Positions 1-37,068 of a DNA stretch of 37,068 bases are shown piece after piece. The stretch is from positions 1-37,068 of the forward strand of contig WTKN01000058.1 in assembly GCA_011524395.1 (NCBI GenBank). Reading direction: 5' to 3'. Numbering within the stretch: the first letter of the stretch is position 1; each line of letters begins with the position of its first letter. Made by a program: the position numbers and the translations under genes. The notes under the pieces were generated by a model, which saw only the letters and a list, made by a program, of their open reading frames with translations, was not told the DNA's origin and ran no database searches. Source of the stretch: Moorena sp. SS36440bin_2 (GTDB lineage Bacteria; Cyanobacteriota; Cyanobacteriia; Cyanobacteriales; Coleofasciculaceae).

Positions 1-308
1 TGATTAAGCTTTGATGAATTTAAATGTCTGTTCCCGTAGCATGACCAAGGGTCAATCCACTGGTGCAAAAGCCGGTCTACCATCTCCCCATCTCCCCATT
101 TCCCTCGGTGCGCTTTCCGTGTCTTGATGCAGCGCTCCCTATCTCCCCAAAGGGCTCCTATTGATAATTTATTCATAATTTATTCACAATTTAAATGTGT
201 GACAGTTTTCCCTAGCTGGGCACTGATACTATGTTGCAGTAGTCAAGTAATTTAGATTTGGTTACTGTCTACTCCCCTATTTCCCTAATCCCTATCGATC
301 CATTAACC
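1..308. other. Intergenic region upstream of lpxB
   Basis: No gene is visible here. The stretch holds a partial copy of the dispersed GTAGC-type repeat (about 31-58), a pyrimidine-rich run of CATCTCCC-like units (about 81-105 and again near 140-155), and AT-rich sequence leading into lpxB. An in-frame TTG at 258 would extend lpxB by 17 residues, but these do not look like LpxB sequence. Confidence 0.6.
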
Positions 309-1541
309 ATGACTCTCAAAACCATCTTTATCAGTACTGGCGAGGTATCTGGTGATTTACAAGGGGCTCTACTGATTGAAGCATTGAAACGTCAGGGAAC
401 AGCAGCTGGCTTAGAGTTAGAGATTGTTGCTCTAGGCGGTGAGCAAATGGCCCAAGCTGGTGCGAAGCTGTTGGGTAATACCACGAGTATTGGTTCTGTA
501 GGAATTCTGGAATCTTTACCCTTTGTGCTGCCTACCCTGAAAGTCCAAGGTCGTGCTAAACAGTATCTCCGGCAGCAGCCCCCTGACCTAGTGGTGCTGA
601 TTGACTACATGGGACCAAATTTGAGTATTGGTAGTTTTCTCAAGCGTGAACTACCGCAAGTACCGGTAGTTTATTATATTGCTCCCCAAGAGTGGGTTTG
701 GTCTATCTCTAAGCGCAACACCAGGATTATTGTGGAAATCACTGATCGAATGTTGGCAATTTTCCCAGAAGAAGCCCGTTACTTTGTGGAAAAGGGAGGG
801 TCAGTTACTTGGGTAGGTCATCCCCTGGTAGATCGGATGGAATCTAGCCCAAGCCGGGAGGAAGCTCGTGCTACCTTAGGCATAGCTCCAGAACAAACTG
901 CGATCGCACTTTTACCTGCTTCTAGACCACAAGAAATTAAGTATCTCATGCCTGTAGTCTTTGAAGCCGCCAAGCAGCTACAGTCACAATTGTTAGATAC
1001 TAAGCAACGGTCGCAGCTTAGCCAGTCGAAGGGTGAAGGGTTAACGCAAAGTCAAGCTGATTCACCACTATTTTGGATTCCCCTATCTTTAGAAGCCTAT
1101 CGCCATGCCATTGAAGAAGCAGTAAAGCGCTATGGTTTACAAGCTAAGGTGGTAGCTGGTCAAACTAAAGAAATCTTAGCTGCTGCTGATTTAGCCATTA
1201 CCAAGTCAGGTACAGTGAATTTGGAACTAGCACTACTAGATGTGCCCCAGGTGGTTTTCTACCGAGTTAATCCCTTTACCTACTGGCTTGCTCGCACCTT
1301 CTTGAAGTTTTCGATTCCCTTCATGTCTCCCCCTAACTTGGTAGTAATGCGTTCCATTGTGCCGGAGTTGTTACAAGAGCAAGCCACACCAGAAAATATT
1401 GTTCGGGAATCTTTGGAACTCCTTTTTAATCAAGAACGGCGTCAGCAAACCCTCAAAGATTATCAGGAAATGCGCAAGTTATTGGGTGAAGTGGGCGTAT
1501 GCGATCGCGCTGCTCAGGAAATTTTCCAACTAATGAGCTAA
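309..1541 (+). CDS. lpxB: Lipid-A-disaccharide synthase LpxB
   Basis: LpxB is the GT19 glycosyltransferase that joins UDP-2,3-diacylglucosamine to lipid X to give the lipid A disaccharide, a membrane-associated step of outer-membrane lipopolysaccharide synthesis. The protein opens with the family N-terminus FISTGEVSGDLQGALL, has the conserved YYIAPQEWVW block near residue 130, the GHPLVDR motif, and the late block ITKSGTVNLELALLDVPQVV typical of GT19 donor binding. At about 410 residues it is slightly longer than the E. coli enzyme because of a glutamine/serine-rich insert near residue 240. I chose the ATG at 309 because homology starts there; an upstream TTG at 258 adds a non-homologous tail. 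The gene stands alone in this window; lpxA and lpxD are not seen, though they could lie to the left. Recognition is secure. Confidence 0.93.
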   Translation: MTLKTIFISTGEVSGDLQGALLIEALKRQGTAAGLELEIVALGGEQMAQAGAKLLGNTTSIGSVGILESLPFVLPTLKVQGRAKQYLRQQPPDLVVLIDYMGPNLSIGSFLKRELPQVPVVYYIAPQEWVWSISKRNTRIIVEITDRMLAIFPEEARYFVEKGGSVTWVGHPLVDRMESSPSREEARATLGIAPEQTAIALLPASRPQEIKYLMPVVFEAAKQLQSQLLDTKQRSQLSQSKGEGLTQSQADSPLFWIPLSLEAYRHAIEEAVKRYGLQAKVVAGQTKEILAAADLAITKSGTVNLELALLDVPQVVFYRVNPFTYWLARTFLKFSIPFMSPPNLVVMRSIVPELLQEQATPENIVRESLELLFNQERRQQTLKDYQEMRKLLGEVGVCDRAAQEIFQLMS

Positions 1542-1781
1542 AACGCATTTAAAATCGGGTTTAGCTTAGGGTGGTCAAAGGCTAATGCTTGGGTTTATCA
1601 CTGATAGCTGAATGCTTACTTTTTTTAGTCTACCGAACTGGCTATGTAAAACTTTTAATAAACTTTTAATAAATAGGTACTATAATCATGATTCGGCGGT
1701 AATTAAGTTTTTTTATATAAAAAATTTTGATAAATCACCCACCGAATCAGACTTAGTGGACATTTCAGTTAAATCTTTTCA

Positions 1782-2597
1782 TTAGTAGTCCTCTAAAGGA
1801 TTATTATTGCTTTGCTCTGTGTTTACCAAGAAAGGAAGTCTAGGAATATCATCACCTATAACAAGAACATTTGGTACTTTAGATCCTCCTTCTTTCCAAG
1901 CTTCTAGTATCTCAATTTGTAGAAAAAGTTTACCTCCTGGAGATAGTAATGCATCACCCACCTTTTTGATAGCAGTAACTTTCCCTTCGGCGCGTTCTTT
2001 TTCTGCAAGAGCTTGACCTTTGGCACGTTCTTGCTCTGCAAGAGCTTCTGCTTTAGCAACTTTAACCATATTCTCTGCTTCTCTCGCTTGTTGCTCAGCC
2101 ATTTGTGCTCTAATGACTGCATCTTGATAATCCTTACCAAATTCTAGTCTGAGTATCGAAATATCAAGAAGTTTGATTCCGAACTTGTCCAGGGAATCAT
2201 TAAGTTCACGTTCAAAGTTTTGCTTTAATTCAGCCCTCTGAGTAACCATTTCTTGAGCATTCATGCTAGTAGCAGCTTGCCGGAAGGCTCCTTTTGTCTG
2301 TGGGGAAACAAGTTCTTCCTCAACATGTTTTAAATCTCCATGTTCTCGTAGAACCGTAACCACTTTGTTTTCTTTTACACGATAAGTAATAACAAATTTG
2401 GCATCTACCGGCTGTAAATCCCTAGTTTCTGCTGGAACCTCAACTTCATACTTTTGTACTCTAATGTCAAATTTTTGAACCCTATCAAGCCATGGAGCTA
2501 CAAAATGTAACCCCTCCTGTAACACCTTTTCTTGTGCTTTTCCAAGCCTTACAAGAATTCCTACTTCACCTGGTTCGATAATTTCAAGACCTAACAT
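1782..2597 (-). CDS. SPFH/Band-7 domain protein (stomatin/prohibitin-like)
   Basis: A 271-residue Band-7 protein. The SPFH domain covers roughly residues 5-165 (EPGEVGILVRLGKAQEKVL, then FDIRVQKYEVEVPAETRDLQ), followed by an alanine/glutamate-rich coiled coil at about 165-210 and a C-terminal tail ending in a short polar segment. Band-7 proteins form large oligomeric scaffolds on membranes. Unusually, I see no N-terminal membrane segment: the domain begins almost at residue 5, so attachment would need a peripheral hairpin or a partner. A Shine-Dalgarno AAGGAG lies about 10 bases before the ATG. It begins 18 bases after the stop of the CHAT-FGE gene on the same strand, so the two are probably co-transcribed and may act together. 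Family assignment is firm; function is not. Confidence 0.85.
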   Translation of the reverse strand: MLGLEIIEPGEVGILVRLGKAQEKVLQEGLHFVAPWLDRVQKFDIRVQKYEVEVPAETRDLQPVDAKFVITYRVKENKVVTVLREHGDLKHVEEELVSPQTKGAFRQAATSMNAQEMVTQRAELKQNFERELNDSLDKFGIKLLDISILRLEFGKDYQDAVIRAQMAEQQAREAENMVKVAKAEALAEQERAKGQALAEKERAEGKVTAIKKVGDALLSPGGKLFLQIEILEAWKEGGSKVPNVLVIGDDIPRLPFLVNTEQSNNNPLEDY

Positions 2598-2615
2598 AAG
2601 ATATAATCTCCTTGA

Positions 2616-4403
2616 TTAAAAAACAACTCTAAAACCAACAACGAAGCCAGTTCGTCTCTTCGGATCTAAGAAATAACGACTTGCTGCGCGACAATCGTTG
2701 GGTCCTTCATTATACGCGCCCCCACGAATTACTCGACGATAGCTCTGGCCACCCATATCCCAATTACTTCCATCTTGAGGAGCTCCCTCATAATTCTCAT
2801 GCCAGGGATCTGCGCACCATTCAAAAACATTTCCGTGCATATCAGACAAACCGAAAGCATTAGATACTCCAAAAGAATTTATAGGAGTTGTCCGTTTACG
2901 ATCAATCTCTTTTGAATCAAAGCCATCAACCTTCGCGCCATTATAATTTGCGAATGAAGTACTTATCCTATCACCGAAGTGATATCGAGTAGCAGTTCCT
3001 GCTCGACATGCATACTCCCATTCAGCTTCACTGGGTAGCCGATATTGACGTCCAACGTGTCTTGATAATCTTGCACAAAACTCAAGAGCTTCATACCAAG
3101 AAACTCCCTCCATAGGTAGCTCTTCTCCCTTAAACTTCGAGCGAACTTTATTCAGAGTAATTTCAACTTTAGGAAGAGCTGAAACTCTATACCATTGAGC
3201 TTGTGTAATCGGGAATTTACTAATATAAAAAGAAGACAATTCTACTGAATGCTGTGGCCATTCATTTTTCTTACTACCCTCTTCCAGCTCTGAGGAACCC
3301 ATCTGAAACACACCACCTGGAATGGCAACCATTTCTAAGTTTGTGTGCTCCGTTATTTCTTCACAAAACCGTTTAGCTTCAATACAGCGCCTACCACTTT
3401 CTTGGCCTTGAGCATTTAACTGCACAAGTTGAAATTCAAATGGAGTAAGCTGGCTATCATCCAAAGGTTTATTTTCGCCTTCATTTTCACTTTCATTTTC
3501 AATAATTAGTGGTTCAGGTTCACTTGGCTTTCTGGGGTGACTTTTTCCTAAAATACAGGGAATTAAAGCCTCTGATGCTCCTGACATCTTAATTACCTGA
3601 CACCCTAATCTGTGGGCGAAAGCATAGGACTTACCAGCTCCTAATGCATCGTAGAAACCTACAGCAAATTCAATGGCTGCTTGATCATTAATTGCTTTAC
3701 TCATTCCAACCACATGGTTGATATGTTTTGCGATCGCCTCCCCCTGTACCTTTGAGTAACAAGCATTGAGAACAATACATTCTACTTCGTGAGCAAACAG
3801 CTCGAATAATCCTGCTAAAGCTTCTGCATCGACTAACTTTACAAGACCATTTTCATCTTCAAAAACTAGACCCTCTTCCTCTGCCCCATGTCCTGAGAAA
3901 TGAACAATGTTTGGTTCGTAGTCCAGTATGTATCTGTGTATGTCTCTATACCGTACTGCTCCCGCTGTCTCTATTGAATACTTGTCACGCGCTCTTCCCC
4001 GTTTTAGTCCTTCCTTTATCTCGCGCATTTCTTCGTCTAAACTAAGTTTACTTGTGTCTCTAGGATTGGCTGACAAAATCAATATTTTTCGAGTCAAAGG
4101 GTCAGGTTTATAATGTGGAGCAATTGGCGTTTGCTTCGTGTTTATTTCATTTTTTATTGTTTGTAGTTCTTTATTGCCAGGATTATACTCAGACGCTGAT
4201 AATATCAGTATTTCTAGCTTACCATTTGCCTTTGCCCATTTAATTAGCTGAAAAACAACTTGCTCATAGTTTTCTCCACCTGCAATAACATTCAGATTCT
4301 CCTCTAGAGTAAAATTAATCATCATTTCCAACGCGGCTTTGGTTGGATAAGCACTAATAATGGCTTGGACTAATTTCTGGCGTTGACGTCCAGTTATCTT
4401 CAC
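2616..4403 (-). CDS. EAD-like + CHAT protease-like + FGE-sulfatase fusion protein
   Basis: A 595-residue multidomain protein. Residues 1-70 are a small helical domain resembling effector-associated domain 1 (EAD1) of bacterial conflict and signalling proteins. Residues 105-280 form a CHAT (caspase-fold) domain with the expected dyad: His172 in HFSGHG and Cys215 in IVLNACYS. A charged linker (about 285-350) leads to an FGE-sulfatase/C-type-lectin-like domain (about 355-595) with MVAIPGGVFQMGS, YRLPSEAEWEYACRAG, GLSDMHGNVFEWC and RVIRGGAY. CHAT domains are peptidase-like; FGE domains in such fusions often serve as ligand-binding modules rather than true formylglycine enzymes. The GTG start is supported by GAGGGAG six bases upstream. 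It is followed at 18 bases by a Band-7 gene. No reverse transcriptase or template repeat is present nearby. The domain calls are confident; the role as a defence or regulated-death effector is inference. Confidence 0.85.
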   Translation of the reverse strand: MKITGRQRQKLVQAIISAYPTKAALEMMINFTLEENLNVIAGGENYEQVVFQLIKWAKANGKLEILILSASEYNPGNKELQTIKNEINTKQTPIAPHYKPDPLTRKILILSANPRDTSKLSLDEEMREIKEGLKRGRARDKYSIETAGAVRYRDIHRYILDYEPNIVHFSGHGAEEEGLVFEDENGLVKLVDAEALAGLFELFAHEVECIVLNACYSKVQGEAIAKHINHVVGMSKAINDQAAIEFAVGFYDALGAGKSYAFAHRLGCQVIKMSGASEALIPCILGKSHPRKPSEPEPLIIENESENEGENKPLDDSQLTPFEFQLVQLNAQGQESGRRCIEAKRFCEEITEHTNLEMVAIPGGVFQMGSSELEEGSKKNEWPQHSVELSSFYISKFPITQAQWYRVSALPKVEITLNKVRSKFKGEELPMEGVSWYEALEFCARLSRHVGRQYRLPSEAEWEYACRAGTATRYHFGDRISTSFANYNGAKVDGFDSKEIDRKRTTPINSFGVSNAFGLSDMHGNVFEWCADPWHENYEGAPQDGSNWDMGGQSYRRVIRGGAYNEGPNDCRAASRYFLDPKRRTGFVVGFRVVF

Positions 4404-5086
4404 TACTCCCTCGTCTTATCTTATAAATTCATCACAAATTAATCACTGGAGGTTTGACTTTACCTTTACCAAAGTTTCCAGCTCTGCAACTTTCTATAGC
4501 AATTCTACCTCACAGCCAAGGTATGGATTTTAGCTTGCTCTGATAGTACATAGTTCATCTGTTCTGCCACTTTGATCTACTCCCAATTTGATTGGAACTT
4601 GGAAGACACAGGGATTCTAGTATTTGTAAGCCATGGGTTTTACCTTTTACTGTAATGAATTTCAATCAATACATTTATAGAATGATCTAACCCGGCTTGA
4701 CAGTACCCTTGAGGGTACCTTTTCAGCTGCTGATCATTGTCAGCCATGCAAAGCGCGAGTGGGGGGAACCACGGCAGCGCGGTCATGGGGCAAACCCCTG
4801 CAGGTCGGCGCTGCCTCCCCAAGACCGTAATGGTGCGTTTTCCCCATTAAGAATTAAATTCGCCAACGGAAAGAGCAGCGATTAAGTAACAGATGGGCTG
4901 AACATATTACCCAGTAAAGATTTTAGCTTGCATGTCACCCCCCAGGTAAAGATTAATTAACAATACCTTGACAAAATACATTCTGCCTTAACTTGTGACG
5001 AATGGCTTAGCGTGGTCAAAGGCTAATGACTGATGGCTGATAAATGTTCGCGTAGCGTGCGCGTAGCGCATATGCTTACAATGCTG
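4404..5086. other. Intergenic region rich in small repeats
   Basis: No supportable gene. It carries a TATAGCAATTCTAC-type repeat near 4496, a GC-rich palindromic block at about 4742-4822 (related to the GATGCAGCGCGGTC repeat seen at 22047 and 35231) and, at 5006-5074, GTGGTCAAAGGCTAATG followed by two GCGTAGCG motifs. Short reading frames across the GC-rich block on both strands are repeat artefacts. Confidence 0.6.
5046..5074. repeat. GCGTAGCG dispersed repeat
   Basis: GTTCGCGTAGCGTGCGCGTA + GCGCATATG, two tandem GCGTAGCG cores. Related copies: about 31-58, 22623-22639, 26938-26962, 27113-27124, 32811-32836 and the three inserts in tnpB. Confidence 0.7.
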
Positions 5087-5365
5087 CTAATTCCAGACAA
5101 ATTCCAAGTCTAAGACAAAGCCAGGTAAAACATCTTCTCCCGATAATGTTTTGGGAGATTTCAAGACCTCTACAGGTTGATTGAGTCGATAAATTTCAAC
5201 TTTCTTATGATTAGGGTCAATTAACCAACCCAAACGCAGTTGATTATCAATATACTCCTGCATTTTTTGGCGTAACGGTTCCATATTGTCACTTTTAGAA
5301 CGCAACTCCAGCACAAAATCAGGACAAAGAGGTGGGAAAGTTTCTTGTTGTTCAGGGGTATTCAT
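5087..5365 (-). pseudogene. Uma2-family nuclease, N-terminally truncated fragment
   Basis: The 92 residues match only the C-terminal half of a Uma2-type protein (PD-(D/E)XK-like fold, very abundant in cyanobacteria). Visible landmarks are CPDFVLELRSKSD (the E-x-R/K catalytic strand), QKMQEYIDN, and LGWLIDP followed by VEIYR. Full family members have about 185-200 residues; the first hundred or so, including the first catalytic acidic residue, are absent, and the sequence upstream of the ATG at 5365 does not supply them. It lies 52 bases downstream of a small XRE regulator on the same strand. It is most likely a deletion remnant rather than a working nuclease. Confidence 0.75.
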
Positions 5366-5417
5366 GGATCAATCTCAAGTTATCCATTGATAGATATATC
5401 TAGCAATTGCTTCGCAA

Positions 5418-5663
5418 TTAAGACGAATTGTTGTCTTGGCCAGGACGACCCAAATAAAGTTTAATAAAATCTTCTGCTGCTGCTGGATTAATCTGATACA
5501 GCGCATCCCGAAGTTGAATAACCATCTCAGCGCCTGGATCTCTGATTTCATTCACCCAACGATAAATATTGGAACGCCCAATTCCCATCAGCACAGCAAC
5601 TCGATTCTGGCTGATGCCGTAGCTTTCTAATACTTGTTTGAGGGCTTTGCCTGCTTTTCCCAT
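5418..5663 (-). CDS. Small XRE-type helix-turn-helix protein
   Basis: An 81-residue protein that is almost entirely one lambda-repressor-like HTH domain. The pattern LESYGISQNRVAVLMGIGR forms helices 1-3 and NIYRWVNEIRDPGAEMV the recognition helix and following turn. Such proteins bind DNA as small repressors or as antitoxins. The downstream neighbour is a truncated Uma2 fragment, so any original partner may be lost. The divergently oriented small gene at 5771 shares its upstream region, making self- and cross-regulation possible. The family is clear; the target is unknown. Confidence 0.75.
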   Translation of the reverse strand: MGKAGKALKQVLESYGISQNRVAVLMGIGRSNIYRWVNEIRDPGAEMVIQLRDALYQINPAAAEDFIKLYLGRPGQDNNSS

Positions 5664-5770
5664 GCCTCAAATTCTGTCATTTACTCAGTCGTGAGTAAAT
5701 GGCACCAAATGGACTACAATGAGGGAGACTGAATGTAGTCCATTCGGTAACAACAAGAAGGTAACTTCCC

Positions 5771-5992
5771 ATGTCCAACAACTTTCTACCAGAACCGGAA
5801 GAAACTCCCTCGATACCAGCCTCCGATCCTACTCCCACACCACCTGAACCCAAGCGAGAACCTGTGCAAATCCTAGTCATTGGTTCAAATAACGGCATCA
5901 CCAAAATCATCCACACCCAATACAAACTCGGCTTTGCTGAAATCAGCGAATGGAGTCCCTTAAAAATTATCGCTATCGATGCCCACCCTTAA
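5771..5992 (+). CDS. Small cyanobacterial protein of unknown function, C-terminus probably disrupted
   Basis: A 73-residue reading frame with a proline-rich N-terminus (about 1-30) and a conserved-looking core, VQILVIGSNNGITKIIHTQY followed by GFAEISEWSPL. I recall similar short proteins of this core in cyanobacteria but no function. An SD-like AGAAGG lies about 10 bases before the ATG. The last residues (KIIAIDAHP) are encoded by the left arm of a 22-bp perfect hairpin at 5968-6015, so the natural C-terminus has probably been replaced by a repeat or element insertion. It could still be translated as a shortened product. Confidence 0.5.
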   Translation: MSNNFLPEPEETPSIPASDPTPTPPEPKREPVQILVIGSNNGITKIIHTQYKLGFAEISEWSPLKIIAIDAHP

Positions 5993-6015
5993 GAGGGTGG
6001 GCATCGATAGCGATA
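5968..6015. repeat. Perfect 22-bp inverted repeat with 4-base loop
   Basis: Arms 5968-5989 and 5994-6015 are exact reverse complements (left arm TATCGCTATCGATGCCCACC + CT), separated by TAAG. There is no T-run on either side, so it is not a standard intrinsic terminator. It lies where the upstream small gene loses its expected end and about 20 bases before an extended -10 promoter, so it may be the left boundary of a decayed mobile element or an independent palindromic repeat. Confidence 0.85.
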
Positions 6016-6035
6016 CGACGACTTATTGCGAATTG

Positions 6036-6044
6036 TGTTATAAT
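6036..6044 (+). promoter_or_regulatory. Extended -10 promoter-like sequence of a decayed IS element
   Basis: The sequence TGTTATAAT is a textbook extended -10 element. It points into the deleted element at 6050-6385 and could once have driven its transposase or accessory gene. No good -35 is seen at normal spacing. Confidence 0.35.
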
Positions 6045-6193
6045 AAAGGTGGTTGCTGACCCGCCTGACTGACTAAAAGGCTACCTTACAAATGGTCTGA
6101 TTTGTGATCAATTAGTCAAACCATTAGGTGTACAAAGTACTAGCAGAGCTCAGGGAAGAGACTTGCCCCGGCTGGTTGACCATAGAGTCGTAA

Positions 6194-6328
6194 TTCCAAG
6201 GTGAGTCTGTCGTAAAAGTTATACGTCTGCGGAAGGCGGATGTCTGCCTGTGGACGCTGAGTAAGACCAATTCCAGCTTGCTGGTTGAGGCGTCGGCGGA
6301 TGAAGCGGGAAGCCCTATTGACGAATAA
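6194..6328 (+). pseudogene. Possible 3' remnant of tnpB
   Basis: An open frame of 44 codons ends at TAA 6326-6328. The translation contains GESVVKVIRL early and LVEASADEAGSP near the end, which resembles the variable tail that follows the zinc ribbon in cyanobacterial TnpB proteins (an ESV...VRL element and a terminal EAG/EA motif). It is closed upstream by TAA at 6191. The similarity rests on short motifs only; a chance open frame is possible. Confidence 0.3.
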
Positions 6329-6358
6329 GACCGTCCCTGATTGAGTTGAGATTGGAAG

Positions 6359-6385
6359 CCCCAGCCTCAGCCAAGCAGGCTGGGG
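6359..6385 (+). repeat. Right-end hairpin of IS605-type element
   Basis: CCCCAGCCT (6359-6367) and AGGCTGGGG (6377-6385) form a 9-bp stem with a 9-base loop and are followed by TACTTCA. Subterminal stem-loops of this form mark the right end of IS200/IS605 elements and are recognised by the Y1 transposase; the sequence just beyond would be the guide of the TnpB-associated RNA. The nearest stretch, 6391-6695, has no recognisable gene. Confidence 0.45.
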
Positions 6386-6695
6386 TACTTCACTGCCTGC
6401 TTCCATTCCTGGTAAACAGATGCGTGCTCTTACTCGCTAGGTTTCTACCAATTAACCTCCCTCAATTTTTCCTAAGGGGAAAGGGCAAAATTTCCCTTTC
6501 CCCTTATGCTCCTGGTCGTTGTTTAAGTCCAAGTCACAATTCAACATGATTGAATCTTATCAACTTTCTTCGCCGTCGCATCAATCCTCAAACCTTCGTC
6601 ATCAATCGTAGACAACTCAGCAGATATCTAAAAATTGACCCTCTTCACCATAAGGGCAACTTAGCATGAGGGTAAATTCCCAAACAACAAAAAAA

Positions 6696-7853
6696 CTAAG
6701 TACGACCACTCAATTGCACAAGCCTAATTTGTACAACCTCTTCATAAAGCCTTTCGAGCTGAGTAATATTCCCACTTAAGGTATAACGCTCTAGAACCCT
6801 TGCCCTAGCTTTCTGACCAAGCAAAGTAGTCCAGTCTCTGTGGTCACGCAATAGGGGCAATAGGGTTTTTAGTTGGGATGTCACCCCATGGGTATTGAGA
6901 ATTACCCCAGCACCATCCTCTAACACTTCCCCATCAGCTCCAGCATCTGTGGCTACACAAGCCACACCACAAGCCATGGCTTCCAGTAATGATAAAGATA
7001 GGCCTTCCAATAGAGAAGGTAAAATAAACACATCCGCTGCCCGCAAAATCTCAATCCGTTCTTGCTCGGAAGCCACAAATCCTAGCCAAATGATATTGTG
7101 TTCTTCCCCATAAAATGGTTTCAATGAGGCTAATAACGGTCCATCACCAGCAATCACTAGCTTACTGGATTCACCCAAGTTACATTGTTTCCACGCTCGC
7201 AGCAGCGCTTCCACATTTTTTTCCGTAGCAATGCGGCCTTGATAAACAAACAGGCGTTGCCCTTTGAACTCGGATGCCAACTCAGAGGAAAACTGGGAAT
7301 ATCCTGGAGAATATTTCTGCACATCCACCCCATTGGGAATCACTGCTAGCTTGTGATCAGGAACCCCAACTCGGATTAGGACATCCCGTTGGAGTTGAGA
7401 AAAGATAATCACTCGGTCGTAGTGGGCGAGAAACGGCGCATAAACTTGATAGGTCAGCAATTGGGTTCCCGATTGCAAATTGCGTCGTTTACCATCAAAG
7501 GGCGGATGGAAGGTCGCCACTAGGGGTATATTGAGTTCGGTACAGATTTCCGGTAACAGGAAGTCTAAAGGAGATAACGTTAAGGAAGCATGGACCAGAT
7601 CAGGTTTGAGCTCCTGTAGCGATCGCTTCAAAACCTTACTCGCGGTTAGGGTTGGAATGGTGTACATCTGAGACTTGTACAAGCAAGGCAGTGGTACCTC
7701 CTGACAACCCCACCAAGTCCGGTCCTCTTCTTCTTGGGCAAAGTGGAGGAAACTGACCTGATAGCTCCGGTCGAGCAGAGCATTGGTCACTTCTCGAGTG
7801 TAGGTGACGTTACCACAAAAAGGGGATTTTTTTCCTAGCCAGGCGATATGCAT
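6696..7853 (-). CDS. GT4-family glycosyltransferase
   Basis: A 385-residue GT-B retaining glycosyltransferase. The N-terminal acceptor domain carries GNVTYTREVTNALLDRSYQV and a VHASLTLSPLD segment; the C-terminal donor domain has IPNGVDVQKYSPG, LFVYQGRIATEKNVEALL, LVIAGDGPLL and the signature EGLSLSLLEAMACGVACVAT (the E-x7-E motif for nucleotide-sugar binding). It starts 12 bases after the MFS gene stop on the same strand and is probably the last gene of the deoC-recO-MFS-GT4 group. The sugar donor and acceptor cannot be read from sequence. No membrane segment is obvious. Confidence 0.85.
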   Translation of the reverse strand: MHIAWLGKKSPFCGNVTYTREVTNALLDRSYQVSFLHFAQEEEDRTWWGCQEVPLPCLYKSQMYTIPTLTASKVLKRSLQELKPDLVHASLTLSPLDFLLPEICTELNIPLVATFHPPFDGKRRNLQSGTQLLTYQVYAPFLAHYDRVIIFSQLQRDVLIRVGVPDHKLAVIPNGVDVQKYSPGYSQFSSELASEFKGQRLFVYQGRIATEKNVEALLRAWKQCNLGESSKLVIAGDGPLLASLKPFYGEEHNIIWLGFVASEQERIEILRAADVFILPSLLEGLSLSLLEAMACGVACVATDAGADGEVLEDGAGVILNTHGVTSQLKTLLPLLRDHRDWTTLLGQKARARVLERYTLSGNITQLERLYEEVVQIRLVQLSGRT

Positions 7854-7865
7854 TCCGGTTGGTAG

Positions 7866-9314
7866 TTAAGTCTCTATATTATGAGGTTTATTTAAATTAT
7901 TTAATCTATTACCGGAAATATACCAGTTTAAGAACGCACCTAAGAACACAAGTGCTGCTAAACCAAAAAATACAAGTTGTAAACCCAACCAAGTTTCTGC
8001 GATCCCCGCTAAGGCTAAAGGTAAACTCAAGGCGATATTAATAGCATTGTTTTGTAGTCCGAAAACTTTGCCCCGCATCTCTTCTGGTGTTTCTGCCTGG
8101 ATGGTAGTCTGCATCGGGATACCTACCAAAGCCCCAAACCCACCCAATACCATGGTCATGAGTAAAGCCAGCCAGAGATTGTTAGTAAATAGGGACAACC
8201 CTACTAAGGCTACTCCCATACCCACAGAACCAGACAGACTCAAATTGACATGGGAGGTGTCATCAAACCAGTTTCCTAGGATTGCTGCACTAATCCCCAT
8301 CCCAATTCCACCTGCTGCTAACAAGAAGCCAAACTGGGAAGCGGTGATCCCAGGGAGGTTTTCCGCGAGTCTTACCGCCAGAACTGCTAAAGCAGCAAAA
8401 ACAGAAAACAGAATAACTTGTTGAATCATAGCATTGCGGACACTTCGATGGTGTTTTACGTAACTCAGACCATCGGCAATGTCTGCCCACACATGAGGTT
8501 GCTCAGCCTGAGACTTTTCCCGATTTTCACCCGTTCTCAGTAACAACAATACTAATCCTGCGATCGCATAAGACCCTCCTACCAAAACTTCTTTCCCCAA
8601 GTACACGCCGACATGTAGCTGAGCTCCCAACCTATCTGCTAAGGCTAACAACGGTTCACCCACAGCAAAACCAATGATTAAGGAAGCCATCATGGTTGTA
8701 GTATATAGGGAGTTGGCCGACAGTAGGTGCTGGGATTTCACAATCAAGGGAATTACCGCTTGTTCTGCTGGGGCAAAAAATTGGGTCAGGGTAGAGACTA
8801 GAAACGTAATCACTAATAAGACGTAAAAGCCTAGTGGAAGATTGGAGACCGATGTCGAGCCTTCAGTTAAAGACAACAACCCAGGCACTAACAACACCAG
8901 TGCCCCTCGCAACAGATTGGTTAGTACTAGCACATCTTTTTTTGACCACCGATCCACATAGACCCCAGCCAAGGAACCAAATAGAACGGCTGGGATGGTA
9001 AAGGCAATCATCACCGCTGATACCCAGCCACTGATAGTTTGATCAGCCCCTTGAAAGCGACTGGTTATCAAGGCAATCATTAACACCAGATAAACCTTGT
9101 CTGCTAGCTGAGAGAAGACTTGACCACTCCATAGGGCTAAGAAGTTGGAATTTTTTAGAACTGGTAGAAATCCTTTATCCGGTGATGAATCCAGTTCCTG
9201 ATCCTTTAGCTCATCACTGCTCGATGAGGGGTTTGCCACCAAATCAGACTTGGTGAAATCAGACGTGGGGTCTGGGGAGTGTTTTTGGTTTTTTCCAGTC
9301 TCCGATGATTGCAT
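7866..9314 (-). CDS. MFS transporter
   Basis: A 482-residue membrane protein with about 12 hydrophobic segments after a polar N-terminal tail of some 50 residues. The first helices read FLALWSGQVFSQLADKVYLV and the loop between helices 2 and 3 contains GVYVDRWSKKDVLV, the GxxxDRxxRR-type motif A of the major facilitator superfamily; a second copy-like loop, ILGNWFDDTSH, lies in the C half. The type resembles the MFS_3/enterobactin-exporter-like branch common in cyanobacteria. It sits 41 bases downstream of recO and 12 bases upstream of the GT4 gene, so co-transcription is likely. The substrate is unknown. Confidence 0.85.
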   Translation of the reverse strand: MQSSETGKNQKHSPDPTSDFTKSDLVANPSSSSDELKDQELDSSPDKGFLPVLKNSNFLALWSGQVFSQLADKVYLVLMIALITSRFQGADQTISGWVSAVMIAFTIPAVLFGSLAGVYVDRWSKKDVLVLTNLLRGALVLLVPGLLSLTEGSTSVSNLPLGFYVLLVITFLVSTLTQFFAPAEQAVIPLIVKSQHLLSANSLYTTTMMASLIIGFAVGEPLLALADRLGAQLHVGVYLGKEVLVGGSYAIAGLVLLLLRTGENREKSQAEQPHVWADIADGLSYVKHHRSVRNAMIQQVILFSVFAALAVLAVRLAENLPGITASQFGFLLAAGGIGMGISAAILGNWFDDTSHVNLSLSGSVGMGVALVGLSLFTNNLWLALLMTMVLGGFGALVGIPMQTTIQAETPEEMRGKVFGLQNNAINIALSLPLALAGIAETWLGLQLVFFGLAALVFLGAFLNWYISGNRLNNLNKPHNIET

Positions 9315-9355
9315 TCTGGCTTTTCTGGGTTAGGCTTTTTTAGCCTTTATTAGTA

Positions 9356-10291
9356 TTAATTAACAGACGACAACGAATCTACTAAAGCCGCTGAACGAAT
9401 TGAGCGACCAAAGTGATACTGAGCGTAATCTCGTAAAATTCGCTCCAACTTCACCCAGAGTGAATCTACAGACTCAGCCGCTTTCGACCCTCCTAATTGG
9501 TCTTTTAATAGTGTACTCAGCTGAGGTAATTCAGCAGCTGCCAGTTGTTGAAGCAGAGTTAACTCTAGAGCATTCAGCTTATGATTTACTCGTGGAGGAG
9601 GGGGTAGGATGACATCAGTATCAGGGTTGTCAATGGTTTCACTCAAGCTCTGTGCTTGATTCGGAATAGTTTGATTAGGTAAATGGTTCCGATTGGACTG
9701 ATCACTGACTAAACTAATAGTTCCACCTGCTTCTACACTAAAACCAACCCGCCAATTCGGGTCAGTTAAATCTGGCCTTAAACTGTGTTGTGTGATACAA
9801 CACAATTGTACTTGAGGTGCAATTCCGGCCAGGGCAAGCAGGTGAAAGACACCATGGGACAAATGAGCTAACACTAAGGACAACCCTGAGGGATTAGCCG
9901 TAATTTTAGGTAACTGCTCCAGACGTCGTAGATGTTCATTAAGTAGTTCGTAGAGTTCTTCCTGAGGTTGCTCACTCAAAGCATGACACAGAACTAATTC
10001 TGCCAGATACTGGCTAGCGGCTAGTTTACTAATATCCTGACTCAAGCCTGGGTAGGATTCTGTAGTTTCTGCTTGGATAATTTTATCTAGCGATCGCCCT
10101 TTTGCCAGCAGTAGTTGATTGACCACAAACAAGCCACTCCTACCACCTAATTTCGATTTCTGCTTCCTGGCCCCTGGTGCCGCTACCCGAATCAGACCAA
10201 ACTCCCTAGTTAAAATTGTCAGCAACCTGTCCGCTTCTCCTAGCGGTATACTTTTGAGATTAATTCCAGTGGCTTTGTAGGTTTGACTCAT
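9356..10291 (-). CDS. recO: DNA repair protein RecO
   Basis: RecO anneals single strands and helps RecR load RecA at SSB-coated gaps (RecFOR pathway). The 311-residue protein starts with the OB-fold pattern [39 protein letters not shown], then [19 protein letters not shown]. The helical C-terminal domain has a cysteine-containing stretch ([11 protein letters not shown]) at the usual zinc-site position. A low-complexity asparagine/proline-rich insert near residues 195-235 makes it longer than the roughly 240-residue proteobacterial enzyme, as is common in cyanobacteria. deoC lies 132 bases upstream, the MFS gene 41 bases downstream. Confidence 0.9.
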
Positions 10292-10423
10292 TCGTCATGT
10301 TTACTGGTTAATTTTTTAGTTTTCATGTCAGCTATCAGCTATCAGTATTCAGCCGTTGGCCTATGGCCAGGTGGGGGAATGCGTCGCAATTTTGTTCAAT
10401 TTCCTATTTTTAATTTTTAATTT

Positions 10424-11104
10424 TTAATTTTTAATGTCTAGGTTATCCCGTTGTCGCAGCAAATCAGGACCACGAGAGGTGCCTAGCCTGGTTGCTCCAG
10501 CAATGACTAAATCGAAAGCTTGCTCGATGGTTCGGATACCTCCTGATGCCTTGATGCCAACTTGACCCTTGGTCACTTTTTTCAACAATTGGACATCATC
10601 AACTGTGGCACCACCATTCCAGCCAGTGCTGGTTTTGATAAATTGCGCCCCAGCATCCATACAGATTTCCGCAGCAAGACGTTTTTCCGTATCACTCAGC
10701 ACAGTAGTTTCCAAGATGACTTTGACAGTTTTACCCGTTTCTTCACAGATTTGGGCAATTTCTTGGTAAAGTTCCTCTGTTTTACCCACTTTCAAACCAC
10801 CAAGGTGAATCATTAGATCTAGCTCTGTCGCTCCATTTTCCACTGCCTCTTGGGCTTCATAAAGCTTAGCAGTGGGTGTTGTAGCACCACTCGGAAAACC
10901 AATGACGGTACAAACCTTTGGTACTCTACTGTGGAGGAGTTGAGCCGCTTGTTTAACGTAAACTGGCGGGACACACACTGTAGCAAACTTATATTGGTCT
11001 GCCTCTTGACACCATTTTTCCACCTGCTCTGGTGTAGCCGTGGGAATGAGCAGGGCATGGTCGATTAGGGGAGCAATATCAATGTCTGGATAGTCTATAT
11101 CCAT
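10424..11104 (-). CDS. deoC: Deoxyribose-phosphate aldolase DeoC
   Basis: DeoC reversibly cleaves 2-deoxyribose 5-phosphate to glyceraldehyde 3-phosphate and acetaldehyde in deoxynucleoside breakdown. The 226-residue TIM-barrel protein shows [59 protein letters not shown], the Schiff-base lysine in FIKTSTGW and the second active-site lysine in [10 protein letters not shown]. Length and motifs are normal. It heads the minus-strand group with recO, MFS and GT4, an order I recall as common in cyanobacteria. Confidence 0.93.
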
Positions 11105-11527
11105 TGCCTCATCAGATACTTAAGTAAAAATCAACCAGCTTTTAAGTATAACAGTTAACTATCAATCCCCAACCCTTAACCGTCAGATCACCCAGGGAAA
11201 ACCCATACAGTTTTAGAACAGTAATATTTAGGTAGACTTTAACTGTGTAAGACTATATATTAATTAATTACGGTGATTTTTATCAACATTTAGTGATGAA
11301 ATAATCAACCCGATCACCATTTATTATAGTGATGAATAAAATTCGTTTTTTTTAACGAAAATAGTGTGTATAAAGCTGCGCTTATTACTGCATCGCTCTT
11401 GCCTCTTGCCTCTTGCCTCTTGCCTCTTACCTCTTGCCTATCCCCTGCTCCCTGCTCCCTGCTCCCTAAAACCCAGAAATTTGACCTCACTGAATTGCAA
11501 CCGCTGTAAATTAACCCCTGAGTAACC
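11105..11527. other. Intergenic region with heptamer tandem repeats
   Basis: The divergent gap between deoC and the LpxB-related gene. Its left half is AT-rich promoter-like DNA. From about 11395 to 11438 there is a run of the heptamer GCCTCTT, then at about 11446-11467 a run of GCTCCCT. No gene. Confidence 0.7.
11395..11467. repeat. Pyrimidine-rich heptamer tandem repeats (STRR type)
   Basis: About six units of GCCTCTT with one variant (ACCTCTT), followed after a few bases by about three units of GCTCCCT. Both are 7-mers with six pyrimidines. Similar arrays recur at about 24339-24382, 25288-25345, 27087-27112 and 34035-34083 with other heptamers. Short tandemly repeated repetitive sequences of this length are known from filamentous cyanobacteria. 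Confidence 0.85.
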
Positions 11528-12799
11528 ATGCGTTTACTATGCCTGAGCAATGGTCATGGAGAGGATGTGATTGCTGTCCAAATTCTACAGGAATTGCAAC
11601 ATTACTCGATTTGTCCAGAACTAGCCGCCTTACCCTTGGTTGGGGAAGGAAAAGCTTATGTGCCATTAGATATCCCCATTATCGGCTCCGTTGAGCAGAT
11701 GCCATCGGGTGGATTTATCTATATGTCCCAACAGCAAGTGTGGCGTGATGTGCAGGGAGGCTTAGTGCAATTGATTTGGTCTCAATTAAAAGCAATTCGC
11801 CGTTGGGCTAAATCAGGGGACTTTATCCTAGCAGTAGGCGATATCGTACCACTGTTGTTTGCCTGGTGGAGTGGTTTACCCTATGGCTTTGTTGGTACTG
11901 CCAAATCCGAATACTATTTGCGGGATGAATCGGGATGGTTAGCCAATCGACCCCGTTGGGAAGGGTGGTCAGGCTCGGTATATTTGCCTTGGGAGCGTTG
12001 GCTGATGTCTAATCGCCGTTGTCATGGGGTTTTTCCTAGAGATACCCTGACCACAGAGATCTTAAAGCAGTGGTCTATCCCAGCTTTTGATCTGGGTAAT
12101 CCGATGATGGATGGGATTTATCCAGACTATCCAGAACCGATGGTTTATGACAAAAATGCAGAATTAAACGAAACTAAGCGTACCCTAACCATTACCTTAC
12201 TACCGGGTTCCAGAATACCGGAAGCTTATCACAACTGGGATCAAATTATCTTGGCAGCATCAGGGTTACTGGATACTTTTGCGTCGCGATCGCTTTTGTT
12301 TCTCGCTGCCATTGCTCCAGGATTAAGCCAAGACCCTTTACGGGAGGTTTTAGTCGCTCATAGTTGGAGTGAAGCCACCCTGCCATCCCATCCATTCAAT
12401 CTCCAGCTCCAGGACAAACAAGCTTTGGCCTTTACCAAGCAAAATGGCACACTGATTTTAACCCAGAACGACTATAACCTCTGCCTGCTCCAAGGGGATT
12501 TCTGTATCGCCATGGCAGGCACAGCCACAGAGCAATTTGTCGGGTTAGGAAAACCAGCCATTGCCATGGCAGGAGTTGGTCCCCAATATACCCCTGCTTT
12601 TGCCGAAGCCCAAACTCGCTTGTTAGGTCCATCGTTAGTAATAGCACAGCAACCAGAATTTGTGGCAACCATAGCGAAAGAGTTATTCCAGAATCCCGAC
12701 AAGTTACAGCTAATAGCAGAAAATGGTCAGCGACGCCTTGGTCAACCAGGGGCAGCAGATCGGATTGCTAAGTGTTTGATAGAAAAGATTAATTCTTAA
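11528..12799 (+). CDS. Lipid-A-disaccharide synthase-related protein (LpxB paralogue)
   Basis: A 423-residue protein of a cyanobacterial family distantly related to LpxB and annotated as lipid-A-disaccharide synthase-related. It begins RLLCLSNGHGEDVIAVQIL, where the NGHGED replaces the TGEVSGD of true LpxB, and has LAVGDIVPLLFAWWSGLPYG, LPGSRIPEAYHNWDQI and a late block IAMAGTATEQFVGLGKPAIAMAG that corresponds to the donor-binding segment of GT-B enzymes. A true lpxB lies at 309-1541, so this is a second, divergent member whose acceptor is unknown. It stands alone on the plus strand, about 640 bases before the DUF3326 gene. Confidence 0.8.
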   Translation: MRLLCLSNGHGEDVIAVQILQELQHYSICPELAALPLVGEGKAYVPLDIPIIGSVEQMPSGGFIYMSQQQVWRDVQGGLVQLIWSQLKAIRRWAKSGDFILAVGDIVPLLFAWWSGLPYGFVGTAKSEYYLRDESGWLANRPRWEGWSGSVYLPWERWLMSNRRCHGVFPRDTLTTEILKQWSIPAFDLGNPMMDGIYPDYPEPMVYDKNAELNETKRTLTITLLPGSRIPEAYHNWDQIILAASGLLDTFASRSLLFLAAIAPGLSQDPLREVLVAHSWSEATLPSHPFNLQLQDKQALAFTKQNGTLILTQNDYNLCLLQGDFCIAMAGTATEQFVGLGKPAIAMAGVGPQYTPAFAEAQTRLLGPSLVIAQQPEFVATIAKELFQNPDKLQLIAENGQRRLGQPGAADRIAKCLIEKINS

Positions 12800-13435
12800 G
12801 GATTAATTATTAATTCTATAGCAATTCTACGACTTGTGAGGTACAAATATCTTGGTTTTATGGAGTAGGGAGCAGGGATTAGGGAGCAGGTAAGACATAA
12901 GAGGCAAGACCCAATAGTCAAAAATTATGTGTACCTCATGAGTCCTATAAACGCTATATATTATATCATAGTAATGAGGTACACACTATTTTTTTTCAAT
13001 TCCCTAGTCCCGGTTTGCTTAAAAAAAGATGCTATGCTATAAAATTTATCACCAATCATAGATACATTTAAAACTATATAGTTATTTTTTGATTAGTGCA
13101 TAATTCGTAAATTTTGGCTCTGTAAAATTCGCAGTAGCAGCCAATAAAAATTGACAAAACCATTATCAAAAAAGAGATGGATCCCAGTCTGATTTAGGAT
13201 TTTCACAAAATTTAATATTTTTTTTATACCATGAAAAGTAATTATTACGATACACTGGCTAAGTGGAAAACTTAGGAGGCAATAATATGAAAGATAAAAG
13301 ATTGATTACCCCAAGTTTTCGCCCTTGCTGAATCAATGGGAATTAGACCTACTGAGTTAATTCGTAAGCCAGTCGATGATTAGTGTAAAACTCATCCTGT
13401 TGGCTGAATCAGTTGTTAATAAGTAAATACAGATA
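12800..13435. other. Long AT-rich gap before the biosynthetic cluster
   Basis: Holds a TATAGCAATTCTACGAC repeat near 12818, TGAGGTAC-type repeats near 12838 and 12975 and an inverted GTACCTCA near 12931, a GGGAGCAGG purine run near 12867-12890, then about 300 bases of AT-rich DNA suitable for a promoter of the downstream cluster. A broken micro-ORF lies at 13287-13383. No intact gene. Confidence 0.65.
13287..13383 (+). pseudogene. Frameshifted micro-ORF upstream of the cluster
   Basis: A strong Shine-Dalgarno AGGAGG (13274-13279) sits eight bases before an ATG. The frame gives MKDKRLITPSFRPC and stops. If one base is removed in the CCCCAAG tract (13309-13315), the frame continues as VFALAESMGIRPTELIRKPVDD and stops at TAG 13381. 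The good ribosome site and protein-like continuation suggest a small gene recently broken by a +1 frameshift, or a short leader peptide. I do not recognise the family. Confidence 0.35.
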
Positions 13436-14746
13436 ATGACCCAAGTCTATACCAAAGATTTTGAAATCCAATGCTCTCCCTCACAGCGCACATGGAGAGA
13501 AATTTCCCAAAAAATTGCTGCGCTTCCCTTACCAGGTGTTCCCATTCGCTTGATTTTAACCAAGGTTGAAGGAGATACTCTCACCTTTGAATCCAGCTTT
13601 ATCGATACAGACAGAAAGCCGGTTTGGTCATCATTACTAGATATTAATATTCGTCAACGGGTTTCTAACCAACCGTTTGTAGCAGTTAGTATTATTCCCA
13701 CCGGAGTCAGAGCAGAAATTGGTGGTTTTGCGGGAGATGCTACTCCCAGTACCAATTTGTTAGCGACCGCTTGTGACTATCTGGTCACGAATCCCAATGC
13801 CGTTACAGCTTCGGATATCTATTTCGGTCAGGATAATGTGCTTTATCTGGAAGGGAATCTGATTTGTCAGTTACTACTGGGTAATATTGGAGTCATTCCA
13901 GAGAAGCGCAAAAACATTGCAGCGATTATTGAAAAGCCCAAAGATGAGCGATTTTTAAATAATGTTATTAATGCGCTCAATGGCTTGCGTGCTGTAGGGG
14001 GAATTAATATCGACCCTGTAGTGGTAACGGGTGGCCCAGTAGAAACTGCCTGTACCTATTCCCAGTATGGTAATGCTTCCGGGGAATTTAAAGGTATGGA
14101 CGAGTTGATGAAGGCTCTAGATGTGGTGGAAAATTCTTCCGCTAGGGCGGTGGCTTTAATGACCACTTTGGAAGTAGACGATAAAATTCGTCAAGCTTAC
14201 TACCGAGGGGAATCTATCCCCAATCCTTGGGGCGGTGCGGAAGCAATTATGACCCACATGCTCACTAATTTCTATCCCTTTACTGCTGCCCATGCTCCCT
14301 TATTATTAGAGTGGGAACATACGGGATTTGGTAAATTAGTAGACCCTAGGGATGGAGCAGAATTAATTTCCAGTGCCTATGTTTGTTCGCCCCTCAATGG
14401 TTTAATCAATTCTCCCCGTCCGGTAAGGTTTGACACTCCCGTAGCAGCAGGGGAAACCAGGATTTCTGTGGAGAATGTTTCGGCGGTGGTAATGCCAGAA
14501 ACAACCGTGGGAAATATTCCGTTCTTAGCATCTTTAGACCAAGGTGTGCCGGTAATCTTAGTTAAAGATAATACCACTAAGTACGATATTACTCCTGAAA
14601 GATTGCAAATTGAAACTAAAGGCAACCCGATATATCGTGTCAATAGCTACATGGAGGCGGCGGGATTACTGTTAGCCTTACGTAATGGTATTGCAGTTGA
14701 AAGTACAACTCGCCCAATGCCGCAACTTCAGCCAATTTTTCTGTAG
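13436..14746 (+). CDS. DUF3326-family protein
   Basis: A 436-residue protein I recognise as DUF3326-type, a family of unknown function in cyanobacteria and some eukaryotes. Characteristic features are VAVSIIPTGVRAEIGGFAGD followed by ATPSTNLLATACDYLVTNPN (about residues 80-120), DNVLYLEGNLICQLLLG, and the middle block VVTGGPVETACTYSQYGNAS with GMDELMKALDVVENS. No signal peptide or membrane segment is seen. It heads a run of nine plus-strand genes and its stop is only three bases from the start of a PLP decarboxylase, so the two are almost certainly translated from one message. The tight pairing suggests a role in the same pathway, perhaps on an amino acid or amine substrate; that is inference. 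No catalytic motif can be named. Confidence 0.7.
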   Translation: MTQVYTKDFEIQCSPSQRTWREISQKIAALPLPGVPIRLILTKVEGDTLTFESSFIDTDRKPVWSSLLDINIRQRVSNQPFVAVSIIPTGVRAEIGGFAGDATPSTNLLATACDYLVTNPNAVTASDIYFGQDNVLYLEGNLICQLLLGNIGVIPEKRKNIAAIIEKPKDERFLNNVINALNGLRAVGGINIDPVVVTGGPVETACTYSQYGNASGEFKGMDELMKALDVVENSSARAVALMTTLEVDDKIRQAYYRGESIPNPWGGAEAIMTHMLTNFYPFTAAHAPLLLEWEHTGFGKLVDPRDGAELISSAYVCSPLNGLINSPRPVRFDTPVAAGETRISVENVSAVVMPETTVGNIPFLASLDQGVPVILVKDNTTKYDITPERLQIETKGNPIYRVNSYMEAAGLLLALRNGIAVESTTRPMPQLQPIFL

Positions 14747-14749
14747 CTT

Positions 14750-16072
14750 ATGACTCAACCTTCTTCTGCTTATAAGCTCATCGCATCTCATAATCAGGAT
14801 GTTCAGGTGAGTCTTTATACTCCTGCCCACCAAGGAGTTGCTCAAAATAGCGTACGCCTGAGTGAAGAGATATATCAATATGATGTACCATTTCTGACTC
14901 GCCCTCGCACTGAGAGCATCGAAAAACATTTCTCTGAAATGTATGGCACTAAACATACGTTTTGGCTAACTGGGGGAGGCACTCAAGGGGTTTTAACCGC
15001 TTGTGCTTTATTGGGTACTCAGTACAAGCGAGTGGCGATCGCCCTCAACAGTCATATTGCCACCATAAACGGCATCATTTTAGCCGGATTAGAGCCTTAC
15101 TTTATTCCTTCTGAGTCCCTGATGCCTAATACTGAAGAGGTGATTACGGCTTTAGAAACCAGTGGCGTATCGGCTTTGTTACTAACTCATCCGAGTTATG
15201 AAGGTGTAACTATTGATATTGGTAAGATAGCTGATTACTGTCGCAAGCACGATCTGGCTTTAGCAGTAGATGAAGCCCACGGTAGTCATTTTCCCTTTCT
15301 GGACGAACAATGGCAATCAGCGATCGCATTTAAGGCAGATATCGTCACCCATAGTATGCACAAATATACTGGGAGTTTGGTACAAACTGCTTTATTGCAT
15401 TTACCCACTGACTCTAGGTTTAGTATTGAACAAGTTATGGGGGTGATGCCTTTATTTGAAACCACTACCCGCAGTAACCTGTTAATGCTGAGTATTGAAG
15501 ATGCGATTAAGAAGGGGTATTCTGAGGAAGGTCAAGCTTTATTTTGGCAAGCTATTGGTGAATGCGATCGCCTGCGTAGTCAATTGGATACTTACGGCAA
15601 GGTGTTAACTTACGATCCTCAAGTTAGCGATCCTCTGAAAATCTATTTAAAAAGCGATCGCACTACAGGGCAAGAGTTAGCAGAGCTGTTGTACGAACGC
15701 GGGATTGATGGGGAATTTGCTGGTGAAGAGGGATTGTTATTAATTTTCTCTTTCCATCACAATCCACAAGATTTCCAATTTATGAGAGAAACCTTAGCAG
15801 CAATTGTGCCAAGTTTGAGGGAAAAAGCACCAAAAGAGACGTTATCTGACAGTTACTTTTGCCGTCGCCCTCAAATGAGGACTTTACCTAAAGATGCTTT
15901 CTTTAGCCGGAAAGAAAAATTACCCATTGGGCAAGCATTAGGTAAAATAAGCGGTTGCTGTATCAAGAAAGTTCCCCCAGGGAGTCCAATTTTGATACCA
16001 GGAGAAGAAGTTACTCAGTGGCATCTGCAACGTTTATCTCCTGATACTGTTGTTGAAGTAGTGGGGGAGTGA
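14750..16072 (+). CDS. PLP-dependent Orn/Lys/Arg-type decarboxylase
   Basis: A 440-residue fold-type I PLP enzyme of the Orn/Lys/Arg decarboxylase family without the N-terminal wing domain, like the short Gram-positive and cyanobacterial enzymes. Seen in order: YTPAHQGV (substrate-loop equivalent), FWLTGGGTQG (phosphate cup, about 72-80), LLLTHPSYEGVTIDI, the cofactor-ring aspartate and histidine in AVDEAHGSHFPF (172-183), and the Schiff-base lysine Lys205 in THSMHKYTGSL. The C-terminal small domain ends in IPGEEVTQWHLQRLSPDT, typical of the family. The reaction would release CO2 from a basic amino acid to give a polyamine precursor; the substrate is not readable. It is three bases from DUF3326 and six from the first methyltransferase. 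Confidence 0.85.
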   Translation: MTQPSSAYKLIASHNQDVQVSLYTPAHQGVAQNSVRLSEEIYQYDVPFLTRPRTESIEKHFSEMYGTKHTFWLTGGGTQGVLTACALLGTQYKRVAIALNSHIATINGIILAGLEPYFIPSESLMPNTEEVITALETSGVSALLLTHPSYEGVTIDIGKIADYCRKHDLALAVDEAHGSHFPFLDEQWQSAIAFKADIVTHSMHKYTGSLVQTALLHLPTDSRFSIEQVMGVMPLFETTTRSNLLMLSIEDAIKKGYSEEGQALFWQAIGECDRLRSQLDTYGKVLTYDPQVSDPLKIYLKSDRTTGQELAELLYERGIDGEFAGEEGLLLIFSFHHNPQDFQFMRETLAAIVPSLREKAPKETLSDSYFCRRPQMRTLPKDAFFSRKEKLPIGQALGKISGCCIKKVPPGSPILIPGEEVTQWHLQRLSPDTVVEVVGE

Positions 16073-16078
16073 TTAACG

Positions 16079-16711
16079 ATGATCGAAGAACAAGCCAAAG
16101 ATTTTTTAGAAACAAGACCTTGGTTATCTGGGATTTGCGATAGCGAAAGTACTGAGGAATTAAAAACTAAGTACGATAGTTGGGCGAATACCTATGATGC
16201 AGATGTAGGAGAAGATTGGTCTTTTATGCCTGCCAACATAGCACGGACATTAAGCAAACTTCTTCCTAATAAAGATGCCACAATCTTAGATGCTGGTGCT
16301 GGGACAGGGTTAGTGGGTGAAGCCTTAGCCCAACAGGGATATACTAATGTGACTGCTGTTGATTTGTCAGAAAAAATGTTAGCGATCGCTAAAGAGAGAC
16401 AAGTCTACAAGGCTCTCCATCAGTGTAATTTAGAAGATTCCCAAATTTTTAGCAATTCAGTAACTTTTGAGGCTATTATTGCTGCAGGGATTTTTGCTTA
16501 TGCTCATGCTGGGGTTGAGGTATTAAACAATCTATTCAGTCTTTTAAAGGAAGAAGGAATCTTCTTGTTCACGATACGGGAAGATTATCGCCGTGAAATG
16601 CAAACAGCCTTAGAGCAATTACCGTGGACACTAGTTAGTGAAGAGGGTTTTCCGATATATGACGAAGCCAAGTTGATGTATCTTCTGGCTTTTAAAAAGG
16701 AGCGATCTTAA
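16079..16711 (+). CDS. Class I SAM-dependent methyltransferase, copy 1
   Basis: A 210-residue METTL27/WBSCR27-like methyltransferase. It has the preface LKTKYDSWANTYDADV, SAM motif I in ILDAGAGTGLVGEAL (about 69-83), post-I AVDLSEKMLAIAK, and a later FEAIIAAGIFAYAHAG strand corresponding to motif II. A strong GGGGGAG lies before the ATG, only six bases after the decarboxylase stop. From about residue 46 to the penultimate residue it is identical to copy 2 at 19249-19881, and the DNA from about 16211 to 16706 also appears identical by eye, while the first 45 residues differ at several positions. The neighbour genes suggest it methylates an intermediate of the same pathway. Confidence 0.85.
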   Translation: MIEEQAKDFLETRPWLSGICDSESTEELKTKYDSWANTYDADVGEDWSFMPANIARTLSKLLPNKDATILDAGAGTGLVGEALAQQGYTNVTAVDLSEKMLAIAKERQVYKALHQCNLEDSQIFSNSVTFEAIIAAGIFAYAHAGVEVLNNLFSLLKEEGIFLFTIREDYRREMQTALEQLPWTLVSEEGFPIYDEAKLMYLLAFKKERS

Positions 16712-16759
16712 TGATTTAGAAAATTGAAAGACCGACTATATCTTGAGGATTTAGGATTT

Positions 16760-17773
16760 ATGTCCAATGAAATTCTGCTAGACAACTGGTATATTGTTGG
16801 TAAAATAGACGACATAAAACCAGGTAGTAAGAAGAAACAAAAGTTATTTGGAGAAGAACTAATCTTATGGCGCGGCAACTCTCCTGAATCTCCCGTTCTC
16901 GCATGGCAGGATAGATGCATCCATCGGGGTGTTTCTCTTAATCTGGGAAAGATAGTTGGCGATCGCCTTACTTGTATGTATCATGGATGGGAGTACGATC
17001 AATCTGGCAAGTGCGTAATTATCCCATCTCTTCCTGGGGAGGCACCTCCAGCAAGTTTTTGCGTAAAGACCTATAAGTGTAAAGAATGTTTCGGCTATGT
17101 ATGGGTTAGCCTAGGGAACCCTACTCAAAACATTCCGCCATTTCCAGAATGGGACAATTTGGAGTATCGTAAACTGCTGGTTGGTCCTTACCACTTTCGG
17201 ACTAGTGGATTTCGTGTCATCGAAAATTCCTTCGATCTCTCTCATCTTCCTTTTGCACACTCCAGCTCTTTAGGAGATCCAAGTCACCCTACAGTTGGAG
17301 ATTATGAAGTGGAATTTAACCAAGAGAAACTCACCATAGGCAACCTTAGCCAATGGCATCGAGATCCTGATTGTACTGCTACTGGTAATGGTTCCTTAAC
17401 CAACTATCCATTCATAAATATCTATCCTCACCTGAAGATACACGCACTTAAACATATATACAATACCAGCAGAACTATGCACTGGGTTATGAATGTTACC
17501 CCAATAGAGGAGGAAGAATGTTTGGTCTGGGTAACATTCATAATGAACTATGGACAAGAAATACCAGAATCAGAGATGCAAGCTATCCAAGACAAGATTG
17601 CTCGTGAAGATGCTTTGCTCTTAGAATCGCAACGTCCAGCATGTCTGCCTCTAGTTCCTTCAAATAATATTGATAGGCAATTTTTACCAGAAGTACATGT
17701 TAAGTGCGATCGGGCATCTGTAGCTTACCGTCGATGGCTCAAGGATTTAGGAATTACTTTCGGGGTTTGTTGA
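16760..17773 (+). CDS. Rieske-type oxygenase alpha subunit
   Basis: A Rieske non-haem iron oxygenase of the VanA/pheophorbide-oxygenase-like branch. The [2Fe-2S] ligands are Cys53 and His55 in DRCIHRG and Cys72 and His75 in CMYHGW. The mononuclear iron ligands are the two histidines in ENSFDLSHLPFAH (about 162 and 167). The late segment QDKIAREDALLLESQRP and VHVKCDRASVAYRRWL is the C-terminal signature of this branch. Such enzymes hydroxylate, demethylate or desaturate small molecules and need an external reductase, which is not in this window. I prefer ATG 16760 with a TAGGA just upstream; an in-frame TTG at 16724 adds 12 residues. The gene lies between the methyltransferase and CmcI-like genes of cassette 1 and has no counterpart in cassette 2. 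Confidence 0.85.
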   Translation: MSNEILLDNWYIVGKIDDIKPGSKKKQKLFGEELILWRGNSPESPVLAWQDRCIHRGVSLNLGKIVGDRLTCMYHGWEYDQSGKCVIIPSLPGEAPPASFCVKTYKCKECFGYVWVSLGNPTQNIPPFPEWDNLEYRKLLVGPYHFRTSGFRVIENSFDLSHLPFAHSSSLGDPSHPTVGDYEVEFNQEKLTIGNLSQWHRDPDCTATGNGSLTNYPFINIYPHLKIHALKHIYNTSRTMHWVMNVTPIEEEECLVWVTFIMNYGQEIPESEMQAIQDKIAREDALLLESQRPACLPLVPSNNIDRQFLPEVHVKCDRASVAYRRWLKDLGITFGVC

Positions 17774-17895
17774 GTTTTCTTCGATTATCCTAGGGGTAGT
17801 TCGGCACTTTTTTATCACAAGCTATAGAACTATCAAGTGGCATAAAAAATAATTTACCACAGATATTAATTAAATTAATTAGTAGTCAAAGCCTG

Positions 17896-18624
17896 ATGGT
17901 CAAATCGAACTTATCTGAACAAGAAATATCTGATAATAAAAGGTTCGTTAAAATCTCCGAGCGAGAAGATAGATGTGATATTCCCAAGTCGGCTTGGAGA
18001 CCTCTAACAAACAATGCCTATTTACAGACGTGGAAAGGGGTACTTCTGGAAAAAGACCCCATGCAAATTGCAGCCTATCCGATGCTGCTGGGCGAGTTGC
18101 AACCCAAGACGATTATTGAATTAGGAGCACTTAAGGGGGGAAGTGCAATTTGGTTAGCAGATCACTTAGAATTATTTGGTATTGAAGGTGAGGTTTACTG
18201 TGTTGATAACGACCTTTCTCAGCTTGATGAGAAAGCTAAAGCAGACTCTAGAGTTCATTTTTTAGAAGGTGATTGTCGAGAAATTAGTGATGTTTTATCT
18301 GTGGAATTGCTTGATAATCTACCTCATCCCTGGTTAGTTATAGAGGATGTTCATGACAACCTAGTTGGTATCCTCGAACATTTTCATCATAATGGTTTGC
18401 AAACTGGAGATTACCTAATTATAGAAGATACTAACACGTTTATGTGGGAAGTATGGTCTGATTGGAAAGACCAGGAATTAATCCAGCGAGGTTCTCACAA
18501 AATGGATGACTTAAGAAACTGGTTAATGAAGCATCAAGATGAGTATTTAATCGATACTTACTACCAGGATATGTACGGTTATAATGCTTCAAAAAATTGG
18601 AATTCTATACTCAAAATAGTTTGA
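17896..18624 (+). CDS. CmcI-like SAM-dependent methyltransferase/hydroxylase-family protein, copy 1
   Basis: A 242-residue member of the cephalosporin-hydroxylase/rhamnosyl-O-methyltransferase (CmcI) family. Visible elements are IIELGALKGGSAIWLADHL (SAM-binding loop, about 73-91), the acidic strand CVDNDLS with Asp104, and LVIEDVHDN with Glu150-Asp151, which fit the metal-binding acidic residues of CmcI. In cephamycin synthesis CmcI works with CmcJ in methoxylation; family members here probably O-methylate a hydroxylated substrate, which would suit the Rieske oxygenase just upstream. About 120 bases separate it from the Rieske stop, and the bases before the ATG (AGTAGTCAAAGCCTG) are a degraded version of the MT-CmcI junction in cassette 2. 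Copy 2 is about two-thirds identical by eye. Confidence 0.75.
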   Translation: MVKSNLSEQEISDNKRFVKISEREDRCDIPKSAWRPLTNNAYLQTWKGVLLEKDPMQIAAYPMLLGELQPKTIIELGALKGGSAIWLADHLELFGIEGEVYCVDNDLSQLDEKAKADSRVHFLEGDCREISDVLSVELLDNLPHPWLVIEDVHDNLVGILEHFHHNGLQTGDYLIIEDTNTFMWEVWSDWKDQELIQRGSHKMDDLRNWLMKHQDEYLIDTYYQDMYGYNASKNWNSILKIV

Positions 18625-18692
18625 ACACATAAAACTATTTTGCTGTAATACTTTCTGAGCAAATACTTTGACAAATTTACTAACATAAAGTT

Positions 18693-18992
18693 ATGTCTTA
18701 CTCTAAGTCAAAAATGGATCTAGAACAACTAAAAAATAAGTGGCAAGAGCAAGGATTAATTTGTGAAGTATGGGAGTTATATCCAGGAGATTCTTGGTCA
18801 GATCCAGGTCATAAGACTGATGAATTTTTTGTTCTCTTAGAAGGACAAATGAAAGTTTCTTGCCAAGGTAAGGTTTCTAATCTTGAAATTGCTCAAGAAA
18901 TTATGGTTCCGGCTAAAGAACCTCATACCGTAAGCAATCATGGCGAAACGGCCGGTCGTGTTTGCTGGATACATCACCCCAACTTTGCTTGA
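18693..18992 (+). CDS. Small cupin-domain protein, copy 1
   Basis: A 99-residue single-domain cupin. The first cupin motif is PGDSWSDPGHKTDEFFVLLEG, with a histidine and acidic residue as likely metal ligands; the second is IMVPAKEPHTVSNHG with the late histidine. Small cupins act as metal-dependent isomerases, dioxygenases or binding proteins. It follows copy 1 of the CmcI-like gene by 68 bases. Compared with copy 2 it ends earlier: the tail WIHHPNFA replaces WIYGYEHEEGVTGTRKN, yet a matching stretch encoding DDVTGNRKN survives downstream at about 19051-19080, so this copy appears to have lost its original end. An alternative start is ATG 18714. Confidence 0.75.
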   Translation: MSYSKSKMDLEQLKNKWQEQGLICEVWELYPGDSWSDPGHKTDEFFVLLEGQMKVSCQGKVSNLEIAQEIMVPAKEPHTVSNHGETAGRVCWIHHPNFA

Positions 18993-19050
18993 GCCATTGA
19001 GTCAGGAAGCAGTGCTTCGATCATATTACTGGGTTTATAGCTACCAATGA

Positions 19051-19085
19051 CAGGATGATGTCACCGGTAATCGTAAGAACTAAAA
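19051..19085 (+). repeat. Vestige of the duplicated cupin 3' end
   Basis: GATGATGTCACCGGTAATCG followed by TAAGAACTAAAAT closely matches the end of cupin copy 2 (about 20917-20951: GGTGTGACGGGTACTCGTAA, then GAACTAAAAT). In frame it reads DDVTGNRKN and then stop. It marks the right edge of the first duplicated unit. Confidence 0.6.
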
Positions 19086-19212
19086 TAATGTTTGTCATTT
19101 TTATGTTTGGGATAGTTCTACTGGATTAGTTCGATGGATGACCAATTTCGATACCCAGCCTGAAGATATTGATCTATTTATCGACAAGCTTTCTTCTCTT
19201 GCTATGGCCTCG
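19084..19212 (+). pseudogene. C-terminal remnant of a fold-type I PLP enzyme (threonine-aldolase-like)
   Basis: Open after TAA at 19081, this frame reads CHFYVWDSSTGLVRWMTNFD then TQPEDIDLFIDKLSSLA. That pattern, an LVRWM strand followed by x-F/W-D-T-x-x-E-D-I/V-D and a terminal helix, is the usual end of low-specificity threonine aldolases and resembles class V aminotransferase ends. The rest of the enzyme is missing. The frame runs straight into methyltransferase copy 2, so translation from ATG 19138 would fuse 37 remnant residues to that enzyme. It suggests a PLP gene once stood upstream of cassette 2. Confidence 0.45.
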
Positions 19213-19248
19213 GTGAACCCTGAAAATGCCATTACCTTAGAACAGAGT

Positions 19249-19881
19249 ATGTCCAGAGAACAAGCTAAAGATATTTCAGAAACAAGACCTTGGTTATCTG
19301 GAATTTGTGATAGCCAAAGTACTGAGGAATTAAAAACTAAGTACGATAGTTGGGCAAATACCTATGATGCAGATATAAAAGAAGATTGGTCTTTTATGCC
19401 TGCCAACATAGCACGGACATTAAGCAAACTTCTTCCTAATAAAGATGCCACAATCTTAGATGCTGGTGCTGGGACAGGGTTAGTGGGTGAAGCCTTAGCC
19501 CAACAGGGATATACTAATGTGACTGCTGTTGATTTGTCAGAAAAAATGTTAGCGATCGCTAAAGAGAGACAAGTCTACAAGGCTCTCCATCAGTGTAATT
19601 TAGAAGATTCCCAAATTTTTAGCAATTCAGTAACTTTTGAGGCTATTATTGCTGCAGGGATTTTTGCTTATGCTCATGCTGGGGTTGAGGTATTAAACAA
19701 TCTATTCAGTCTTTTAAAGGAAGAAGGAATCTTCTTGTTCACGATACGGGAAGATTATCGCCGTGAAATGCAAACAGCCTTAGAGCAATTACCGTGGACA
19801 CTAGTTAGTGAAGAGGGTTTTCCGATATATGACGAAGCCAAGTTGATGTATCTTCTGGCTTTTAAAAAGGAGCGATATTAA
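19249..19881 (+). CDS. Class I SAM-dependent methyltransferase, copy 2
   Basis: Near-duplicate of the methyltransferase at 16079, with the same preface LKTKYDSWANTYDAD, motif I ILDAGAGTGLVGEAL and post-I AVDLSEKM. Starting at ATG 19249 gives 210 residues, exactly the length of copy 1, so I prefer this start; ATG 19138 would give a 247-residue form with an N-terminal tail from a PLP-enzyme remnant. The ribosome site before 19249 is weak (CAGAG), so the longer form cannot be excluded. The residues after about position 45 match copy 1 except for the last one (Tyr for Ser). The stop TAA overlaps the first base of the next gene ATG, indicating translational coupling. Confidence 0.8.
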   Translation: MSREQAKDISETRPWLSGICDSQSTEELKTKYDSWANTYDADIKEDWSFMPANIARTLSKLLPNKDATILDAGAGTGLVGEALAQQGYTNVTAVDLSEKMLAIAKERQVYKALHQCNLEDSQIFSNSVTFEAIIAAGIFAYAHAGVEVLNNLFSLLKEEGIFLFTIREDYRREMQTALEQLPWTLVSEEGFPIYDEAKLMYLLAFKKERY

Positions 19882-20624
19882 TGAGCAGTCAAAGTATGGT
19901 CAAATCTAACTTATCTGATCAAGAAACCCTAGAGAATAAGCGGTTTGTCAAAATCTCTGAGCGAGAAGATAGAGGTGATATTCCCCAGTCAACTTGGCTA
20001 ACTTTGACTGAAAACTATCATTTACAAACCTGGAAAGGGATACCAATGGACAAAAGTCCTATAGAAATTGCCCTTTATCCAATGCTGATTTACGAACTCC
20101 AACCAAAGACAATTATTGAACTTGGTGCAGATACTGGAGGAAGTGCAGTATGGTTAGCAGATCAGTTGAAGTTATTTGATATTGAAGGTCTTGTCTACTC
20201 TGTTGATATCGATTTATCCTTACTTTATCAAAAAGCCAAAGCCCAACCCAAGATAAAATTTTTGGAAGGCGATTGTAACCAGATCGATCTGGTTTTATCG
20301 ACCACACTGCTTTCTACACTTCCTCATCCTTGGTTAATCATAGAAGATGCTCATGTTAATTTAGTCGGTATCCTGGATTATTTTCATAATAATGGTTTAC
20401 AAAATGGAGATTATTTAATTATTGAAGACACAAATAAAGCTTTATGGGAGGCTTGGTCAGATTGGGAAGATAAAGAATTTATTGAACGGATGAAATGTAA
20501 GCTTAATTTACTCAAAAACTGGCTGAGCCAGCATCAATATGAGTACTTAATTGATACTCAATATCAAGATTTGTTTGGTTATAACGGCTCAAAAAATTGG
20601 AATTCAATGTTAAAAAGGATTTAA
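19881..20624 (+). CDS. CmcI-like SAM-dependent methyltransferase-family protein, copy 2
   Basis: A 247-residue CmcI-family protein with IIELGADTGGSAVWLADQL (SAM loop), the acidic strand SVDIDLS, LIIEDAHVN (metal-site Glu-Asp) and DYLIIEDTN. The ATG at 19881 overlaps the preceding stop by one base; an internal ATG at 19896 begins the region that aligns with copy 1 (MVKSNLS). It is clearly paralogous to 17896-18624 but has diverged at roughly one third of positions by eye, unlike the adjoining methyltransferases. It is followed after five bases by cupin copy 2. Role as in copy 1: probably methyl transfer to an oxygen or nitrogen of a small molecule. Confidence 0.75.
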   Translation: MSSQSMVKSNLSDQETLENKRFVKISEREDRGDIPQSTWLTLTENYHLQTWKGIPMDKSPIEIALYPMLIYELQPKTIIELGADTGGSAVWLADQLKLFDIEGLVYSVDIDLSLLYQKAKAQPKIKFLEGDCNQIDLVLSTTLLSTLPHPWLIIEDAHVNLVGILDYFHNNGLQNGDYLIIEDTNKALWEAWSDWEDKEFIERMKCKLNLLKNWLSQHQYEYLIDTQYQDLFGYNGSKNWNSMLKRI

Positions 20625-20629
20625 ATAAA

Positions 20630-20947
20630 ATGATGAATGAATCTAGAATCAAAGAGATCAAGAACACTTGGCAAAAAAAGGGGTTCAAGTGCGAAATTTC
20701 AATTACTCCGCCTGGAGAGTCTTGGTCAAGTGATGGTCATGAAACAGACGAGGTAATTATACCCTTGGAAGGGGAATTAGAATTGTCTTTACAAGGTAAA
20801 ACGTTTCGCTCCACCATTGGGGAAGAAATAATTATTCCTGCTGGTGAACCTCACACATTTAAGAGTGTTGGCAACGTAGCTAGTCGTGTGTATTGGATAT
20901 ACGGCTACGAACATGAAGAAGGTGTGACGGGTACTCGTAAGAACTAA
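20630..20947 (+). CDS. Small cupin-domain protein, copy 2
   Basis: A cupin of 105 residues from ATG 20630 (five bases after the CmcI-like stop; a TTG at 20597 would overlap that gene and is less likely). Motif 1 is PGESWSSDGHETDEVIIPLEG and motif 2 IIIPAGEPHTFKSVG, giving two histidines and acidic residues that could hold a metal. It retains a C-terminal tail GYEHEEGVTGTRKN that copy 1 has lost. It ends the plus-strand cluster; the next genes run on the opposite strand. Confidence 0.75.
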   Translation: MMNESRIKEIKNTWQKKGFKCEISITPPGESWSSDGHETDEVIIPLEGELELSLQGKTFRSTIGEEIIIPAGEPHTFKSVGNVASRVYWIYGYEHEEGVTGTRKN

Positions 20948-21045
20948 AATATCGATTAAACTTGTATAGTTGCAGCAAGTACCGTCTGAATTGTCTGCTG
21001 AACTAAACACTGACATTTTCTGAGTTTTTTACTAAATCGCCCTTT

Positions 21046-21597
21046 CTAATCAAACTCAGGTGCCCAAACTTCCACCACAGGTAATTACCAACCAGGAAGC
21101 AATTCCGGCACTTGCAGCACATCCCCATCCCCCAGCACAACCTTATCTCGATTAAGGCGATAAACTTCCATGGTGCGAGTTCTCGGATCCACTAACACCC
21201 CAATTTTAGTTCCCAATTCCATAAATTGCTGGATCTTCCGGCGTAATTTAGCCAAACTATCAGTTCTAGATTTAACTTCAAACATCAAGTCAGGAACTAA
21301 CTCCGCGTAACCTTCTGTAGTGCGAGGTAAACGTTCAGCTAGGATAAAAGAAGCATCGGGAGCACGGACATCTCCATCTTCGTTAGGTAAACGAAAACCA
21401 CCACTAGAAGCAGTTACCCTGCCTAGTCTACGAGGTCGTACCCAGTTTGATAACTGGGTAACAATAGCAGCAGCTACTTGATCTGATTCTAACCCTGAAG
21501 GACTCATAACAATAATTTCTCCAGCCACTAGTTCCATCTGATAATCAGGATGTTCAGCTTGCAGTTTTTCTAAGTCTTTTACTGTTAAACTAGGCAT
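21046..21597 (-). pseudogene. Uma2-family nuclease interrupted by a late stop codon
   Basis: Starts MPSLTVKDLEKLQAEHPDYQ and shows Uma2 features: ELVAGEIIVMSPSG, VRAPDASFIL (catalytic aspartate), MFEVKSRTDSL (E-x-K) and GVLVDPRTRTMEVYR. The frame stops at TAA 21085-21087 after ELLPGW, but reading on gives LPVVEVWAPEFD and a stop at 21046, which is the normal family C-terminus (PGWELPV...). So one glutamate codon has become TAA. The 170-residue product lacks only 13 residues and may still fold; I label it a pseudogene with caution. It stands downstream of a broken xisI on the same strand. Confidence 0.65.
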
Positions 21598-21654
21598 TGT
21601 TAAAATATCCTATTTATAGCGATTATTGCATTTATGAGGTACAATTATAAACCT

Positions 21655-21694
21655 CAAAGTCCCCCTTATTAAGGGGGATTTAGGGGGATCCCTT
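21655..21694. repeat. Palindromic CCCCCTTATTAAGGGGG repeat
   Basis: TCCCCCTTAT and TAAGGGGGA form a 9-bp stem with almost no loop, followed by the partial echo TTTAGGGGGATCCC. This is a dispersed palindrome of a type common in cyanobacterial intergenic DNA. It lies between the broken xisI and the Uma2 gene and might also slow transcription, but no T-run follows on the minus strand. Confidence 0.6.
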
Positions 21695-21728
21695 TTCACT
21701 TCATGGAAAATAGAATTGCTATATTTAA

Positions 21729-22116
21729 TCAATCAACAGCAAATCCAGTATATTGGCGTTTATAAGGAGCATGGTAGGCTAAGACAATATCTTCAGGGGG
21801 AACACCCCATTATACTAATTCATTAGCAACACCAATTTCTGTGCCATCGTGCTGTATCCAAATTTTGTCGTTTTTAAGGTCAATTTGAAGAACACAGCCT
21901 CTTAAACGCCGATTGCCATGCCACCCCACATTCATCAGTTGATAGTGATCTCCTTGAACATCAAATATTTTTTGGACTTCAATATCTCCATATCTAGGCT
22001 TATATTGCCCGTATTCATTGATGATTTTTTTGACTAATTCTCTATAGCGATGCAGCGCGGTCTTGGGGGTTTCCCCCATGAGCGACTGCATCAAGACAGT
22101 GTTCTAGTTTTTCCAT
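21729..22116 (-). pseudogene. xisI: xisI-like gene, broken by a repeat insertion and a nonsense codon
   Basis: XisI was named as a controlling factor for fdxN-element excision in Anabaena; most homologues are found in xisH-xisI pairs of uncertain role. The body is recognisable: YRELVKKIINEYGQYKP, YQLMNVGWHGNRRLRG, KIWIQHDGTEIGVANELV. The original start ATG at 22116 (MEKLEH) is separated from the body by a 52-base insertion (about 22045-22096) that shifts the frame. A TAA at 21810-21812 follows ANELV where the intact copy at 24430 has glutamate (ANELLELG), after which PPEDIVLAYHAPYKRQYTGF continues to the true stop at 21729. Two independent lesions make it non-functional. Confidence 0.8.
22047..22096. 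repeat. 50-bp palindromic dispersed repeat, copy A (inside xisI)
   Basis: Begins GCGATGCAGCGCGGTCTTGG and ends GAGCGACTGCATCAAGA. It has nested inverted arms (GATGCAG with CTGCATC; TGGGGG with CCCCCA around TTT). An identical 50-base copy lies at 35231-35280. Removing about 52 bases here restores the xisI frame as MEKLEH joined to YRELVKK, so it is an insertion and not part of the gene. Confidence 0.9.
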
Positions 22117-22520
22117 TGTTTAATTACCTCCTTTTTGGTATCATCTATCATTAATTTTATTTGATAGTTAGCTACTACCTTTTGAGTAAAAACCAGAGTA
22201 AAAAATGCTTCGTAAACATCTTCGCTAATGGCTAAATACATTTTTCTTTCTGGTTCAATATTTTCTAATACCAGGCGATAATTAAGAAACTGTCCTAAAG
22301 CACTATGAAATTCAGCAATTAGAGAAGGACGATTAAAAGTTTTAATTTCTACAGCAATTTTTTGTTGATATTTTTGGGCTGCAATTAATTTTTATGCCCC
22401 TAAATCAACATACATATCAACTCCCCCATAATCAAGATAGAGAGGGTCATCAGTAATTATCCAACCTTCTTTGACTAGGGCGTTTTTAACAGTATCATGA
22501 AAGATATCTTTAGCTGGCAT
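22104..22520 (-). pseudogene. xisH: xisH-like gene with an in-frame stop
   Basis: Reads MPAKDIFHDTVKNALVKEGW, then WIITDDPLYLDYGGVDMYVD, stops at TAA 22392-22394 (codon 43), and continues KLIAAQKYQQKIAVEIKTFN ... to TAG at 22104. The intact homologue at 24753-25169 has the same length (138 residues) and glutamate at codon 43 (AGEKLIAA), so this is a GAA-to-TAA type nonsense change. The downstream part holds the conserved VEIKTF strand (E-x-K of a PD-(D/E)XK-like fold). As in the intact pair, the xisH stop overlaps the xisI start. Confidence 0.8.
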
Positions 22521-22677
22521 ATAATAATGTTTTATAACATTAGCTGATTACGCATTAAGGTTAGGATATTGATACAAGCAGCAAAAGCTATTGTAGTCAA
22601 ATTTTGCCTTTTGCCTCTTGCCTTGCGCGTAGCGCTATAATTGCCATCAGGTTATCCCCCAAAACTAAACTATCAAT

Positions 22678-23325
22678 TTAATGGAGCAATTGCTTTAGTC
22701 TTTGACGAAAAGCTCGTAACGCAGGACTTCTCCCGGTTTCACGGCTTTGAGCTAAAACCTCTGCTACCAGGTCTGGAATTGGTAATCTGGGGAAGGTCGG
22801 ACTGGTGGTAACTTGCCGGTACTCACCTCCTTGCAACAGGTCAATCCTGAGTTGATTTTTTTCATAGCGCCAGAGTTCAGGCACACCTAAGTTGGCATAG
22901 ACATCCAGTTGAGTCTTGGAGGTAACATCCACTTCAATGGCTAGATCTGGCGGTGGATCAATAGTGAGATCGACGCGCCGCTTGCCTCGCATTCTAGCGT
23001 GGTTTTGGATGTAGAAGCATTGATCCGGTTCAATGCCACTGTCCATATTTTCTCCCTTGAAGGTAGTGGAACCAAAGCACTCGCAGTCGATTTCTAACTC
23101 ATCAAGCAAAATTTTAACCAAATCACCGAGCAGTTCTTTATCGACTTCGTGTTCTGGGGTAGGCATTCTGATTTCTAAGGTTCCGTGGCTATAGGCAATA
23201 CGAGCAGAGCGATGTTCCCCTAGTTCTTCCAGAACAGACTCAAATTCAGCCCACTCTAGGTTATGAATCAATAGTCTTTGACCTGGGGGAACGGTAAGTT
23301 GTTGGAGTAGGAGAGTAACAGCCAT
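22678..23325 (-). CDS. Uma2-family PD-(D/E)XK nuclease-like protein
   Basis: A 215-residue Uma2 protein. It has FESVLEELGEHRSARIAYSH for the N-terminal helix and strand, GTLEIRMPTPEHEVDKELLG, a cysteine-containing strand IDCECFGSTTFKG, the acidic catalytic site GIEPDQCFYI, and LAIEVDVTSKTQLDVY (E-x-D/S-K region), then LGVPELWRYEKNQLRIDLL. Uma2 proteins are predicted nucleases of the restriction-endonuclease fold and occur in dozens per genome in cyanobacteria; their biological role is unsettled. Intact length. It sits 43 bases downstream of the HsdR-N-like gene on the same strand, so these two may share a transcript. Confidence 0.8.
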   Translation of the reverse strand: MAVTLLLQQLTVPPGQRLLIHNLEWAEFESVLEELGEHRSARIAYSHGTLEIRMPTPEHEVDKELLGDLVKILLDELEIDCECFGSTTFKGENMDSGIEPDQCFYIQNHARMRGKRRVDLTIDPPPDLAIEVDVTSKTQLDVYANLGVPELWRYEKNQLRIDLLQGGEYRQVTTSPTFPRLPIPDLVAEVLAQSRETGRSPALRAFRQRLKQLLH

Positions 23326-23368
23326 GGTGAATGTTCTATGATTTTGGATTTTGGATAAACATCAAACG

Positions 23369-23995
23369 TTAATCTAATACCAATCGACCAATAGCTTTGA
23401 GAGCAGCTAAAACTTGCTCCAGTTCATTTTCCCTGTCAATAGATAAGGCATAAGAACGACCATAGATGGGAACATCTGCTGGTTGGAGTTTAACAAACAC
23501 AAACTCTCTCCCATTGACTAGAAAACCAAACCTTGGCTTGTCACTGTTGGAGCCATCCAGCATATAAGCTAGAGCTTGAGGCAGTGCTGCCATCACATCA
23601 AACTTGGTACTTTTGGATTCGATCACCAGTATCCAAAGTCTCTGTCGCACTACTAAAACATCTATCCTGCCTCTTACAATTACTCCATTGTCTTCAGCAG
23701 CAATTTCCACAGAAGTTTCAGTTCTGATTGAAAAGGGGGGTTGAAAGAATCCAGCGAGATCGAGTAATGGTGATAAAACCACCATTTTTACACCCTCTTC
23801 TAAGAGAGGGCGGCGATTAACCAAGTTAAAGTAGTTGTTGCGGACTCTTTCTAGAGAACGTTTTTCCTGATCCGTTAAAGAGGGTAAGTTGTCTTGCCAA
23901 TCTAAAAAAAAATGACTATCGGTTGTTAGTTGTAGTCCAAAGTGTTCTTGCAGTTCTTCTAGGCTAAGATCTTGAGCTTGAATCGTTTGAACCAT
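23369..23995 (-). CDS. Type I restriction HsdR N-terminal-like nuclease-fold protein
   Basis: A 208-residue protein of a cyanobacterial family often annotated as restriction endonuclease subunit R. The probable PD-(D/E)XK site is IVRGRIDVLVV followed by LWILVIESKSTKFDV (D...E-x-K). The N-terminal half is helical (LTDQEKRSLERVRNNYFNLV), with LLEEGVKMVVLSPLLDLAGF before the core. No helicase domain is attached and there is no HsdM or HsdS nearby, so it is not part of a complete type I system. It is the first of a two-gene unit with the Uma2 gene downstream. Confidence 0.7.
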   Translation of the reverse strand: MVQTIQAQDLSLEELQEHFGLQLTTDSHFFLDWQDNLPSLTDQEKRSLERVRNNYFNLVNRRPLLEEGVKMVVLSPLLDLAGFFQPPFSIRTETSVEIAAEDNGVIVRGRIDVLVVRQRLWILVIESKSTKFDVMAALPQALAYMLDGSNSDKPRFGFLVNGREFVFVKLQPADVPIYGRSYALSIDRENELEQVLAALKAIGRLVLD

Positions 23996-24429
23996 AATGA
24001 GTCATTGGTTGAATATCGTGATTTTTTTGGCATCATGGAAGTAACTCCTATTTAGGTGGGAGGAAAACCGCGCTGGAGATGGTTAACGGGCATGACCAGC
24101 GCGGTTACTAGTATCAGTCTTTACCTTCTATAGTATATATAACTTCTCGAAAAAATGCAAGGGCAAATAAAAATATTTTACATTTATTTAAAATTAGTTT
24201 TATTTACAATTTATAGACTAAATTATGTGTAATTAATTTACCTAACTTTTTTATTAAATGAGCTACAAATTATTGGTTTTTAGGGAGCAGTAATTACCTC
24301 TGATACCAGGGCTATTTCTTGCGTCGGACTCTAATATGTTCCCTGTTCCCAGATCCGCTGTTCCCTGTTCCCTGTTCCCTAAAAAACCATAAATATCTAC
24401 TTAAACTCGCAAACCACTATAGAACAAAT
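23996..24429. other. Intergenic region with an 11-bp inverted repeat and heptamer repeats
   Basis: AACCGCGCTGG (24066-24076) and CCAGCGCGGTT (24096-24106) form an inverted repeat with a 19-base loop, located 70-110 bases upstream of the HsdR-N-like gene. AT-rich DNA follows, then GTTCCCT heptamers at about 24339-24382. No gene. Confidence 0.65.
24066..24106. promoter_or_regulatory. Inverted repeat upstream of the HsdR-N-like gene
   Basis: Two perfect 11-base arms (AACCGCGCTGG and its complement) flank 19 bases. The position upstream of the minus-strand gene at 23995 would suit an operator or leader hairpin, but it could also be an ordinary dispersed palindrome. Confidence 0.35.
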
Positions 24430-24765
24430 CTAACCAACAGCAAAGCCATCATATTGACGCATAAATGGGGCATGATACCCTAGGACAATATCCTGTTTCG
24501 GTATCCCTAATTCAAGTAATTCATTCGCCACCCCAAACTCGGTGCCATCATGTTGAATCCAGATTTTTCCATCAATAATATCAATGTGGATCAAAGGTCC
24601 GAAAACACGACGATAATTTTGCCATCCTGCATGAAAGACTTGATAATGATCTTGCTCAGGATCGAAGAATTTATAGACTTTGATCTCTTCATTGGCTAAC
24701 TTAACCAGACTATGCTTTTCCAAGGTTTCCTGAATCAGACGACGATACTGAATTAACTTATCCAC
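24430..24765 (-). CDS. xisI: XisI-family protein (intact pair)
   Basis: A complete 111-residue XisI homologue: MDKLIQYRRLIQETLEKHSL, then YQVFHAGWQNYRRVFGPLIH, KIWIQHDGTEFGVANELLEL, and the end GIPKQDIVLGYHAPFMRQYDGFAVG. XisI was described with XisF and XisH in fdxN-element excision of Anabaena; standalone pairs in non-heterocystous strains probably do something else, and a nuclease/partner or toxin-antitoxin-like relation has been suggested from context only. Its start overlaps the xisH end by 13 bases, so the two are translationally coupled. It provides the reference that shows the copy at 21729 is broken. Confidence 0.85.
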   Translation of the reverse strand: MDKLIQYRRLIQETLEKHSLVKLANEEIKVYKFFDPEQDHYQVFHAGWQNYRRVFGPLIHIDIIDGKIWIQHDGTEFGVANELLELGIPKQDIVLGYHAPFMRQYDGFAVG

Positions 24766-25169
24766 TGCAAAATTACCTCCTGATTTGGCTCATATACCAA
24801 TAGGTTTATGTTAGATTCTTGAATCGTTTGCTTTGCGAAAGGACGACGAAAAAATTCTTCGTAAGTATAAGTAGGAACCGCTAGATAAAGTTTACGTTCC
24901 GGTTGTTGCGCTTTTAAGGCAATTCGATAACTTAAACATTGTCCCACTGCTAAGTAAAATTCATAAATTGTAGAAGAACCGATAAAACTTTTCACCTCAA
25001 CAGCAATTTTTTCAAGACCTTGCTCCGCTGCAATTAGTTTCTCTCCTGCCAGATCTATTTGAATACGAGCGTTATCAAAATCCAGGTACAGTGGATCGTG
25101 AGTGATAATCCATCCATCCTTAATTAGTCCTGCTTTGACAGCTTCATGAAAATAATCCTTAGCAGACAT
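24753..25169 (-). CDS. xisH: XisH-family protein (intact pair)
   Basis: A complete 138-residue XisH homologue starting MSAKDYFHEAVKAGLIKDGW. The core ITHDPLYLDF, IDLAGEKLIAAEQG and KIAVEVKSFIG forms a compact PD-(D/E)XK-like pattern (aspartate, glutamate, E-x-K), followed by LAVGQCLSYRIAL and YLAVPTYTYEEFF. The xisI gene overlaps its last 13 bases. XisH is named from Anabaena developmental excision, but no excision recombinase (xisF) or element border is visible here. Confidence 0.85.
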   Translation of the reverse strand: MSAKDYFHEAVKAGLIKDGWIITHDPLYLDFDNARIQIDLAGEKLIAAEQGLEKIAVEVKSFIGSSTIYEFYLAVGQCLSYRIALKAQQPERKLYLAVPTYTYEEFFRRPFAKQTIQESNINLLVYEPNQEVILQWIS

Positions 25170-25287
25170 ATGATATGCTTTTCCTGAATTTTAGCAATAG
25201 TTAATACATGTATAGATATTGAGGTCAAACTAAAACCCAATCTAAAAGACTGATCTAGGGATCCGTGTAGGAATTGTGATAATTTTT

Positions 25288-25345
25288 GTTTCCTGTTCCC
25301 TGTTCCCAGATCCGCTGTTCCCTGTTCCCAGATCCGCTGTTCCCT
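25288..25345. repeat. GTTCCCT heptamers with CAGATCCGCT spacer
   Basis: Alternating GTTCCCT heptamers and the spacer CAGATCCGCT; the same composite occurs at about 24336-24382. It lies immediately after the stop of the amino-acid-oxidase gene. Confidence 0.85.
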
Positions 25346-25348
25346 TTG

Positions 25349-26884
25349 CTATATAAGCGATTGAATCAGATCAATAACTGCTGAAACAGCAGTTTGCACC
25401 GCTCCTTGAACTGAAGCATGATTAATTGCTAAGTGTTCCCCTGCAAAGAAAACACGGGGATTATCTACTGGATAAGCTTGACCGAGAAAGGGTTGATAGT
25501 TCTCCCGATCTCCTGGAGCAAAATAGGCATAAGAACCAGAACCAGACTGATTATCTTCATCCCAAATACTATGAATAATCTCATCAGTATAGTCTTTAAT
25601 CTCAGGATGCAGTTGGGAAACTTCCTCTAAGGTTAAATCGGTTTTAGCTGTTTCCTCTAAAGTCCTAAATTTTCTGGAATTATCTTCCCAGCGATAAGCA
25701 GCCGTTAATACTGATGGCTGATAAGAAATATCCTGATCTTTAGCAACAAAATGAGGTTGAGAAATGTTTGTTGAGTCTAATTGAGCATTATCACAAGGAT
25801 ACCAACACTTTTCTATATTTAAATCCGTAAAGCTACCACCCCCATAGACATGTTCGGCAAATTCCCAAGGACGAGCGGTACAGTGTAATAGAGTTTTACT
25901 GGCACTGCAATACCCCAAATTGTTAATCGCTTCCTGTTGTTGGCTAGGTAAACTAGGCTCAAAATTAATCTGAGCCAGAGCAGTAGCAGGAATAGTACAG
26001 ATAATATAGTCAAATTCTGCGATTTGTTGCTTATCCAGCTTATTCCAGACCAGCCGAACCCCTCTATCGGTCATTTCTATAGTTGTTACTCTGGCTTCAG
26101 TCTGGATTATGCCTGATATGCTTTTAACCAAAGCCTTAATTAACGTGTCCAGTCCTCCGATTAGCTCATATTGTTCTACTCGATGCCAAGCAAAGAAATC
26201 AATTAAACCATTTAACAGAGATACTTTGTCGTAATGAATTGCTCCAGTAGCATGACCGAGTAACTCAAAAGCATCGGGATAAATATGACTGCGAAAATAG
26301 TCGGTAACCGTTAGGGTATCCCATTTTCTAACTTGATCACTGGTAAAAGTGGGTGCAAATAACTCCCATTTCTCTTTTTCAGTCAAAGAATCGATTAATT
26401 CTTCCAATAACTGGTCGTAAATTTCCCCTGGGTCTTGTTGCTCATCAGGGGTTAACTTGTAAACCCCAAACAACTCTTGGTAACTATCCAAACGAGTTTT
26501 ATTACCCCGTAGATAATAAAAAGCGGCGGGATTGTAACTAATAAAAGGTCTTTTTGGTAAATTAAATTTATCTATATAGTGTAACGTGCAGCCATGACTA
26601 GTAGGAATTCGCATTGCGCCTAATTCCCCATAAGTCCCATCACTAAAATAATGAGTCTTAATTCTTCCTCCGAGGCGAGAATCAGCTTCTAATACAGTAA
26701 CTTGATGGTTGAGTTGACTGAGTTCGTAAGCACTAACAAGTCCAGCAATGCCTCCACCGATAATCCCAATTCGTTTGCGAGTACCACCTTGATCGTAGGA
26801 ACTAAGAGAACCAGGATGACGATACAGGCGCTCAAAGGAAAAAGGTCGCTCTAACTCTTGTGTATGGCGGTAAGGGTTAAACAT
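25349..26884 (-). CDS. FAD-dependent L-amino-acid oxidase-like protein (amine oxidase family)
   Basis: A 511-residue flavoprotein. The FAD Rossmann motif is IGIIGGGIAGLVSAYELSQL, followed by VTVLEADSRLGGRI (the GG-doublet that contacts FAD) and GELGAMRIPTSH, which is the GAMR-type active-site arginine segment of L-amino-acid oxidases. The C-terminal FAD block is VFFAGEHLAINHASVQGAVQ. It would oxidise an L-amino acid or amine to the imino/keto product with release of ammonia and hydrogen peroxide. There is no signal peptide. It stands alone, about 4.4 kb downstream of the amine-type cluster and on the opposite strand, so a link to that cluster is only possible, not shown. Confidence 0.85.
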   Translation of the reverse strand: MFNPYRHTQELERPFSFERLYRHPGSLSSYDQGGTRKRIGIIGGGIAGLVSAYELSQLNHQVTVLEADSRLGGRIKTHYFSDGTYGELGAMRIPTSHGCTLHYIDKFNLPKRPFISYNPAAFYYLRGNKTRLDSYQELFGVYKLTPDEQQDPGEIYDQLLEELIDSLTEKEKWELFAPTFTSDQVRKWDTLTVTDYFRSHIYPDAFELLGHATGAIHYDKVSLLNGLIDFFAWHRVEQYELIGGLDTLIKALVKSISGIIQTEARVTTIEMTDRGVRLVWNKLDKQQIAEFDYIICTIPATALAQINFEPSLPSQQQEAINNLGYCSASKTLLHCTARPWEFAEHVYGGGSFTDLNIEKCWYPCDNAQLDSTNISQPHFVAKDQDISYQPSVLTAAYRWEDNSRKFRTLEETAKTDLTLEEVSQLHPEIKDYTDEIIHSIWDEDNQSGSGSYAYFAPGDRENYQPFLGQAYPVDNPRVFFAGEHLAINHASVQGAVQTAVSAVIDLIQSLI

Positions 26885-27292
26885 CGAGCGTTATCCGAAA
26901 TTAGGTCTTAGACTGATTTTCCATCAAAAATGCCTTCCCGTAGCGGCTCAATGCTCGCGCATCAGGTTTTTTGAGGAATAACTCCCTTAACTCGTTAACC
27001 ATTACCAGCGGATATAGCACTACCCATTAAGGTTTTAAGGTGTTTGACATTGATAAAAGCGCACCTAAGCTGTTTTAGTAAACTTTTGCCTCTTGCCTCT
27101 TGCCTCTTGCCTTCGGCGTAGCCCTATAACTCCCCAGACTTGGCTTTAAAACCGCACGTGACACGATCACCATCACCGGCTCCTCCGTGGATGGTTTATG
27201 TTCCCGCCAGCTCTTTAAAAACCTTTAACAACCAATACGTTTAACAACTAATAACTGAAATAGTTCTTATTTAATCCTTAATCCTTAATTCT
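26885..27292. other. Intergenic region with dispersed and heptamer repeats
   Basis: Contains CCCGTAGCGGCTCAATGC at about 26938, GCCTCTT heptamers at about 27087-27112 joined to TTCGGCGTAGCCC, and unstructured sequence. No gene is seen. Confidence 0.6.
27087..27112. repeat. GCCTCTT heptamer array
   Basis: About four units of GCCTCTT, the same heptamer as at 11395-11438, joined directly to a CGGCGTAGCCC repeat. Confidence 0.85.
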
Positions 27293-28039
27293 TCATCCTT
27301 TTTTTGACTTCGATGGGATTTTAAGTGAGCGTGAACCCCCCTTACCATTATCTTTCTTACTATTGTCTTTCTTGCCATTATCTTTCTTGCCAGAGTTTTG
27401 GGGTTTAACAGAACCATTGAGTTGCTGACGTCCGTTGCGAATTACTCTAAGCATGTCACTGAGGTGCTGCTCAATATTGTAGAGCACTCCGTCAGCGTAG
27501 GCATCTGCCCCATTTTGAATTTCCTCACACTCAGCTAGGGTCATTTGGCGCATTTGCTCCAGTTCCTGCTGGGCTTTCCGGCGCATCTGCTCAAGCTCCG
27601 ATGCCGTTTGCTTGTGCATCGTCTCACACTCTTTTTGAACTTGTTGGCTGATTTGTTGGGCTTCGTGTTCCGCTTGCTGAATAATACCGAGTTCATCTAA
27701 AATCATTTCAGCACGCCGCTGAGCTGTCTCAATAATTTCTTGAGCATACTGTTCAGCTTGCTGGATAATTGCATCGTGTTCTTCAATGATTCTAGTAGCT
27801 TGTTGAAAAGCTAAGGGCAAATTTTCCCGCACCAAGTCGAGTTGAGCCAGCAACAGTTCTTCATCAATCAGGGTGCGCCGGGTAAAGGGGATGTGGGGGC
27901 TATCGAAGATTATGTCCTCGATATAGTTAAATTGCCCCTGAATATCTATGTCTCCTGATCCAGGATTAAAGGATTCAGTCGGATTTGGGGGTTTGTTGTG
28001 CTCGGGTGGGTCGTACCGGGATGATTCTTGGCGTAACAT
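27293..28039 (-). CDS. Conserved cyanobacterial coiled-coil protein next to coaD
   Basis: A 248-residue protein with a polar, proline-rich N-terminus, a conserved [20 protein letters not shown] segment (about 50-70), then a long heptad-like coiled coil rich in Q, E and A (about 75-215), with [20 protein letters not shown] near its end, and a basic lysine-rich tail with GKKDN-like repeats (about 220-240). The arrangement recalls DivIVA-like or F-type b-subunit-like rods, but I do not assign a function. Its first 94 bases overlap the end of coaD in another frame, so the genes are coupled; this adjacency is one I recall from many cyanobacteria. Confidence 0.75.
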
Positions 28040-28500
28040 CGGTATATATCTAAGGCAACCTGTTGGGGGACAAGATGATCGACGGAGCCGCCAAATTTGG
28101 CAATCTCTTTGACTACGCTACTACTCAAGAAACTATATTCGTTAGAGGTGGCGAGAAAAACTGTTTCGATTTCATCCCAGAGGGTATGATTGGTATGAGC
28201 CATCTGGAGTTCCTTCTCAAAGTCAGAAAGCACCCTTAACCCTCGCAAAAGTACTTGAGCTTTCTTCAGTTTGGCATATTCCACAGTTAAACCGGTGAAA
28301 CTGTCCACTTCTACATTAGGTAAGTCTTGGGTGCAAAGTTTAATCTGCTCGACTCGCTCAAGCACTGTGAACAAGGGAGATTTAGTGGGATTGCGCAGCA
28401 CTGTCACAATCACCTTATCAAAGAGTCTACAGCCACGCTGGATGATGTCAAGGTGTCCTAGGGTAATGGGATCGAAGCTGCCTGGATAGATTGCAATCAC
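27946..28500 (-). CDS. coaD: Phosphopantetheine adenylyltransferase CoaD
   Basis: CoaD transfers AMP from ATP to 4'-phosphopantetheine in coenzyme A synthesis. The protein starts [20 protein letters not shown] with the T-x-G-H nucleotidyltransferase motif, then [36 protein letters not shown] (the substrate-binding RGLR block), and the ATP site [21 protein letters not shown] is the start codon. The core ends near residue 160; the last 25 residues (from [10 protein letters not shown]) are an unconserved extension that lies in the overlap with the downstream coiled-coil gene. Confidence 0.93.
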
Positions 28501-28846
28501 GACGCAAGTATTACCAATTGGTTCAAGGAGTGATTATATAGCTTGTTTAATGGCCATGACATACTCAACTAATAGTTAAGCCACTAGTCATTAGTTATTG
28601 GTGATTAGCCACTAGTCATTAGTTATTGGTGATTAGTTTTTTTTGATATATTATATAGCATTTGAATTGCAGCCCCACACTGTCCCCCCTCCATCCGCCA
28701 TCCGTTCCATCTGTTAACCCATTTACATCATCTTTTAAGCCATCCGTTGCGCCATCTGCCTATTGCCCATGCTACGCTGATCAGCAATGTGTTCACTACG
28801 CACACTCTGTGTGACGACCCGGTTAACCTCAACCGAAGAAACGCCT
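28501..28846. other. Divergent intergenic region between coaD and smc
   Basis: Contains a 28-base direct repeat in tandem (28580-28635, unit starting GCCACTAGTCATTAGTTATT), a T-rich tract, and pyrimidine-rich CCATCCG-type repeats at about 28689-28756. The upstream in-frame ATG at 28787 for smc lies here but its 20 codons are not SMC-like. No gene. Confidence 0.65.
28580..28635. repeat. Tandem 28-bp direct repeat
   Basis: Two head-to-tail identical copies, 28580-28607 and 28608-28635. The unit contains CACTAGTCATTAGTTATTGG and may derive from a TCATTAGT-type dispersed repeat. Confidence 0.9.
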
Positions 28847-31800
28847 ATGGTACACATCAAGCGAGTGGAACTCTCGCGGTTCAAATCCTTCGGCGGCACT
28901 ACAAAAATACCGCTCCTGGAAGGATTTACCGTAATTTCTGGGCCAAACGGGTCAGGCAAATCGAACATCCTTGATGCTCTTCTATTTTGTCTTGGTATCG
29001 CCAGTTCCAAAGGAATGCGAGCTGAACGCCTTCCTGATTTAGTTAACCACAATAAAGAACATCGAGGCACTGTCGAAGCGAGTGTCACAGTTACCTTTGA
29101 CTTATCTGACTTCAATAACTATGACGAGTTACAGGTTACCGAGTTAGACGAACCGTTACAGGTTACAGAGTTAGACGAACCGTTACAGGTTACAGAGTTG
29201 GAGGTTGTTCGCGAACAACCAAATGGTCAACAACCGTCAACTCCTGACCAACCTGCAACTGATCTAGAATGGAGTGTGACCCGACGCCTGCGAGTCACTA
29301 AACAAGGTAATTACAGTTCCCAGTACTACATCAATGGTGAACCCTCTACTGTTACTGCACTTCATGAACAACTCAATCGCTTGCGGGTTTACCCAGAAGG
29401 CTACAATGTTGTCCAGCAAGGAGACGTCACTAGCATTATTTCAATGAAATCCCGAGAAAGGCGGGAGATTATTGACGAATTAGCTGGAGTTGCTGCCTTT
29501 GACCGCAAAATTACCCAAACTAAACAAACCCTCGCCACTGTCAAAGAGCGAGAAGAACGTTGCCGAATTATTGAACAAGAACTGACGGCTCAACGGGAAC
29601 GCTTAGCTGCTGACCGTGCTAAAGCTGAGAAATATCAAAAACTCCGTGCTGAACTCCAACAAAAGCAACAGTGGGAAATTGTTCTAAAATGGCGATTGCT
29701 CCAGAAGCAAGTATCCCAAGTCCAACAGCAAATTGATGCTGCTAATACGAAAAAAGCCAAGCTTATTGCTCAAATTACTAGCATTGAGGAACAAATTAAC
29801 CAAACTACCACTGAACTTGACCAACTTAATGCTAGGGTCAAAGCCTTAGGAGAAGAAGAACAAATTGCGATCGCATCCACCCTTGCCACTCAACAAGCTG
29901 AACAACGTCAATTACAAACCCGACAGCAGGAATTAACTGAGAACCTACAAAATGCCGCTGCCAATCTCCAACGTACACAAGAGACAATTCAACAAGTCGA
30001 GCAAACCCTGCAACAGTTGATCGCAGAAAAAAATGATCTAGAGAGCTTGTCTAAAACCTCCTTACAAGTGGCACGGGATGAGGCCCAAGCTGCTCTCAAC
30101 CAAAGCCGAGAACAAGCCAATGCGATCGCAGCGGCTAGTGATGCCTGGGTACAACAACAAACCACCCTCACCAAGCAGATCGACACCCTACTTAAAACCA
30201 TCAACCCCCAAAGGACCGAGCAAGCTCAACTCCAAGAGCGTCAGAATCAGCTAAATCGGCAAATCCAAGACCAAACCCAGCAACTGCAAACCTTAGAACC
30301 AGAAATCGCCACCAAGCAAACCCAAGCTGTGGCATTACAGACACAATTAACCACTTATGCCCAACAAGTCCAGTCTCTCGCCCAATCCTTAGGGAATACC
30401 GAACAACAACTACAACTCCAACAACAAACCCAAACTCGCCTACTGGGGGAACAACGGCAAAAACAACGGCAACTGGATAAACTAGAAGCCCAAGCCCAAG
30501 CTCAACAAGAAGCCCAAGGGACTTATGCTACTAAAGTTATCCTAGAAAGTAGTCTAGTAGGAGTGTGTGGATTAGTTGCCCAATTGGGTAGAGTTGAACC
30601 GCGCTATCAGCTAGCCCTAGAAATTGCCGCTGGCGCACGCCTTGGTAATTTAGTGGTAGAAGATGATAGTGTAGCAGCGGCTGGGATCGAACTCCTCAAA
30701 CAAAAACGCGCTGGCAGAGCCACCTTCTTACCTCTGACCAAAATCCAACCCAGGCCATTTACCGAAACCGTTGTGCTACGGTATGCTAAGGGCTTTGTTG
30801 ACTACGCTATTAGGCTAATTGATTGTGACCCCCGTTACCAAAAAGTCTTTGCCTATGTATTTGGCTCTACAGTAGTCTTTGAAACTCTCAATGATGCCCG
30901 TACCTACTTGGGTAAACACCGCATCGTTACCCTAGATGGAGAAATATTGGAAATAAGCGGTGCCATGACTGGTGGTAGCACCAGTCACCGTTCGGGATTG
31001 CACTTTGGTACCAGTGACACTATGGAGTCCTCTGAAATCCGTAGCTTGCGAACCCGCTTAGGGGAAATTGAACAGATTTTACACCATTGCGAGGGATTGA
31101 TTACTACCGAATCTGCCTCGGTGAAACAAATTACCCAGGAATTGACAGAAACGAGGGCAAAACACTCGGAAACCAAATTGCGTTTGGAACAGTTACAAAG
31201 GGAGATTGAGCAATCTCAGACCAATCAAGCCCAAATGCGATCGCTTCTGGCTAAAAACAACCAAGAACTCTCCGCCGCTACTCAACGGCTAGAGACCATA
31301 GCCATAGAGTTACCCCAACAAGAATCCCAACTTGCTGACTTACGGCAACAACTGGCTCAACTGGAGGAGTCTCAAACTCATAACGAGTGGCAACAGATTC
31401 AGAACACCATTAAAACCCAAGAAACTCAGTTGCGCGAGTGTGAACAAGCGTTGAGAAATACCGAGAAACAGGTACAACAGAAGGAGAATCAGCAACAGCG
31501 CCTGAGGGATCAACTGACCGAAGGCCACCGCAAAATAGCAGACTATCAAACCCAAATCGAATCTTGGCAACAGCAGCAATCAGCAATTAACACTCAGTTA
31601 GAAACACTCACCAAGCAAATTACCGAAACGACAGTTGCCTTACGCCAGTTAGAGGAGAAATTGGGGCAAGAGAAACAAAAACGCGATCGCACCGAGCAAC
31701 ACCTACAAAAATTGCGCCAACAACACCAAGAAACCTCTTGGCAACACCAAAAACTTCAAGAAACCCAGTCTGCTAGAGCAGAAAAACTTGCTAGCCTCCA

Positions 31801-32593
31801 AACTCAACTCCAAGACCAAGCGGCTGAATTACCAGACCCCATACCAGAAATACCTCCAATTGTCAATAAAAATTTCCCCTCTAGTGATAAAAAAAGCTCA
31901 GAGGGAATTGCCGTTGACTCCCTAGCTGCTCAACTAGAACAACTACAAAAGGAACTGCGCAACGGACAGAAACGTCTACAGGCTATGGAACCCGTGAATA
32001 TGCTGGCCTTAGAAGAATATGACCGAACTCAAGCTCGCCTCCAAGAACTGTCTGAGAAACTCGAAACCATAGCTGGTGAACGTACTGAACTGTTGCTAAG
32101 GATAGAAAACTTTACCACCTTGAGATACCGTGCTTTCAAAGAAGCCTTTGATGCCGTCAATGAAAATTTCCAAGCCATCTTTGCTGAACTCTCCGATGGG
32201 GATGGTTATTTACAACTCGATGATCCAGAGGACCCCTTTAGCGGTGGACTAAACCTGGTGGCACACCCCAAAGGTAAACCGGTGCGGCGGCTAGCATCTA
32301 TGTCAGGAGGAGAAAAATCCCTCACAGCCCTTAGCTTTATCTTTGCCCTACAACGCTACCGTCCCTCGCCATTTTATGCTTTTGATGAAGTCGATATGTT
32401 TTTAGACGGGGCAAATGTCCAGCGATTAGCTAAAATGATCAAACAACAGGCTAAACTTGCGCAATTTATTGTAGTGAGCTTACGCCGTCCTATGATTGAG
32501 TCTGCTCAACGCACCATTGGTGTTACCCAAGCCAGGGGAGCATACACTCAAGTATTGGGTTTAAAACTATCACCCAAAAGTACGGTTAACTAG
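28847..32593 (+). CDS. smc: Chromosome segregation ATPase SMC
   Basis: SMC is the long coiled-coil ATPase that, with ScpA and ScpB, forms condensin-like rings that organise the chromosome. From ATG 28847 the protein has 1248 residues. The N head carries FKSFGG and Walker A ISGPNGSGKSN; coiled coils run from about 200 to 530 and 700 to 1060; the hinge lies between, with YATKVILESSLVGVCGLVAQ and LEISGAMTGGSTSHRSG. The C head has the signature LASMSGGEKSLTALSF and Walker B PFYAFDEVDMFLD. Homology begins at VHIKRVELSRFKSFG, so the longer form from 28787 is unlikely. A 9-residue tandem repeat (LQVTELDEP) at residues 95-118 sits in the N head in an extended loop and looks recently expanded. Confidence 0.95.
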   Translation: MVHIKRVELSRFKSFGGTTKIPLLEGFTVISGPNGSGKSNILDALLFCLGIASSKGMRAERLPDLVNHNKEHRGTVEASVTVTFDLSDFNNYDELQVTELDEPLQVTELDEPLQVTELEVVREQPNGQQPSTPDQPATDLEWSVTRRLRVTKQGNYSSQYYINGEPSTVTALHEQLNRLRVYPEGYNVVQQGDVTSIISMKSRERREIIDELAGVAAFDRKITQTKQTLATVKEREERCRIIEQELTAQRERLAADRAKAEKYQKLRAELQQKQQWEIVLKWRLLQKQVSQVQQQIDAANTKKAKLIAQITSIEEQINQTTTELDQLNARVKALGEEEQIAIASTLATQQAEQRQLQTRQQELTENLQNAAANLQRTQETIQQVEQTLQQLIAEKNDLESLSKTSLQVARDEAQAALNQSREQANAIAAASDAWVQQQTTLTKQIDTLLKTINPQRTEQAQLQERQNQLNRQIQDQTQQLQTLEPEIATKQTQAVALQTQLTTYAQQVQSLAQSLGNTEQQLQLQQQTQTRLLGEQRQKQRQLDKLEAQAQAQQEAQGTYATKVILESSLVGVCGLVAQLGRVEPRYQLALEIAAGARLGNLVVEDDSVAAAGIELLKQKRAGRATFLPLTKIQPRPFTETVVLRYAKGFVDYAIRLIDCDPRYQKVFAYVFGSTVVFETLNDARTYLGKHRIVTLDGEILEISGAMTGGSTSHRSGLHFGTSDTMESSEIRSLRTRLGEIEQILHHCEGLITTESASVKQITQELTETRAKHSETKLRLEQLQREIEQSQTNQAQMRSLLAKNNQELSAATQRLETIAIELPQQESQLADLRQQLAQLEESQTHNEWQQIQNTIKTQETQLRECEQALRNTEKQVQQKENQQQRLRDQLTEGHRKIADYQTQIESWQQQQSAINTQLETLTKQITETTVALRQLEEKLGQEKQKRDRTEQHLQKLRQQHQETSWQHQKLQETQSARAEKLASLQTQLQDQAAELPDPIPEIPPIVNKNFPSSDKKSSEGIAVDSLAAQLEQLQKELRNGQKRLQAMEPVNMLALEEYDRTQARLQELSEKLETIAGERTELLLRIENFTTLRYRAFKEAFDAVNENFQAIFAELSDGDGYLQLDDPEDPFSGGLNLVAHPKGKPVRRLASMSGGEKSLTALSFIFALQRYRPSPFYAFDEVDMFLDGANVQRLAKMIKQQAKLAQFIVVSLRRPMIESAQRTIGVTQARGAYTQVLGLKLSPKSTVN
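29129..29200 (+). repeat. In-frame 27-bp tandem repeat in smc
   Basis: Units 29129-29155 and 29156-29182 differ at one base (TTACC versus TTACA) and a partial third unit covers 29183-29200. Each begins TTACAGGTTAC and encodes LQVTELDEP. Because the unit is nine codons long, gain or loss keeps the frame. Confidence 0.95.
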
Positions 32594-32918
32594 ATAAAAT
32601 CCCACTCATCAAATCCAGTATTATTGTAAGCATTAAGCCCAAGGCTGATCAGCTATAAGCTATTGATGATTGATTTTGGAGAGAACCGACCCAGGAACCC
32701 CTCGTCCGAAGGGGGTTATGTAGGAAAAAAAACCGATGCTCAGAGGTTACATATAACCTCTGTAGTCTGTTGATTAACTATCAGGGTGGGATTACCTTAG
32801 CTGAAAGCTGCTCGCGTAGCGTGGCCAAAGGCCTTTAGCTGAATGCTCACGTAATTAATGCTCACGTATTATTTATTTTTAATCCATCAGGAGTATAGCT
32901 CAGGAAAAGCGAGATATA
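32594..32918. other. Intergenic region between smc and the PRC-barrel gene
   Basis: Holds a bulged hairpin AACCCCT/AGGGGGTT at about 32696-32717 with no T-run after it, a perfect 9-bp hairpin CAGAGGTTA/TAACCTCTG at 32741-32762, and a CTCGCGTAGCGTGGCCAAAG repeat at about 32811-32836. One hairpin could end smc transcription. No gene. Confidence 0.6.
32741..32762. terminator. Hairpin after smc, possible terminator
   Basis: CAGAGGTTA (32741-32749) and TAACCTCTG (32754-32762) pair perfectly around CATA. No U-tract follows, so intrinsic termination is only a possibility; it may be a dispersed palindrome. Confidence 0.25.
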
Positions 32919-33917
32919 ATGACAACGGAACAAATTCGTCCACGCTCCGATATCTTAAATACTCAGGTAATTACCCGTGACAATGGCAAACGCCTCGGAG
33001 TTGTCAAGGAGCTCTTGGTAGATATAGACAGACGCCAGGTTGTGGCACTGGGTCTGCGAGACAACCTCCTGGCAGTAGCCGGTATGCCAAAGTACATGCT
33101 CCTGAGCAGCATTCGACAATTTGGTGATGTCATCCTGGTAGATGATCAAGACGTTATCGAAGATATTGATGTCGATGCCTATAGTACCCTGATTAACAGC
33201 GAAGTGATCACCGAAACCGGTGAACTCTTAGGACGGGTTAGAGGCTTCAAGTTCAATGTAGAAGATGGCACCGTTTCCGCCCTAATCATTGCATCGATAG
33301 GGTTGCCCCAAATACCCGACCAGGTTATTAGTACTTATGAGCTACCCATTGATGAAATTGTCAGCAGTGGTCCAGACCGATTAATTGTATTTGAGGAAGC
33401 TCAAGAGCATCTGGTCCAGTTAACTGTCGGGGTATTAGAACGTATGGGGGTTGGCAGACCCCCTTGGGAAAAGGACACAGAAGACCCCTACTATACTCCA
33501 ACGGCTAGACCAGAAAATCAACTGGGAACCGGGATTCCAATACGTACTCCGATCTCTCAGACAGTAGAGAATGCCAACCGAGCTCAAGATGCCTGGGATG
33601 ACGATTGGCAAGAGCCAGAACTAGAGCCGATCAGACGAGAAGCACCAGTTCCGAAGAAGTATGTCGAAGCCAGATTAGAAGAAGATAACTGGAGCGATGA
33701 ACGGGAAGAGTCCCCTCAGCCAGTGCGCTACGAGCAGCCAGTCTATAGCTCACCTGAGCCTTCCTATGGTAAAACCAACACCCAGGACTATGACAAGTAC
33801 GAAGTCGAGGGTGATGCCTGGGATGATGACCGCTCCCCAGAGCCTTACAAAGCACCGCGAGTCAACATTCCTGAGAAAAAGAAAGCTCCAGAATACGAAG
33901 AAGAGGCTGGTTACTAA
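32919..33917 (+). CDS. PRC-barrel domain protein
   Basis: A 332-residue protein with two PRC-barrel-like beta domains, about residues 9-80 (RSDILNTQVITRDNGKRLGV, KELLVDIDRRQVVALGLRD) and 90-165 (INSEVITETGELLGRVRGFK). The remaining half is acidic, proline-rich and probably disordered, with repeated DAWDDD-like patches near 225 and 300. PRC barrels occur in photosynthetic reaction-centre H subunits and in RimM; cyanobacterial relatives of this layout have no settled role. It follows smc on the same strand, a neighbourhood I recall in other cyanobacteria. No membrane segment. Confidence 0.8.
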   Translation: MTTEQIRPRSDILNTQVITRDNGKRLGVVKELLVDIDRRQVVALGLRDNLLAVAGMPKYMLLSSIRQFGDVILVDDQDVIEDIDVDAYSTLINSEVITETGELLGRVRGFKFNVEDGTVSALIIASIGLPQIPDQVISTYELPIDEIVSSGPDRLIVFEEAQEHLVQLTVGVLERMGVGRPPWEKDTEDPYYTPTARPENQLGTGIPIRTPISQTVENANRAQDAWDDDWQEPELEPIRREAPVPKKYVEARLEEDNWSDEREESPQPVRYEQPVYSSPEPSYGKTNTQDYDKYEVEGDAWDDDRSPEPYKAPRVNIPEKKKAPEYEEEAGY

Positions 33918-33930
33918 GACATGATAACTG

Positions 33931-33982
33931 TTGACAGTTGTTTGTTCAGGGTTGTTTGTTGACAGTTGTTTGTTGAGGGTTA
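33931..33982. repeat. Imperfect tandem repeat after the PRC-barrel gene
   Basis: About two units built on GTTGACAGTTGTTTGTT followed by CAGGGTT or GAGGGTT. G/T-rich on the plus strand, no coding potential. Confidence 0.65.
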
Positions 33983-34034
33983 GGAACAGATATAGCCTTG
34001 ATCATAGTTATGAGGTACAGTCAATTTTCCCAAC

Positions 34035-34083
34035 CCCTACTCCCTACTCCCTACTCCCTACTCCCTACTCCCTACTCCCTACT
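34035..34083. repeat. CTACTCC heptamer array at the PAP/fibrillin stop codon
   Basis: About seven units of CCCTACT run up to the last base of the stop codon of the minus-strand PAP/fibrillin gene (34083-34085). Same class of pyrimidine-rich 7-mer as elsewhere in the window. Confidence 0.9.
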
Positions 34084-34667
34084 TATTTCTTGGTTAACAC
34101 AAACAAACTCCCCTGATTCCCCCGTCCAATGCGCAGATCATTGTCAAGATAGGTTATCTCTAACCAACCCTCTTGGTTGTCCCTATTGATGGGAAAGTCA
34201 ATAGCTGGGAACCTTTTGCCAGCTTCGATTTGTTCAATAAAATCATTGGCAGAGCTATAGCTCAGGAAGCTTTGTAGACCAATGATAGACCTCTCGAACC
34301 TAACATTAACCCGGCATTGAGATACTGGCTCGAAACTAGCACAAACACTGACAACACCTTCGAGATAGGGAATACCAGATAATTCAGCGATGTTGTAAAT
34401 TTTAGTATCTGAGGTACGAACACATTGGTAGATTTGACCCAGTTGTACCAAGGGAAATCCGTCAAGATTCAAAAGTTCTTGACTCGTGGTATATAGCAGA
34501 CGCCAGTTACCATCTAGCAAGTCTGGTGCCTCAAGGGGTCGAGGGGTGGGGTTTCTCCCTTCCAGTTGAGTAACTGCTGCGAGTATTGCTGTTTTATCGG
34601 TTTTGCTTGCTAATAGACCACGATTCTTTCCTGCGATCGCTTCTAAGAGTTCCGCCTTGCCAATCAT
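34083..34667 (-). CDS. PAP/fibrillin family protein
   Basis: A 194-residue plastid-lipid-associated (fibrillin) protein. The sequence shows the lipocalin-like pattern of the family: KAELLEAIAGKNRG at the start, LLDGNWRLLYTTSQELLNLD (the GxWxLLYTT hallmark, about 48-68), VQLGQIYQCV, and the end WLEITYLDNDLRIGRGNQGS with LFVLTKK. Fibrillins bind lipids and isoprenoids on thylakoids and plastoglobule-like bodies and are found in cyanobacteria and plastids, which supports the organism call. The stop codon abuts a heptamer array. It is divergent from the DUF3134 gene. Confidence 0.9.
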   Translation of the reverse strand: MIGKAELLEAIAGKNRGLLASKTDKTAILAAVTQLEGRNPTPRPLEAPDLLDGNWRLLYTTSQELLNLDGFPLVQLGQIYQCVRTSDTKIYNIAELSGIPYLEGVVSVCASFEPVSQCRVNVRFERSIIGLQSFLSYSSANDFIEQIEAGKRFPAIDFPINRDNQEGWLEITYLDNDLRIGRGNQGSLFVLTKK

Positions 34668-34750
34668 AAAATTTACTCTAGCTGACTGCTAGACTCAAAT
34701 AGACTCAAAGTTAAAGGTTTTCACCTCGTCCATATTAGCTGAAGAAGCCT

Positions 34751-34972
34751 ATGTACAATCCTGCTCTACGTGAACTACATCGTGAACAACTGGCTGAGGT
34801 CATTCCTCTTAAGCAAGAAACTTCCCTTTTAGATTGGTTAGAGTCTAATAATCGCCTGATACCACGGGAGATTTTAGAGGAAGAAAATCCCCTAGGTGAT
34901 GACGTAGAAATCTCTGAACTGATGGGGGTAGAGGACAATAGCTACGAGGAGGAGGAAGAAAGTTTGGCTTAG
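34751..34972 (+). CDS. DUF3134-type small acidic protein
   Basis: A 73-residue acidic protein, MYNPALRELHREQLAEVIPL followed by SLLDWLESNNRLIPRE and an acidic tail with DDVEISELMG and a run of glutamates. I recognise it as the cyanobacterial DUF3134 family of unknown function; the SLLDWLExxxRLI core is its hallmark. No signal peptide. It shares a divergent promoter region with the PAP/fibrillin gene. Confidence 0.75.
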   Translation: MYNPALRELHREQLAEVIPLKQETSLLDWLESNNRLIPREILEEENPLGDDVEISELMGVEDNSYEEEEESLA

Positions 34973-35041
34973 CACTAACTAGTTTTACAAAATAATCTAG
35001 TTTTAGCGAATAGTTTTAGGCGAATTGGAACCGAATAGTAA

Positions 35042-35084
35042 TCAGAAATGATTCACAATGTAACCGTTGCTGAATCATTTCTGA
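35042..35084 (+). terminator. Inverted repeat after DUF3134, possible terminator
   Basis: TCAGAAATGATTCA (35042-35055) and TGAATCATTTCTGA (35071-35084) form a 14-bp stem with a 15-base loop about 70 bases after the DUF3134 stop, followed by the T-rich AATTCTGTTTTCT. It is AT-rich for a terminator and could be another element end. Confidence 0.4.
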
Positions 35085-35230
35085 AATTCTGTTTTCTAAA
35101 CTAGATTAGACCACAAAACAACAAGGTTTTTAAAACCTAATTAGCCATGAATTGACTGATTCGATTTTAACTATTCTTTGTCAGTCTAACAACTGCATTT
35201 CTGGCGACACTAAACCCATACTATTTGAGA

Positions 35231-35280
35231 GCGATGCAGCGCGGTCTTGGGGGTTTCCCCCATGAGCGACTGCATCAAGA
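35231..35280. repeat. 50-bp palindromic dispersed repeat, copy B
   Basis: Identical base for base to 22047-22096 (begins GCGATGCAGCGCGGTCTTGG). It lies in intergenic DNA. Perfect identity over 50 bases at two sites 13 kb apart indicates recent spread or selection. Confidence 0.9.
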
Positions 35281-35410
35281 ACCGAATTTAGCGTAGATGC
35301 AAAGGGCACAATAACAACCCATCACGTGAATTAAAACATAGCACAAATGGGACCAGTGCGATCGCCTGATCTGGTTTGGTGGGCAAATCGGCATCAGAGC
35401 TGTTGACACT

Positions 35411-35432
35411 CCCCACGATTAGAAATCGGGGG
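35411..35432 (-). repeat. Right-end hairpin of the tnpB element
   Basis: CCCCACGATT and AATCGGGGG pair around AGA, just beyond the tnpB stop; on the minus strand it is followed by AGTGTCAAC. This matches the subterminal stem-loop and terminus of IS200/IS605-type elements, and would be the 3' scaffold end of a TnpB guide RNA with the guide in the bases below about 35402. Confidence 0.55.
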
Positions 35433-35580
35433 ATTCTCGGTTCAACGACTCGTCTTGCTCAACCAGGTCGGAACCAGGAAAAGTAGAGGACAAATCTCCC
35501 CGAGCGTTAAGGAAAGTTCCGGTGTGCCCCACCGTACTTAGTGCTCTAGTTAGAATATTTTTGGCGGCGTTGTGGTCGCG

Positions 35581-35604
35581 TTCGCGTAGCGTCGCCTTCG
35601 GCGA
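35581..35604. repeat. In-frame palindromic insert 1 in tnpB
   Basis: TTCGCGTAGCGTCGCCTTCG + GCGA, 24 bases, splits the usual QLDRDHN of TnpB into QLD-SPKATLRE-RDHN. It matches the GCGTAGCG dispersed repeat family seen in intergenic DNA at 5046, 22623 and 32811. Confidence 0.75.
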
Positions 35605-35895
35605 ATCTAATTGACAGCCACACTGACAAACGTGAGTTCGAGTTGATAATGACTTTTTGACCACTTCACCACAACTGGAGCAATTTTGACTTGTATAAGC
35701 AGGATTAACTGCGACAGTAATTCTGCCAAACTTCTGACCAAAATACTCCAGCCATTCCCGAAATTGATACCAACCTGCATCATTAATAGACTTGGCAAGA
35801 CAATGATTTTTTCCCAGGTTTTTGACTCTTAAATCGACCTAGGCGACCAGGTCGTTAGACCGGATTACGCAGCGCGCTAGTCTCTTAGCGTGCTC

Positions 35896-35919
35896 TATGC
35901 GCTTCGCGCAGGCTACGCC
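35896..35919. repeat. In-frame palindromic insert 2 in tnpB
   Basis: TATGCGCTTCGCGCAGGCTA + CGCC, 24 bases, adds GVACAKRI between SRQRV and EHAKRLARC. Related to the GCGTAGC repeat family. Confidence 0.65.
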
Positions 35920-35985
35920 AACACGTTGCCTACTTATTTTAAGGTGAGTCCTGCCTAGTTTATTAATGGCTTTTTTACGATTGGA

Positions 35986-36012
35986 TGTTCGCGAAGCGTG
36001 GCCTACGGCCTT
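35986..36012. repeat. In-frame palindromic insert 3 in tnpB
   Basis: TGTTCGCGAAGCGTGGCCTA + CGGCCTT, 27 bases, adds KAVGHASRT between RKKKG and SNRKKAINKLG. It contains the GGCC...GGCC palindrome of the dispersed family (compare GTGGCCAAAGGCC at about 32821). Confidence 0.7.
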
Positions 36013-36693
36013 GCCTTTCTTTTTACGGGAAACCCGACGTTGATAAAATTTCAGGCGTTTCTCACCTTTGCGGTAAAACCTTGGGTTAGGTTCTGAATGC
36101 CCATCAGAATCGGTATAGAACTCTTTCAATCCCACATCTCACCCAACAGTGAAACCTGTTGCTTCTAGTTTTTCAGAATTATCTACTTTGACGCAGAACT
36201 GGACATAATAGCCATCGGCTCTTTGGATAATCCGAACCCGCTTAATCAGCTTCTGGTCGAAACACCACAAGTCCCAAGTACCTTTAAGTCTGACTTTTCC
36301 AATGCTTTTTTTGTCGGTAAACTTAATAGACTTTGTGTCTGGAGATAATTTCCATCCAGACTGCTTGTATTCAACCGACCTAGAACGTTTCTTAAAGCGA
36401 GGATAACCTTTCTTTCCAGGTACCTGATTTTTACAATTATCAAAGAACCGTTTAATTGCCCGCTCCACGTTCTCGACCGACGCCTGGCAAGCATGACTAT
36501 TTAGGTCTTTAACAAATCTGAATTCGTCCCTTAACTGAGTGTTGTAACGGTACAGCTCTTTTTTGCCAACCCCTCTATTGTCCATCCAGTACCTCAGTAC
36601 TTTATTGCGGACAAAGCGAGCCGTTCTGATTGCTTCATTTATCGCTAATTTTTGAGGCTCCTTGAGGATAGCCTTGAACTCCATTGCCAACAC

Positions 36694-37068
36694 TTAAAAT
36701 CACCTCCTTGGATTTCTTACTTTAGTCACTATTATAGTCGATATCTCGGGACAAAAGTTCCAGGACAGTTAGGGAATAAATTCCTTTAAAGTTACCGTAA
36801 GTAGAGTGGAGCCTTTATGGTTGGTCGGCTATGAGTAAAAAGTTTAAACTTTATGATTAAGGCTCCACTCTACTAAGGCGCGCGTCTCAAGCGGGCTAAC
36901 CCCATGGATAGAATCGGTGGGGCGTTGCGCCCTTAGATTTTTCGGTGAAATCATCAAATTCTCACAATTTGCCCACCCTACCCCTACTCCCCTACTGTTG
37001 CTACTTCTTGTAGGGTTGGCAGTGCATGAGTGCGATCGCTCCCACTCCGCCGCCTTTCGGTTGAAGCA
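36694..37068. other. Region upstream of tnpB to window end
   Basis: After the tnpB promoter region there is a 16-bp inverted repeat (36800-36815 with 36859-36874), then GC-richer DNA without a convincing reading frame up to the window edge, including one HIP1 site at about 37032. A gene could begin beyond the edge. Confidence 0.55.
36800..36874. repeat. 16-bp inverted repeat enclosing 43 bases
   Basis: AGTAGAGTGGAGCCTT (36800-36815) and AAGGCTCCACTCTACT (36859-36874) are exact complements. The loop includes the palindrome AAAGTTTAAACTTT. The 75-base unit looks like a miniature mobile element or structured RNA; no target duplication is obvious. Confidence 0.8.

What the first reader, a model, noticed from the sequence alone, without database searches (positions are those of the whole stretch)
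13436..20947. Undescribed-looking gene cluster: DUF3326, PLP decarboxylase, Rieske oxygenase and two methyltransferase/CmcI/cupin cassettes
Nine plus-strand genes with very short gaps (3, 6, 1-overlap and 5 bases at several joints) combine a DUF3326 protein of unknown role, a basic-amino-acid-type decarboxylase, a Rieske oxygenase, four SAM-dependent methyltransferase-family proteins and two cupins. There is no NRPS, PKS or RiPP machinery. The enzyme set fits tailoring of an amine made by decarboxylation, with hydroxylation then methylation. Gene families are seen; product and pathway are inferred. I do not know a described pathway with this set.
Basis: partly seen in the sequence, partly recalled or inferred. 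Interest (0 to 1): 0.78.

Follow-up and report, generated by a model that had tools for sequence, protein, structure and literature searches.

The report
Swappable alkaloid gene cluster with DUF3326
A cyanobacterium carries a gene cluster, built around a protein of unknown function that is nearly always paired with an amino-acid decarboxylase, that probably makes a small nitrogen compound and whose decorating enzymes are swapped between strains like plug-in parts.

Summary
The nine genes are real and correctly named by family. The genome is Moorena-like. The stable core is a second, cluster-type DUF3326 plus the PLP decarboxylase: of 388 genomes of the order, 18 hold this DUF3326 and 17 the decarboxylase, and the 17 are all among the 18. 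In four actinobacterial loci the same DUF3326 clade is overlapped by a decarboxylase of another family and fold. DUF3326 is the most constrained gene measured (dN/dS 0.04-0.08), with no solved relative or confident fold match found. What follows the core varies: methyltransferase, CmcI, cupin, Rieske, PhyH, TauD, radical SAM, NRPS or PKS. The second cassette here is a 1.86-kb insert absent from M. bouillonii. CmcI and Rieske belong to the enzyme pool that also serves saxitoxin clusters, but 0 of 7 published saxitoxin-contacting residues are kept. Most likely it makes a decarboxylated amino-acid alkaloid; substrate and product are unknown. Two papers hold the word DUF3326; nothing seen of them describes such a pathway.

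The parts
13436..14746 (+). DUF3326-2: cluster-type DUF3326 protein, 436 aa, paralogue of the housekeeping cyanobacterial DUF3326 (core gene 1)
   Evidence: Pfam PF11805 243 bits; separate housekeeping copy in the genome, 589 bits; clade support 100/99; dN/dS 0.04-0.08 in 5 comparisons
14750..16072 (+). PLP-dependent Orn/Lys/Arg decarboxylase-like enzyme of fold type I, 440 aa (core gene 2)
   Evidence: OKR_DC_1 75 bits; nearest solved chain 2x3l, Orn/Lys/Arg decarboxylase family protein, E 7e-27; D174, H177, H204, K205 invariant in 17 rows; 17 of 388 genomes, all 17 with DUF3326-2
16079..16711 (+). MT1: class I SAM-dependent methyltransferase, 210 aa
   Evidence: Methyltransf_25 50 bits; nearest solved chain methyltransferase-like 27, E 7e-13
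16760..17773 (+). Rieske non-haem iron oxygenase of the SxtT/SxtDIOX (GxtA) type; the ORF listing starts it at TTG 16724, the likelier start is ATG 16760 (my searches used 16763-17770, without the first Met)
   Evidence: SxtDIOX 304 bits, SxtT 292 bits, nearly full length; dS 0.00 to the M. bouillonii copy
17896..18624 (+). CmcI1: CmcI/SxtX-family protein, 242 aa
   Evidence: RMNT_CmcI 60 bits; CmcI 2br3 E 5e-23; 65% and 64% to the CmcI genes of loci L137 and L139
18693..18992 (+). Cupin 1, 99 aa
   Evidence: Cupin_2 36.5 bits
19059..19087 (+). 29-bp direct repeat at the left edge of the second cassette, 90% identical to 20923-20951
   Evidence: self-BLAST
19138..19881 (+). MT2: second copy of MT1 (an in-frame ATG at 19249 is a possible start); 19257-19884 is 98.2% identical to 16087-16714
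   Evidence: self-BLAST; MT1/MT2 dS 0.03 against 0.22-0.24 to M. bouillonii
19881..20624 (+). CmcI2: second CmcI/SxtX-family protein, 67% to CmcI1, closer to copies in another Moorena genome
   Evidence: RMNT_CmcI 56 bits; 82% to L060 and 85% to L149, both of G497
20630..20947 (+). Cupin 2 (ORF listing starts it at TTG 20597; ATG at 20630 is likelier)
   Evidence: Cupin_2 42.8 bits
20923..20951 (+). right copy of the 29-bp direct repeat; M. bouillonii lacks the stretch between the two copies
11528..12799 (+). Flanking LpxB-like gene, left neighbour of DUF3326-2 in all four same-genus genomes (one further ORF between them in G418): fixed border of the exchangeable locus, not part of the pathway

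Best explanation
A biosynthetic gene cluster of an undescribed type. Core: DUF3326-2 and a PLP decarboxylase act as one unit that turns a (probably basic) amino acid into a decarboxylated, nitrogen-rich scaffold. The decarboxylase removes CO2; DUF3326-2, a paralogue of a near-universal cyanobacterial protein of unknown function, does a second obligatory step on the substrate or the product. MT, CmcI/SxtX-type, cupin and Rieske proteins then oxidise and methylate the scaffold, and these decorating cassettes are gained, lost and exchanged between strains, so that strains should make different variants of one scaffold. Shown: gene content, co-occurrence, purifying selection, cassette exchange, a different decarboxylase family in Actinobacteria. 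Inferred: that DUF3326-2 is an enzyme, that the product is a small polar alkaloid, and the order of steps. Not known: the substrate.
For: Co-occurrence over 388 genomes of the order: DUF3326-2 in 18, decarboxylase in 17, both in 17. Named loci: a decarboxylase lies beside or within a few genes of DUF3326-2 in 22 of 24 (two of the 24 come from one MAG, and many are the same genomes as). In 4 of 4 actinobacterial loci it is of another family (Orn_Arg_deC_N; fold type III by recall), its ORF overlapping DUF3326-2 by 14-20 bases. dN/dS: DUF3326-2 0.04-0.08 (5 comparisons), decarboxylase 0.14-0.23 (5). A FAD oxidoreductase at the DUF3326-2 locus is shared, 42% identical over 520 aa, by Moorena and a Streptomyces. 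Tailoring content changes while DUF3326-2 stays 98-99% identical in the four same-genus genomes. Leads to basic or guanidine substrates: Rieske nearest to SxtT/SxtDIOX; a GntC/VioD-like PLP enzyme and a PRMT-type methyltransferase in Okeania hirsuta; a TauD protein nearest to TmpA/butyrobetaine dioxygenase.
Against: No product, substrate or expression data. The GntC, VioD and TmpA matches are below their curated cut-offs, and 0 of 7 published saxitoxin-contacting residues are kept in the Rieske, so the guanidine reading is only a lead. Exceptions to the pairing: G630 (85% complete) has a DUF3326-2 fragment at a contig end and no decarboxylase match anywhere in the genome at E<=1e-60; L094 (Endobugula) has no PLP match in its 20 kb and no decarboxylase among the flanking ORFs scanned; L092 is cut by its contig end. 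DUF3326-2 is interrupted by stops or frame changes in Trichodesmium (L034/L090), Prochloron (L064/L082), two Okeania (L063/L080, L069/L095) and the Streptomyces L099, so the cluster is dispensable or those assemblies hold errors. No confident fold match, so the chemistry of DUF3326 is a guess. Operon structure is not shown.
Confidence: 0.6

Rival explanations
1. The cluster modifies a polyamine: the decarboxylase makes or remodels a polyamine (nspC-like and Orn/Lys/Arg decarboxylases both serve polyamine metabolism) and the other enzymes hydroxylate and methylate it for cell-wall or stress use, not as a diffusible natural product.
For: Both decarboxylase types belong to families that include polyamine-pathway enzymes (family roles recalled); a TauD relative of trimethyllysine/butyrobetaine dioxygenases occurs in some clusters.
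Against: Patchy presence (17 of 388 genomes), interrupted copies and rapid cassette exchange look like secondary metabolism; NRPS or PKS genes join it in two relatives; the two actinobacterial decarboxylases scanned score far below the nspC equivalog cut-off (146 and 173 against 409 bits).
Confidence: 0.15
2. DUF3326-2 is not an enzyme of the pathway but a resistance or bypass copy of the housekeeping DUF3326, protecting the producer from its own product.
For: It is a second copy of a protein matched in 378 of 386 phylum genomes; self-resistance paralogues of housekeeping targets are a known pattern in gene clusters (general knowledge).
Against: It also sits beside decarboxylases in Actinobacteria and a Glassbacteria bin; a family search over 14 control genomes found DUF3326 only in Synechococcus elongatus, so many bacteria have no such target; about 30% identity to the housekeeping copy is far for a resistance copy.
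Confidence: 0.1
3. Loose pile-up in a hot spot: DUF3326 and the decarboxylase are one old module, and the methyltransferase, CmcI, Rieske and cupin genes are passengers of unrelated function.
For: Tailoring genes differ between strains and also occur without the core: 30 of the 43 genomes with CmcI (E<=1e-30) and 47 of the 52 with the Rieske (E<=1e-40) lack it; the Rieske was swapped recently (dS 0.00).
Against: MT-CmcI-cupin recurs after the decarboxylase in distant genera (Anabaena, Trichodesmium, Prochloron), mostly with short gaps; 8 of 10 comparisons of MT, CmcI and cupin genes with orthologues give dN/dS 0.12-0.28 (the other two 0.48 and 1.0).
Confidence: 0.12

Closest known systems
Saxitoxin (sxt) clusters, tailoring section (sxtT/H Rieske, sxtX; PMC3037375, passages seen)
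   Same: CmcI1 is 65% and 64% identical to the CmcI gene of two loci that look like sxt clusters (L137, L139), the Rieske 41-43%; sxtX is described as similar to cephalosporin hydroxylase
   Different: None of the nine genes is an SxtA-, SxtG- or carbamoyltransferase-type entry gene by Pfam; DUF3326 and the decarboxylase are not in the part of the printed gene table that I saw; 0 of 7 saxitoxin-contacting residues kept in the Rieske
Orn/Lys/Arg decarboxylases, fold type I (PF01276; solved relative 2x3l)
   Same: Family score over cut-off, PLP lysine and aspartate kept (roles recalled)
   Different: 28-29% identity to the other copy in the four same-genus genomes; tied to DUF3326-2
DUF3326 (PF11805), housekeeping form beside fed3 and DUF650 (PMC4284462, passage seen)
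   Same: Same Pfam family and glycine-rich motif
   Different: About 30% identity, different partner genes, patchy distribution
Guanitoxin (gnt) and capreomycidine/enduracididine pathways
   Same: One relative cluster (Okeania hirsuta L095) has a GntC/VioD-like PLP enzyme
   Different: That gene is not among the nine here; the match is below cut-off (199 against 415 bits for GntC, 89 against 391 for VioD)

Membership tests
DUF3326 (PF11805) | Score over the Pfam gathering cut-off across the profile | tested here: met
   243 bits against 25, profile positions 2-335 of 337
DUF3326 (PF11805) | Orthologue of the near-universal housekeeping protein | tested here: not met
   It is a paralogue: own 20-row clade with 100/99 support, and the genome holds a separate housekeeping copy (the tree tool flags a long-branch join of one third-group row next to this clade)
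Orn/Lys/Arg decarboxylase, fold type I | OKR_DC_1 over cut-off; PLP lysine and PLP-binding aspartate | tested here: met
   74.8 bits against 27; D174 and K205 invariant in 17 rows (their roles recalled); OKR_DC_1_C 22.8 against 24.2, just missed
Orn/Lys/Arg decarboxylase, fold type I | Decarboxylates ornithine, lysine or arginine | not testable with these tools
   Substrate cannot be told from sequence here
Saxitoxin-type Rieske oxygenase (SxtT/GxtA) | Full-length similarity with Rieske cluster and non-haem iron ligands | tested here: met
   304 and 292 bits over residues 4-336; the iron ligand Asp280 named and the Rieske and histidine motifs (recalled) are kept in the alignment
Saxitoxin-type Rieske oxygenase (SxtT/GxtA) | Residues that contact the saxitoxin scaffold | tested here: not met
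   0 of 7 positions named in PMC7293229 (passages) kept, counted by hand; the alignment is gapped there
Saxitoxin cluster | SxtA, SxtG and other entry genes | tested here: not met
   None among the nine genes; of the 33 other ORFs listed, 8 were scanned and 7 had a family, none of them an entry gene. The rest of the genome was not searched for them
CmcI family (PF04989) | RMNT_CmcI over cut-off | tested here: met
   60.1 and 56.2 bits against 23.2; CmcI crystal structure E 5e-23 for CmcI1
NRPS/PKS/RiPP cluster | A megasynthase in the cluster | tested here: not met
   None among the nine genes, but NRPS or PKS genes adjoin the core in two relatives; short RiPP precursors were not searched for

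The most novel reading that the evidence does not exclude
DUF3326 founds a new class of natural-product scaffold enzymes: together with an amino-acid decarboxylase of either of two unrelated folds it makes a previously unseen amine or guanidine scaffold in cyanobacteria and actinobacteria, and the housekeeping DUF3326 of nearly all cyanobacteria does a related, still unknown reaction in central metabolism.
Probability: 0.35. Interest if true: 0.82.

Novelty: new variant of a known kind. Interest (0 to 1): 0.62.

Why it matters
It gives a metabolic context to DUF3326, a family matched in 378 of 386 genomes drawn from the phylum and named by Pfam as of unknown function. A compact two-gene core that can be expressed in a laboratory host makes the reaction directly testable. 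It also shows that decorating enzymes of the saxitoxin kind belong to a wider pool that cyanobacteria shuffle between alkaloid-like clusters, and it marks a set of Moorena, Okeania, Trichodesmium and Prochloron genomes whose metabolites could be compared cassette by cassette.

Tried and rejected
Tried without yield: PDB sequence searches for DUF3326 (nothing meaningful); Foldseek of the DUF3326 model (pLDDT 80, pTM 0.86) against PDB: 0 matches at E<=0.001, TM normalised by the query at most 0.19 in the 50 rows listed; the viral-contig scan with the decarboxylase found no relative; plasmids: 27 records with decarboxylases of 23-29% identity and no DUF3326; Rfam at gathering scores: 0 families; the decarboxylase model was weaker (pLDDT 69, pTM 0.55) and is not used for argument. 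A third DUF3326 group (34-38% identity: L037, L038, L072-L075) was looked at in part: no cluster decarboxylase in the stretches by BLAST; a sulfotransferase in the one member scanned for it, L073.

Considered and rejected: a saxitoxin cluster (no entry genes among the nine, contact residues not kept); a single nine-gene operon (gaps of 122, 68 and 145 bases; neither supports nor excludes it); an assembly artefact for the duplicated methyltransferase (the copies differ at about 2% of sites and have different 5' flanks, and CmcI1 and CmcI2 differ by about 28% in DNA).

Rows left out: the structure alignment A4 has the window row and 16 of the 24 named loci; left out were L076 and L079 (near-duplicates), L080, L082, L090, L095 and L099 (interrupted) and L092 (cut). 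The decarboxylase alignment A5 has the window row and 16 rows from 14 loci. The DUF3326 tree has 43 rows. dN/dS was run on 21 orthologue pairs and 3 within-window pairs: cupin1 gave 1.0 on almost no changes, CmcI2 against L149 0.48, MT1 against MT2 0.73 on few changes, the Rieske no ratio (dS 0).


Full report
What is there. The window is contig 383 of a 7.75-Mb cyanobacterial genome. All nine reported genes are present and open: DUF3326, PLP decarboxylase, MT1, Rieske, CmcI1, cupin1, MT2, CmcI2, cupin2. Four of the eight joints are tight and four are not, so a single operon is not established; pattern scans for promoters and terminators do not help.

The core. DUF3326 here is not the housekeeping copy. 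A search of 386 phylum genomes matches DUF3326 in 378, mostly one copy at about 30% identity; the window's genome has its own housekeeping copy on contig 205. The cluster type (63% identity or more among cyanobacteria) forms a 20-row clade, support 100/99, with the actinobacterial, Glassbacteria and Endobugula copies (the tool flags long branches that meet, one of them at the join of a third-group row to this clade). Of 388 genomes of the order, 21 match at E<=1e-58; three of these are the third group at 34-37% identity, so 18 hold the cluster type. The cluster-type decarboxylase is in 17 of 388, all 17 among the 18. The exception, G630, is a real one as far as it goes: an 85%-complete genome with a DUF3326-2 fragment at a contig end and no decarboxylase match. 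Of 24 named loci, 18 are cyanobacterial; 17 of these have the decarboxylase in the stretch held: directly next in 12, after one PhyH gene in 4, after four genes in 1; the eighteenth (L092) ends inside DUF3326. The Glassbacteria locus has it in two pieces; Endobugula has no PLP match in its 20 kb and no decarboxylase among the flanking ORFs scanned. Two of the 24 come from one MAG (Moorena sp. SIO3H5), and many loci are the same genomes as, so the two counts are not independent.

Another decarboxylase in Actinobacteria. In the four actinobacterial loci (two Streptoalloteichus, a Pseudonocardiales bin, Streptomyces sp. NBRC 110611) no fold-I decarboxylase is found in the stretch. Instead an ORF of another decarboxylase family (Orn_Arg_deC_N, 35-43 bits against a cut-off of 23; fold type III by recall; best NCBIfam nspC at 146 and 173 bits for the two scanned, below its cut-off of 409) lies directly upstream, its ORF overlapping DUF3326-2 by 14-20 bases in 4 of 4 (start codons are ORF calls). 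Two unrelated folds with the same kind of chemistry beside the same partner is the strongest sign that DUF3326-2 works with a decarboxylation. In the Streptomyces locus a FAD oxidoreductase follows that is 42% identical over 520 aa to one in the Moorena bouillonii cluster; DUF3326 itself is split over frames there.

Constraint. Against orthologues, dN/dS is 0.04-0.08 for DUF3326-2 (5 comparisons), 0.14-0.23 for the decarboxylase (5) and 0.12-0.28 for MT1/MT2 (4). The AlphaFold2 model of DUF3326-2 is fair (pLDDT 80, pTM 0.86), but Foldseek finds no PDB match at E<=0.001 and sequence searches find no solved relative. That is no proof of a new fold.

The exchangeable part. After the core the content varies: MT-CmcI-cupin in Anabaena, Trichodesmium and Prochloron; TauD and PhyH added in Okeania SIO2C9 and Hormoscilla; PhyH, two copies of an unnamed 291-312-aa family, class II aldolase, FAD oxidase, 2-hydroxyacid dehydrogenase and a second decarboxylase in M. 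bouillonii; PhyH and an FkbM methyltransferase in SIO3I8; six ORFs of one radical SAM family in G482; EamA transporter and FAD oxidase in G233; radical SAM/B12, two decarboxylases and an NRPS in Cylindrospermum; PKS and NRPS before DUF3326 in Rhizonema. Of the 17 genomes with both core genes, MT is at the locus in 12, CmcI in 10, cupin in 10 (short in Trichodesmium) and Rieske in 3, plus a broken Rieske in Hormoscilla (my tally).

How the window's version arose. M. bouillonii has PLP-MT-Rieske-CmcI-cupin and continues, at the 29-bp repeat, into the sequence that follows the window's cluster; the gene next to it there (Uma2-like by recall) is interrupted by a 416-aa ORF. The window carries a further 1.86 kb (MT2-CmcI2-cupin2) between two copies of that 29-bp repeat. 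MT1 and MT2 are 98% identical over 628 bp (dS 0.03), closer to each other than to M. bouillonii (dS 0.22-0.24), whereas CmcI1 and CmcI2 are 67% identical at protein level and CmcI2 is closer (82-85%) to two copies in G497, the SIO3I8-type genome. So the second cassette probably came from another cluster or locus, with the MT part converted or used as the crossover. The Rieske shows no silent change against the M. bouillonii copy (dS 0.00) while MT1 and CmcI1 on either side have dS 0.24-0.30 (cupin1 0.02): it was exchanged very recently.

Link to saxitoxin tailoring genes. The Rieske is nearest among solved structures to SxtDIOX and SxtT, aligned almost end to end. Other places with CmcI and Rieske relatives include two loci, L137 and L139, that look like saxitoxin clusters: in L139 the ORF lengths of five genes equal those printed for sxtG, sxtH, sxtU, sxtN and sxtX of Lyngbya wollei, while two (sxtV, sxtW) differ by 6 and 3 bases (I assigned the names by recall and order, with no family search). 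Their CmcI genes are 65% and 64% identical to CmcI1. So CmcI1 belongs to the SxtX family, whose N-hydroxylase role is proposed in that 2011 paper and called untested there; later work was not searched. But the residues that a structure paper names as contacting the saxitoxin scaffold (PMC7293229, passages) are not kept in the window's Rieske, 0 of 7 by hand count in a gapped alignment, and none of the nine genes is an entry gene. This is shared tailoring stock, not a saxitoxin pathway. CmcI relatives (43 genomes, 30 without the core) and Rieske relatives (52 genomes, 47 without the core) are spread over the 388.

Mechanism and product. My reading is a decarboxylated amino-acid alkaloid made by the core pair and decorated by exchangeable oxidation and methylation cassettes. 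Leads to a basic or guanidine-bearing substrate come from relatives (GntC/VioD-like enzyme and PRMT-type methyltransferase in Okeania hirsuta, TmpA/butyrobetaine-type TauD in Okeania SIO2C9); the GntC, VioD and TmpA matches are under their curated cut-offs. I hold them as leads only.

Literature. Full-text searches: 'DUF3326' 2 papers (one seen as a passage, the other in the listing only), 'PF11805' 0, and combinations on Moorena/CmcI/cupin/decarboxylase (15 of 299 listed), Streptoalloteichus hindustanus clusters (10 of 33 listed), Moorena bouillonii/Rieske (12 of 84 listed), GntC/capreomycidine (2 of 2) and Okeania/guanidine (1 of 1): no pathway with this core among the titles and abstract openings shown. 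The library is open-access only.

Changes on checking: the Rieske start was corrected to ATG 16760, and G630 is now told as an exception.

Noticed in passing
   Followed up: partly
L077:13983-15825, L095:13427-15219, L140:5848-6735: An unnamed family of 291-312 aa, in tandem pairs in two DUF3326-2 clusters and once beside CmcI/TauD genes; the members scanned have no Pfam match, and the one scanned no NCBIfam match.
   Followed up: no
L067 and L101 (G482): Six ORFs in a row of one radical SAM family of about 510 aa follow the DUF3326-2/decarboxylase pair; Pfam match just under cut-off for the two scanned, no NCBIfam match for the one scanned.
   Followed up: no
L037, L038, L072-L075: A third DUF3326 group (34-38% identity), without the cluster decarboxylase in the stretch; in L072-L074 two further gene families recur beside it, one of them Sulfotransfer_5 in the member scanned, L073.
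   Followed up: partly
L092:202-3106: Uncultured Calothrix contig end: TauD piece, sulfotransferase, DUF6421 protein, then DUF3326-2; DUF6421 may be another partner.
   Followed up: no
L094:9731-10000: In Candidatus Endobugula sertula a decayed-looking cupin stretch (weak match over 34 aa) lies just upstream of DUF3326-2, with no decarboxylase found nearby.
   Followed up: partly
window 21044-24881: The stretch right of the cluster, with XisI-type and Uma2-like (recalled) genes, is rearranged between same-genus genomes, suggesting a recombination-prone border.
   Followed up: partly
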